Shown here: positions 1-64,000 of the stretch, piece after piece | Numbering within the stretch: the stretch's first letter is position 1 | How the letters are laid out: each line of letters starts with the position of its first letter | Assembly (NCBI RefSeq): GCF_026151205.1 | Contig: NC_087075.1 | Location: 13,839,628-13,903,627 of the forward strand | Length of the DNA: 64,000 nucleotides | Origin: Bolinopsis microptera | Lineage: Eukaryota > Ctenophora > Tentaculata > Lobata > Bolinopsidae | Direction of reading: 5' to 3' | The notes under the pieces: model-generated | Told to the model about the DNA's origin: nothing | The model's database searches: none | The model's input: only the letters and a program-made list of their open reading frames with translations | Translations under genes and position numbers: made by a program

Positions 1-634
1 ATATCATAAAATTCGTGAATTACTAATACTAAGAAATATGTGGGTAAATGTGGAAAATTGAAAACGATAAGTATGACCCGCTTATTAGTATGACCCGCTT
101 ATAATTTTTACCATTTTCAGGAAAAAAGATATTTTATTACTTTAAAGGCTTTGTAAAAACTGTTTTTTTGGAACTTGAGTTTTTATTATATTAGTTATAA
201 ATTATCAAATCGACGTAAAAATCATGAGTTTGACCCTGAAAATGGAAGAAGATTCACCGACAAAATGGCTTTTTATGTCTAACCGTGCAAGGAAAGCAGA
301 CGCAGCATATTCTAGGGGAACCTGGAGGAAGAACAACCTCTGGAGTCAACGGAAGAGAGGATTATGATTTAGTCTATAATTCAAATGAGGCAATAAGGCC
401 CCCCCCCCCCCGTCCATTGTCCAATCATTCTTTTCTTACACAATCATAATGACATTACACGTTCCATAAACCATAAAAATATCAGGACATGAAAAAATAT
501 TGACATTTTTGACGAATATCCCCCACATTAAAATGTCCAGGGGTGTGACGTTATTAAGACCACAAGGAAATATTTTTAACGGGTTTTGTTAACCGCTAAA
601 ATATCGGCTGTAGTGAAATTAGAGTTTGGTTACA
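1..634. other. AT-rich stretch without a recognised gene
   Basis: No recognisable gene. A 47-codon open frame starts at 224 on the plus strand and is basic and Trp-containing, but it has no identifiable homology. A C-run lies at about 399-412. Two further C-runs at 917-938 and 954-966 resemble the C-run ends of the composite elements elsewhere in the window, but no partner G-run end is visible. Confidence 0.5.
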
Positions 635-802
635 CTAACTCGACTGTGGTGATTGAAAAAAGGTGGATGACTGTAGAGTAGACATATAGTTGTAGTTAGC
701 AGTAGCATTGCCACCATATCCCATCTTGTCATTCTCGATACAGTCACAGGTTCCCTGTTTCCGAGATCGCATCTCAAAGGGGAGGCCTCGACTCCAAGAC
801 CA
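635..802 (-). CDS. possible small exon, unassigned
   Basis: A 55-codon open frame on the minus strand between two stops, with composition unlike the surrounding AT-rich DNA. It includes a Cys-Asp-Cys-Ile-Glu-Asn run and a Gly-Tyr-Gly-Gly-Asn stretch. I do not recognise the family and see no convincing splice sites. It is listed only because codon content and local GC look coding-like. It could equally be a chance frame or a repeat remnant. Confidence 0.18.
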   Translation of the reverse strand, partial: WSWSRGLPFEMRSRKQGTCDCIENDKMGYGGNATANYNYMSTLQSSTFFQSPQSS

Positions 803-1354
803 TTATATAATAACGAGGGCCGAGGGGTAAGTGTGGACTATCGAATTTGAATCATAAATTTTTTTCATGTTTGCCAAAATTCAGGAATGTTTTGCTGACG
901 TCAGCAAGGCTCAGACCCCCCCCCCCCCCCCCCCCCCCGTCAGTATTTTCCAACCCCCCCCCCCCACCCCTCCCCTCGGCTGCTGACGTAAAATGTGAAC
1001 GCTCCCTAAGTGCTACGTCAACGTGAATTGTTCAGTTTAAGCTATTAGCTACTTAGTTAAGAGCCATGAATAATACAATGTGTCGTTGCCTGGCAGCAAC
1101 TTGGCATGTAACAAACTACAAAAGAGAACATGTTTTCATTGTATCAAAGGTATTGTTAGTTTTTGCCGAATATTCTAAAAATACCATTAACAATATTTTA
1201 AATTCCGTAGCTTTTTACATGATCACACTTACGTCTTACAGTTGGTAGCCTTCAAACATTTCTTTTAAATTTATTATATCAAGATTTCTCTTGACAAAAT
1301 GTATTAAAGTGTGTTACTTCGACAACATTCAGAATCATTTTGTAGACAAGTTAA

Positions 1355-2163
1355 GGGGGGGGGGTTCACCCTGATTTTTTTGTGAAACTTAGTTTCGAGA
1401 TAGCAGTTGACCAACAAACTAGGACCGTGACCGAACTTTTGAGGGGGTCCCGGACCCCAACCGCCAAACGGTGCCTGCGGGGCAGCCACGCCCATATTTG
1501 ATATATTTGAGCCAAATTTTTTTAAAGGCCTAACTCAAAATTCCATATTAAAACTTAAGGTCGAAATGCGATTCTACGTTGATTCTGAAAATTTCATGTA
1601 AAAATATTGAAACCCTATTGAGTTCTATTGTTTTGAACGAATCAGTTTCGCAATATCGCGAACTGAGATATGGCGATTTTGTCATTTTTTGCAATTAATT
1701 GAACACAGAATCCACAGTTAGGTAGATTTGAGCTGATAATCATAGAGAATCTGTAGTATAGGCTTATCTTCCATATAAAGTTGGGTCATTCAAAAATATT
1801 GATATTTGACCAATTATGGGCCCAAAATCGATCAAATTTGGTGCGTATGCCCAAATATGGTCTTATGGTTTTTGGCTCATAACTCAGTCATTTTGTCCAA
1901 TCTTGATGAAAATTCATATACGAGTTCAAGGGACCACTAGCTACAAGTAGAGCACCTAAAATCTGGGTTTTGGGCATGTTCAGGGGTATTTGGCTAAATT
2001 GGGGCCCTAATTTGGACCAAATATGGGCGTGGCTGCCCCGCGGGCACCGTTTGGCGGTTGGGGGTCCGGACCCCCTCAAAAGTTCGGTCACCGGTCCTAG
2101 TTTGTTGGTCAACTGCTATCTCGAAACCAAGTTTCACAAAAAATTCAGGGTGAACCCCCAGCC
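1355..2163. mobile_element. 809-bp non-autonomous element with ~146-bp terminal inverted repeats, TTAA flanks
   Basis: The left end (1355-1500) and right end (about 2018-2163) are long inverted repeats with only scattered differences. They share GGGGGTTCACCCTGA at the tip, then GATAGCAGTTGACCAACAAA and CCGCCAAACGGTGCC further in. The tetranucleotide TTAA abuts both ends (1351-1354 and 2164-2167). A TTAA target is typical of piggyBac and Kolobok elements; assignment to either is inference. No transposase is encoded: short frames inside are shadows of the repeats. The interior (1500-2010) is AT-rich. Confidence 0.75.
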
Positions 2164-2167
2164 TTAA

Positions 2168-2424
2168 GCCAATGCAATGTCCTATTATAGATGTCTTGTT
2201 AAACATTGCGTTAATTAAAACCACAAAATAAACATTTATTAAACCATCAAATCAAATTATCATAAAACACATTGCACTATAAATTAAGTTATTATAAAAC
2301 ATATTGTGTTATAATAAATTAAAGTATAATTTATTAAACAAATTAAAGTATAAATTAAATTATTTATTAAATAAATTAAAGTATAATTTATTTAACAAAT
2401 TAAAAGTATAAACTAAATTATTTA
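2168..2424. other. very AT-rich degenerate direct repeats
   Basis: Degenerate direct repeats of AAATTAAAGTATAATTTATT type, roughly 40-60 bp apart, with no coding potential. Confidence 0.5.
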
Positions 2425-2556
2425 TTAAACCACCACGAACCATAGTGCTTTAGTGAGGAGTGCAGCTAAGACAGTAGAATCACACCGCCACTCAGGAGAG
2501 GCCAGCACCGTTCTGTCTTGAACTCTACTACTCGTATATCCTCCAAACATAACGGC
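2425..2556 (-). CDS. possible exon, faintly kelch-like
   Basis: On the minus strand an acceptor-like TTTACAG ends at 2557. It is followed by a 43-codon open frame beginning Ala-Val-Met-Phe-Gly-Gly-Tyr, which resembles the start of a kelch blade. A donor is not obvious before the stop at 2425-2427. The frame is more GC-rich than its surroundings. Kelch identity rests on a single Gly-Gly motif and is a weak inference. It could be a remnant or a chance frame. Confidence 0.22.
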   Translation of the reverse strand, partial: AVMFGGYTSSRVQDRTVLASPEWRCDSTVLAALLTKALWFVVV

Positions 2557-4798
2557 CTGTAAAGTAGGGAAATGTTACATTTGGTGATGTCATCGTATTA
2601 CGTGACGTCATCATATTACGTGACGTCATCACTTAACTTGATCACGTTACGCCTAATGATTTGAGCCTGGTTTAAAATACTGTCAGGGGCTTATAAACAC
2701 ATATTTGTTAGCCAGAGTTGTTTCTTTTACAGCACTGCAGGACCACAAGGCAGCTTCTATACTATATGGTTGCCGTACCTTACTTAAAATGAGCAATACA
2801 ACTTATTATAATTACAATAATTAACTATAGTGTACCTTACTTAAAATCCAATACAATAACTATAATTACTATAGCTTAGTGGTAACCTTACTTAAAATGC
2901 AATACGAGTACTATAATTACTAGTATGGTACCTTACTTAAAAGAAGTTATTCAGCAAGTAATTGCAACCAGTTCTTCTTCAAACAATGTAAATTCTGCTA
3001 TAAAAGTTTTGCTTTTAGACTGATAATTGATTACTTATAACACCTTAAATATTACTACGAGTTGCTGTTACATTGCTCAAGTGCAATAGTATCATAGTTG
3101 AGCAAGTTCGCGTTCGGCGGTAAAATTTTGTAAAACGTTCGTTGAGTTCGGCACTTTGTTTCATTCGGAAAAAATTCCGGGAAAATTCAGATTCATATAT
3201 AAATTTTCTAATTAGCTAAATTTAATTAAGTAGTATGAGTACACACTTACGATGAGTTTATAATTTACAATGTGTGAAAATTTTAATTTTAATTTCAAAT
3301 ATATAGATTATAGTTTTGTTAGGTTAAGAGTGACAGGAATGGAATAGAAACTAAATTCTAGATATCACCCCCGATTAGCACAAAACAGTTACGAATTTCG
3401 ATCTGACCTCCGAATTAAGTCTAATATAATATCATGTTATATAGTTGTTATTTGAGCCTATTTATGAGCTATTCTAGTTCTCACTGTTATTAACTCACAC
3501 TATATTATGATACATCTGTTAGTACGACAGTCCGGTACTAAGCAGGGACCATGCAACCGAGAGATTATTAAAATATATGAAGAATGTTTCATTTGGAGAA
3601 TGATTCAAACTTCAAGCTAAGAGACTCAAGATCCCAGATAATGTCTAGATATTCAGCATACCTTATAACTTTTATGATGCCTAATAAGGCAAGAATTAAA
3701 GGATTAGAGAGTAATGTATAGGTTCTCGTGGTTTTTGAGACACACACATATATACCACACACACAGGTCGCTTCTTTGTAAGTTTGTGGCTTTACCACAA
3801 CAATATCAATTCCCTTGCAAAATTCCTTGAAATGATTGCGTATAGCGCCTGCTAATGAGTATATAGAACTACACTAAGGGGGCCATCAAAAAATATAACC
3901 ACAAATCACACCTGCTCCATCATTAGTAATAAACCATTATGATGGCCACTTCCCTCTTTGAAGAGTTTTGCTTATAGAAGTCACATAATGTCACATCTTT
4001 CTCAATATCCAAATCTCGCATTTACCTGTGCGCATGTGCAAGGTTATTTAATTGGTTGTCCGACGCATTTGTGAAGCCAAAATTTTTAATCATAAACGTC
4101 AATGACAACTTATATTAATAAAATTATACTTTTCAGTTGTAGAAAAAACTTAAAGGGGCCTTTCACAATTATGTTTATCGAGCCAGAGGGGGAGGGTTTC
4201 CAAATGATGACGGTTGACTACGGTTGGAGTACGAACTTGCATCATTAGCCAAAATAATCGTACATTTTTGATGAATTTTCTTTTCATCACTTCCACAGCT
4301 GACTCAGTGTTTAAACAATTTAAAAAAAAATAAGTAAGAATTCCAGATAAATTGATTAAGTAATTAAGTGAAATTAAATATAATAGGACACATCAGACCA
4401 CTACTAAAACCTACTAAAGCAGATCTTTTTCTTAAACAACCGATCGTACACTCTGCAATCATAGCCATTTAGAAGAATTGTAAATTCTTCAACAGCTACC
4501 ACAAATTTAACCAATTATTAAGTAAAAAAATTGCCAAACAAATTTATTACCGATAATGTATGTAAGATACACCTAAACAAGCTTTTTAAATGAACTGCAA
4601 GTCTAGCTGCCACTTCTCCTTGAGTTCTCTGCACAGAGCACCCATAGTTCACACCATAAAAGACAAACTAGACATTACTGGAGATATGTCGCCTCGCGCT
4701 CCAGTTTTTTTCAGACTTGTATTTGTGCAGTTTTAGATAAGTTTCAAAATATAGACTTACAATCGGGAAATCGTAATATCATTTTAATTCTTGATAGT
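2557..4798. other. AT-rich intergenic DNA
   Basis: No gene recognised. Two TATTACGTGACGTCATCA-like copies sit at about 2593-2632, and GTACCTTACTTAAAATG-type sequence is repeated with imperfect spacing at about 2775-2945. The rest is unique AT-rich sequence. Open frames here are short and without family features. Confidence 0.5.
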
Positions 4799-4805
4799 GG
4801 ATAAA

Positions 4806-7026
4806 CGGGGTTGTGACCATGTCCGTCATGTCCTCCTATGTCCCTGTCCTATTCATGGAATTCTATAGCACAACGGACGTGTTTATCTTAGGACATTGGC
4901 GACAACGGCACTGGTACATTGGCGGACTCGGACGGACATTGGCGGAACTCGGACGGAACATTGGCGACCCAGACCCGGCGCACATTGCGGACTTGGACTG
5001 GACATTGGTGGACATTACGGACATTGGGTGGATCTTTAGGCGGACAAACCAAATTGAGGACATGAAGAGTACTGAAGATTATGAAGAAGTACTGAGGCGG
5101 ATTGCTGAGAAGGATGGCTGAGGAAGGATGACTGCGAGGAGATGTCTGAGGAGGTATGACTGAGAGGAGGAGAAGGATCAGGCAAACCCAGCAGGAGCGG
5201 GAGAGGAGGACCCGAAGGATGGACTTAGGGAGGCCCAACAGGACGAGGAGAACTGAGAGGATGACTCAGAGGACTTACATCAGGGACGGAGAGGACTGAG
5301 TAGAGAGTGAAGGGGACAGGAAGGAATGAGGACTCTGAGGAGAGGCTGAAGGAGGATGGCAGCGCTGAGGAGATGTATCTGAGATGAGACTGAGAGTGAG
5401 AGGAGGGAGGAAGAAGAGACGGAAGAGGACAGCGGAGGAGGAGGAGAACGACTGAGCGGAAGGAGAAGGAGGACCGCAGGCGGAGGAGGACCCCAGGAGA
5501 GGAGGACCCAGAGGTAGGACCCAGGAAAAGGCCCCAGGAGAGGCAGGAGGAGGCGACTGGGGAGAGGTACAACTGTTTTGAGGACTAAGATGAGGAAGAC
5601 TGAGACGATTAGGAGATGAGGTATGCAGAGTGATGACAGAGGAGTGTCAGGATTGAAGAGAGGCGCACAGGGAGGACTTCAGTGAAGACCCAAGGAGGAC
5701 CCAGGAGGATGACCACCGGAGGAGGCGACGACTGGAGTGAGTACTGAGGAGGAGGACTGGACGCTACGATGAGCACAGAGAAGGAGGAGGACTAGGCGTA
5801 CTGAGAGGATGGCTGAGGAAGATGGCTGGGGAGTATGGCTGAGGAGGATGACAGAAGGAGAGATGACTGAGAGAAGGGAGGAGAGGAGGACTCAGTAGGA
5901 GGATCCGGGGTAGATGAGAAAAGATAGATGAGGATTAAGAGGAGGAGGAGGACCCAAGGAGGAGACGCGGGACTGAGAGTACAGAGGAGGAAGGCCTGTA
6001 GGAGATGACTGAGAGGGAAGAGGAGGAGGACTCCAGGAGGAGAGGAGACTGAGGGAGGACTGAGAACAAACAGAGGAAGGAGGAGCATGACTGAATGATT
6101 GCATATGAAGAAGAGAGCAGGACCCAGTCACTCCGGGGAGGACTGCGACGAGGTGAAGGATGGAGACTGAGGAGCAAGGATGAGGAGTGATGATAACGGA
6201 GAGGGAGAGAAGGATCAGGAAAGACCCAGGATGAAGAGGAGGAGAGAGGACCGACCGAGAGGGGCGAGGACCAGGGAGGAGGCGACCCAGTGAGGAAAAG
6301 GGGACCCGCGGGAGGACTCAGGAAGGAGGCGAGGAGGACTAGTGGAGGAGTGAGACTGTTGAAGGACTAATTTAGGAGGACTGAGGACGAGGAGGAGGAT
6401 ATGAGGAGACTGACGAGGGAGTAAGGAAAGGACTGATAAGAATGATAGAGGAGATAAGATGGAGGAGGGCAGTGAGCGAGAAGAGGAGACTGAAGGAATG
6501 CGTCAGTCGGCAGAGGGGGGGAATCCGAGGCACTTAAGAGATATTATTATTAATTTAATAATATGATTGGACTCATAATCTATTTAATGAAACATGAATA
6601 CCATGTGAGTGAGGAGGAAGAGTAGGAGGAGGAAGCATCAAATGTTATTTCCAATTATTGTCCGTTTTTGTCCATTTTTGTCGTCCTTATTGTCCGCTCA
6701 AATTTTTCTGTCAGTTGTTTGAAAATAAGGGTACCGAACGGCGACAAAAAACATGAATCCCACACCTATATAACAGCGAAAAATTGAACATTTTATTTAG
6801 CAATTTTGGTGTCCCAATAAAGTCCGCCTATGTCCGCCTATGTCGACCTAAGTCCGTCTACACAACACATGTTCCTCCTATAGTCCGGCCTACATTCCGA
6901 TCTATGTCCGCCTATGTCGCCTAAAGTCCGCCTATGTCCTACCTTATTTGAGGATTCAAAAGAGACGACGCCGACATAGACGGACGTTGCAACAAACCAG
7001 ACCCCCCCCCCCCCCCCCCCCCCCCC
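4806..7026. mobile_element. diverged copy of the G-run/C-run composite element
   Basis: The left end (4806-4835) matches the left tip of the copies at 22817 and 24865 with mismatches: GGGG, then TGTGACCATGTCCGTCATG. The right end (6967-7026) carries GACATAGACGGACGTTG and a long C-run, matching the right tip at 27806 in inverted relation to the left end. The interior is a degraded GAGGAGGAC-type purine array (about 5100-6510). It is followed by the conserved inner module rich in TTTTTGTCC (about 6640-6800) and TCCGCCTATG repeats (6810-6950). ATAAA flanks both sides (4801-4805 and 7028-7032), a possible short target duplication. It is the most diverged of the three copies, through age or poor base quality. 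Confidence 0.7.
5100..6510 (+). repeat. degenerate polypurine array
   Basis: Almost pure purine on the plus strand, built from GAGGAGGA, GACTGAG and GGATGGCTGA words, with many one-base irregularities compared with the array at 23.1-27.5 kb. Serine/leucine/proline-rich frames on the opposite strand are a by-product of the low complexity, not genes. Confidence 0.9.
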
Positions 7027-7690
7027 TATAAAGAAGTGTTTCTGGGATCCAGAACTGTGTATCGACTTTTTATATAATCAGGAATTGCGCCGTACTTTTT
7101 GTGGGACGGACGCTAGATTCCATCCACTGCATCCTCTGATCAGTGCACTCATAACAGAATTAATTGAATAATTTTAACAAGCTTCAGAATATTTTTAATT
7201 GCTTTATTATTTGAATAATTACAGTTACAACAGCCAATTAGGCTTGTTATACGTAATTTAAAATTAAGATTGTCGGCCATTTTAAAGGTCAATGAGAGTG
7301 ATTTCACGTATTACCAAATCAAATAACGATCAATGTGATTTCAAACGAACCCAGCCAGAGTAACCTTGTTGTATACTAATAAATACATATAATACAAGCA
7401 AAATAAATTTCAAACTTTCTCTTTGTTAGTTTTTGCATTATCTATCTTGAACATGGAGCAAAAAAAATACGTATTACATTGAGGCGAGCGTTTTGGTTCA
7501 GTACACATTTTCGGAGTTTTAACAGGTATACGCCAAGGGATGAATAGTAATAATATCATTACTCATCGCAGCTTTACTGACAGCTCCAATTACTAGAACC
7601 CCAACTCCAGTAAAGTAATGATAACCCAACATAACAAGTGACTAAGACTCTCGATGTTAAGTCAATCCGACTTATCCTGACATAAACACC
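7027..7690. other. AT-rich spacer
   Basis: Mostly unique AT-rich sequence with no coding features. GC content rises towards 7690, where the GPCR-like sequence begins. Confidence 0.5.
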
Positions 7691-7693
7691 TAC

Positions 7694-8938
7694 ACAAACT
7701 ATGCACTCTCGACAATACCCTCGCCAGCCTCCTCTTCCTCTGTGCACTGGTCGTTATTCCTGTCAACATCCTCTTGCAGAGTCTCTACTATTTATCTCAT
7801 CCACCACAACATAAGACTCAGTGATCCTTCTATACATCGAACTATACTGCAGTGTGACACCCTAATCATTCCCGCATCCATCACCCACCTCCCTGTTTTT
7901 GCTGTAGCTCTGTTCCAGAGGTCGGGACCCGGGGTGTTCGACAACTACTTATCGTGTATCTGTAGCGTGTTCGGGATGTGCGAGACTACACTACATACTC
8001 CATAACCTCGCTAACAGAAGTTATAGCCTAATCTGTTTACTGCTGCCTAGTCATGACAGATCACAATGAATCACGGACCGGTAGTCCCATAGTGAAACCA
8101 TACTACACAAGTAGATATCAGGTCAGCCAACACACGGATAGATGGATGCAGTTGAGTGGCGCGCAGGTCACTGTGCGGTTAATCTCACCAAATCTAGAGA
8201 ATCACCCCTACCAGCTGCTCTCAAGATAATCGTCAATCACTCCATCCTCACGCGGGGAAGAGCTTCCACAACTCATTCCTAACGCCAGCGTGAGGGGATC
8301 TCGTGCCTTTACTATCTGTTATTTACGACTGTTCCAGATGAAAGCTGGATGCATGTTACAACCGCTCCTAGCTGTCAACCTCCCATCTTCACCACATATC
8401 CTCGATGCTCCTGTAATCTGTACTCTCAAGCCTCCGGAGTACTCGCAACACATCCCCACTCAGCTTACACGAACAACGCGATGGGAAAACGACAAGCTAT
8501 CGTGACACTAATAATGCACTAAGCGGGTTCACCCCACAACACTCGTGTTACCTAACGTGTGCGAAAGCCGCTCGGTCTTCTCATCAACACATGCACAATA
8601 TTGACCTAGCACATCCATCTTTGGGGTTGTGAGTACCCCGGGCTACTTCGTACTTCCCTCGGGATTCATGTTCTCTGCGTACTCCTAAAGGCATAGTTGC
8701 AAGATTGGAGAGTGTAGTGGTGAACGCAGCTCTGAATCCAGTTCTGTACTACTGCAGGATGGGAAGGTTCAGAGCGTGGAGTGGACGCAGTGTTAACATT
8801 TACTCTTATTTGGGCATCACGTGGAGTGACGCAGTGTTAGCCTGCAGTGGATCAGCAAACAAGGAGGAGCAGAATGGTGTTAATAAGACAGGTGGTCATG
8901 AGACATCACCCTTGATGAGAGCATCACCCTTGTGAGAC
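7694..8938 (+). pseudogene. class A GPCR-like sequence broken by frameshifts
   Basis: A seven-transmembrane receptor can be followed through successive frames. At 7694-7824 a hydrophobic TM1 contains PVNILLQ. After a +1 shift, 7825-8005 gives a TM2/TM3-like stretch with Cys residues (YLSCICSVFG). Near 8015-8140 another frame reads TSLTEVIA and later SPIVKPYY, resembling the end of TM3 and loop 2. At 8478-8500 a KRQAIVTLIM stretch resembles the start of TM6. At 8705-8775 the clear TM7 signature NAALNPVLYYCR (NPxxY family motif) appears. It ends in a tail that runs into the 16-bp minisatellite and stops at 8933-8935. The changes are mostly single-base shifts, so the cause is either decay or low consensus quality. 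Receptor identity is fairly sure; ligand unknown. Confidence 0.62.
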
Positions 8939-9306
8939 AACACCCTGTGAGACATACCCTTGTGGAGACCTCACCCTTGTGAGACATCACCCTTGTGAGG
9001 ACATCACCCTTGTGAGACATCACCCCTTGAGACATCACCCTTGTGAGACCATCACCCTTGTGAGACATCACCCTTGTGAGACATCACCCTTGTGAGACAT
9101 CACCCTTGTGAGACATCACCCAAGAAGACATCACCCTTGTGAGACATCACCCTTGTGAGACATCACCCTTGTGAGACATCACCCTTGTGAGACATCACCC
9201 TTGTGAGACATCACCCTTGTGAGACATCACCCTTGTGAGAACATCACCCTTGTGAGGACATCACCCTTGTGAGACATCACCCTTGTGAGACATCACCCTT
9301 GTGAGA
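8897..9306. repeat. 16-bp minisatellite (GAGACATCACCCTTGT)
   Basis: About 25 copies of GAGACATCACCCTTGT with one-base insertions or deletions such as GAGGACATC and GAGACCATC. The array overlaps the cytoplasmic tail of the GPCR-like sequence and contributes its last residues. Because 16 is not a multiple of three, each added unit shifts the frame. A donor-like AAG/GTGAGT lies just downstream at about 9353. Confidence 0.93.
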
Positions 9307-9353
9307 GATCAAGACTTCAGGTCTAGACTTGAGGAGGTTAGCAGTGCAGATAA

Positions 9354-10440
9354 GGTGAGTACTGAAAGAACGATTGAAAAGTGTAGTGTTCAAAAGGTAG
9401 TTCAGGTCCTATAAAAACAGATAACTGTTTTTTTTTAAATTCTTTATTAAAGAACAAGAAAATGGAGTACGAAAGGGAATTAACTGTAGTTGTTTTGTTA
9501 TTTTATTACAACTGTTTCATTTTATATACAAATTCGATAATCCACGGTTGTACAATATGTTACTTTTGAATTAGCGATTTGAGCGTACACCGTGTCGTTT
9601 ATCATTGATAATGGAATAGCTTCATGTTCGTGGAAGATGGCATGACCTGCACCATTAATCAAATAGTTAAAGTTTCAATGCCGAATTAATCTCATGATAG
9701 TAAATCATACCTTTATAATATATTCAATTATTGAACAGTATTTGCTATTTTAATTTAATCTTGGTGATTGTTTCATATGCTGTTAATTCGAGTGCGTACG
9801 TTAGTACTTATTTAATTTGTAATACTGTCCTGCCTCCATGATTTCCTATATTTTACTAACGTTTTGATGACCTAAAGTTTTGCTTTTAGTTATATTTTAC
9901 ACATTTGGATAACTTTTGAGAAGGATCACTAACCGAATTTTTGCTGTGATCATCTCCAATGTTTTGCTCTTCATGATGTGTAACAAGCATTCTTTACGGA
10001 AGATTTTAAGACCTGCATATTTTGTTTGTTTTCCTTTGTGTCCAAATGCAAACACTGTCTTTTAAGACATGGGCTTTGTTGTTCTTGTAAACCAAGCGAT
10101 GTTCCCTACGGCGTCCTCACTATAGATCCTCCCTTCGAGTCTATAAACGAGGTAGTTATTGTATTCAGATCCACAATAGGGACCGTTCAATATTACGTAA
10201 GCCCAGTTTTGACTTTCTCCAGACCCCCTCCCATCAGCTCCCCCAGAAGTGCCCGTTACCACACAACTTGCGTAATTATTTCAAAACCTACTTCCTCTAA
10301 TCGGCATACGTTTACATGATGTGAATCATTCCTTCAAGAAATCACACACTTATCCTGCGAATCGTTACAGTTTAGGCTATATTTCTATCAAACAAATTAT
10401 TTACTTAGTTAAAAACCATGGTGTAGTTGTGAAGGGAAGG
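9354..10440. other. spacer with one possible minus-strand exon
   Basis: AT-rich DNA. On the minus strand a moderately GC-rich frame (10262-10062) includes SQNWAYVILNGPYCGSEY and YLVYRLEGRIYSEDAVG. It looks more protein-like than its surroundings but matches no family I recognise, so it is not called as a gene. Nothing else is supported. Confidence 0.35.
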
Positions 10441-10499
10441 GAGCTCAGAGGTATTAAAACTCATTGATTGCAGTGCTGATTCTGTGACTCCGGCACTGT

Positions 10500-10750
10500 T
10501 CAGTGGAAACCACACTGTTCTGTGACACCCACACAGTTCTGAGATACCATACTGTTCCTGAGAAACCACACTGTTCTGAGAAACCCACACGGTTCTGTGA
10601 CACCACACTATTCTGAGGACACCACACTGTTCTGTGACACCACACTATTTCTGAGACACCACACTGTTCTGTGACACCACACTGTTCTGTGACACCACAC
10701 TGTTCTGTGACACCACACTGTTCTGTGACACCACACTATTGTGAGACACT
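10500..10750. repeat. 18-bp minisatellite (TGTTCTGTGACACCACAC)
   Basis: About 13 units of TGTTCTGTGACACCACAC, regular at 10660-10740 and degenerate at 10500-10640. It begins roughly 100 bp beyond the stop codon of the minus-strand Ser-rich gene, so it is probably in the 3' untranslated region or just downstream. Confidence 0.9.
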
Positions 10751-10843
10751 AAACTTCCAGCAACTAGGGTGGAACAACCACTACTCAGTGAGGACAGTTC
10801 TTGTACAATCACGTGACAATTATCCGGCAAAATGCCAAGCAAG

Positions 10844-12216
10844 TCAGGTGCGTTTGGGTCGGTGAGGCGATATTTGGTCATTCTCCGAGCTCACATCAGA
10901 AGGGTTATTATAGCTGGAATGGTTTGGAACAGTCTGGAACGAGCTAGGACCGTCAGTAGGCCAGCTGTTTTCAGACGAGTTTAAGCTGCTGAACAAATCC
11001 TCGGTGTTAACTTCGCTGATAAAGCTGCTCGCACAACTCGGATAGTCACTCCCACTTGAGGGGTCCCTACGGTCTGAGAGAAACGGAGACAATGTGGTGG
11101 TGAGTCCCTCCGCGCCGTTCCGCACGTGGAGAAATGTGGTACTGTTCATGTTCAGCACGTGGAGAAATGTGGTACTGTTCATGTTCCGCACGTGAGAAAT
11201 GTGGGTACTGTTCATGTCAGCACGTGGAGAAATGTGGTACTGTTCATGTTCAGCACGTGGAGAAATGTGGTACTGTTCATGTTCAGCACGTGGAGAAATG
11301 GAGCTGTCTGAGTTGGTTACTTCGAATCTCAGCGAGGAATCCACTTTCAGTTGAAATGGTGAGCGAGAAAGCAGACTGTGCTGATTAGTTTTAGCAGTTC
11401 TTGACACCTTAGAATGAGAGTTCTCGGGTTTCTTAAAGTAAGAGTCCTCGCTGCTTTTTGAATTTTCCTTGTCGGCTGAGGAACTGGAGTCCTCATTTTT
11501 GAACTTTAAAAACTCGTCCCTTCTAGACTTTTCCTTGCCAGCTGATAATAGAGATGAGGAACTGTCGGAAGAGTCTTGATCCTTGATGACATGGATTGCT
11601 GCCGGAAACTCTGGAGATTTCGAGCTGGTCGGGTAAATTTTGTCCGAATCACTACTCGACATGTTAGGCGGTCTTGTAAAGCCCTCCTCTTGTCCCGATT
11701 TTTCAGGCTTCTTTTCGTAATCTTTTGATAATTTTGAATGTTTCATCGAACAAATCTTCTTGATCTCAGCGCACTTTCTGTCGGAGGTATAATGCGATAT
11801 CTTGATGTCAGAGAGTAGAACATTCTTTAGATTCTTGTCAAGTGTAGAGTTATAAGCTGGCGAAGCAATTGGAGAACAACTGAAATTCAGAGATTTGACC
11901 AAAGTACCCATCTTCCAATCATTGTCAGTATTCTCAATGGATATCATCCTGAACAGACTGACCAACCAGAGATTTCAGCAGCTGATACAGCACGACATTC
12001 TGTTTAGCATGAAGGACTAGTCTCTAGAAGAGGCTGGGCGATGTTCAGGTGACTGACCTCCCTTTCAACTTGTAGTGAGGTCAGTAGGGGTACCAGCTCC
12101 GCGCACGTCACAGTACTGAATGTGAGACTTGGAGGAGATGTTTGAGTGGAGGAGTTTGTGGTAGAGGAATCTGGTGGTAGTGTGGAAGTGAGGATACCAT
12201 GATCTAGGGAGGCCAT
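10844..12216 (-). CDS. uncharacterised Ser-rich, probably disordered protein
   Basis: The main open frame runs from about 11965 to 10844. It is rich in Ser, Lys, Asp and Asn (for example DSSDSSSSLL and KENSKSSEDS), with no recognised domain and no membrane segment. An upstream exon (12216-12038) begins MASLDHG and is Thr/Ser/Pro-rich. It can be joined through a 58-bp GTCAGT...ACAG intron, in phase, to a short helical stretch NVVLYQLLKSLVGQ (11979 downwards). A single-base shift near 11950 is then needed to enter the long frame, so the 5' structure is uncertain. Inside lies a 33-bp coding minisatellite (11300-11126). The C-terminus PHRPKRT ends at a TGA. Base composition and frame length support a real gene; function is unknown. 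Confidence 0.55.
11126..11300 (-). repeat. 33-bp coding minisatellite
   Basis: Five or so units of 33 bp containing ATGTTCAGCACGTGGAGAA and TGTGGTACTGTT. On the coding (minus) strand two units encode the 11-residue peptide ISPRAEHEQYH. After a one-base indel the remaining units encode a different peptide, NMNSTTFLHVR or a close variant. The frame stays open through both readings. Confidence 0.88.
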
Positions 12217-12219
12217 ATC

Positions 12220-13100
12220 TTACATACCATAGCTTGTTGAAGCAAGCTGTTTGTTTTAATATCAAAACGGAAACAAACGCACAAAAACTGGTCAGTTCCA
12301 AAATAAACAACCGTTGAGACAGCATTTCGGGTCGCAATACATTCTACACTGTACTGTGGAATACACTAGGAAAAGAACTAATTGATTAACGTAGTTTTAT
12401 TGTTATTACCTGGTAAGCTGTTAAAATGACATAACGCTGTAATGTTGTCAGAAACATTTCTTAATTTGAATTTTAATAGTGAATATTACCCGGCAATAAA
12501 AATAAAACTGATATTTTAAAGCACTGTTGAATGAAATACAAGGCCAGGCTCTGACACCCTGACACTCTGACATTGTGCACTTTTATTTATCATAACAACT
12601 CTACAGAAACCAATTTTTGATTAGAATAAAGTCTTATCGATCAAGATGGATCAAATAGAAAACTCCTGCTAAAACAAACTTTTCGTATCTCTTATATATG
12701 CTTTAAAAACAAATCCCCCTCCAGGTTGGATCAAATAGTTCATTTCGACTCTTCTTGAATCTTGATTTGGTATTGCATTGGTTTATAATAGCAATGGGTA
12801 ATGGGTATTGTAAAGCCAAAATATTCGTATTTTTAGGTTGTCTTTTATGAATAGAGATAAGACACTAACGATAATGACACGCCACCTCGCTTGCAATAAT
12901 GGCTTACTTCAAATAGTTGGCAAAAAACTGTTTGATTGCACTTAAAACTGATTAAGAGTAGAATTAGAAGTGTATAAAATTAGACTTTATTTATTGATTA
13001 TTTGTTCGTTCAACTGCGTTTTCCAAGGATGAAAACGCTCGTCAATCAAGATCAAAACATTTCTTTTCAAATACAATCACAATAAAAAAGAACGAATTCT
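12220..13100. other. spacer between the Ser-rich gene and the last visible GMPS exon
   Basis: On the minus strand a hydrophobic frame starting MLSQRLFILELTSF (about 12325 downwards) looks like a signal peptide but cannot be joined convincingly to the Ser-rich frame. The remainder is AT-rich. I looked here for GMP synthase ATP-pyrophosphatase motifs (SGGVDS-type loop) and saw none. Confidence 0.45.
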
Positions 13101-13103
13101 GAC

Positions 13104-13244
13104 CTGACGATTCTCATAACATCGCTGATAGCAATGCCACAAATCTTATAACAGAAGTTCCTCATAATTTCCCGACCGTGAATAGTAGGTCAACTTCAGG
13201 ATGGAATTGAACACCGTATATTGCCTTTGTGTTGTGCTGAACGC
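13104..13244 (-). CDS. GMPS: GMPS coding exon 6 (His-Pro-Glu) with a frameshift
   Basis: The acceptor ATTCAG is followed by VQHNTKAIYGVQFHPEVDL, which carries the catalytic His and Glu. At about 13162-13173 the frame hits TGA just after GGGAAA. Shifting by one base resumes a plausible family-like stretch (MRNFCYKICGIAISDVMRIV) that reaches a GTCAGA donor at 13103. The shift is at a short A-run, so a consensus error is as likely as a mutation. Confidence 0.85.
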
Positions 13245-16200
13245 CTGAATGTCATAGTGAGGTATAATTGTAGCGTTTGGGGTTGTCAATTATAATCGCC
13301 ATTTCTGCCATAAACTTTAGAAATATTCCAAATAAATCCTTTTCATTGATTTCCCTTTTCAAATAGCACGTGGAAATGAAACAATCGACTTCATGGGGGG
13401 GGGGGGGGGGGGGGTCCAACCCGATTTTTCCGATCATTCCGATCCCGATTTTGGCCTCATCAACCCTCATATCGGAAAAATCGGGAAAATTTAAATCTTT
13501 CCTCTGAGTTAATGAACAGTTAATAACCATTGACCATGGTCCTTTCTCAAACTTCCAATCCTCAGTTAGATACAAAGAATAGTCTACACAATTTCAAATA
13601 ACATTAAAAGAGATGAAAATCACTTTATTCATCAAAATCTTTATTTATCATGTAACAACTTTTCCATAGTACTGGTAATAGTATCCTTATTACCGCAATT
13701 ATTGGATAATATTTTTGTTTTATGAACCGGGCTACTTAGGAGTAGGAGGAGAAGAAGGAGAAGGAGAAGGAGAAGGAGGACTGAGGAGGAGGAGGAGGAG
13801 GAGGAGGACTGAGGAGGAGGAGAAGGACTGAGGAGGAGGACGAGGAGGAGGAGGAGGAGGACTGACGAGTAGGAGGAGGACTGGGGACTGAGGAGGAGGA
13901 GGACTGGGGAGGAAGAAAATGAGGGCTGAGGAAGAGGACTGAAGAGGATGAGGAGGATGAGGAAGAGGAGGAGGACTGAGGAGTAGCACTGAGGAGGAGG
14001 AGGAGGACTAAGGAGAAGGATGAGGAGGATGAGACTCATGAGGAGGAGGAGGAGGACTGAGGAGGAAGACTAAGGAGGACGAGGACTAAGGACGAGGACT
14101 AGGAGGATGAGGACAAGGGTTAAGGAAGAGGAGGACGACTGAGGAGGAGGACTGATTAGGAGAAGAAGGAAGAGGAGGATGAGGAGGAGGACTAAGGAAG
14201 ATAAGGAGGAGAATGAGGAGGAGCATGAGGAGGACTGAGGAGGAGGAGGATAAGGAGGAGAATGTGGAGGAGGAGGAGGATGACTCAGGAGGAGGACTCA
14301 GGAGGTGGAGGAGGATAAGGAGAAGGACTCATGAGAAGGACTGATGAGGAGGAGGAGGAGGAGGAGGACTCAGGAGGAGGAGGAGGAGGACTGAGGACGG
14401 GGAGGAGGACGACGACGACGAGAGCGAGGACGAGGACTGAGGAAGAGGACTCTGAGGAGGATGAGGAGGAGGAGGAGTAGGACTGAGGAGTAGGACTGAG
14501 GAGTAGGACTGAGGAGGAGGAAGCGGACTAAGGAGGAGAATCAGGAGGATCAGGAGGAGGCTGAGGAGGAAGAGGACTGATGAGGAGGAGAAGGAGGAGC
14601 AGGACTGAGGAGGAAGACTGAGGAGGATGAGGACGAGGACTAAGGACGAGGACTAGGAGGATGATAACGAGGGCTAAAGAAGAGGACTGATTAGGAGGAG
14701 AAGGAAGAGGAAAAGGAGGACTGAGAAGGAGGAGGACTGAGAAGGAGGAGGATAAGGAGGAGAATGAGGAGGAGGAGGAGGAGGAGGATAAGGAGAAGAT
14801 TGAGGAGGAGGAGGATGACTCAGGAGGAGGACTCAGAAGGTGGAGGAGGACTCAGGAGGACTCAGGAGGAGGACTGAAGAGGAGGAGGAGGACTGATGAG
14901 GAGGAGGAGGAGGAGGACTCAGGAGGAGGAAGAGGACGAGGACTAAGGACGACTAGTGTAGGACTGAGGATGAGGACTGATGAGGAGGAGGAGGAGGAGG
15001 AGGAGGAGGAGGACTGGGGGAGGACTGAGGAAGAGGATAAGGAGGAGGAGGACTAAGGATGAGGATGAGGACGAGGACGATTATAAGGAGGACAGAGGAT
15101 GAGGACTGATGAGGAGGAGAAGGAGGAGGATGAGGAGGAGGAGGACTGGGGAGGACTGAGGAGGAAGAGGAGGATGACTGAGGAGGAGGATGAGGAGGAG
15201 GACTCAGGAGGTGGAGGAGGATGAGGAGGAGGACTCAGGAGGAGGAGGACGACTATGAGGAGGACTCAGGAGGACTGATGGGGAGGAGAAGGAGGAGGAG
15301 GATGAGGAGGAGAAATGAGGAGGAGGAGGAGGAGAAGGAGAAGGAGGAGGACTGGGAGTAGGATTGAGGAGGAGGAGGGGACTGAGGAGCAGGGTGAGGA
15401 GGACTGAGGAGAAAGACGAGGACGAGGAGTCAGGAAGAGAACTGAGGAGGAGAAGGACTCAGGAGGAGGAGGAAGACTTAGGAGGAGGAGGACTGATGAG
15501 AAGGAGGAGGAAGACTAGGGAGCCGGGAGGAGGAGGAGGACATGTAAATGTTTTGTCTGTTTTTGTTCGCCCTACTTTTTGTCCGTTTTGAAAATATAGG
15601 GTACGAACGGACACAAAACATGATCCCCCAGCCGGGCCAAGCATGTGTTACGATACAAATGTACTTGACTATACATTTTAGGTGCAGTGTACTAGTGATA
15701 TTATGGTATGTTTAAAGACCGGACCACAAAATATAACCCGGTACCTAGTGTTGTACTAATACATAATAACAAGTAACAGGGATAAAATTAATGAGCAGAA
15801 ACAATCGATCTCACGTCAAAAGGCCAAAGCACTCGGGTCTGGGAGTACATGACAATTCCAACTAGTAGTGAGCATACTAGCGCCCATGCAGTGGAAAAAC
15901 ACATAAAACATATTATTGGAATGTCCAATTGGTTCGTTTTCTCATAACAATATAGCATATGGAGGGGTTCTGGTTGAATTATATCACTTCTGAGAGGTTT
16001 TAGAGATCGATTCTGTAAATTTCTCAATTTTCCGATTTTTCCGATTTTTCCGATTCCGATTTTGGCCTCATCAACCCTCATATCGGACATCGGGTTGGAC
16101 CCCCCCCCCCCCCACTTCATTCAGCACGTACCTTGAATGTGGCCGTCAGAGGTGGCAATGATTCTGAGGTCCGGGCCCAACTTAGTGATTCCATACCCGT

Positions 16201-19200
16201 GCGTTACCAAAACTTCCTGTTCCTCCTTCATACCACTGATGGGAGGTGATATTAAAGATGGAAAATAATCGAACTGAGCTAGGCAAAAATAAGATGGGGT
16301 AGTAAGATCTAGCCGATAGCTGAAATTGTACGGAAATTCTAATATCCATATTATTGACAGCTGAGATTTAGGAAATTTAAATAAATACGTTGATTACGAA
16401 TTTCTTTAAATACCTAAATAACGGAGAAGATATGTCGACACTTATTCTAAACTGTCCATCTTCTCTTGCTTGGGTAGATTCAACGGTGGAACCAAACGCG
16501 GAAGCTATTATCTGAGGAGAAAGGGTGTTAAAATTCTGAAACAGGAGCAATGCTAAATCACTGATAACGATCTACTTACTCTGGTTCGACACGCACTACA
16601 GTTCGACAACTTAGGTTCACCAGATATCACCCCTGTCTAACTTAGGTCCGTGTCGGACTAGAGTCCAGGTAGCGCACTTTAGTTCGACAGAGTTGAACCT
16701 TAGGGTTTGTCGAACTACAGTACATGTGGAACTTGAGTACGTGTACCACTGATAACAGTCACTGGCGTTGAGTGTTCCCACTTTCCGTTCATCTTAAATT
16801 TTCAGATATCGTTGATTCAGTTGATTTAGTGAAATAAAGTATGACCATAATGACCGTTTCTGAATATCGAATGGTACGTGTGCTCATTAGTAATTACCGT
16901 GCGTAAATGCATGTTGTCTAGGTAAAATTGAACCGGTCCGATTCGTATTCGGTATGGTCTAAGTCTAGAGAGTTAATTATGAATCAGGATTTTTGGATCC
17001 AAATGGGAACCATGGAACAAAATGGGGACAAAAGTGAGACATGCGTTTGTAACCCTAATAATAACCCCAAAAATAATGACTCAGGTTCATGGAATAAGCG
17101 GAAATTATCGAAAATGAATGTTCTCCTGAAAATGCTCAGAATGGTTCAAAATTGGTCGAAAAGTGTTCGTGTTGATCCTAGGACCACTCCAGCCAAGTTT
17201 AGGAATCACTGCATGTCAAGAACCGACGTGAGGGTGGTAACAATTTTGTCCCAATAATCCTCCTGAGTAATGTTTTGGAATTTGTCCCCATTTGGTTCCA
17301 AATTTATGGATTCATCTACTCAGTCGACTAGAAACCATCGCGTCCAACTATTAAAACTATAACTGCGCGCGCGTTTACTATATAATACAATGCGCGCTTA
17401 ATTTTTATGATTTCTAAACGGATTTTCATACATTATCGTCGCCGCGTGTACCAGAACATGACCTTTTTTAGCGCAACCGCCCAACCATTAATTCTAATTT
17501 TCAATCGGAAGTGGAACAAATTGGAGCTCCACCGCAATTAGATTCTGAATAAACGTCGAAACTTCATTACATCAAGGTGTAAGAAAATTGACAAAGTCAA
17601 TGCTAATTTGGTTGTCAGTGTTTAAGACGGGATCCGAGCTATGACTCATTCAGTCACATACTAGATGGTCTTCCCAATGTCATCACCAAGAAAGGCTAGA
17701 AAGCAATGAAATACAAATTCCTAATTACTGCCCCAGGTTGCTCAACCGCAGCTAACATTAAACTCACAATACAAAACCACTAACGAACCTGATTCCCAAA
17801 GCAAATCCCCAGAATGGGAACATCGAGTTTAAATACTGTTTCCTTGAGCTGGTCAGCAGTCTCAGCGGTCCCTACTCCTGGACCTCCACTGATTATTACA
17901 CCCCTGAAATGAGCGGTCATTAAAGTTCCTGACCGATACTTGAGCGGTCGTTAAAGTTCCTGACCGATACTTGAGCGGTCGTTAAAGTTCCTGACCGATA
18001 CTTCTACTCTTCAATAACATTGACTATGTACTTATTGTCTTTAACTGGTATAGCGTTTATATAACCCGACAAGGACTGTTTTACCCATGATGACGTCACA
18101 GAGGTTGTTTTCATGGTATTCCTTGTAATTACTGACCGTGTACGCATTAACCAAGTAAGCGGATAACGAGACAAGGAGATTTGTTCTGCCAATAATATGG
18201 CGTATTTGTTTGTTATCGTTTAAGCACTGTCCAGAGATGTTAATAGGGTTCATTACTGATTTAAATACTTGAACAGTTCTAATGATGCCTTTAAGATGAA
18301 TAAAGGGAGCATGATAGATAATATAGATTCACAGATTTCAGAGTTTTGCTTGAAATGAAAGTGATCGAAACAGCTTTTCGTTATTGTTGCTATTTTCGGC
18401 ATGGCGAAACTGATGTATTATTATAAAGCTTATCGACCACTTCTTTGATAAAATTCGGATGACTTATGTCATTATAAAAATAGAGTTACACAAAATATTT
18501 GTGAATTTACTTCAAAGATTCCGAGTATTGAGATAATGTTTCAAATGTTGAGGTGAGAGGCAGAAATACAGTCTTTACTCCCAGTTCTTCTATTTTTCTG
18601 TTAATTACCTGAAATATTATATTATTATATTTTAGAACAGTAATTATTCGAGATTTTTATAAGAAATTGCTGGCTCCACTTTTCAACCGATATTGAAATA
18701 TTATTAGAATTAGAATTAGAATTTACAGAGCAGTACAATAAGAATAGTAAATAATTTAAAGAAACTTTAAGATAATGTTAAACAGATAAGAAACTACTAT
18801 TATATTCTACACACGTGACGTTCGCATGGTTAGCCAGACAATTACACTACAATAAAGTACAACACAGTGTACAGTATACAGCTTATAATGGTATAAATTC
18901 GTCCGATTGTTTTGAGAAGGATTATTTTTACAACACCTAGATAAAATCCAGCAAAAACTACAAAACATGATATGGAGTGGAAACTGGAAATTATCCAAGT
19001 GGTGGAGCCACTGACATAAAATAGCACAAAACTAATTACAACACTACAAATCTAGTACATTTATTGAGTATTATGTAACGTGATGGAAACGTTTTAAGCG
19101 GGTAAAAGCCAGTCCAAACTCTGGCTCCATAACATAAAGGCCTCATTTTAATTTATATTGAAAAGCCCCAATACATCATATCGTTATGCAGTTCAAAATA

Positions 19201-21360
19201 AACATTTATGCCATGGATTTTTTCATAAAATTACGTATTTGACACCTACATTGAACATCCTAACATTTGATTAACTGGAAATTCGATTGACCGTGCCAAA
19301 GTTATGCTCCAAAATAAAGAACATATTTTAATCATAACCAGGATCAGGATCAACCGAACTTTAATTCATTTCATTTATCTGTTGCCTTTCTCGAAAGAGC
19401 AGACTAACTCCAGGACATACTGTTTAAACAGCTATATAGTGTTTTTCTGAGAAAAATGTGACTTACTTCCTAGAAACTAAACATTCTCTTCGATTAACAG
19501 CTCAATAACTGCTCATATGTTTATGTTTAGTGACTAAAATACATCCGGCGTTTTTTGGAAATCAGCCAATAAATTTTTGTTGAGGCCTAAATGAAAATGT
19601 TGATCACTAACATAAGATTGAAATGTAATTATACATCGATCCTGAAAATTTCATGCAAAGATATCGATCGGCAGTTAAGTTATGTTCTTTTTGGGAAATC
19701 GCTTTCTAAAATTCCGTTTTTAGCATGTTTTGATAGGAAGTAAGTCCAGCTAAAACTTCTTCCTATCAAAGATCATTTATCTCAGAAAAGGAAGTAAGTC
19801 CACGGACTTACTATCTCCGAAATTATTTGGGCAACACTGAACATAATGTTTCTCGACTGGTACTTACTTCGATTTTGAAAATCTTGGACCTCGTTTTTTG
19901 ATGATTTTTTGAGGTCCACGATTTTCAAAATCGAATAAACATTTTTAAAAGGCCTATCTCAAAATTTTGTCTGGCTCATCTCTTTTAAATGATCCCTAGA
20001 ACATATCCTGAAAGTTTCAGGGTGATTGCTTAAAAAATGTAGGAGAATATAGATTTTTAGACTCGATTTTCAGGGCACACGATTTGAGAACCCCATTAGG
20101 ACGAATTTAAGATTTTTTGAAAAACTGCCAAAAATCAACCAAATTATTAGTTAGAATCAAATGTTGTTGTGAAACCAGTATTTCTGGTACCCATAGGGGA
20201 TTTGAAATCAACTTATAAATCAAATGTCAGCAAAAACATCATTCCTCAAAGTATCATAATCAAACCCCGGGCGAGTCCAAAATTAGAAACCTGAGTATTG
20301 ATTCATATGAAATATGAATATCTCTTTAACGATAAAATTTCCTTAACCAGATCTGACTCGCTATGTCTGTTCAGACATGAGAGGCAAGAATGAAATATGT
20401 AAAGTTTATGGACTGATAGCAATTCACCTTTCAAAATTTGCTCCTTCATAAAAAAAATTATCGATTTTTACTTTCCACACACTATTTTCAACTCACCCTG
20501 TACTTCCTTGAGAATTGCATGTAAAAACGTTTCCCACATTAATTATATGTAGCTCATATGTAGAGAATTTTCTACTGAAAATTTTGATACCAATATTGCT
20601 ATATTTCGAAAAATTGGACTTACTTCCTTTTCTGAGAAAACGGCAGTATAAGCCGGCTGTTACGATTGCAATCTTTTAGCAGCCGGCTAAAATGTCATGG
20701 TCACACTTTCATGGTCACACTTTCATGGTCGCAATTTCATGGTTACAATGTCATGGTCACCATATCATGGTCACCATATCATGGTCACCATATCATGGTC
20801 ACCATGTCATGGTCACAATGTTATGGTCCCAATGTTGTGGTCACAATGTTATGGTCACAATTTCATGGTCACAATACTATGGTACAATATTATGGTCACA
20901 ATATCATAGTCACAATATCATGGTCACAATATCATGGTCACATTGTCATGGTCACAATTTCTTGGTCACAATTTCTTGGTCACAATGCAATTACTCAAAC
21001 AGATTATGGCAGATTAGATGGAAATGTTTGATAAAACTCATCACATGACATGAAACACATTCATTTTGGTTAAAACACAAAGAGTAGTAAGATAAAATAT
21101 TATGGTAACTGGAGGGTAAATACTTTAACTTTAGGATCTGCATATTTTGTAGTGGTAAAGTGCAACTGGACAATAATTTAATATCAAAGTCTAATTTTAA
21201 ACAGCAATTTGTCGCAAGATATTCTTAACAGTCATATATAGAACGTCTTGTAAATGATAAAGCAATTCAGGTATAAAATTTCTACCCAACTTACTTTTCC
21301 ATATTGTGCGCCAGCGTCTATTATAAGAATTTGAGCATCACTCACATTGTTCATCTTCAT
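13104..21360 (-). CDS. GMPS: GMP synthase (glutamine-hydrolysing), N-terminal amidotransferase part
   Basis: Six exons on the minus strand: 21360-21295, 18608-18511, 17903-17789, 16511-16414, 16235-16132 and 13244-13104. Each has GT/AG junctions and phases that match. The product (about 207 residues) reads through the class I glutamine amidotransferase domain. It has an ILIIDAGAQYGK start, an oxyanion-type SGGPG, the nucleophile Cys in GICFG, LVTHGYGITKL, and the His-Pro-Glu of YGVQFHPEVDL. In this family the domain releases ammonia from glutamine for amination of XMP to GMP by the C-terminal ATP-pyrophosphatase. That half is absent from the visible sequence, whereas animal enzymes are near 690 residues. 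A frameshift falls in the last exon. The large introns hold a composite transposon, a GGAAGTAAGTCC element, a 14-bp minisatellite and a 31-bp repeat. Confidence 0.88.
13388..13394. repeat. target-site duplication ACTTCAT (left)
   Basis: ACTTCAT directly precedes the G-run of the composite element. The same heptamer follows its C-run at 16114-16120. Confidence 0.8.
13737..15540 (+). repeat. 1.8-kb polypurine array
   Basis: Near-uninterrupted purine strand made of GAGGAGGAG, GGACTGAGGA and GGACTCAGGA words in irregular order. There is local higher-order repetition, for example around 14480-14515 and 15180-15250. Such tracts can form triplex (H-DNA) structures; that is general knowledge, not shown here. 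Confidence 0.93.
15650..16080. other. right inner part of the composite element
   Basis: AT-rich unique sequence between the polypurine array module and the right terminal CCGAT hairpin of the element in the GMPS intron. No gene. Confidence 0.5.
16132..16235 (-). CDS. GMPS: GMPS coding exon 5
   Basis: 104 bp, acceptor CCCATCAG, donor GTACGT. It encodes GMKEEQEVLVTHGYGITKL and then an IIATSDGHIQ strand, matching VLLTHGD.. of the family with Tyr in place of the usual Asp. The right end of a composite transposon lies only 18 intronic bases past the donor. Confidence 0.9.
16414..16511 (-). CDS. GMPS: GMPS coding exon 4
   Basis: 98 bp, acceptor CTCCTCAG, donor GTATTT. It encodes IIASAFGSTVESTQAREDGQ and then FRISVDISSPLF, equivalent to the FGGTV...REDG...ISVD segment of the family. 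It ends in phase 2, giving a Ser codon across the junction with exon 5. Confidence 0.88.
16512..17788 (-). other. GMPS intron 3
   Basis: Intronic DNA between exons 3 and 4. At 16580-16740 there are repeated GTTCGACA, AGTTCGACA and GTCGAACT words in both orientations. A 109-codon plus-strand frame (16928-17257) has no recognisable features and is not called. Confidence 0.5.
17789..17903 (-). CDS. GMPS: GMPS coding exon 3 (catalytic Cys)
   Basis: 115 bp, encoding GVIISGGPGVGTAE and PILGICFGNQ. The Cys of GICFG is the amidotransferase nucleophile. The usual residue order is GICYGMQ, so Phe and Asn are substitutions beside the active site. Donor GTTCGT is weak. The acceptor (CATTTCAG) sits against a 31-bp tandem repeat. 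Confidence 0.9.
17908..18005. repeat. three-copy 31-bp tandem repeat
   Basis: Three consecutive units containing TGAGCGGTCGTTAAAGTTCC followed by TGACCGATACT, nearly identical, within 5 bp of the acceptor of GMPS exon 3. The repeat covers where the polypyrimidine tract of that intron would lie. Confidence 0.9.
18511..18608 (-). CDS. GMPS: GMPS coding exon 2
   Basis: 98 bp, acceptor TTTCAG, donor GTAAAT. It encodes VINRKIEELGVKTVFLPL and then a Ser/Thr-rich helix, matching the region after the first strand of the amidotransferase fold. It ends in phase 2, so the split Lys codon is completed by the first base of exon 3. Confidence 0.87.
18609..19420 (-). other. GMPS intron 1, distal part
   Basis: AT-rich intronic DNA with no exon signal. 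It includes a repeat copy (about 19078-19290) that is homologous to 21884-22110; both contain GTTTTAAGCGGG- or TTCTTTAAGCGGG-like starts and ACATAAAGG. Confidence 0.45.
19440..20645. mobile_element. possible AT-rich foldback element with GGAAGTAAGTCC motifs
   Basis: The left side (about 19441) has GTTTTTCTGAGAAAAATG then ACTTACTTCC. The right side (about 20612-20645) has GGACTTACTTCCTTTTCTGA, an inverted relation with mismatches. TATA flanks both ends. Further GGAAGTAAGTCC copies lie at about 19736 and 19792. The phrase CTGAAAATTTCATG recurs here and in the element at 1355-2163. Boundaries and class are uncertain. Confidence 0.4.
20691..20990. repeat. 14-bp minisatellite (TCATGGTCACAATG type)
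   Basis: About 21 units of TCATGGTCACCATA / TCATGGTCACAATG. It is preceded at 20651-20690 by a palindrome with AGCCGGCTGTTACG and GCAGCCGGCT arms. The His/Ser/Trp-rich frames over it come from the repeat and are not genes. Confidence 0.93.
21295..21360 (-). CDS. GMPS: GMPS coding exon 1
   Basis: 22 codons, MKMNNVSDAQILIIDAGAQYGK truncated here only by the splice donor; phase 0. The ATG is preceded directly by TTTTTTCTATAG, an acceptor-like sequence, so a non-coding 5' exon probably lies upstream. The donor is GTAAGT. A second in-frame Met at codon 3 could also initiate. DAGAQYGK is the beta-strand start typical of animal GMP synthases. Confidence 0.88.
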
Positions 21361-21540
21361 CTATAGAAAAAAGTTTGTTAAAATAATGAGGGTATTAAAA
21401 TAAAATGTTAGATCATTCAAATTAAAAGTTAGTTGAATACTATGATGTGGAAATGGCTATAAATGTATGGGTATATGGCACACAAATTAATGACAGGCAT
21501 CACAAAATGAAAGTCCGCATAAACCATATTGTAGCTCACA

Positions 21541-21808
21541 ACAACAACAACAACAAGGGCAGGTCTGGCCCAGTGTTGGGATAGCCTGAGGTGCTCATCT
21601 CCTTTTCAGTAACGTAAGCCACCATGTGCCAATGCACTATACTAGTATTCTAGCTGCAGCTCAGGGGGTAAGTCTAACGAGCGAGGGAGTGTATATCACC
21701 AGCCTAAGCTGTGCCGATTAGCAGTTTGGTGACTTGCTGACTTGATTTGAACCCGAGGCCTTCTTCATGGAAGGCAATTGTGATACCTACCACTACACTA
21801 CCCACCCT
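21541..21808 (-). repeat. tRNA-derived SINE
   Basis: Read on the minus strand, it starts with a tRNA-like head (GGTGGGTAGTGTAGTGGTAG as box A and GGGTTCAAATC as box B, with a CCTTC/GAAGG anticodon-type stem). A unique body follows, then a (TTG)n tail, seen as (CAA)n at 21537-21556. This head-body-tail layout is that of a tRNA-derived SINE. The parent tRNA was not identified. Confidence 0.75.
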
Positions 21809-22055
21809 AAGGTTCCCTATATAGCTATTGAAAAGTATTTTTGTATGTATACAAAAATACTAAAGATAATAAATGTATTATACGCGATGGAGGTTCTTTA
21901 AGCGGGCAATTCCAGTCCAAACCCTGGAAACATGACATAAAGGATTTGTTTTACTTGTTGCATGAAAAGCACTAATACAGTTACATAATTGAAAAAATTA
22001 TGGCCCATTGTTGAGGGCAAAATATTCATAGCTATTATAGCTATAGATTTTATAA

Positions 22056-24234
22056 AATTCTCTGGACAAGGGATTTCAATTCGTGGTAATTGGTAATTGT
22101 CCGATTTGCTCACCTAAGTCATAAAAGCGAGCACAAATGACCTAGCTGAGACCTACAAAAAGTTCTTTAAATGCAATTATATAAGAAACCAAAGAAAATC
22201 CTGCTTTTTAACCCCCTTAATTTTAACCCCCTTAATTTGACATTGATTTTCATTTTCAATTTAAGTTGAAATGGTTGTTCAGAGCGCGAGCAGCACCTAC
22301 CTATTGTGGGAACTACAAGCTAAGTTAGCTTGTGCTTAACTAATAATACTTCAGTGATATAATCAGCAAAGCACGATACAGTATAGTATGGAATTGAGGA
22401 TGGAACATAATGAAAAATGTATGCCACTGGGAAGCTAACACCAGAATCAACTCTCCTGTGACTGTCTGCATATTAACTTACTACACGATAGTCGAGTCTA
22501 AATTCATTCCTTCTACAAATTTCTAGTTTTTATAGATACAATGCAATCGCATGTTTACTAATCTTAATCAACTTAACAAGAATAAATTCGAGTGAGGATT
22601 AGATACTGGATAACATTGACGAAAGGAGCAAAAAGTCCTTTCCTCGCTACTCAAGAAGAAGCACAGACACCAAAGTTATGTCTCTCTTACACGGCCATGT
22701 CTGTCATCTTTATAGCCTTCCATGCAAGGGTGGCCAGCAAAGTAAAACAAAATTTAGTAAAACAAAATTAAAATTTTATTGCCATTACAATGAATAATGA
22801 TATCATAACAAATATAGGGGGGGGGTGTCATGTCCGTCTATGTCCGTCTATGTCCTGTCCTTTTTGGATTCTATGAGACAACGGACGTGTTTTTTGGGAC
22901 ATTGGCGGACACGGACGGACATTGGCGGACTCGGACGGACATTGGCGGACTCGGACGGACATTGGCGGACCCGGACGGACATTGGCGGACTTGGATGGAC
23001 ATTGGTGGACATTAGCGGACATTGGTGGACATTAGCGGCAAAAATTTTGAGGACTGAAGAGTACTGAAGAGTACTGAAGAGTACTGAGGAGGATGGCTGA
23101 GAAGGATGGCTGAGGAGGATGGCTGAGGAGGATGACTGAGGAGGATGACTGAGGAGGATGACTGAGAGGGAGGAGAAGGATCAGGAAGACCCAGGAGGAG
23201 GAGGACCCAGAAGGAGGACCTAAGAGGAGGAGGAGGAGAACTGAGGAGGATGACTCAGGAGGAGGAGGACTCAGGAGGAGGACTGAGGAGGACTGAGGAG
23301 GACTGAGAAGGAGGAGGACTGAGGAGGATGGCTGAGGAGGATGGCTGAGGAGGATGACTGAGAGGGAGGAGGAGGAGGAAGAGGAGGAAGAGGACTGAGG
23401 AGGAGGAGGAGAAGGACTGAGGAGGAGAAGGAGGACCCAGGAGGAGGACCCAGGAGGAGGAGGACCCAGGAGGAGGACCCAGGAAAAGGCCCCAGGAGGA
23501 GGAGGAGGACTGGGGAGGAGGAGAACTGTTGAGGACTGATGAGGAGGACTGAGGACGAGGAGGAGGAGTAGGAGGAGGACTGAGGAGGGGAGGAGGAAGA
23601 GGACTGGGGAGGATCAGGAAGACCCAGGAGGACCCAGGAGGAGGAGGAGGAGGACCCAGGAGGAGGAGGATGACTGAGGAGGACTGAGGAGGAGGACTGA
23701 CGATGACTGAGAAAGAGGAGGACTGAGGAGTACTGAGGAGGATGGCTGAGGAGGATGGCTGGGGAGGATGGCTGGGGAGGATGGCTGAGGAGGATGACTG
23801 AGGAGGATGACTGAGAGGGAGGAGGAGGAGGACTCAGGAGGAGGACTCAGAAGGAAGAGGAGGAGGACTCAGGAGGAGGACTCAGGAGGAGGACTTAGGA
23901 GAAATGAGAAGGAGGACTGAGGAATACTGAGGAGGAGGAGGAGGAGGAGGAGGAGGAGGAGGACTGAATAGGAGGAGGAGGGCAAGGAGGGGGACTGGGA
24001 GAGGACTGGGGAGGAGGAGGACTGATGAGAAGGATGAGGAGGAGGACCCAGGAGGAGGAGGACTGAGGACCGAGGAGGAAGAGGAGGAGGATGAAGAGGA
24101 GGAAGAGGACCCAGGAGGAGGAGGACTGAGGAGGAGGACTGAGGAGGATGGCTGAGGAGGATGACTGAGAGGGAAGAGGAGGAGGAGGAGGAGGAGGACT
24201 CAGGAGGAGGAGGAGGACTGAGGAGGACTGAGGA
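22056..24234. repeat. first copy of a ~2.05-kb tandem duplication
   Basis: 22219-24234 and 24267-26280 are near-identical at a 2048-bp offset. The unit includes unique flank (22219-22810), the element's left end (22817) and about 1.1 kb of purine array. The second copy begins at 24235 with the sequence of 22056 and lacks the stretch equivalent to 22093-22218. This dates the duplication after insertion of the element, or points to an assembly or haplotype artefact. Confidence 0.85.
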
Positions 24235-24236
24235 AA
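23090..24236 (+). repeat. polypurine array, first duplicate
   Basis: GAGGAGGAC / GGATGGCTGA purine array, one of two near-identical copies at a 2048-bp offset. Confidence 0.93.
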
Positions 24237-26280
24237 TTCTCTGGACAAGGGATTTCAATTCGTGGTAATTTTAACCCCCTTAATTTGACATTGATTTTCA
24301 TTTTCAATTTAAGTTGAAATGGTTGTTCAGAGCGCGAGCAGCACCTACCTACTGTGGGAAGCACAAGCTAAGTTAGCTTGCGCTTAACTAATAATACTTC
24401 AGTGATATAATCAGCAAAGAACGATACAGTATAGTAAGAAATTGAGGATGGAACATAATGAAAAATGTATGCCACTGAGAAGCTAACACCAGAATCAACT
24501 CTCCTGTGACTGTCTGCATATTAACTTACTACACGATAGTCGAGTCTAAATTCATTCCTTCTACAAATTTCTAGTTTTTATAGATACAATGCAATCGCAT
24601 GTTTACTAATCTTAATCAACTTAACAAGAATAAATTCGAGTGAGGATTAGATACTGGATAACATTGACGAAAGGAGCAAAAAGTCCTTTCCTCGCTACTC
24701 AAGAAGAAGCACAGACACCAAAGTTATGTCTCTCTTACACGGCCATGTCTGTCATCTTTATAGCCTTCCATGCAAGGGTGGCCAGCAAAGTAAAACAAAA
24801 TTTAGTAAAACAAAATTAAAATTTTATTGCCATTACAATGAATAATGATATCATAACAAATATAGGGGGGGGGTGTCATGTCCGTCTATGTCCGTCTATG
24901 TCCTGTCCTTTTTGGATTCTATGAGACAACGGACGTGTTTTTTGGGACATTGGCGGACACGGACGGACATTGGCGGACTCGGACGGACATTGGCGGACTC
25001 GGACGGACATTGGCGGACCCGGACGGACATTGGCGGACTTGGATGGACATTGGTGGACATTAGCGGACATTGGTGGACATTAGCGGCAAAAATTTTGAGG
25101 ACTGAAGAGTACTGAAGAGTACTGAAGAGTACTGAGGAGGATGGCTGAGAAGGATGGCTGAGGAGGATGGCTGAGGAGGATGACTGAGGAGGATGACTGA
25201 GGAGGATGACTGAGAGGGAGGAGAAGGATCAGGAAGACCCAGGAGGAGGAGGACCCAGAAGGAGGACCTAGGAGGAGGAGGAGGAGAACTGAGGAGGATG
25301 ACTCAGGAGGAGGAGGACTCAGGAGGAGGACTGAGGAGGACTGAGGAGGACTGAGAAGGAGGAGGACTGAGGAGGATGGCTGAGGAGGATGGCTGAGGAG
25401 GATGACTGAGAGGGAGGAGGAGGAGGAAGAGGAGGAAGAGGACTGAGGAGGAGGAGGAGAAGGACTGAGGAGGAGAAGGAGGACCCAGGAGGAGGACCCA
25501 GGAGGAGGAGGACCCAGGAGGAGGACCCAGGAAAAGGCCCCAGGAGGAGGAGGAGGACTGGGGAGGAGGAGAACTGTTGAGGACTGATGAGGAGGACTGA
25601 GGACGAGGAGGAGGAGTAGGAGGAGGACTGAGGAGGGGAGGAGGAAGAGGACTGGGGAGGATCAGGAAGACCCAGGAGGACCCAGGAGGAGGAGGAGGAG
25701 GACCCAGGAGGAGGAGGATGACTGAGGAGGGCTGAGGAAGAGGACTGACGATGACTGAGAAAGAGGAGGACTGAGGAGTACTGAGGAGGATGGCTGAGGA
25801 GGATGGCTGGGGAGGATGGCTGGGGAGGATGGCTGAGGAGGATGACTGAGGAGGATGACTGAGAGGGAGGAGGAGGAGGACTCAGGAGGAGGACTCAGAA
25901 GGAAGAGGAGGAGGACTCAGGAGGAGGACTCAGGAGGAGGACTTAGGAGAAATGAGAAGGAGGACTGAGGAATACTGAGGAGGAGGAGGAGGAGGAGGAC
26001 TGAATAGGAGGAGGAGGGCAAGGAGGGGGACTGGGAGAGGACTGGGGAGGAGGAGGACTGATGAGAAGGATGAGGAGGAGGACCCAGGAGGAGGAGGACT
26101 GAGGACCGAGGAGGAAGAGGAGGAGGATGAAGAGGAGGAAGAGGACCCAGGAGGAGGAGGACTGAGGAGGAGGACTGAGGAGGATGGCTGAGGAGGATGA
26201 CTGAGAGGGAAGAGGAGGAGGAGGAGGAGGAGGACTCAGGAGGAGGAGGAGGACTGAGGAGGACTGAGGAGGACTGAGAA
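24235..26280. repeat. second copy of the ~2.05-kb tandem duplication
   Basis: Repeats 22219-24234 with very few substitutions, for example a shortened (GAG)n at about 25980. The junction at 24235 joins purine array directly to AAATTCTCTGGACAAGG. Confidence 0.85.
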
Positions 26281-27490
26281 GGAGGAGGAGGAGGAGGAGG
26301 ACTGAATAGGAGGAGGAGGAGGGGGACTGGGGGAGGACTGAGGAGGAGGATGGAGGACTCAGGAGAAGGATGAGGAGGAGGACTGAGGAGGACTGAGGAG
26401 GAAGAGGAGGAGGATGAAGAGGAGGAGGAGGACCCAGGAGGAGGACCCAGGAGGAGGACTCAGGAGGAGGAGGAGGACTGGGGAGGAGAAGGACTGTTGA
26501 GGACTGATGAGGAGGACTGTGGACGAGGAGGAGGAGTAGGAGGAGGACTGAGGAGGGGAGGAGGAAGAGGACTGAGGAAGATCAGGAAGACCCAGGAGGA
26601 GGAGGAGGACCCAGGAGGAGGAGGATGACTGAGGAGGACTGAGGAGGAGGACTGACGATGACTGAGAAGGAGGAGGACTGAGGAGTACTGAGGAGGATGG
26701 CTGAGGAGGATGGCTGGGGAGGATGGCTGAGGAGGATGATTGAGGAGGATGACTGAGAGGGAGGAGGAGGACTCAGGAGGTGGACTCAGAAGGAAGAGGA
26801 GGAGGACTCAGGAGGAGGACTCAGGAGGAGGACTTAGGAGAAATGAGAAGGAGGACTGAGGAGAACTGAGGAGGAGGAGGAAGAGGATGACTGAATAGGA
26901 GGAGGACAAGGAGGGGGACTGGGAGAGGACTGGGGAGGAGGAGGACTGATGAGAAGGATGAGGAGGAGGACCCAGGAGGAGGAGGACTGAGGACCGAGGA
27001 TGAAGAGGAGGAGGAGGACCCAGGAGGAGGAGGACTGAGGAGGAGGACTGAGGAGGACTGAGGAGGATGGCTGAGGAGGATGACTGAGAGGGAAGAGGAG
27101 GAGGAGGAGGAGGAGGAGGACTCAGGAGGAGGAGGAGGACTGAGAAGGAGGAGGAGGAGGAGGAGGACTGAATAGGAGGAGGAGGAGGGGGACTGGGGGA
27201 GGACTGAGGAGGAAGATGGAGGACTGAGGAGAAGGATGAGGAGGAGGACTGAGGAGGACTGAGGACTGAGGAGGAAGAGGAGGAGGATTAAGAGGAGGAG
27301 GAGGACCCAGGAGGAGGACCCAGGAGGAGGACTCAGGAGGAGGAGGAGGACTGGGGAGGAGAAGGACTGTTGAGGACTGATGAGGAGGACTGTGGACGAG
27401 GAGGAGGAGTAGGAGGAGGACTGAGGAGGGGAGGAGGAAGAGGACTGAGGAAGATCAGGAAGACCCAGGGGGAGGAGGAGGAAGAGTAGG
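25130..27490 (+). repeat. polypurine array, second duplicate and extension
   Basis: The array continues past the end of the 2048-bp duplicate. The extension at 26280-27490 repeats itself at roughly 870 bp, for example a GATGGAGGACT-type block at about 26350 and 27210. Confidence 0.93.
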
Positions 27491-27806
27491 AGGAGAAAGC
27501 ATCTAAATGTTATTTCCATTTTTGTCCGTTTTTGTCCATTTTTGTCCGTTTATGTCCGCTCTATTTTTTGTCCGTTTTGAAAATATAGGGTACCGAACGG
27601 ACAAAAAACATGATCCCCTATAACAGCAAAAATTGAACGTTTTATTTAGCAATTTAGGTGTCCATTAATGTCCGCCTATGTCCTTCTATGTCCTTCTATG
27701 TCCGCCTATGTCCGCCTATGTCCGTCTATGTCCGCCTATGTCCTGTCCTTTTTGGATTCTATGAGACAAGCGGACATAGACGGACGTGACACCCCCCCCC
27801 CCCCCC

Positions 27807-28020
27807 AATATAAGTAGACATCCGATAATAAACTTGTTACATCCAGTACAACCCAAGATGTCAGCCGACGGGACTCACAAAAATAAAGAAAGCTAGCATG
27901 TTCATTGTTCATAGTTTTTCTAACGAGCATACTTAGGCTGTACGGAAATAGCTTTAATTCTGCTTTAATTTCATACAGAGAAACACTACAAGCGCACTCC
28001 ACTAGTGACCAACAAGTGAC
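27807..28020. repeat. flanking segment X, left copy
   Basis: A 214-bp segment following the composite element's right tip, ending CCAACAAGTGAC. It recurs with the same length at 33702-33915 behind a second copy of the same tip. The left copy is interrupted one base later by the copia LTR; the right copy continues into ATACCGTTGCG. Confidence 0.92.
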
Positions 28021-28021
28021 A

Positions 28022-28171
28022 TGTTAACCTTGTGTGTTGGTACCAGTAACTACACCGTTGTTATATGAAAGGTAGTAATGAATCGTATCAAGTCATACAG
28101 TATCAAGTCATACGCTTATATACAGCAAAGCCCTGGGAAATACATAGTTAATGATATAAAGCAACTTAACA
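28022..28171 (-). repeat. copia 3' LTR (150 bp)
   Basis: Bounded by TGTTAACC and CTTAACA, and identical by eye to the other LTR at 33377-33526. It is the 3' LTR because the coding strand is minus. Terminal TGTTAA/TTAACA inverted repeat. Confidence 0.93.
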
Positions 28172-28185
28172 ATCTTACCCCTTTC
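28172..28185 (-). promoter_or_regulatory. polypurine tract of the copia element
   Basis: On the minus strand GAAAGGGGTAAGAT abuts the 3' LTR. This is the expected position and composition for the plus-strand DNA primer. Confidence 0.75.
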
Positions 28186-28264
28186 AAACAATGAACAAAA
28201 GCTTAGGATAAAAATCGAGGTGATAGTAATAATTTAAATAGTCAATATAAAACTTCATTTATAA

Positions 28265-28272
28265 AGTAAAGG
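28265..28272. repeat. target duplication AGTAAAGG (left)
   Basis: The octamer AGTAAAGG precedes the nested element and recurs at 28913-28920 after it. Confidence 0.85.
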
Positions 28273-28912
28273 CCCATATCCACATAATTAAAAACTTCCT
28301 CCCAAACCCATTTTCAGACCCTTCTGTGGCCTGCTCGCTGTGGTCCGCTCGCTTCGCTCGCAGCGGCTAAGTTACTTTTCCAACAGGGGCATGCGCAGGA
28401 TTTTTAGAAGGGGTGGGCGAGGAGTCGGCGCGAAGCGCCGGCTCCAAGGCTACTGCGGCAGGGGCTCGGGGGCGCATCCCCCGGAAAATTTTAACTGGAT
28501 TATATGCTAAACCAATAGGATATCAATACAGAAGGTTCAAAACAGTTGATTAGACACTTGGTTATTAGTAATATTTTAAGAGGGCAGGGGGCGCAGCATC
28601 CGGAAAATTTTTAACTGGATTATATGATAGACCAATAGGATATCAATAGAGAAGGTTCAAAGTAGTTGATTAGACACTCGGTAATATTTTGGATTCAAAA
28701 CATTGGACAAATTAAAATTAAAGATGGCACGAATTTTAAGTCATTTAGAGAGGAAAAATTTCCTCTCGATACCCAATGATTGAACTGCTCTTTGCGGACT
28801 GCAATTGTCAGTCACTAAACAAGAAATTTCCTTTCAGATGCCAAAAATTTCCTCATTCTTCCCAAATTTCCTCCCAGATATCTGGTGGGTTTGCCAACTT
28901 TGTGGATATGGG
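28273..28912. mobile_element. nested 640-bp element with 8-bp target duplication
   Basis: Terminal inverted repeats CCCATATCCACA (15 of the outer 17 bases match), flanked by a perfect 8-bp duplication AGTAAAGG. Eight-base duplications are typical of hAT-type elements; class assignment is inference. The interior holds CGCTCGCTTCGCTCGCAGCG and a CAGGGGCATGCGCAGGATT stretch that looks like a hAT-style tip. It also holds a tandem ~119-bp duplication (about 28469-28695). No transposase. It lies between the copia stop codon and the purine tract, so the copia may have carried it as a passenger. Confidence 0.8.
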
Positions 28913-29023
28913 AGTAAAGGTGAGATGAAACTCTGGGGGTTCATATAAAACAACGAATGAGATCTAACAATAGACCCATTAAAAACACCGGGGGTAAAAT
29001 CTATCAAATACACGATAAATTAA

Positions 29024-32000
29024 TTATCGAAATCTTAAAACTCCAGTATCCAAAACTTCAAGTATTAAATTTGTCGGTGCCCCAGCTTTGGTGAATACGT
29101 TTGCAACTTGCAGTTTATTAGATATCCAATGAACATCAATATTATCTAATTTAACAGTTTCTTTTAAACATTCTATTTCATGCCTAAGTCTCTTATCCTC
29201 ATTCAGTTTATTACTAACAATGGAATCACACAAAGTTTGACTATCAACATAACATTCAATTTTAATATCCTCAATATTGAGTAGCTGTGATGTCATTCTG
29301 CGAAGGAAGATGCAGGAGTCAATTGCTTCAAGGAGTGCATAGGTTTCTGCAAACAAGGTGCTTCTTACAATTCGCTTTAACTTCTTTGAGCACCATATCA
29401 AAGGAGTGGCAAACTGGCTATCATCCGACTTAATGAACACTACATATCCACCCTGTGAAGCTCCATTGTAGAGGTTTTTGTGTGAGGCATCACTAAAGAG
29501 GATAAACTTCAGATTTTTCAGATTCCCAAGTGAGTGATGTTTGATACAGACATGCTTTCTCTTTAGCCTTTCTATGACCTGATTACAGTCATGAAAGTCC
29601 TTCACAGTGGCATCTTTGATACCTGTGCTGGTGACACAAACCTGAAAAGACACATCAGGCCTAGAGTGGTTGGATACCCAAAGGATCTGGCCCAGCTTAG
29701 ACTTAAGAGTATTCTTCTCATCACTGGAGAGGTCCCTGGTTTTAAGGGCGCCACCTGGTATATCAATGGGACAAAGCTTTTCAATATACTTCTTCTGATC
29801 CATCTCAATATAGTCAGCCTTTTGACGAATTTCTAGCCCAAGGTAAGTGAAAGCAGATTTTTCTTCAATCTTTATGAGGAATTCAGATTTTACTTTTGTC
29901 ATTACTTCTTCAAGAAACTTCGCTGATCCAGCAAACATGAAATCGTCGACATGCAAGGCAAGAACCCCTTCAAGGTCTCCATCCTTTCTCCAGTAAAACA
30001 CAGCAGGGTCTTTCGATTTCACACCATCAAGATCAATTAAACAATCAGCAACTCGCTGATACCACTTAAGACTGGCGTCCACTAGCCCATAGACACACTT
30101 TTTTAACTTCCATATTACCTCTGAGGCAACTTTTGCTTCTTTAGGAGGTTTCATGTACACAGGTCTCATCATGTCGTTCCCTTGCAAGAAAGCAGACTTA
30201 ATGTCTAATGCTTGTACAATCCAATTCTTTCCGGCAATGATGGCAAGAAGCAAACGAAGACTCTCTTTGCAACAAGTAGGGGAATCACTTAGGATGGACG
30301 ATGTATCCTCAAGAAATCCCCGAGCAACTAGTCTAGCCTTTTTGGTATCGCCATTCTGTTTACATACCCAAGTACTTGTGATAATTTTTCTAGCATCTAG
30401 CTCTTCTATCTGAACTTCTTCATACACTTTGTTAGTTACCCACGAACTCAGTTCTAACTGCTTTTCAGTTGCATAGTCATCCAATTGAACAGCATAGACA
30501 TCTTCAATTGGGTCGAAATCAAAATCATCACCTTCATCTTTGTTCAGTACAGTGAAGTCATCAATGGTAGATACATCTATAGATATGACTTCATCTGTCT
30601 CTTTAACATGAACATTGTACCAGTTCTTATGTTTACCATTAGCCCTCCCTCCTCTTGACAATACAACAGCCTCATACTGTGTCCCATCATCAACAAAGAT
30701 TATTGTTGAGCCTCTCTTAATGGCAGTTGGCTTGTCAATTCTTTGATCCTGCTTAGTACTGACTGTGTTGTTATCTAACTCAGCAATTTCAGGCAAACTT
30801 GGAGGTGACTCAGCTTCGATTTCAGCTGGATAATTAACTTCAGCTACAGGGTTTGTAGAAGGCTCTACTTCAACTTCTTGGACTGGAACATCATCACTAG
30901 AACAGTCAAGACCTGGTATTCTAAGTACACTTGCCTCTTTGATAGACTCAACATCCTGAATTGGACCATTTGTACTATCAGATTTAGATTCATAGGGAAC
31001 CTGGTCCTTCACAAGAGAGATCCTGCTCTGATGTACTCTTGTTACAAAGCTTCCTTGACGAAGAAATACCACTGTACTATCTTGTCCTATTACCGTTGCA
31101 GGGCCCTTCCACTTGTCTGATCCCACAGCTTTGTAGTAAACTTTACTTCCAAAGGTTATGGGTGTTGTGTAAGTTCTCAGTGGCTTCTTCAAAGCCTTCA
31201 TTATCCTATTGGAGCTTTCACAGCTTAGAAACATCCTTCTAGAAGCGTTCATTGCATTAATATGACTAGCGACTACTTTACTTGATGTTTCATTCTCAAG
31301 AGCAGGTGGACTTGAGTTGAGGACATTGGGCAGGTATGTTTGTGTCCCAAACATGAGCTGATTGGGTGAGAAACCCGCAACAGTACTGAGTGAGTTCTTT
31401 GCACTACACGCCCAGCTGAGTATGGTATCAACATTAGTATTTGGAAATTCTTCAGCCAGTTTCAGCATCATCAAGGAAATTACAGCATTATGCCGCTCAA
31501 CTATTCCATTTGAGAAAGGACTATAGGCAGCAGAAGTCTTATGCTCAATGTTGAAATTCTGTGTCCAATCTTCAAACTCTTTGGAACAAAACTCTCCACC
31601 ATTATCAGAGAATATCAATGAAGGGCACCCAGAGACGGATATCCATTTCTGACTGAGAACATCAATAATCTCACTAGTCTTCTTGGACCTGACAATCCCA
31701 GCCTGACTAAACCGAGAGAATTCATCAATGATGTGCAGGTAGTACAAATTATTATCCAGCTTGTGCAGATCAATGGCAACTGATTCATTTATTCCTCGAG
31801 CTCTTGGAAATGATGTGCATGGTTTAGCAGGAGCCTTCTTGTAAACTTGACAGATCTCACAAGTTTCAATGACCTCTTGTAGAACTCTAAACAAATCTAC
31901 ATCTCCCAAACCAGCATCACTAAGTAGTCGCCTGAGCTTGTCATATGAACCATGTCCCAGCTGACAATGAAGCTTTTTCACCGAAGCTTTGTCCAATTTC

Positions 32001-33376
32001 TTTTCGACAAACTGACAGACATTAACGGTAGCTGCTTCTTCTAAGTGGTCTTCAAATGTATCATCAATCTCAATGTGAGGCAACATATCAATCATTATTA
32101 GCCCAGTAGAGGTGAAAGAAGTGGGAATGTCCTTCCCAAACATACTAACACGGTTGTTGACCATATCAATGACAGTCTCAGTATTCTGCATAGTCTCTTG
32201 ACTAATTAAAAGAGGTATATCATCATTTACCACATCACATTTTAGATCAAACAACTCACCATCAAGATTCATTGGCAGAAGAACCTGTTTTGTTGCTCTG
32301 ATAGGGTCACCATCACCAAACCTATACACAGACAAAGAAGGAGAGGTTTCGAGAACAACTTTGGACTTTTTCACAAAATCCTTCAACCATAATTCACCAC
32401 ACACTGTTTTGGTACAACCAGTATCCAAAATAGCATTACCAAATGATTCAGCAAGGTAAATAGCTTGGGGTGAGGAATACTCTTTGGTGAAATATTGAAG
32501 TTTCACCTTCTCTGTAACGTTCTCCAGATTAGGTTCACTTTCCAGCTCTCCTTGGACTGAGCGTGTAAAGAAGGATGGTGTACTTTTGCGTGGGCATTCT
32601 CGCACCAAATGATACTTTGAATCACATATCAAACACAACATTATGTTCCCATACTTGTCCTTTCGATTTATGTACTTGTTCTTGCCCTGATGTTGCTGCT
32701 GATTACCGTTCGGGTAATACTGTTGATTATTGTTTGAGCTGAATTTGTTCCCTGATCTGTAGTTTTGGTAGTTCTTTTGTCCTTGTCTGGCATAGAACGA
32801 CTCTTGTGTCTCCTGCTTAATTTTGATATCATTTGATCCACATGTGCTGGTTTTTCCACCCAAGATACGTTTGATGACAGACTGCATTGAGTCATATTTA
32901 ATATCAGTGCAAGCAGTCATGATCATTTTCTGTTCATCAGCACTCAGATCCATGGACCTCATCAATTTGAAAGCAAGCACATTATCAGGATAAGTAATGT
33001 CAATAGCTTTAGCTTGTTTCATAGCACGGTCAAAACGAATCATGAAGTCTGCGACTTCTTCATCTTGATTTCTTCTTATATCTTCAAAAATAACATACCT
33101 TTCATAGGCCATATCATTTTTGTCTTTCTCAAACACCTTGTCTAGATGTGTGATTAAAAGTTCCAAACCATTATCTTTGACCATATCTTCTAGAGACATT
33201 TCAATTGCAACAGTTTTGTAGTCTCCACCCAATACCCCAATAACCGTAGGAGCTTGTTTCTTCACCGCGACATCTGTCCCTAACTCCCAGATTTTTATCT
33301 CCTTTTTCCATGCTCCATAACCCTCACCAATCCTAGGAGGGCTTTGCTTTGACATTTTCACACTTCCTGCAACCAC
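29024..33376 (-). CDS. Ty1/copia gag-pol polyprotein
   Basis: One open frame. The listed 5' end begins at a GTG; the first ATG is at 33355 (MSKQSPP), giving about 1443 residues. Order: a gag region, then a CCHC zinc knuckle (CLICDSKYHLVREC, about residue 250), an aspartic protease with ILDTGCTKTV (about 316), and an integrase zinc-binding region HCQLGH...CEIC. The integrase core includes FSDNGGEF and NGIVERHN. The reverse transcriptase has ARLVARGF, DIKSAFLQGN and a VDDFMFAG active site. RNase H follows with FSDASH, AETYALLEA and YVDSQTL. Integrase before reverse transcriptase is the diagnostic copia order. No frameshift or stop is present, so the element may be active. It produces the capsid, maturation, reverse transcription and integration activities. 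Confidence 0.95.
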   Translation of the reverse strand: MVAGSVKMSKQSPPRIGEGYGAWKKEIKIWELGTDVAVKKQAPTVIGVLGGDYKTVAIEMSLEDMVKDNGLELLITHLDKVFEKDKNDMAYERYVIFEDIRRNQDEEVADFMIRFDRAMKQAKAIDITYPDNVLAFKLMRSMDLSADEQKMIMTACTDIKYDSMQSVIKRILGGKTSTCGSNDIKIKQETQESFYARQGQKNYQNYRSGNKFSSNNNQQYYPNGNQQQHQGKNKYINRKDKYGNIMLCLICDSKYHLVRECPRKSTPSFFTRSVQGELESEPNLENVTEKVKLQYFTKEYSSPQAIYLAESFGNAILDTGCTKTVCGELWLKDFVKKSKVVLETSPSLSVYRFGDGDPIRATKQVLLPMNLDGELFDLKCDVVNDDIPLLISQETMQNTETVIDMVNNRVSMFGKDIPTSFTSTGLIMIDMLPHIEIDDTFEDHLEEAATVNVCQFVEKKLDKASVKKLHCQLGHGSYDKLRRLLSDAGLGDVDLFRVLQEVIETCEICQVYKKAPAKPCTSFPRARGINESVAIDLHKLDNNLYYLHIIDEFSRFSQAGIVRSKKTSEIIDVLSQKWISVSGCPSLIFSDNGGEFCSKEFEDWTQNFNIEHKTSAAYSPFSNGIVERHNAVISLMMLKLAEEFPNTNVDTILSWACSAKNSLSTVAGFSPNQLMFGTQTYLPNVLNSSPPALENETSSKVVASHINAMNASRRMFLSCESSNRIMKALKKPLRTYTTPITFGSKVYYKAVGSDKWKGPATVIGQDSTVVFLRQGSFVTRVHQSRISLVKDQVPYESKSDSTNGPIQDVESIKEASVLRIPGLDCSSDDVPVQEVEVEPSTNPVAEVNYPAEIEAESPPSLPEIAELDNNTVSTKQDQRIDKPTAIKRGSTIIFVDDGTQYEAVVLSRGGRANGKHKNWYNVHVKETDEVISIDVSTIDDFTVLNKDEGDDFDFDPIEDVYAVQLDDYATEKQLELSSWVTNKVYEEVQIEELDARKIITSTWVCKQNGDTKKARLVARGFLEDTSSILSDSPTCCKESLRLLLAIIAGKNWIVQALDIKSAFLQGNDMMRPVYMKPPKEAKVASEVIWKLKKCVYGLVDASLKWYQRVADCLIDLDGVKSKDPAVFYWRKDGDLEGVLALHVDDFMFAGSAKFLEEVMTKVKSEFLIKIEEKSAFTYLGLEIRQKADYIEMDQKKYIEKLCPIDIPGGALKTRDLSSDEKNTLKSKLGQILWVSNHSRPDVSFQVCVTSTGIKDATVKDFHDCNQVIERLKRKHVCIKHHSLGNLKNLKFILFSDASHKNLYNGASQGGYVVFIKSDDSQFATPLIWCSKKLKRIVRSTLFAETYALLEAIDSCIFLRRMTSQLLNIEDIKIECYVDSQTLCDSIVSNKLNEDKRLRHEIECLKETVKLDNIDVHWISNKLQVANVFTKAGAPTNLILEVLDTGVLRFR
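33361..33375 (-). promoter_or_regulatory. candidate primer-binding site
   Basis: On the minus strand TGGTTGCAGGAAGTG starts one base after the 5' LTR. TGG matches the CCA end of a tRNA, as expected; the primer tRNA was not identified. Confidence 0.6.
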
Positions 33377-33526
33377 TGTTAACCTTGTGTGTTGGTACCA
33401 GTAACTACACCGTTGTTATATGAAAGGTAGTAATGAATCGTATCAAGTCATACAGTATCAAGTCATACGCTTATATACAGCAAAGCCCTGGGAAATACAT
33501 AGTTAATGATATAAAGCAACTTAACA
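33377..33526 (-). repeat. copia 5' LTR (150 bp)
   Basis: Identical by eye to 28022-28171. It is very short for a copia LTR. It contains TATATAC and a duplicated ATCAAGTCATAC word. Promoter function is inferred from position. Confidence 0.93.
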
Positions 33527-33701
33527 ATGTCCGCCTATGTCCTTCTATGTCCGCCTATGTCCTTCTATGTCCGCCTATGTCCTTCTATGTCCGTCTATGT
33601 CCGCCTATGTCCGCCTATGTCCGCCTATGTCCTGTCCTTTTTGGATTCTATGAGACAAGCGGACATAGACGGACGTGACACCCCCCCCCCCCCCCCCCCC
33701 C
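33527..33701. repeat. second copy of the composite element's right end
   Basis: Ten-base TGTCCGCCTA/TGTCCTTCTA units, then TCCTGTCCTTTTTGGATTCT, GGACATAGACGGACGTGACA and a C-run of 21, homologous to 27661-27806. Only the right end is present. Confidence 0.88.
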
Positions 33702-33915
33702 AATATAAGTAGACATCCGATAATAAACTTGTCACATCCAGTACAACCCAAGATGTCAGCCGACGGGACTCACAAAAATAAAGAAAGCTAGCATGTTCAT
33801 TGTTCATAGTTTTTCTAACGAGCATACTTAGGCTGTACGGAAATAGCTTTAATTCTGCTTTAATTTCATACAGAGAAACACTACAAGCGCACTCCACTAG
33901 TGACCAACAAGTGAC
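33702..33915. repeat. flanking segment X, right copy
   Basis: The 214-bp duplicate of 27807-28020, here continuing through GTGACATACCG without the copia insertion. It therefore looks like the empty target of the same insertion. Confidence 0.9.
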
Positions 33916-34990
33916 ATACCGTTGCGTCTTGGTGCCCCCCCCCCCCCCCCTTTGTTACAACACTGTGGTCAACCATGCTGGTCTATTTTAAGAGATGATA
34001 GTGATGACAACATCAATGATGTGAAACAAGAAATTAAATTTAAGCACATTTTACAGAATCAACAAACTTATAACAATGTAGATATAATGCTCATTTGGTG
34101 TATGACCTTCTGTCCTTGACTGCTAATTGGGTTGTAAACGGACAGTCAACTAACAGGGAAAGGAATGTGCATGCCTGAAAACTTTTGTATCATTGCCTTC
34201 CGCACTCTAGTACAAATTGCCATTGGTGAACTATCATAAAGATGATTATTGTAGTGCTCTCCATGCCCATCTCCTTGTGACATTACATCCCCTTCAGCCT
34301 CTACTACCCACTCTACTGCCTCATCTTCTGGACATCATTATCTTTAGTTCAGTTAAAAATTCTCAACACTCACCTCCAAGTCGAGTACTCTCGACGCACT
34401 TGGCCCATATGCCTTGCAAACTTACAGCAGTTCCTAATACTCACCAAAGAAATAGGAAAGACAAAATTTGTATTTACCACAAAACAATCAATACATAATG
34501 TTATATTCATAAATTAATTCGCGCACACAGCCACACATTGTTGAGAAATCCTTAGGTGCGGCTGTAAGCGCCGCGCACAGGATAAATTCAATTGTTAACT
34601 TACAATTTCATGTCACATTTAAAGATGGTACCTTTCTAGTCAATTGTAGGAGAAGAAAAAGCTTAACAACAATTTAGGTGGCTTGTTTCGATTTCACTAG
34701 GTCCTAGTATTTATCTTTATTGTTTTCAAGTTTTAAGAGAACTCTCCTTAAATTATTTTAATACAGTCACTCAGATAAGTTTTATACCAGGACACTTCAA
34801 CAAAGACACACATTCTGCCCACAAGAAGGGGCCATAATTGTTTCAATTATTTAACTGTACAGAATTGTTATTATCATAACAACTCAATAGTCCAAGTCAC
34901 CATACCTGTTGTACATTTTTGAATAAGGGAATAACTTGTAAGTATTAAAAATTGTTGCTTTAATTGATTTAAATAGAAACTTTTTGTTTT
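33916..34990. other. AT-rich spacer
   Basis: A C-run at about 33936-33951 is followed by unique AT-rich DNA. No coding features are supported. Confidence 0.45.
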
Positions 34991-35353
34991 CCCAGAAACC
35001 CTGACCGGATGGGGCTTAGCTTTGAAAGTAAAAGAATTGGAGACTTTCGGTTTTTAGTAACATGTTCCTCTTTTAAAAGTAACGTTACCTCCCAAGGAGG
35101 AAAATTCAAGACAACGTAATTGTTGAGTTATCTCAAAATCTCCAGAAAAGTCTCATTTCGGGCCGATCAAAAGTTTGCAACTTTAACTTTGCGGATTCCT
35201 GTACTCTGGTTGGCTGAATTGTGTCACGTGGTAGCTGCTTGAACATTGGAATGCGCCACACGTGCAAATCATGCTTGTTGTCGAGCGAGGTCGAGCCGTC
35301 TGTTTAAATTAAACCAACTCTAGTACCACCACCAGCCGGTAACTTTTCCTGGG
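34991..35353. repeat. dispersed duplicate, copy A
   Basis: 34991-35305 matches 35697-36111, and 35306-35353 matches 36485-36533. Copy A lacks the roughly 370 bp found between those two parts in copy B, and also lacks a 90-bp insertion. Shared landmarks are CCCAGAAACCCTGACCGGAT and CCAACTCTAGTACCACCACC. Confidence 0.88.
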
Positions 35354-35696
35354 TACGAAGTAACCAATTAGGGCTACTAAATGCCGAACACAAGGATATT
35401 TCGTATTCGGATCATATGCCTGCAGGCTGTCTGTCGCAAGACCATTGTCGCTCTTAACTGAGCGATAAATGACATTAAGTGAGACCGTGAGTACCACTTC
35501 TTGCCAAATTTGCTTTTGAATTACGGCCCAATCATGAAGTAAAACAGTACAAGTTGTGTTTAAACGGCAAAATACAGCGAATTCTAGCCCTTGAAAGTTG
35601 TACTTGTAGGTTTGGAAGATCAATACAGCTGCTTAAATTCTTAAAAGTCTTAAGTTAGAACGGCCAAAACACCCTACTCGGCGTCAGTCAGCTGCA

Positions 35697-36533
35697 CCCA
35701 GAAACCCTGACCGGATGGGGCTTAACTTTGAAAGTAAAAGAGTTGGAGACTTCCGGTTTTTTGTAACATGTTCCTCTTTTAAAAGTAACGTTACCTCCCC
35801 AGGAGGAAAATTCAAGACAACGTAATTGTTGAGTTATTAACGGGTGATACTCGTAAAATATTTGTTCCATATATTGTGATCGACGAGTTCAACTCGGCGC
35901 GCGTTCTGGTAGGTTGTAAACCTACAATTGAGTTATCTCAAAATCTCCAGAAAAGTCTCATTTCGGGCCGATCAAAAGTTTGCAACTTTAACTTTGCGGT
36001 ATCCTGTACTCTGGTTGGCTGAATTGTGTCATTGGTAGCTTTTTGAACATTGGAATGCGCCACGCGTGCAAATCATGCTTGTTGTCGCGCGCGAGGTCGA
36101 GCCGTCTGTTTGTTTCGGCGACTGAATCGTTGATGGGCCGGCAAATATTTGTTGTCGAGTAGTGTTGAATACTCATATTAACATGATTAGTGATTTAATT
36201 TAGGAATTGTATATAACTATCTTTGACCAAGTTTAATTGTTAATGAGAATGCACCCCAGCACTGGGCGCGCGCGGCGGCTTTGATGTTAGCGGCTACAAG
36301 CTTGAAGCTAGGCAGCTGCAGAAAAAACGCCGCGCGCGTTCACAGTTCAGCGTACAGCTTTTCGTTTTTGATTTTACAAATGACAAAGCAACTTTAATGA
36401 TTATTAATGGAATTATCGGATATTTATAATTCAATATGTATTGATTCTTCTGTGGAAAATAAAAATTGTAAATTGTATTTTACTTAAATTAAACCAACTC
36501 TAGTACCACCACCAGCCGGTAACTTTTCCTGGG
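35697..36533. repeat. dispersed duplicate, copy B
   Basis: The longer version of the repeat seen at 34991-35353. It contains a 90-bp insertion (35838-35927) with a 9-bp flanking duplication, and an interior (36112-36484) missing in copy A. Confidence 0.88.
35838..35927. mobile_element. 90-bp insertion with 9-bp target duplication
   Basis: Compared with copy A, copy B has 90 extra bases bounded by TTGAGTTAT (35829-35837 and 35928-35936). The insert contains GTTCAACTCGGCGCGCGTTC and a GGTTGTAAACC palindrome, both repeated near 36730 and 37010. Nine-base duplications are typical of Mutator-type elements; no clear terminal inverted repeat is visible. Confidence 0.6.
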
Positions 36534-36748
36534 TTCTTGAAAAATAAATTGTTGTTTTCTTGACTGTAAAAACTTGGAGGACTTCGCCGCTTCGACGCGC
36601 CGCGCAAACTAGCATTCTTGCTTCACAATGCGCGTGATGAAAGTAATTATCTCAATCCGTCGACGATCGTTGCTTTGCTTCGCAAAGCAACGATCTCGAC
36701 GGATTGACATCGTCAATCAAGTAAAAACGAGTCCAACTCGGCGCGCGT
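36534..36748. repeat. duplicated GC-rich patches
   Basis: CTTGGAGGACTTCGCCGCTT (36573) recurs at 37329. A GATCGTTGCTTTGCTTCGCA hairpin (36664-36695) recurs in variant form at 37381. ATTGACATCGTCAATCAA is another short palindrome shared by both places. Confidence 0.7.
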
Positions 36749-36752
36749 CCTG

Positions 36753-37001
36753 CACAGGGGGAGCTAAAACCAGGTTTTCGATCAAACGCTGCCATGTGTA
36801 GTCAAACGTTGCCTAAAGTTGCTCTCGTCCAATGAAATCGCTGCATTATGTAAGCCAAGCTCCGCATATGAATATATGTAATTCAATTATGCATACTGAC
36901 TTGCAAAATGCAGCGATTTCATTGGACGAGAGCAACTGTTGGCGACGTTTGACTACAAATGGCAGCATTTGATCGAAAACCTGGTTTCAGCCCCCCCTGT
37001 G
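36753..37001. mobile_element. 249-bp long-hairpin MITE with CCTG target duplication
   Basis: Arms of about 100 bp are inverted copies: CACAGGGGGAGCTAAAACCA, then TCGATCAAACGCTGCC and TTGCTCTCGTCCAATGAAAT on the left, mirrored on the right. The element is flanked by CCTG (36749-36752 and 37002-37005). The related sequence at 35901-35917 reads GCGCGTTCTGGTAGG without the element, acting as an empty-site relative. Non-autonomous. Confidence 0.82.
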
Positions 37002-37144
37002 CCTGGTAGTATAGGTTATAAACCTACAACAGTATATAGTATAGTAGTAGTAGCGCAACTCGCCGATCTAGCAGAAGCATAATTGAGTGCGCGGCGCGGC
37101 CCAGTAACGCATCGCGCTACAACGTTGATATGCGTGTGACCACG

Positions 37145-37240
37145 TCACGATGCTTACTTGGGGATCCCAGGCTATTATGTTTATAAACAGATAGAGATTC
37201 GGCGGAATGACAGGCTGATCGCCGCCCAGTAACACGATGC
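37145..37240 (-). repeat. short TTACTGGG-family repeat
   Basis: About 90 bp containing GGCGGAATGACAGGCTGA and CCCAGGCTATTATG. It matches, inverted, the copies at 43747-43821 and 45604-45697. Tips TTACTGGG/CCCAGGTAA are loosely inverted, suggesting a tiny MITE. Confidence 0.6.
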
Positions 37241-38280
37241 CATGCATGATGAATATTTAGGCGCAGGTTATAATGCAATGTTATATATATATATCCGCCA
37301 AACGCGAAAGCAAACTTCCCAAATTGCGCTTGGAGGACTTCGCCGCTTCGACGCGCCGCGCAAATTAGCATTCTTGTTTCAATCGTTGCTCTGCTTCGCA
37401 AAGCAACGATTTTGATGGGTTGACACCGTCAATCAAAAATTGCACGCATTGATGTAACTTCTTTAAAACTTCATGATCATGCATGAACCACAGTGGCTGC
37501 GCTGCAACTAGCGCACAAATTTGGCGCCCCGCCGTCAGTCGAACTAAGTAGACCTTACGTCGATTTATCGTTAACAACGCATGATTTTGCCATTTGCACA
37601 AATATTGTAAAAATGCGCGGTCGAGCCGCGCACAGTCAACACAATTTTTGATGAAACAGCTACAAGCTAGAGCCAATATACTCTGCAAGCTTTTCAGTCA
37701 GCCTCTTCCACATACCAGGCAGCATTAATTTGCATTACCTCTTTCACAAGTACTCCACTCAAAAATTAGATTTCTAGAGCTCAATCTAGGATCATTTCTT
37801 TGTGCACTGTTTCAAAACGCGATCGTACGCTACCTTTTGTTCGCAGTTTTTTACCTTCTGTTCACAGCTTTTTTAAAAATTTGTTATTCATTGTGTATTG
37901 GCATATTTGTTATATGCTTTTTATTGTTCATGAAGTTGATGACATGAGCATATTATTGTCATGTTTTGTTGATCGTGCAAATTTTAAATTGCTTTATTAT
38001 ACTATACTTCTCCGGTTTTAGAAAATGGATTCTGTGAATTCTAATAAAGATACACGCCCTCATATTGAGCTAAATACTCTTTTCGAGACAGGAGCATGAT
38101 TAACCAATGGATCGTTTGTGAGTAAAAATGTTCAAGTTTCTATTAAGAATGCTTTTGTTTAGATAAATTCATCGTTCAAAATATTATGGCTCAACGTTAT
38201 TAGTATTACCGTACACGTATCTATTTTACAGTTACTCTATTTTAGGATATGACCCGATATTTTATATTACTGTATCTATT
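37241..38280. other. no gene recognised
   Basis: Mixed repeat-derived DNA at 37320-37440, then AT-rich unique sequence. Short frames are not supported. Confidence 0.4.
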
Positions 38281-38285
38281 TTACA

Positions 38286-38515
38286 GGACATTTCTACCGT
38301 CAGTACCAATCTGCTCAGCAACTCCTTTTCTAACAACCATCATATGGCCATCGGTATATAGGACGACCTCATAAGACCTTTCCGGACATCCTACAAGATC
38401 AGAAGATACTGGATTGCAATCTGATAAGGTTCGTTGGCTCATGAGTGATAGAGATAAATGGAGAGAAGCGCTGTCACGAAACTGGAAACTCGTTCCAGAC
38501 TTCATCGACCTAGGC
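38286..38515 (+). pseudogene. LINE ORF2 C-terminal tail fragment
   Basis: One frame reads YGHRYIGRPHKTFPDILQ. After a shift at about 38398, the next reads EDTGLQSDKVRWLMSDRDKW. The pattern GRPxKTF..D.L..DTGL...LM.DR..WR is the familiar C-terminal tail of many non-LTR retrotransposon polyproteins. Both flanks lack coding sequence, so it is an isolated remnant. Confidence 0.5.
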
Positions 38516-40190
38516 AGGTAGGCATTTTACAATTATTTCAGAATAATATGACCTGACATGTTAATTATTACCGTATCTGTTTTACAATTACTTCAAGATA
38601 TGAATCAGTGTTCAAAAATGCGTCAATTCAAGTTGGTCTAGTTCGATCGGCCCTTCTAGAACTATATCCGTGTTTCCTAAAAAAGGTTCATCATTTTTTC
38701 CAGTTGTTTCTTGCACCCTCTAGATCTCCTCCCATATTTGGGCCATTCGTATCGGCCAATTGAGCAGAAATTCAGGAAGCTTGGTTTCAGATATTTTTGT
38801 GATATCAGACATGTGTAATTGTACGCTCCTGTCACCAGTGTACACATCATTTTAGACTACTAGTTCATCTTCCTATGTGGTTATTGGCCTTTTGTTATTA
38901 ACCTCATTACACACGGTTAGCAAGCTGTTTCCACCTCACTTTCCTTAATTAGGCTTCTTTGTCACCCCTTTTGTTTACTCTACAGACTGACAGGCTTAGT
39001 TATACTCCATTAATTGGATGATGTTAGTTTAAGACCGGCATATGTGTCACGTGAATATATTTAGAGGCAATCAGGGAGACTGTCGGGACTCTTTCTCTGT
39101 ATTACTCTTGATAAAACGTATTACTCTCGTAAAACGGTGAATTCAACGGTAAATGTACTTAAACGCACTTTTAACCTTAGTTGTAGTGAACGCTGAACTT
39201 AGTCGTACTGAACGTACGTTCCAATCATTTTGTAGTGAACGTTTGTGAACGTTAGTATACGTTAGTCAATATTTTGATAATTTTCCGATAGTTTTTAACT
39301 TAAGATGGATACAATGAGATAAAACCATGTTGTTGGAATTAGACAGTAAATAAACAATGACCAAACTGACCAACTATGGTTACCACAGCAAATATACTGT
39401 TCTCGTATCTTGCGGTCGATTTAACGGTCTGTTCATGGTACTTCCCAAAAGATTTGGGGTATGATTACCCTGAAGGCTGAAACTTAAGAAGTCAAAGGTA
39501 AAATTGTTAAACTTAAAGTTGCTCAAGGATACGTTTCTTTCTCTGGAATTTGATCTTCCACAAAACTTCATTAGGGATCGATGTGTAAAATGTACATCGT
39601 TCTTATATATACGATATTATAGTATAACAACCATTTAGCTCAAGATCAAACAACATTTGTATTTGTAACATACCTCAAGGCCCTGAAGGCCTGGCAATGG
39701 AAACGCTAGTACTTTGCCGGATAATTGGGCTATGTCCTGCATTTTAATTTCATAATAGCAATTAACTTTCCTTATGTTCCGAACGTTAAAATTTTTTAGC
39801 GAACGCGTTCACAAACTATTTTTAGTGAACGTTCCGTACGTTAGATAGCTGAGCGTGGTGATTAAATCACTCTACACTTGAATTTTGACATTCTTCTAAA
39901 AGACCTCCCGAAAATTCATGAATAACCTGATTTTAAGGTTCTTTGATCTAACACTGCCGGCGTCTCTTCCGAGGTTGTCTAATCTATTTATCAATTTAGC
40001 TCGAGAGCTTTAAACAAACATTGCACGTGCCTCGGCTGCCCCGATGGAGTAAAACATTTAGCTAGAGCCATGATCATTAGTGGCAGTGGCTATCCCTGCT
40101 GCATATAATGCAGTACGTGTACTAATAGCAGCAGATATGAAATAACAACAAGATTGCTTACTGATTCGCTTGCAAGAAATTCCTGAGCTG
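38516..40190. other. AT-rich spacer with dispersed short repeats
   Basis: GTAGTGAACGTTTGTGAACG (39231) and TTTAGTGAACGTTCCGTACG (39820) are related words in partly inverted context, suggesting an unresolved element at about 39100-39850. A TGATTAAATCACTCTACAC terminus lies at 39858. No gene. Confidence 0.4.
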
Positions 40191-40194
40191 AATA

Positions 40195-40263
40195 GGGCCG
40201 GTAGCTCAATTAAAGCACTAGGCATGTAACCCGGAGGTTGGCGGTTCATACCCGCCCCGGCAT
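40195..40263 (+). tRNA. tRNA-like sequence, Thr(TGT)-like, probably pseudo or SINE head
   Basis: Folds as a cloverleaf: acceptor GGGCCGG/CCGGCAT (five pairs plus G-T), D arm GCTC/AAGC with one mismatch, and anticodon stem CTAGG/CCCGG with loop CATGTAA (anticodon TGT). The T stem GGCGG/CCGCC is perfect with loop TTCATAC. Box A is TAGCTCAATTAAAG and box B is GGTTCATACCC. The D-arm and anticodon-stem mismatches argue against a working tRNA. Confidence 0.5.
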
Positions 40264-40424
40264 TATGCCGTCCCATGATTTTCCGAATTGCTTACCAGTG
40301 GTAGTTTAACCCTGGAAATGAAGTTAAAGATTATAATTGTATTATTTTATAGGGACGTACTAAAGAGAAGAAATTAACGAGGTCAGCGATATGAAGAAGA
40401 CTGAAAGTAAAAATGTGCGACTGT

Positions 40425-40610
40425 GCGTACTAAATCACTCAACACTCAAATTTTAAGATTTTGAAAACTGTCTCGACCACTTGATATGACGTGGTAGCCT
40501 GTGAGCGTGTAGACCGCTCCTCTTTCATTTTTTTGAGTAGCCGATCCAAAACCAAAACCTGTGACCTGGGTTTACATGAGACGTGGGAGCCTGTGAGCGT
40601 GTTAGTTTCT
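40425..40610. repeat. dispersed GTGTAGACCGCTC repeat
   Basis: Begins with TACTAAATCACTCAACACTC and then carries CTCGACCACTTGATATGA and GTGTAGACCGCTCCTCTTT. Related copies lie at 41370-41440 and 41910-42200. Confidence 0.7.
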
Positions 40611-41369
40611 CAAAAATATGTCGGAGGAGGGGATAGAATATATGCAAAAAGATGTCCGAAATATAAGGTAAGCACTTTTATTAATAATAATATCACCGTT
40701 TTTCGTCGTTTATTGCAGAATAAATTTTAATAACGTACGTCTCTGCTATATTTATCCTTTTACGCTCCAGCATAATCCAGGAGATCTCTGAAGTCTCGTT
40801 TCTCTTTGTATTACGTAGATCAGAGATTATTACATAATTGATAAACAGTATAAATTACAGGAGTTCCCGGTCTTGGCTTGGAAACTACGTCAAAAATCTG
40901 GGCCAGACACTAGAAACATCGATTTTGCGTGGCGATCTGTTCCTAAATCACATTGTTGAAGGAATTCCTAGAGCAAGTACTAAGGAGGTAAACCGATTTC
41001 TTACAGACATAGAGTCTGTTGCAATATGCTGTACCTATTTAGAAATTCCACCCTAATTTTAAGACTCTTTGATCTATAGCTTCCAGCGTATTTATCGATT
41101 TAGTCCCACAGCACTAAACAAACATTGGAGATAGATGATACAATTTTGCGTTTGTAAATAGACATTTATTTTTATATACAAGTCAAAGATTACAATTGTA
41201 TTATTTTATAGGGACGATATAATAACGGCAAACGAAAAAAGATCAAGTCTCTATATCCAGCCGACATTATAAGTTCCTCGGAGTTAGGCGGGCTAAATTT
41301 CTTGAAAAAAGTCATTATAGGATTTACAGAAATCAGCGATGGAGAAGACTGAAAGTAAAGATGTACATT
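40611..41369. other. no gene recognised
   Basis: AT-rich DNA. AAAGATTATAATTGTATTAT at 40326 has a close counterpart at 41187, marking another duplicated patch. Frames in the interval are short and unsupported. Confidence 0.4.
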
Positions 41370-41489
41370 GTACGTGCTATGTCATTCAACACTCGAATTT
41401 TAACATTTTTAAAACTGTCTCGACCACTTGATATGATATTCTAAGAATCTGATATTTCATTGCATGCTTTAGTTAGGAGTCTTCTTTCT

Positions 41490-41543
41490 CGGAGTATGTA
41501 GCTGATATCTTAAAACATAGATATCAGCTACAGACTCCGAGAG
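41490..41543. other. near-perfect 23-bp-stem hairpin
   Basis: CTCGGAGTATGTAGCTGATA (41489 onward) pairs with TATCAGCTACAGACTCCGAG (to 41541) across an 8-base loop, with one mismatch or bulge. It could be a microRNA-like hairpin, a foldback remnant or a cruciform; nothing in the context decides. Confidence 0.6.
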
Positions 41544-41904
41544 TCTTGAAGCTCTGTTACCACCACCCCTGGTGCAATTCCGTCGGGTTAAAGACGGAGA
41601 GACAGGAACTCTCAGGGAAGGTCATGGCCTGCTACGTGCAACTCGTAGTCGTATGTAGTGTTCCTGGTAGGTGTTACTTATAAATCTGGTTAACGGGATC
41701 TTCAAACAGTTGATACACAGTTGTCTAGGTACTGTCATGTCTAAGCGGAAACTTGTCTCTGGCCCTCACCTATGGGTTTATATCTCAAACCACACAGTGT
41801 CCATGTCCTGCTCCTGAATATTTCCATATTTTTGAACTGCAGTCCATTAATATTGCTAAAAGTAAAAGTGATTTCAACTACTATACCTTTAAACCTGTAA
41901 CGTC

Positions 41905-42200
41905 ACTGTAGACCGCTCCTATATCCTTGCTTCCAGTTTCCGATCCAGAACTAAATCCTGGCTTATACTAAACGTGGTCAGTGGTAGCCTGTGAGGGTGT
42001 AGACCGCTCCTCTATTGTTTTATGTTTATCTATATCGGTATTTTGATTGTCCGATCCAAAACTAAATCCTGGGTTTCCAAGAGACGTGGTAGCCTGTAAG
42101 CGTGTAGACCGCTCTTCTATCTTTGTTTTGAGTGTCCGATCTAAAACCAAAACCTGGGGTCGGTTACATGAAACGTGGGAGCCTGTGAGGGCGTTAGTTT
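41905..42200. repeat. ~90-bp degenerate tandem repeat
   Basis: Three units share GTGTAGACCGCTCCTCTA, CCGATCCAAAACTAAATCCT and GAGACGTGGTAGCCTGT. A fourth, dispersed copy is at 40490-40600. Confidence 0.8.
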
Positions 42201-42437
42201 CCTGCGAAAGGAGTTATTTGCTCATACTTGTGCATTGTGGAAAGAGCATGGTTATGCTCTAAGGCTAGTAGAGGTTATTAAATCCTTTCCTTTGTTGTAA
42301 AGATGGCTAGTCTCTTTCTTCACCTACGCATATATGATATAAGATCGCGCGCGTTCCGCGCATTTTGTTCAATTTAAAGTCAATATTGTAAACAAATAAG
42401 TATAATTCGTATAACTTTGATTAACGTTTTGGTTATA

Positions 42438-43295
42438 GTAGAGGCTCTTACGGGCAAAAAGACGTGTTTTCTGCTACGAGTTTAGAGACCTAACCGCTAA
42501 TTGGACACAATAGTATGATGTCTAAGGATCGATAATATGTTAAGAAGTATAAATTTGGCCTTATTAGTCACGTGCTATACCAATGCGCGTTTTAAACTTT
42601 GACAGTCTATTACTCTAAGGCAAATAAAGTAATTATATCCATATTTTGTCAGCAATAAGATCACATTATTTTCTATTTAGTGTGAAAATATGAGCTAGAA
42701 CGGACATAATCTCGCTGAGTTATAGCTGTTTGAAATTTATGATGAACGCGCGGGTGCCAATTGATAACAACTAAATGCTTTTGCGCGTAGTGCGCGTCGA
42801 AAATTTGGCAAAAACGCTTGCGGAGTGACAATATTCAAACTTCGATTAAGTATATGAAGTGGGTACTTCTCGGAAAGGAAAAATTTAGGCAAACACGATG
42901 TGACTATTTTTGGGTTGATTTAATACAACTGCAAAAAATTATTCAAACTTAAAGCAAAAAAGTCAAAATTTTTACCACTTTTTTGGATTTTTACCTCAGA
43001 ACAAATAGAGGGATTTGTTTTATTTTTATACAATCTTGTGCGGCTGTCTTTTAGCTATCTTTATGCAAGTTTTGCCGACATGCCAACAAAATTAACTTGC
43101 TCAAAATATCAAAAAACATGGTTTTTTGGCCTATTTTTGGCCCAAAAATCGGTTTTTTTGCGATTTTACCCCAGAACAATCAGTCCAATCATCTTGAAAC
43201 CACTTTCAATCGATTCTACGGTCAAAAATACGTCTAGTAAGGTGTATCTGGGGTCCCTAACGTATCGAGCAGACAATGCCCGTAAGAGCCTCTAC
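42438..43295. mobile_element. 858-bp inverted-repeat element, TA (or TTA) flanks
   Basis: GTAGAGGCTCTTACGGGCA on the left is mirrored by GCCCGTAAGAGCCTCTAC on the right, with weaker inverted similarity further in (CTGCTACGAG / CGAGCAG). TA borders both tips (42436-42437, 43296-43297). TTA can also be read, so Tc1/mariner-like or Harbinger-like are both possible. The interior is AT-rich with no transposase. Confidence 0.7.
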
Positions 43296-44505
43296 TATTA
43301 CGAATATTTTACTGCCGATCATTAAAACTTTGACTGTATTGTTATTTAGACAATTTCTGATCATTTCGTGTAAATATGCCCAAATACTTTTACTTAGTTA
43401 AAATGTTATGATCAAAACAAAATGGAAGACTTTTACTTGTTTTAAAATGCACTTAACTCTATTTACAGTTAAGCTAGAAATTTCAAAATTGCTAGATAAT
43501 GATATTTAGACCATAAATTGTATGTTGTATTAAAAATCATACTAAAAGGATTGTTCTGGAATTTATGAAAAGCATTTAAAGAGTGCTCATAATATATATC
43601 TTGTCAAAACGCGCGAAAACGCGCGAAAATACTTAGTTTGCAATTTGCGCTTTTGCAGCCACTGTGTGAACCGAGAAAAATTATTTTGAAATGTATTCAA
43701 AGTTAATATATGTACTTATACAAACCAAACCACTTAAAATAATTTTACTGGGCGGCGCTCAGCCTGTCGTTCCGCCGAATCTTTATTGATTATAATATAA
43801 TAGCCCAGGGTCCCCAGGTAAGGAATAATTTTGAAATCGAGAATAACAATTAACTAGCTCAAAAACGCTACTGCATATTTGATATTGACGTGTTTCTCCA
43901 TAAAAAGCACAATTTTAAACATGTGAAAAGCTTTTGTCTAGGTGTGTCATAAGTGATCTTAAACGCGATTCCCCGTTCAATTTTGGTCGAAGCGTGCACG
44001 TCGCCACGTCGGCCGCGCGCGATCAAAAGGGGTTGCAGCGTGTGTCAAATAAAATTTAGTGAAACGACCGTGGGGTGTTTTAAGTAGTTTCATGCACTTG
44101 AGACGATTTTGAATCTTGTGGTAAAATCCATGTCAAAATCATGTCACTGTGAGTGTAGTATTTTAAATGATTCTGAACAGTGAACATGGTCATGACAACG
44201 TAGCAAAATCCGCTTAGTTGATATTTCTTGGGGAAGTTTCCCAAAATATGGACTTCAAAAATTGGTCTGTGGTCGCGTCATTGCCCGATATAATAAGAGC
44301 CAAAAATGCCAAAAAATGAAACTTTCTTCAGATCATATCAATCTATTATATATTATCAATCGATGTCAAATTTATAACGTCAGTAGTATTTCAAATGATT
44401 CCAAACAACGAAGTGAAGTCTGCATGTCGATATCTTCTCGGGAAGTTGCCCAAAATGCTTAATGCAAATGGGCTTCAAAAGTTTGGTTTCTGACAGACCG
44501 CGACT
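43296..44505. other. AT-rich spacer with a TTACTGGG repeat
   Basis: No gene. The short repeat (43747-43821) contains GGGCGGCGCTCAGCCTGTC and AATAGCCCAGGGTCCCCAGG. AAAACGCGCGAAAACGCGCG lies at 43615. Confidence 0.45.
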
Positions 44506-44508
44506 GAA

Positions 44509-45570
44509 TACCTTACTCGGGAATATTATAGCGGGTTAATTTATGACTGGGAAAATTAATGACCGGGAAAAATATGGCGGACTTTCCCAAAACCCGCCAA
44601 ATTATCCCGGTCATGTATTTACCGGTGGCCGACCATTCAAGTTTTTTTTCAGAGGTCAACAAATTTTCAGCCGAAATTTCTGTTTTTGTTACTTGTTAAA
44701 AAAGTTATTTCAATTTACAGTTATTGATATTACTCAGAAATAGAAAAAAAAGACACGTCTATTTAAAGGAAAATAAATCTAAGCAATAATAAGTCAAATC
44801 TTCATTGAAGCGTATTCTCATTCTCATTATCGCTAATCTCCCCTCCATTATCATTATTGATATCCCCCTGCTGCTGACCGTCAAATTCGAAGTTGTATTG
44901 TTGTCTTAACAAGACTTTCATTTTGTCCGCTAATGGGGCTACTGCTCTGAAGGTCAGCCGGAGCTTAATTTCCTGCCCACCGCTTGGTATTGGGGAACGT
45001 CTTGGCTTTGCATCTTCAACTGCTCCAGTAATCAATCCACCGTGGACCATGAAATAGTGGCACAGTTTACTCAATTCTAGCGGGATGTGGCCACAAGTTA
45101 CTTTAACGGGAAAAACTCCCTCATTCTTTAGGATGACATCATTTGTTTGTTTTTTAACCAGTTATATTATTATTATAATATATTATTATTATTTTCGTTT
45201 TTTTCTATAACATATAAATTGTTTTCTTCTCTACGATTCACTGATTCATGGGCAAGAGAAGTGAGAATCACGGTCCACCCTGAATAACTGAAATCTGATT
45301 TCTATAACCAAATTGTGATTTTTATAACGAAATTATGGTAGCAACCGCCAATAAAGTTACAGCCCTCCATCCACTGCTTCAAAAGTCTTCTCTAGCACAT
45401 ATGAGACTTCAGGTAAAATATGATGATCACCACCCCCTTGGAACCCCATAAACTGAGTCGGCGGGTTTTTTATGACTGGTAAAATTTTTGACCGGGAAAA
45501 ATATGGCGGAATCTTCCAAAACCCACCACTTTATCCCGGTTATAATATTATTATTCCCGAGTAAGGTAAC
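44509..45570. mobile_element. ~1.06-kb inverted-repeat element with a protein-coding remnant
   Basis: TACCTTACTCGGGAATA at the left (44509) is mirrored by TATTCCCGAGTAAGGTA at the right (45554-45570). Inside each end lies GACCGGGAAAAATATGGCGG in direct orientation (44562 and 45490). Flanks ACTGAA and ACTGCAA may be an imperfect target duplication. A minus-strand frame (45165-44802) lies within. Confidence 0.65.
44802..45165 (-). pseudogene. C-terminal protein fragment inside the inverted-repeat element
   Basis: Open on the minus strand for about 120 codons, ending with an acidic Asn/Glu tail. It includes VTCGHIPLELSKLCHYFMVH, then GGLITGAVED and SGGQEIKLRLTF. The HIPLELS...FxxxHGG..I pattern resembles uncharacterised proteins found in transposon-rich invertebrate genomes, from memory only and without a name I can defend. 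No start Met is evident and the 5' side is cut by a stop near 45165, so it is a fragment. Confidence 0.4.
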
Positions 45571-46379
45571 TGCAATATATATATACAATATATATATATA
45601 TATTTACTGGGCGGCGCTCAGCCAGTCAGCCTGTCATTCCGCCGCGAATCTTTATGTTTATGAACATAAATATAATAGCCTGGGGTCCCCAGGTAAATAT
45701 AAATATGCGATCAGCAGCTGTATTGAATTCTGGTCAATACAAGCTTCGTTCGTGTGAAAGTAAGTCATTTGATTGACGATGTCAATCCTTCGCAGCTCGG
45801 CGCAGCCCAGTAATCAGTATATAAGTGCATCGCGCTACAAGTACAAGTACAACTACAACTACACTAGTCAACAGTCATAGCGTGATAAATCACTCTACAG
45901 TCGATCTTCGAGATTCTCATAAAAGGGTCCCCCGACAATTGAAACCAGCTTCAATAGATGTATTTTCGGACGCTGATTCCGAATCTCCCCCGGCCCCTGC
46001 ATGACATAAGGTTAATCAAATGCTTTCGAAAAGAATATTCAATCATACTGTTATTGGTTATGTTACGCAATTTTAAATCGAACTTGAATCATGCCACTGT
46101 TCACTGAAATATGCCGATTAAATTTTGATCAGATAAAGTCATTCGATGTATCATTTAATCGAGTTATAGTGTACCCATGTTTTCAGCATTTTATATATGT
46201 TTCTTCATTTTAATTTACCCGAGCTTAACGTACATGTTACACTTACAGTTACACTTACAGTTACACTTACAGTTACAATCCCTTAATAAAAAGTTAATAT
46301 TGCCTCTTGCAAACTATTACAAATTTTTGTTTTCTTTGTTTGTACAATGGTTAATGGTTATACATTCCGTACATATTAA
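45571..46379. other. repeat-derived spacer
   Basis: Contains a TTACTGGG repeat (45604-45697), a GCGTGATAAATCACTCTACA terminus at 45884, and a 12-bp (CACTTACAGTTA) triplet of units at 46229-46276. No gene. Confidence 0.5.
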
Positions 46380-47330
46380 TAAACTAGAGCAGAGGCCTAC
46401 AATAATGCAAATAGGGTCCTACGATCAGTCCACGAGTACACATTGGCTAATAAATTACATGTTAACGCCAAGAAAAGTTGCTACATAGAATTCAATACAG
46501 CTAAAAGAAAACTTGATGATCAATCTTTATTAATTGAAAATAGACTTTACCTCAACGGCCTACCTCTCTCAAAGGTGCAGGAAACGAAATTCCTGGGAGT
46601 AATTGTCGACGAAGGCCTAACTTTCAATCCCTATAGAGACAAACTAGTTAGAAAACTCTCGTCCTGTTCTGGGAGGCTATACATGATTAAGGATAAAATT
46701 CCATCATCTATCCATAAGGACCTGTACCACACACTTTTTGAAAGTCACCTATCTTATGGCATTACCGTTTGGGGAGGTGCAAGTAATAATAAACTTCAAC
46801 CACTATTTGTAGCCCAGAAAAAGTGTGTTCGTATCATGTTTGGTGACAAAAAAGCATACCTTGATAAATTTATGACATGTGCTAGGACTAGACCTATCAG
46901 TGAACAGAAACTTACTAGCAAATTCTTTGAGAGAGAGCACACCAAGCCAATTTTTGCCCGTCAATCACTCATGACATTGCATAATTTATACGCGTATCAC
47001 TGCTGCAATGAACTTTTTAAAGTCTTTAAATATCGAACACCAATTGCACTATTTGAACTTTTCTGTTTGTCTAAAAGACCCGGCAAAGAAACTCTTCTTA
47101 TAACAACCATGCCCTCAAACAGTTTCGTTTACAAATCTAGTTGCCTTTGGAATTCATTCCGTCAGATGTTGGCACTGAACGACCTTGAAATCACTCATGG
47201 TGTATTCAAATCAAAGGTAAAAAAAGTCATTCTCTCGTCTCAGGGTAAAGGTGACAAGAATACCTGGGCCCCTTTGGCAAACTTCCTGAACTCAGGCAGC
47301 TTGAACGACTAAATTTGAAAAAATAAAACT
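46380..47330 (+). pseudogene. 5'-truncated LINE, reverse transcriptase C-terminal part
   Basis: The open frame runs from about 46388 to 47312, longer at the 5' side than its first Met (46443). It includes NANRVLRSVHEYT, KFLGVIVDEGLTF, SHLSYGITVWGGAS and LFVAQKKCVRIMF. These are the thumb and post-polymerase region of non-LTR retrotransposons of the Jockey/CR1 type. The palm catalytic motif is missing, so it is a dead, 5'-truncated copy, as is usual for LINEs. A 3' untranslated tail probably runs to about 47725. Confidence 0.85.
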
Positions 47331-49583
47331 TCTTGTCCGAATGAACTATTAGAACCTCAAGAAGCTGATCCGCATGTCTCCGCTACTAAAATGTTTAATA
47401 AGCCCAATCAATAATCACTTAACAGTTTAATCTTCAAAGTGAGTTGTACAATCTAGGTTGTTTTAAGTAGCTGTTGATAGTGTAAAACAGGAGTGACTTG
47501 ATCGTTTTCATAACTTCGATTTACAATTTGTACCATAATAAAACTAGCACTGCCATGGGGTTCAAAAAGGATCATTGTAAGCCTCCAGCGTAATGGTCCT
47601 AAGTCTCTGCCCCATGCAGTGCCTGTCAGCATCAGCTAACAGAATAGCCCTAACATAACGATCAAGCCACAAATTAGGTTCTATAATGATTTAATATTGT
47701 TGAATAAAGAGATTTGAATATAATATTTGTTTTATTCTGAATATTTGTTTTATTCTGAATAATTATTTACGCTTTATATTATATATTAGTGAATAATGCC
47801 CAATGCAATGGTAAAAAGTAGCTAGTAAGAAATGAGAGTAAGCCGATATGTCCACTTAGCGTCTGGTTTAGAGCTCCGTGTGGAATTTTTAAACAATTCT
47901 GCGATAAAAATGACGATTACTGCAATTAAAATGAATTTTCAGGTCAAGTGTTTTGTAATCTTTGATAATAAATACTCTGCACTTGTTCATTGATAAGTTC
48001 TTATTAGTTGCAATATTATCGCTCCGGGTTCCCACTAGACTAAATCGCTCGCCCAAATTTTGAGAAAATTCTTGTGAAAAGGCTCGATCTGAGGGTATGA
48101 AATTCATCAACTTCTGTGTATTTTTGGACGCTGATTCCGAATCACACCGGCCCCTGCCCCATGACATAGGGTAAAAATGTTTCCTTGGAGAGTTAGGGGA
48201 AAAACTGTTTAAGTTTTGGTCACTTGACAGGCTAGTAAGACCACTAATTCGATTGTTTAGGGCTCGGGTTAGGGTTAGGGTTAGGGTCATGTGGTTATGG
48301 ATAGCTTCGGGTGCAAAACCATAAAAACCAAAGTCACGTGATAATTTTTGGCCGAGCGAATTAGTAAGTGCCCAATATTATTATTGCACTCAGTACAGAG
48401 TACAGACCGTGGCAGTATCACTATCTAAGAAACACAGCCAGCAGACTAGCGTCCGTAAACCAATTATACAGATCCTATGAATGGTATCTTGGATTCAATT
48501 AGTGAAGACTACCGTTAATTATAACTTTGTAAAGGGAGGCTCCCCAGAAAAGAAAACACTAGTTTAACGCCGATGTTGCAATAAATTATTATTGCAGTTA
48601 AATGATTTTGTACCACAATTGCCAATCACTATGCTCTGTTTCATTGCATACACACAAAACGGTTTTTATATTTCGATCTGCAAGGCTGGCGATTATTCAA
48701 TCATTGAACATGATTTACTTATGAATGAGTTAGAGTCTAACGTAGAGTTAGACTTAGTGCCTAATCTCTGCGGGCAACTCTTCCCCTGTCCCCAGTTGAT
48801 TATTGCTAACTTTTATAATATAATTTATTAATATATCAAATTACTGATAAGACTAATTAATCCCTATTCATAATCGGGAAAATTAATGACATATCTCTAT
48901 TTTATTAATGAACCTATGAACACTTAAAATACATAATAAGCTCCCCTTTCTGAGAATCTCAAACATTATTATTCTGCTGTAAAAGGTTCTGTATTTCCTT
49001 ATTACCAATTTTGATTTTATCTCAAATCCATAAATTCATATTTATAAATAGTTTCCATTCTCGATAATTCTAAATATCTTGGCACCGAGCCAAAACAACA
49101 ACTGCACACGTGACCATCCACATGGCCACATGAATCATGTCTCACTGATCCAAAACAGGAACATGATCAACTCTCTATAGTGCAGCGAGCATATAATTGA
49201 GCAGATACACACTGACTGTATCAGGTTCCATGATTTTCATTTCATTTCACTTCAGTTCAACCCCCCTCAATTTGTACTCTGAGCACTTGTTGCGTCATAC
49301 TGTCGTCATAGTGCCTGTGGAGCGCTGCATTTGTACAATCCTCCTTCATCTTCTCAGCTGATTTGTCACCTGAGCAGGTATTACTTTTACAGTTTATCTC
49401 CCATCCTTCTAATTAAAGGATTATTTATATTTTCCTTTCTTGATTATCATGATGTAATGAACCTCATCCAGTTGAGCAAGTAACCAGACATAAGTCTACT
49501 TAGTTGGTCGGTTATAATATACCACGTAGTATAGCTGCAGTACAGGTGCAACTCTGGGCGACTTACAGTTTGCAGTTGTTGTG
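47331..49583. other. no host gene recognised
   Basis: The LINE 3' tail ends at about 47725, followed by duplicated TATTTGTTTTATTCTGAATA. 48030-48350 is a dispersed repeat containing GGACGCTGATTCCGAATCA and, at 48262-48288, GGGTTAGGGTTAGGGTTAGG. The remainder is AT-rich. Confidence 0.45.
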
Positions 49584-49705
49584 TTATGATGGCCTGGGCT
49601 GCAGTGACGATCTCTAATATTCTATTCGATTATATTTTCTGGGTTGTACCAATGAGCAGAGAACAGATCGTAGTGCTGATCATTGGTATCCTGTGGGCTT
49701 GGAGA
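49584..49705 (+). CDS. possible exon with hydrophobic segments
   Basis: Opens with MMAWAAVTISNILFDYIFWV and continues with IVVLIIGILWAWR before a long G-run. Two hydrophobic stretches suggest membrane segments. No donor is visible because the G-run starts at once. It lies 3 kb upstream of the GPCR start but cannot be joined to it. Low confidence. Confidence 0.2.
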
Positions 49706-49926
49706 GGGGGGGGGGGGGGGGGGGGGGGGGGGGAGAGGGGGGGGGGGGTGGGGGGGGGAGAGGGGGGGAGGGGGTTGTCTTTTGGATAGGGGAAATAGCA
49801 AAATCGTTTTACTTTTAGTCTTTGAATATCGCTAAAACTTGTAAAAACGTACATCTATCTGAGACAGCTGAGGATAATACAAAAATAATCCTAACTAAGT
49901 AAGCAAAGTCACACCCCCCCCCCCCT
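49706..49926. repeat. G-run to C-run interval
   Basis: A ~75-bp G-rich tract (49706-49785) and a C-run (49914-49926) enclose about 130 bp. This recalls the ends of the composite elements, but no inverted sequence beyond the runs is evident. Confidence 0.5.
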
Positions 49927-52579
49927 TATCATAATACTGACTACTGTAATGGCAGTGCCACACTAAGCCGCTTAGTAAGCGGATAATTATAGTCTGCAGG
50001 TTTACCCTGCAGATTACCATTATTATTCTAATATCTGACGTTATTATAAATATAAAGGGACCGAATTCAAACGATAACCAACCGTATAGTTTACTGAAGC
50101 TAATTGCAGGTGTTCTCGATTGCTCCATTAATTTGCACATAACTGCCAATTGAAAATGTTTTACCTCAGTGCATTATCTTGCAGTTGTGATGTGAACAGC
50201 TGCAGCTTAGTTCAGCCACATTATCAGTATTTTATTGGTAATCTACGAAAACTGCACGTCTTTCTCGTTTTATCGTTTGCTTACTTTGCGTTTTGCACTT
50301 CTTTAACACAATTTTCGTCCGACTATCACGCAATTAAAGTGCCCAACTGGTCTGTAACAAGGGCCGGCACATAATTATAGTTAAGTTTAAATCTCCGGAT
50401 CAGTTCATGCATTCCCTAATTGATGATTTTCCGAAGTTGGTCCGGTAAATAAAGCATTCTACATTCTTACCGTGTTATTGCAAATGCAGAAAAAGCCAAA
50501 TTTTATTAACAAACAGTCAAACAAAATTGGGCAATGACTTCTATGTTATGGCTCATTACAACTTTACAACTCCAACAAGAAACATTTCTATGAAGTTGTA
50601 AAGTGTTCGCCATTTCAGCTCGATTGTATAATACATTGCTGTTTACGTTTTTATCTTCGACAAAAACTCTACGTTAAGAATTAGAACTAAACAATAAGGC
50701 TTTCGCTTTTTTCTCTTCGACACTTTCTTGTTCGCACCAGTCTAGCATAATTTCAATCAGTCAAGAAAAAAACGTATTTTACTCCCCTGAATTTCAGGTT
50801 GAATATTGAGTTGGAAATTGGGTGTTAATTAGTTTATAAAAGAGTTGAACTTCAAGTTGAAGTGCTACTGTACCTGTGCGATAATTAGAAATTAAACATT
50901 TTTCTACAATAAAATGTCGAACTTTGCGGAAGATTGCATGTTGACTGAGTTTACGGCAGTTCATTTACTGTAAGTTGTGTTTCATACACTTTACCGTTGT
51001 CTTGGAATACCTTTCCTCTTTCATTTGGAACTACGGAAGTAAGAAATAATTGTCACAGGAAGTTTGTGCTTTCGAGCTTTTCATCTAGAAGAGAACCATA
51101 TATTGGGAGAGGGAATACAATTTAAAATCTAGCTAGTTATATGGGTACAAGTTACAACTAATTTAACTGTTGGTTTGATTACAACTATACATAATTCTAT
51201 AATTAGAGCTAATTATTGGCGAATAAATTTATCCAGATGGTGAGCCAAATTTGCCTCTCTATTTGCGTTTTCGCTTTTGATGCTTTTATGATCTAATTTA
51301 AGTTACTATGCTGAAGTAATTCTAATGAGATTTTGGGTGTACAATTACTAGCTGGTTGTAGTAAACGGTTGCAGTAAATGTACGATCCTATCTAATGACA
51401 ATATTATGATGATGCAAAGACAAAACCAAAACTTTTAATCAATTTCCTTTACCCTATATAATGGTATGTATTGCACTTTTTACCCACACGATCGAGGCTG
51501 ATTATGATTTATTTTTCACTTGAATATGTATCTTCACGATCATATCACTTGTATTTGCTGTTTGCATTGCTTGCATATGACATGTTGACATTTTAACTTT
51601 CTAGAACGATCGTATCAGGAATCTGTATATTGTATTTATCGTCATGCCCGTGCAATGTGTTTATTATATTTTTGGTTGAATACGTTTCAGGATTGCACAA
51701 GTTTTTCAGTATCGTTTTCTGTCTCGTCGAGCTATATTGCTATTAGTATTAACAATAATCGGAGCAGTCAAAAATGGTAGTCAAAAATATTAGACAACTA
51801 ATGTACACATGTTCTAACAGCGCTGAACCATTAACCCAACACCTGTAGCTGTATTATCGTTTAAGAGCCTTCATATTGTGGTTTTTGGTATCTGTGATAT
51901 AACAAATCCACGTGACGGTTATATGGGTCCCATTTTTTCCTTTTCACCCTTTTGAAAAAAGGCAATAGTGAAAGGTTACGAATGGAGGTTTTTGCAGAAA
52001 AACGTGGATTTTGGAGATCGTGATAGGCGGGTCTGAATATGATGTCATTCCGTCCGTTACCATGCAACGAAAAAGTTGCGCGCGCGCGAGGATTGCTTGC
52101 GGAGATGTGATGTATAGATAGCCTGTGATCTACGAATGCGCGGCGCGACTGTGTTTTAATGTATATGATGCATGTAATGTATAATATTATTATTAGGTAA
52201 TACGCCCAATTTGACAATTTGTACGTGGCACGCGTAGTATATTGATGTGTACACGAATATAGTTTACCTTTGCTGATAATTTCTTGAATTACAGATACAA
52301 GTTAAGTTCTACGGCAATTGAACTGAATTTCAAGTGTTTCCCGTATTTGATGCATAATTTATCAATATTATTATCATGAAGATTGAAGTGAGCTGATTGG
52401 AGCTTATACTTAAATTTATAGTAAATGTGAAATGGAAATCTAGCGTCCGCCAAAACGAAATAACGGGCGCAATTCTTGTTCCCACAGAAATTCTGAATTT
52501 CATCACATGATAATTGATGTCCCGTGATGATACTGATAGAGAAGGCAACAATTATCTGTAAATACCCCTCAGACGATAT
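49927..52579. other. AT-rich region upstream of the GPCR gene
   Basis: No exon is identified. It presumably contains the promoter and any 5' untranslated exon of the receptor, but I cannot locate them. Confidence 0.4.
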
Positions 52580-52721
52580 ATGTCCCAACTAGATTTCCCA
52601 GTGTTGGGTACTCAGTACATGGAACAGGGCAGTATTCTGGAATGTGGCCAGGATTGTGGAACTTTTGGGAGAGGTGTTCATTATCTTCTCGGGTTCCTTA
52701 CTGTCATATTCTTCCTGATAG
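52580..52721 (+). CDS. GPCR exon 1 (N-terminus and TM1)
   Basis: 142 bp from ATG (MSQLDFPVLGTQYMEQ) to donor GTAAGT, ending in phase 1. A second in-frame Met at codon 14 could also start. Two Cys (ECGQDCG) lie before TM1. Confidence 0.8.
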
Positions 52722-55700
52722 GTAAGTTGTCCTGAATAATAACGCGATCATCTATATGAAAAACTTGCCTAATGAACCATGATGTTAAGTTCAGAAACCC
52801 ATTAACCTGCATGGCTTGTAAATGTTCAATCGATATATAACAGAAGCCGAGACAAAATTTAACTTTTACAGTTTATACTTATAAGTATAACCAAAACCTG
52901 ATCGTTTTCACATTTCCTAGTTTTTCCTACTCGTATAAGTTTCATCAATAATGCGAGACAATCTTTCTGAGTTTTATAAAATTCTCACGTTTCCCTCTCT
53001 GATTCAGGTGTACCCGGAGGAACACTTTCACTCTTCTTCTTCCTCCGCAAGAAGAACAAGACCATCAACACCCACCTCTTCATTCTGATTAATATTACTG
53101 ACATCTCTATTTGTTTTCTAATGGTATTTGTAGGTAAGTCTATCCGGAAATATAGAATCTGCCAAGGAAAATATTCATGCGAGCTTTAGGGTTTCCGTGT
53201 GAATTTATTCATGTTTCAAACAGTATTCTTGGCAGAAGGGCACGCATGTTTGAACAAGGTTTTTTGAGTTTGATCTATTTTTCTTTTGCTTCATTGTCAT
53301 GATTTCTTTACATAAATTCCTTGATCTTACATTTTTGTGAAAGCCGTATAAATTAATTTACATCAAAATTTAAATCTGTTAAATATTCCAATGGACGCTA
53401 CACAGAAAGAAAAACAAATCTCCATGTTCTGCAATATCTAAGAAACACAAAAAACTCCCACAAATGTTGCATCACCTGCCACTAACCGACGCATCCCATC
53501 AGGTGCATCACACTTGGCTCTAGGAGACTCACTTCTGTTCGGAGACTCCGTGTTCTGTAACCTATGGGCTATGTTATGGCAGATAGCTATCAGAGTGTCT
53601 GTGTTCTTGGTGGGAATGCTCAGCATCACAAGGGTCATCTCCATTCTTAAACCAATCTATGTTATCAGGTTTGTTGTAGTGGAGTACTAGATTTATAGTT
53701 AAACACAAAGTGCTAGTCTGGAATTAGTACTTCGTTACTTTTCCAACAATTTGAAAACGTTCACCTGCTAGCTGGACGTGACTGGCGACAATTAGAACAC
53801 AAGAAAAATATTTCATCGAGTGTCTACTTTGGTAAAATTTGCACAGTTATATGAAGTAATTCTTAAATGGCGACTACTTAAAAACGTTGGGTTTTGTAAC
53901 TCTTATTATTCTGTCTGTCAACAGAAAAGCAAATTGCCTGTAGATATACTAAGCTATAATTTATTACATGAATTTAAACCTTAAATTAGCGGTCTTGACA
54001 GAACTCTATGCAGTGAAAAGTGAATTATACTTATATGTTAAAAGATGCAAGTGCAATTATATCCAACCACAGTTTAGCAAGATTGAAGAATTGGATCTCT
54101 GCCAAGTTTCAGAATTCTTCAAAATTTCTTATTGTCTTATTGTCTCTTTGCCAAATATTTGTACGAACAATGCAGCCTAAGTTAGGCCAGATTGTTCGTA
54201 CAAATGAGACAAGTTTTGAGCTGTTAAGTTGATACATTTGTAGCCAGCCTAAAGTCGTTACCTTGACCGTAAATTAGAGACGATAATTCGTTCAAAATGA
54301 AGGAAACCTTTCAGGTATTCTTATTCCTAGGTTGAAGGCCATATTGTAGCCCTGGTACTTGTCAACAAGTAGTTGCAAATAAATTGGAAGTGCCATTTTA
54401 AATAAAGTTATCTCTTAAATTATCTGTCGGCCTCCTCTCTGTCGGTTTCTCCTAAATTAGTGTTTCCATAAATATCAACAACTTCATGTGAGAGAAAATA
54501 TGCGATTTTCGTGGGATGATTTCTAGATTTAGTAACCATGAAAGTCGTGGGATTAAAAGTTTCGAATGACTTGAAATACAGAAGATTTTATGAAGCCTTA
54601 CGGTACATTATCCAGCTGTCAAAAAACTAAAAGATATTACAGCGTAACCTTCCAATAATGTTGTAAAATGGTTGACAAGTAAGTGTTTTTACTGAAGAGC
54701 GTTAAAAGTTGTTAAAGTGAGTTTAAGTACTTATAATTATCCAAGTTTAATATCTCACTGTTCACACTTAATTACTCTAAATAAAGTTGAAAGTGCGTGA
54801 CACAAAGGTCGGTGTTTTCCGCCGTACAAAGAAGTTCATGCGTCCTACTTATGGTTAAACAAGACCGGTAAAGAATGTTAGCCAGTTTCTGTTCACAAAA
54901 AAAGTATAAACTTCAACTCGTTATGAGTATGACAGCATAGTGTTAAAACTAAAAGTATTAAAACTACACATGGTACAAATTATCCTTATCTGTGCAAAGT
55001 GCGAGTGTTTTTTACGACGTTGAGTGATTAAGGTTGTTAAAGTGGGGTCATGTACTTATTAAACTTACTTAACTAATTTATTAAGTAACTAAACTAAACT
55101 TCTTACCGTTATTCACAGTAATTATAACAGTTGTGCGTTTTGCAGTCCAATGCAGAAGTGCAAAAGGACCATAACGAGTGGATGGTGATTAATCACTCTA
55201 CACTCAACTGTCACGTGACTTTTTCAACCCGTTCTCTCGTTGGCCCTGAACGACTATTTGAGACCCTAACCCTCTAATCTGGTCCCAACCCTAACCTTAA
55301 CCCAATCCCTAACAAAAGCATATGCTGAAACCCTAACCGTAACGAGAAATTAGACCAACTTCCTACGGTCATATCAGTATCACGTGATCGAGACACTTTT
55401 TCGCCAATATCTCGCCAGCTAGCATTTTAACCCCATGTCATGGGGGTTGATTCGGAATCAGCGTCCGAAAATACATCGACCCTGGTTGGTTTAATTGTTG
55501 GGGGCCCTTTTAGGAAAATCTCGAAGATAGAGTGTAGAGTGATTTAGCACGCTCGATAAAGAGTACCCAGTCTCACGGGAAAAGGCATTATATATGATTA
55601 TTATTGATTAAGTGGAAATTAAACGCCGTAACGAACATCCTTGTCACTCTTATCATTTTATAATAATGTACATCATTACTTAACAAATTATCCTTATCTG

Positions 55701-58700
55701 TGCTAAGAACGTAGTTATCTAAAAGTTCACATGTGAGTCATTGTCATATCAACCGGGTGGATCATTAATAAATCAACACATTTATCTTGATTTGTAAGAA
55801 TTTAGACGTCTCAAAATATTTAACAATCACGTGGGCATCTCGCGAAAGTCACGTGGGCATCTTTGTGAGAGACTCACAAATTACCACACGTACTTTACTG
55901 GAATTAGAAATATTTGAAAAATTATCCGGTTTAATGCCAAGCCTAAGAATATGTAAAGAAATAGATTGAATAAATTTATATCAAGTTAATAACATCAAAT
56001 TCTATGCAGTTGATTCGTATTACAATTCATAAGAATACAGAAACTGAAAGATTATGAATGATCATAAGTATTTCTCACCGTTATTAAATCAAACCATTCT
56101 TACATTTGATTGAAATTTCATGGTATATTGATGTTAATGTTATTGAGCTCCCACTAAATCACTAGCCCAAATTTTAAATTGTGTAAAAAGGCCCTGAGGG
56201 TATGAAAGTAAGTTCCGAATCACCTCCATAACATGGTAAAACAAAAATTGTATTGTTTAAGGCTAGGGTTATGGTTAGGGTTGTGGTTAAGGTCACGTGA
56301 TAATTTTTGGGCAAGCGAAATAATGTTATCGTGATAAAACCGCACAAACTAAATTTTCATTTTATTTATCAGTGTAACCAAAGTTGTGATACTGATAGCG
56401 GTCTACACGATCCTGATCAGTCTCCAGTCAACAGTTCCACTCTGGGTCCACTCACAGTACCAGTTCCGATCTTCTCTTTCCAGGTCAGTCATTCTATCTG
56501 CACAGTAAGTTATACATTTGTTAAACCCAGATTTACCGCGGAGTTTCGCTGAAGGGGAAACATGAAGTATCACGTGAAGCCTTGAACAAAAATGATGTGA
56601 GGGGCTCAAGGATTATATTGTGGGGGAGGAGGAGGGGAGGGGAGGTCACTATGGAGGGTATGGAGAGTTCCCGGGATATTAATAGTGCTTTCCATTATCC
56701 CTAACATTGGTTGACCTGACTCCCCTTGAAACTTCCTGGACACCCTCATGTGCCACGTAATCTATCCGGATATAGTTTTAACTTGTTTTATTGTCTAAAT
56801 CTCTATATCGGGAATATAACTTAACTAGTAACTATATCTTTCCGTTAACAACAAATCATAGTATTGTCTAGCTATCTAAAAAGGGACTATAACAATATAT
56901 ACCGATTTAGCGATTAGTCATACTCATACTCTCCTTCGTTTCTATGGCAACTTGGAAGGTTTCCGTTCAGGCCCTTCACACTTTATTTCTGTCCAGTTCT
57001 AATGTACCGTCACAATAGTGACTTTAAATATACAGATGAATGAAGAATATTCAAAATCCTACTTTTTGCCTCTTACATGAGTAATAATAACCGGTGAATT
57101 ACATCAGTATTATACTTATACAGTCCCTACAATGCAACGATTTAGAATTGGTGGTTGAGATCTTTGGTGACATTAAAAATGCAATAATGGGCATTTAAAG
57201 AGTATAATTTCTACTCGAAACGTTTGGAGCTCTGAATATTCTTTTCTAAGCGTATTTTTAACCGTACAATCGATTAAAAATGGCACGGTAATGATTCAGA
57301 TTGGTTTGATTTCAATGTGTATTTTTATCGGCTAACCTTCCTGACAATTTTTTAAACACCACCAATTCTAAATCTCCCACATTAAATTTACTAATAATAA
57401 TTAATAACTTAAAGTTAAACTGGTGAATTGCATCAGTGTTCGTGACCGGAGAAGATACAAAAATTCCTATTGAATCCACAATATTTGTCTGATCACTAAG
57501 AACACGTAAAAGATCTGTTTACGGCATTCAAAGAATGCAGCAACACGATTATTTCTCCGTCATTATAATAATATGTTAATTCGATTCCTTGATAAAATTA
57601 TGTCACAGATTGATTTATACAACATGTTAATATATGAATAAAGCAACGATGTCATTTTGAGAAGACAAAAAATTCCCTACCGAATCGGAATAGTCAAATT
57701 TCGATTAAAGCCCTTATGTGATACTGATTCAACCTACGTAGACCACCCTACGTTATTTTGTCGTACTATATGACAATTTGCAATTTTAATGGGTTCGAAA
57801 TATTATTAAGTTGCAGATTATAGGTTCCCAAGAAGGTATGAGGGAAGCCAACATTTTGAAACTCTGAAAGTTACATCACTGTGACTTAGCGTCGCATGTT
57901 ACTCCTATAACTATGTATTATGACACTTCAACTTACGACATACTTAGTTCTACAATAAATAAGAATCGATCTAAGTATAGACTACATGGTAAGTTTCAGA
58001 CCCCAAGTAGGATTTCTTACGAAAGCTTTATCCGTATGTTTTTTGCAATAATTCCAACAATAGGAACAATTCAGGTATGTGACTAAGTCTCATCTGCCGC
58101 TCCAAATGTTTAAACACTTCGTTTTTAAAACAGTGCCAATGGCACTGCCATTATGCGATCTTGTGATTGACAGCGGCTCCTACCAAGCGGAAAGCTGCTA
58201 ACAGGTCACCCCTTTCTGGCTACTAAAAAAGGGCGTTCAAAGTACTACAAGTACACTATAGTGAGCACATAAAGTGAGACAGTCATGTCTTCTGGGCAAT
58301 TGAAGCCGCGTTTAACTTTAAGCGAGATTTTGAGTCGGGTACCGCAGAAAGCCCAAAAAACAATTTTTTAACTGCATATCAATATCAATATACCCTCAAG
58401 CTCAATTGTCAAATTTTACGCTTCCACGATTATTGCAGAGAGTAAATCTAAACAATTGAATACTCTTAATAAACTTCTTTGAACTTTCTATCATGACCAA
58501 GTGTACATAGTTGATTTTAAATTTTCAAAGTTTAAACGAATCAACAATGAATATTCAATCGGTGGGTTGGGAATTCTGTAGTAAAGTTCATTTGACTTTG
58601 ATTATGTAAAAGGCTGTAATATTTGACTTAATTACAGTTTTGACTTTTCCTCCGACAAATGGTTCTACTAAGTAATTGATATGTATAAAGAATCTATCGA

Positions 58701-58989
58701 ACTTCATAATCTGATAAGATACCCACGTACCTTGATATTTGGATACATTTTCCTACATTTTCCTACATTAACCCCATGTTCTTATTAAATCAAAACCAAT
58801 TATTTGTTAATTAACTAATTAATTAATTAACTAATTACCAGGTGCACGTGGAACAGCACGGAGCACCTGGGCTGCTCTGCGGAGGACGCACTCTACTCCA
58901 CACTCCACATGTTTGTAGAGTGGTCTCTACCAGTTCTACCTGTGCTGATCAGCTGCATTGTGCTGGTATACAAGCTCAAACAGTGTAAA
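52580..58989 (+). CDS. class A (rhodopsin-like) GPCR, TM1 to TM5, 3' end outside view
   Basis: Five exons with GT/AG junctions and matching phases (1,1,2,2,0): 52580-52721, 53008-53133, 53503-53668, 56373-56483, 58842-58989, giving 231 residues. The N-terminus is short and Cys-containing. TM1 is LLGFLTVIFFLIG, TM2 holds LILINITDIS-like sequence with the family Asp, and TM3 follows a Cys (VFCNLWAML) and ends ITRVISILKP where DRY is usual. TM4 is VVILIAVYTILISL, and loop 2 has CTWNSTEHLGC with a glycosylation sequon. TM5 is PVLPVLISCIVLVYKL. TM6 and TM7 should follow the last donor (GTAAGT at 58990). The ligand cannot be inferred. Introns carry repeats, and the last runs into a 41-bp satellite. 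Confidence 0.85.
53008..53133 (+). CDS. GPCR exon 2 (end of TM1, loop 1, TM2)
   Basis: 126 bp, acceptor TGATTCAG, donor GTAAGT. It encodes PGGTLSLFFFLRKKNKTINT, the basic first intracellular loop, then TM2 with ITDISICFLMVF. Confidence 0.87.
53503..53668 (+). CDS. GPCR exon 3 (TM3)
   Basis: 166 bp, acceptor CCCATCAG, donor GTTTGT. It carries the extracellular Cys (VFCNLW) and TM3 ending SITRVISILKPIYVI. Thr-Arg-Val replaces the usual Asp-Arg-Tyr. Confidence 0.87.
55176..55554. mobile_element. MITE-like element in GPCR intron 3
   Basis: Tips GAGTGGATGGTGATTAATCA and TGATTTAGCACGCTC are inverted with mismatches, each followed by CACTCTACACTC in inverted orientation. The interior includes CCCTAACCCT-like stretches and GGAATCAGCGTCCGAAAATA, shared with 45960 and 48130. 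No target duplication is clear. Confidence 0.6.
56150..56320. repeat. dispersed TTAGGG-containing repeat
   Basis: Homologous to 48030-48350: AATCACTAGCCCAAATTTT, GAGGGTATGAAA and GGTTATGGTTAGGGTT lead into GGTCACGTGATAATTTTTGG. Confidence 0.65.
56373..56483 (+). CDS. GPCR exon 4 (TM4)
   Basis: 111 bp, acceptor TTTATCAG, donor GTCAGT; phase 2 at both ends. It encodes VTKVVILIAVYTILISLQST and PLWVHSQYQF. Confidence 0.83.
56484..58841 (+). other. GPCR intron 4
   Basis: 2358-bp intron. A purine-rich GGGGGAGGAGGAGGGGAGGG stretch lies at 56621. No exon or element is otherwise recognised. Confidence 0.5.
58842..58989 (+). CDS. GPCR exon 5 (loop 2 and TM5)
   Basis: 148 bp, acceptor AATTACCAG, donor GTAAGT, phase 0 at the end. 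Loop 2 Cys residues (CTWNSTEHLGC) can pair with the TM3 Cys. TM5 contains two Pro residues and ends in basic YKLKQCK. Confidence 0.87.
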
Positions 58990-60168
58990 GTAAGTGCTAC
59001 CTTTTAACTTAGATTTTACAAAATTAAGTGTAAAATTCAAATTGTAAGCCACTATGTTGAGTATTAGTGATTCCAGATTGTAAATTCAAGTGTAAGCTAA
59101 GTTTCCGGCTCTGCAACTTAGATCATCTGCAAACTCTGCAAAACATTATTTCTCGTCTACGGATAAAATAAATTTGCGTAAAGTAAGGTTCCAGTTAAAC
59201 TAATATTTTGCAACGTTATTAAATATAAGTAACTGTCCGGTTTATCTAATATTTAAGGGGGCTGCATGGAGGCTGCTGACGAGTTAGTTACCATGGAAAT
59301 AGACGCAACTTAGAGTAGACTAAGGTTCAATTTAGACAAGATTAGGGTAACACACGTGCTAGTAAGTGTAGGGCGGCTATCACTGCAGCAGCCCTAGAAA
59401 TTAAACGTACAGTATAAGTAAATACATGTGAGTTATGAGATAAACTTAGCTCGTCCTCCCACTCAATACTGCCTCAGTGCCTCTTGGGAAATTCAGTATT
59501 TATTACAACAACCCTTAAAAGCTTAAAACATTATTTAACATTTTACGTAATCTAGGGATCATCTGCCACATTTTCTCTCACTTATGTAATCTACTAAATG
59601 TAGTATCTTACAAAATATCCTTAGACGTGAAAACTGTGATATTGACGTAGAGTGATGAGTCATCTTGAGTCTGGTCTTCAGTCTCTCGTACGATCTCACC
59701 ATCCCATATACGATCTCGAAGAGGGAAATTCCGTCACATTCTGTCACATTGTTAAAACATCGTTATGATAATCCAACTTATTAGAGAAAAAAGGCTGCAG
59801 GTTTAAAACTTTATCACTGAAACTACAGAAAAAGGAATAAATAACCTGGTCGGGCGTTCTAATTTGGGGAAAAGATATAAAAACTAAGTCGAGCAATATT
59901 TTGGGTTGGTGCTCACATGATCAAAGGGATCATTTCTATGGCCTGTGTCATGGGATCATGCAGGCGGCACAAATGAGTAACTATCTGAACAGCACTATCA
60001 GAAACAAGGAACAATATATGATGTCAAATAAGTGATGAATGATGGCTTCAGTGCAGCATTTGGACAAAATAGCGTACAAGAATTTGTATTCCTTTCAATT
60101 CCAAAAAAATCACGATTTGAACTGAGCTCAACTCAGCTGTACGCCTACAAGATTTCTTCCTAAGCTCA
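58990..60168 (+). other. start of GPCR intron 5
   Basis: Follows the donor at 58990. TM6/TM7 coding sequence was looked for up to the satellite and not found, so the next exon probably lies beyond the satellite. Confidence 0.5.
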
Positions 60169-63100
60169 GACTAATACTCATTCAGGCGTTACTGAAGCAG
60201 CCAACACTTGACTAATACTCATCCAGGCGTTACTGAAGCAGCCAACACTTGACTAATACTCATTCAGGCGTTACTGAAGCAGCCAACACTTGACTAATAC
60301 TCATTCAGGCGTTACTGAAGCAGCCAACACTTGACTAATACTAATTCAGGCGTTACTGAAGCAGCCAACACTTGACTAATACTCATTCAGGCGTTACTGA
60401 AGCAGCCAACACTTGACTTATACTCATTCAGGCGTTACTGAAGCAGCCAACACTTGACTAATACTCATTCAGGCGTTACTGAAGCAGCCAACACTTGACT
60501 AATACTCATTCAGGCGTTACTGAAGCAGCCAACACTTGACTAATACTCATTCAGGCGTTACTGAAGCAGCCAACACTTGACTAATACTCATTCAGGCGTT
60601 ACTGAAGCAGCCAACACTTGACTAATACTCATTCAGGCGTTACTGAAGCAGCCAACACTTGACTAATACTCATTCAGGCGTTACTGAAGCAGCCAACACT
60701 TGACTAATACTCATTCAGGCGTTACTGAAGCAGCCAACACTTGACTTATACTCATTCAGGCGTTACTGAAGCAGCCAACACTTGACTAATACTCATTCAG
60801 GCGTTACTGAAGCAGCCAACACTTGACTAATACTCATTCAGGCGTTACTGAAGCAGCCAACACTTGACTAATACTCATTCAGGCGTTACTGAAGCAGCCA
60901 ACACTTGACCAATACTCATTCAGGCGTTACTGAAGCAGCCAACACTTGACTAATACTCATTCAGGCGTTACTGAAGCAGCCAACACTTGACTAATACTCA
61001 TTCAGGCGTTACTGAAGCAGCCAACACTTGACTAATACTCATTCAGGCGTTACTGAAGCAGCCAACACTTGACTAATACTCATTCAGGCGTTACTGAAGC
61101 AGCCAACACTTGACTAATACTCATTCAGGCGTTACTGAAGCAGCCAACACTTGACTAATACTCATTCAGGCGTTACTGAAGCAGCCAACACTTGATTAAT
61201 ACTCATTCAGGCGTTACTGAAGCAGCCAACACTTGACTAATACTCATTCAGGCGTTACTGAAGCAGCCAACACTTGACTAATACTCATTCAGGCGTTACT
61301 GAAGCAGCCAACACTTGACTAATACTCATTCAGGCGTTACTGAAGCAGCCAACACTTGACTAATACTCATTCAGGCGTTACTGAAGCAGCCAACACTTGA
61401 CTAATACTCATTCAGGCGTTACTGAAGCAGCCAACACTTGACTAATACTCATTCAGGCGTTACTGAAGCAGCCAACACTTGACTAATACTCATTCAGGCG
61501 TTACTGAAGCAGCCAACACTTGACTAATACTCATTCCAGGCGTTACTGAAGCAGCCAACACTTGACTAATACTCATTCAGGCGTTACTGAAGCAGCCAAC
61601 ACTTGACTAATACTCATTCAGGCGTTACTGAAGCAGCCAACACTTGACTAATACTCATTCAGGCGTTACTGAAGCAGCCAACACTTGACTAATACTCATT
61701 CAGGCGTTACTGAAGCAGCCAACACTTGACTAATACTCATTCAGGCGTTACTGAAGCAGCCAACACTTGACTAATACTCATTCAGGCGTTACTGAAGCAG
61801 CCAACACTTGACTAATACTCATTCAGGCGTTACTGAAGCAGCCAACACTTGACCAATACTCATTCAGGCGTTACTGAAGCAGCCAACACTTGACTAATAC
61901 TCATTCAGGCGTTACTGAAGCAGCCAACACTTGACTAATACTCATTCAGGCGTTACTGAAGCAGCCAACACTTGACTAATACTCATTCAGGCGTTACTGA
62001 AGCAGCCAACACTTGACTAATACTCATTCAGGCGTTACTGAAGCAGCCAACACTTGACTAATACTCATTCAGGCGTTACTGAAGCAGCCAACACTTGACT
62101 AATACTCATCCAGGCGTTACTGAAGCAGCCAACACTTGACTAATACTCATTCAGGCGTTACTGAAGCAGCCAACACTTGACTAATACTCATTCAGGCGTT
62201 ACTGAAGCAGCCAACACTTGACTAATACTCATTCAGGCGTTACTGAAGCAGCCAACACTTGACTAATACTCATTCAGGCGTTACTGAAGCAGCCAACACT
62301 TGACTAATACTCATTCAGGCGTTACTGAAGCAGCCAACACTTGACTAATACTCATTCAGGCGTTACTGAAGCAGCCAACACTTGACTAATACTCATTCCA
62401 GGCGTTACTGAAGCAGCCAACACTTGACTAATACTCATTCAGGCGTTACTGAAGCAGCCAACACTTGACTAATACTCATTCAGGCGTTACTGAAGCAGCC
62501 AACACTTGACTAATACTCATTCAGGCGTTACTGAAGCAGCCAACACTTGACTAATACTCATTCAGGCGTTACTGAAGCAGCCAACACTTGACTAATACTC
62601 ATTCAGGCGTTACTGAAGCAGCCAACACTTGACTAATACTCATTCAGGCGTTACTGAAGCAGCCAACACTTGACTAATACTCATTCAGGCGTTACTGAAG
62701 CAGCCAACACTTGACTAATACTCATTCAGGCGTTACTGAAGCAGCCAACACTTGACTAATACTCATTCAGGCGTTACTGAAGCAGCCAACACTTGACTAA
62801 TACTCATTCAGGCGTTACTGAAGCAGCCAACACTTGACTAATACTCATTCAGGCGTTACTGAAGCAGCCAACACTTGACTAATACTCATTCAGGCGTTAC
62901 TGAAGCAGCCAACACTTGACTAATACTCATTCAGGCGTTACTGAAGCAGCCAACACTTGACTAATACTCATTCAGGCGTTACTGAAGCAGCCAACACTTG
63001 ACTAATACTCATTCAGGCGTTACTGAAGCAGCCAACACTTGACTAATACTCATTCAGGCGTTACTGAAGCAGCCAACACTTGACTAATACTCATTCAGGC

Positions 63101-64000
63101 GTTACTGAAGCAGCCAACACTTGACTAATACTCATTCAGGCGTTACTGAAGCAGCCAACACTTGACTAATACTCATTCAGGCGTTACTGAAGCAGCCAAC
63201 ACTTGACTAATACTCATTCAGGCGTTACTGAAGCAGCCAACACTTGACTAATACTCATTCAGGCGTTACTGAAGCAGCCAACACTTGACTAATACTCATT
63301 CAGGCGTTACTGAAGCAGCCAACACTTGACTAATACTCATTCAGGCGTTACTGAAGCAGCCAACACTTGACTAATACTCATTCAGGCGTTACTGAAGCAG
63401 CCAACACTTGACTAATACTCATTCAGGCGTTACTGAAGCAGCCAACACTTGACTAATACTCATTCAGGCGTTACTGAAGCAGCCAACACTTGACTAATAC
63501 TCATCAGGCGTTACTGAAGCAGCCAACACTTGACTAATACTCATTCAGGCGTTACTGAAGCAGCCAACACTTGACTAATACTCATTCAGGCGTTACTGAA
63601 GCAGCCAACACTTGACTAATACTCATTCAGGCGTTACTGAAGCAGCCAACACTTGACTAATACTCATTCAGGCGTTACTGAAGCAGCCAACACTTGACTA
63701 ATACTCATTCAGGCGTTACTGAAGCAGCCAACACTTGACTAATACTCATTCAGGCGTTACTGAAGCAGCCAACACTTGACTAATACTCATTCAGCGTTAC
63801 TGAAGCAGCCAACACTTGACTAATACTCATTCAGGCGTTACTGAAGCAGCCAACACTTGACTAATACTCATTCAGGCGTTACTGAAGCAGCCAACACTTG
63901 ACTAATACTCATTCAGGGCGTTACTGAAGCAGCCAACACTTGACTAATACTCATTCAGGCGTTACTGAAGCAGCCAACACTTGACTAATACTCATTCAGG
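60169..64000. repeat. 41-bp satellite array
   Basis: About 93 units of 41 bp reading CTAATACTCATTCAGGCGTT, ACTGAAGCAGCCAACACTTG, A. The array starts at 60171 and continues past the window end. Units are nearly identical, with rare variants: ACTTATA, ACCAATA, CATCCAGG and CATTCCAGG, plus one-base losses or gains at about 63503, 63794 and 63917. There are no unique spacers and no gene inside. Confidence 0.97.

What the first reader, a model, noticed from the sequence alone, without database searches (positions are those of the whole stretch)
13395..27806. A composite element family with G-run/C-run ends and kilobase polypurine cargo
Three elements (4806-7026, 13395-16113, 24865-27806) share one plan: G-run, short inverted terminal module, GAGGAGGAC-type array, a conserved TTTTTGTCC/GGACAAAAAACATGAT module, inverted terminal module, C-run. 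Two have perfect 6- or 7-bp target duplications (AATATA, ACTTCAT), so they moved as units even though most of their length is satellite-like. I know of no standard family with G-runs as the outermost bases and simple-sequence cargo. Duplications of 6-7 bp are unusual; IS3EU and Dada families use that size. Non-autonomous status is inferred from the lack of any transposase.
Basis: partly seen in the sequence, partly recalled or inferred. Interest (0 to 1): 0.75.

Follow-up and report, generated by a model that had tools for sequence, protein, structure and literature searches.

The report
Jumping satellite DNA with G-run ends
These are real transposons without genes of their own: each begins with a run of G, ends with a run of C and mostly carries kilobases of simple repeat, and hundreds of copies have inserted across what is probably a comb-jelly genome, usually leaving a 6- or 7-letter duplication of the target.

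Summary
The window lies in a 264.65 Mb assembly (probably the ctenophore Bolinopsis microptera, inferred). There are two families. A (24865-27806, and a degenerate copy 4807-7026) has 317 exact left and 402 exact right ends genome-wide; B (13395-16113) has 209 exact ends. Of 73 A left ends tested, 67 pair with an inverted right end at 1.2-6.5 kb. Target duplications: 6 bp in 17 of 20 A copies, mostly 7 bp in B (7 of 7 have one). Like-for-like control: 15 of 18 true flank pairs match, 6 of 306 mismatched. Three of eight tested insertions have an empty duplicate site with one target copy and no G or C run, so the runs arrive with the element. In both families a 58-65 bp block lies in the same direction at both ends; in B a 91-97 bp mini-element made of that block also sits alone with its own duplication. 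So B, and by analogy A, looks like a composite delimited by the outer ends of two directly repeated minis. The families share a ~79-bp core and polypurine-type cargo. No transposase was found; IS3EU, Dada, Polinton, hAT and Mutator each fail a tested feature.

The parts
24859..24864 (.). target site duplication AATATA, left copy (family A)
24865..24873 (+). terminal G-run (9) of family A element
   Evidence: absent from the empty sites of other family A copies, L032 and L004
24874..24940 (+). left terminal module A: TGTCATGTCCGTCTATGTCC.. then the block ..TGTCCTTTTTGGATTCTATGAGACAA, in the same orientation as in the right module
   Evidence: 58-column direct alignment to the right module; 30-nt inverted match of outer ends, 97%
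24945..25139 (+). short arrays (20-bp GGACATTGGCGGACNCGGAC, then 10-bp GAGTACTGAA)
25140..27495 (+). polypurine minisatellite cargo (GAGGAGGACTGAG-type)
   Evidence: unit order shared with A copy L010, score 1168 vs shuffled max 694
27561..27618 (+). core hairpin module TTTTTTGTCCGTT..AACGGACAAAAAACATGATCCCC
   Evidence: 79-column alignment to family B core; DNA fold z -4.23
27668..27791 (+). right array (ATGTCCGCCT)n and right terminal module ending ..CGGACGTGACA
27792..27806 (+). terminal C-run (15)
27807..27812 (.). target site duplication AATATA, right copy
13388..13394 (.). target site duplication ACTTCAT, left copy (family B)
13395..13414 (+). terminal G-run (20) of family B element
13415..13485 (+). 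left terminal module B: TCCAACCCGAT.. plus block CCGATTTTGGCCTCATCAACCCTCATATCGGA; aligns with mini-B from its left end
13738..15540 (+). polypurine minisatellite cargo
15571..15628 (+). core hairpin module shared with family A
   Evidence: DNA fold z -1.78
16026..16099 (+). right terminal module B: (TTTTTCCGAT)n plus block, ending ..ATCGGGTTGGA; aligns with mini-B to its right end
16100..16113 (+). terminal C-run (14)
16114..16120 (.). target site duplication ACTTCAT, right copy
4807..7026 (+). degenerate family A copy (73-84% to the third element in blast pieces, no perfect duplication)
22817..24234 (+). duplicate of the left half of the 24865 element, with its left flank (98.9% over 2.0 kb)
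33527..33701 (+). right-end family A copy with the same right flank as 27807 onward (94.5%)

Best explanation
Two families of non-autonomous terminal-inverted-repeat DNA transposons built on one plan, moved in trans by one or two unidentified transposases that insert a DNA copy with a 6-bp (A) or mostly 7-bp (B) staggered target cut. The G/C homopolymers are the outermost bases of the inserted unit. The long elements are composites: two copies of a ~90-bp miniature element in the same direction bracket a passenger (polypurine array plus core hairpin), and the outer left end of one copy and the outer right end of the other act as the ends of the whole, as in a macrotransposon; the unused inner ends decayed. 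The array, being satellite-like, changed length, and some copies collected LINE insertions. SHOWN: ends that pair, target duplications, runs absent from empty sites, the direct-repeat block, B minis with their own duplications, a shared core with different ends. INFERRED: a trans-acting cut-and-paste transposase, macrotransposon origin (weaker for A, where no mini was found), slippage as the cause of run-length variation.
For: Genome-wide ends: 317 left and 402 right exact A ends, 209 exact B ends; reversed controls 0, 0 and 1. 67 of the 73 A left ends tested (C1 to part of C3) pair with an inverted right end at 1.2-6.5 kb; shifted controls 0-2. 41 inward-facing B pairs among the 100 listed ends, 28 of them 2.6-3.7 kb. 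Duplications: A 17 of 20 and B 7 of 7 complete copies, plus ten pairs drawn at random. Empty sites for L032 (98%), L004 (93%, 8-bp gap away from the junction) and L024 (84%, 12-bp gap away from the junction), 3 of the 8 sites given, each with a single target copy and no run. L002 and L033 sit in short tandem arrays whose neighbouring units show the uninterrupted sequence (by eye). Direct block at both ends, 58 (A) and 65 (B) aligned columns. Mini-B: L064 (97 bp, AACTAAT), L065 (91 bp, ATCTGTT), L106 (6-bp duplication with one mismatch, by eye). L065 and L106 carry a junction variant (AAA) seen in 0 of 13 long right ends (ACA) and 0 of 5 long left blocks (AAAAA), so they are not simple deletion products of the long copies examined. 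Core match A to B, 72 of 79 columns.
Against: No autonomous copy or transposase found. No A mini among 40 scored of 951 candidates, so the composite reading rests on B. The A and B arrays are barely colinear beyond composition (score 854 vs shuffled mean 814, max 833), so common descent of the array across families is weak although the core match is strong. Three of 20 A copies lack a clear duplication. Five of the eight sites gave no empty duplicate (19 of 19 candidates scored). L064 has the long-copy junction (ACA) and could be a recombination product between the two direct blocks.
Confidence: 0.75

Rival explanations
1. The long elements arose by internal duplication and slippage within one mini-element (template switching during gap repair), not by capture of DNA between two neighbouring minis.
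For: The terminal motifs are themselves short tandem repeats (GTCCGCCTAT; TTTTTCCGAT) beside further arrays; no A mini was found.
Against: The block with unique sequence is repeated in direct orientation; B minis exist, two of them with their own junction variant; the core and the ~250-bp units in A-ended L062 do not look like expansions of the ends.
Confidence: 0.35
2. Each copy moved with a short stub of Gs, and the runs grew by slippage after insertion.
For: Run lengths differ widely between copies (A: G 7-30, C 8-50 in 19 copies); the window's degenerate copy has G4, L001 an impure run with 5 pure Gs, and L121 a C6 before an impurity.
Against: The 26 copies have 7 or more Gs and Cs, and three empty sites have no run. 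In A the C-run is at least as long as the G-run in 15 of 19 copies (B 2 of 7), which hints at inherited lengths, but in the four random A pairs it is so in only 2. Growth after insertion is not excluded.
Confidence: 0.3
3. The elements are satellites of the Polinton-type elements in this genome (6-bp duplication, terminal simple repeats suited to protein-primed replication; the latter point is recalled).
For: pPolB matches are present, 13 of 20 in frames of 859-1261 codons without stops; Polintons are reported to make 6-bp duplications (passage).
Against: In the one copy whose ends could be seen the inverted repeat starts AGTAGT.. and shows no G-run or similarity to A or B ends; the second copy sampled gave no inverted repeat between its pieces. 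B makes mostly 7-bp duplications.
Confidence: 0.04
4. Coincidental satellite edges or assembly artefacts.
For: Low-complexity content; local duplications in the window.
Against: Conserved ends, pairing, duplications and empty sites.
Confidence: 0.01

Closest known systems
CMITE families of Acropora corals (PMC2872659; abstract and sections 10 and 14 read)
   Same: Several MITE families with different terminal repeats share a conserved internal region; about 100-bp units; tandem arrays; a new element (CMITE-IN) assembled by a CMITE insertion.
   Different: CMITEs have TTAA duplications and piggyBac-type CC(C/T)T ends and are about 100 bp; here 6/7-bp duplications, 5'-GGGG ends and kilobase cargo.
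Foldback-type elements such as Tetris and Galileo (Tetris: PMC4079207, passages read; Galileo only as cited there)
   Same: No coding capacity, terminal regions with tandem repeats, autonomous partner not found (Tetris), link to satellite arrays.
   Different: Tetris makes 8-10 bp duplications and has a foldback structure with long inverted repeats; here short inverted ends plus a direct-repeat block.
Macrotransposons / composite insertions of maize Ac/Ds (PMC4270019, passages read)
   Same: Termini of two nearby elements move the DNA between them.
   Different: Ac/Ds make 8-bp duplications; here the composite was amplified to a family of about a hundred (B) to a few hundred (A) copies and the inner ends are lost.
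IS3EU/GingerRoot (PMC10045372, passages read)
   Same: 6-bp duplications, as in A.
   Different: Termini TA..TA, in GingerRoot occasionally TG..CA; no G-run; B makes mostly 7 bp.
Dada (PMC3706591, passages read)
   Same: 6-7 bp duplications.
   Different: No terminal inverted repeats; fixed small RNA gene targets.

Membership tests
Non-autonomous TIR DNA transposon (MITE-like) | terminal inverted repeats, fixed-length target duplication, no transposase of its own | tested here: met
   no transposase among the Pfam hits in long interior frames, which were LINE-type domains
Macrotransposon / composite | two copies of a smaller element bracket the cargo in direct orientation | tested here: met
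   direct block at both ends in A and B; three free B minis
Macrotransposon / composite | for family A, the smaller element exists on its own | tested here: not met
   0 of 40 scored of 951 candidates matched a joined A mini over its length
IS3EU/GingerRoot | TA..TA (or TG..CA) termini with 6-bp duplication | tested here: not met
   outermost bases are G/C runs (inside the run A reads TG..CA, B TC..GA); B is mostly 7 bp; definition
IS3EU/GingerRoot | IS3/IS481-like DDE transposase | not tested
   no autonomous copy available
Dada | no TIRs, subterminal inverted repeats only | tested here: not met
   30-nt inverted ends; definition
Dada | insertion at one site in a small RNA gene | tested here: not met
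   the 21 duplications of 5 or more letters are all different strings (L001, read by eye, repeats one of them), 84% AT
Polinton/Maverick | terminal sequence as in this genome's pPolB-bearing elements | tested here: not met
   AGTAGT.. end, no similarity, in the one copy with visible ends
hAT | 8-bp duplication | tested here: not met
   6/7 bp
hAT | hAT transposase between the ends | tested here: not met
   0 of 61 PF05699 hits on C1-C5 lie inside 106 mapped elements (67 A on C1 to part of C3, 39 B on C1-C5); 150 of 366 candidates were scored
Mutator/foldback | 8-10 bp duplication | tested here: not met
   6/7 bp
Mutator/foldback | MULE transposase between the ends | tested here: not met
   0 of 38 PF10551 hits on C1-C5 lie inside the same 106 elements
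CMITE/piggyBac | TTAA duplication | tested here: not met
   list

The most novel reading that the evidence does not exclude
A and B belong to an undescribed DNA transposon superfamily, perhaps peculiar to ctenophores, whose transposase treats a homopolymeric G/C tract of variable length as the outermost end, and which multiplies by assembling composites: miniature elements in direct orientation turn whatever lies between them, here satellite arrays, into new mobile families.
Probability: 0.2. Interest if true: 0.75.

Novelty: new variant of a known kind. Interest (0 to 1): 0.5.

Why it matters
It gives a concrete case, with empty sites, of satellite-like arrays being dispersed by transposition, and of miniature elements apparently combining into larger mobile units with new cargo. 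The G/C-run ends pose a direct question about how a transposase finds its cleavage site in a homopolymer. If the host is a ctenophore, it adds to a group on whose transposons my searches listed little and in which DNA transposon insertions have been linked to promoter loops in Mnemiopsis (PMC12221973, figure legend seen).

Tried and rejected
Transposase inside long copies: Pfam hits in long frames were LINE-type domains, a pentraxin frame in L011, and an LDL-receptor-like frame in L063 whose place relative to the element was not settled; other frames and samples gave nothing above a family cut-off. Polinton partner: rejected on the ends of one copy. hAT and Mutator partners: no hit inside 106 mapped elements; this covers only exact ends listed on C1-C5, and one typed A interval began about 1 kb too early. 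Non-templated C-tailing by a reverse transcriptase was considered because both transferred 3' strands would end in C; not tested. A mini-element: not found. Copies left out of the duplication tally: L006, L007, L008, L014, L017-L021, L023, L027, L028 (left end not found within the stretch fetched) and the window copy 4807-7026 (ends no longer match the search strings); L059-L061 and L063 (left end not found). The ten random pairs came from hand-made lists of 30 of the 67 A pairs and 25 of the 39 long B pairs; copies already fetched and the longest B pairs were left out. Literature: 10 answered searches listed no paper that from its title or abstract describes G-run-ended transposons; 12 papers were opened, as abstract, sections or passages and none in full, so this is weak evidence of absence.
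Full report
WHAT IS THERE. The window is G000:C4:13839628-13903627 of a 264.65 Mb assembly in 232 contigs. Thirteen contigs, C1-C13, are of chromosome size (lengths; C11 only from hit positions), and the published ctenophore Bolinopsis microptera is 265 Mb with 13 chromosomes (PMC11797021, passages); the identification is my inference. The elements at 13395-16113 and 24865-27806 are as described, with perfect duplications ACTTCAT and AATATA; 4807-7026 is a decayed copy without one.

TWO FAMILIES, ONE PLAN. Family A ends in GGGG-TGTCA(T/C)GTCCG.., family B in GGGG-TCCAACCCGAT... Exact 24-mers of the A left and right ends occur 317 and 402 times, and a 15-mer of the B end 209 times; reversed-pattern controls gave 0, 0 and 1. 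Only the first 100 places of each are listed. Of the 73 A left ends I used (C1 to part of C3), 67 pair with an inverted right end at 1.2-6.5 kb, against 0-2 with coordinates shifted. Five further A elements there carry the right-end variant at both ends, 20 right ends stayed unpaired, and a sixth such element was fetched. Of those 20, 19 were sampled about 400 bp inside: 14 polypurine or polypyrimidine, 5 not (L042, L044, L051, L054, L057); the twentieth sample, L058, lay inside an unpaired left end and was polypurine. Of 100 listed B ends, 82 form 41 inward-facing pairs, 28 of them 2.6-3.7 kb; two neighbouring pairs face outward.

TARGET DUPLICATIONS. Of 20 complete A copies, 17 have a 6-bp duplication; in five (L001, L002, L003, L010, L016) one or two letters are hidden in the runs or the run is impure; L005, L034 and L062 lack a clear one. 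Of 7 complete B copies all have one: 7 bp in L026, L064, L065 and the window copy, 7 with a run letter in L024, 6 in L025, 4 letters plus run letters in L022. By one criterion, 15 of 18 true pairs and 6 of 306 mismatched pairs match. Ten pairs drawn at random from hand-made lists of 30 A and 25 B pairs: A 2 exact and 2 with one mismatch of 4; B 4 exact, 1 exact 7-mer behind an impurity in the C-run and 1 imperfect of 6; mismatched 2 of 90. Targets are AT-rich, 84% against 66% in flanks.

EMPTY SITES. Eight insertion sites, flanks joined with one target copy, were searched in the same genome; all 19 candidates were scored. Three sites have an empty duplicate: L032 (C2:3671230-3671480), L004 (C7:1282970-1283190) and L024 (C2:735530-735740). 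Each aligns through the junction with one target copy and no G or C run; L004 and L024 have a gap of 8 and 12 bp elsewhere. The L024 site also has a filled duplicate (C2:788174-791451). L002 and L033 lie in short tandem arrays whose neighbouring units show the uninterrupted sequence (by eye). So, at these sites, the runs came with the insert or grew from it, and the target was not a G-run.

ANATOMY. Beside the inverted outer ends, both families carry one block in the same direction at both ends: 58 aligned columns in A (..TGTCCTGTCCTTTTTGGATTCTATGAGACAA..) and 65 in B (..CCGATTTTGGCCTCATCAACCCTCATATCGG..). In B that block also occurs alone between G-run and C-run as a 91-97 bp mini-element with its own duplication (L064 AACTAAT, L065 ATCTGTT; L106 with one mismatch). 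L065 and L106 share a junction variant absent from 13 long right ends and 5 long left blocks, so they look like a mini lineage rather than fresh deletions; L064 has the long-copy junction and could be a recombinant of the two blocks. Between the blocks lie a polypurine array and a core hairpin. The core matches between A and B in 72 of 79 columns, while the arrays are hardly more colinear than shuffled ones (854 against mean 814, max 833). Within A, unit order is strongly shared (window copy against L010: 1168 against max 694). A-ended L062 carries a different tandem unit of ~250 bp, which forms an array beside the A right end in L061 and recurs beside those of L059 and L060, whose left ends were not found. 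Ends, core and array therefore combine in several ways.

HOW IT WORKS. Most likely these are non-autonomous cut-and-paste transposons moved in trans. The different duplication lengths suggest two transposases or two forms of one. The direct block suggests that long copies are macrotransposons formed from two minis; for A this is by analogy, since no A mini was among the 40 scored of 951 candidates. Run lengths vary (A: G 7-30, C 8-50); C is at least as long as G in 15 of 19 A copies and 2 of 7 B copies, but in 2 of 4 random A pairs, so whether lengths are inherited or grow by slippage is open.

WHAT IT IS NOT. Not IS3EU (TA..TA ends), Dada (no terminal inverted repeats, fixed RNA-gene site), the Polinton whose ends were seen here (AGTAGT), hAT or Mutator (longer duplications; no PF05699 or PF10551 hit inside 106 mapped elements). 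Apart from a pentraxin frame (L011) and an LDL-receptor-like frame (L063), whose places relative to the elements were not settled, the domains recognised in or beside long copies were LINE-type. No transposase was found, so the superfamily is open.

NOVELTY. The kind (non-autonomous TIR elements with internal repeats) is known; the combination of G/C-run ends, family-specific 6/7-bp duplications, a direct-repeat composite build and kilobase polypurine cargo I did not find in ten paper searches, read mostly as listings. I call it a new variant of a known kind; an undescribed superfamily is possible.

Noticed in passing
window 1351-2167: An 809-bp TIR element flanked by TTAA, with 142-bp arms (95%) and G10 at one end, GGCTGGGGG at the other; a different, TTAA-type element that also has a G-run end.
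   Followed up: partly
window 22218-26270, 27668-28173 and 33377-33936: Near-identical local duplications carrying partial family A copies (98.9%, 94.5%, 100%): segmental duplication or an assembly duplication.
   Followed up: partly
L003, L013, L027; samples L088-L089 and L100: LINE-type frames (RVT_1, endonuclease, RNase H) sit inside polypurine arrays, perhaps a favoured landing site; L007 and L014 have such frames next to an array and L006 beside its left module. L097 looked similar by eye but gave no Pfam hit.
   Followed up: partly
G000 C7:6691702/6702995, C9:6595755/6606125, C9:663553/671611: Polinton-type pPolB frames of 1261 codons occur as divergent inverted pairs 8-11 kb apart.
   Followed up: no
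L059-L062: Family A ends with ~250-bp tandem units instead of the polypurine array; only L062 has both ends in view.
   Followed up: partly
L008 (element orientation, about 2590-2606): The core is followed by C16 and then by left-array sequence, a second array and the right end, suggesting a tandem dimer with a C-run at the junction.
   Followed up: no
window 60169-64000: 41-bp satellite at 99% matches running off the window end.
   Followed up: no
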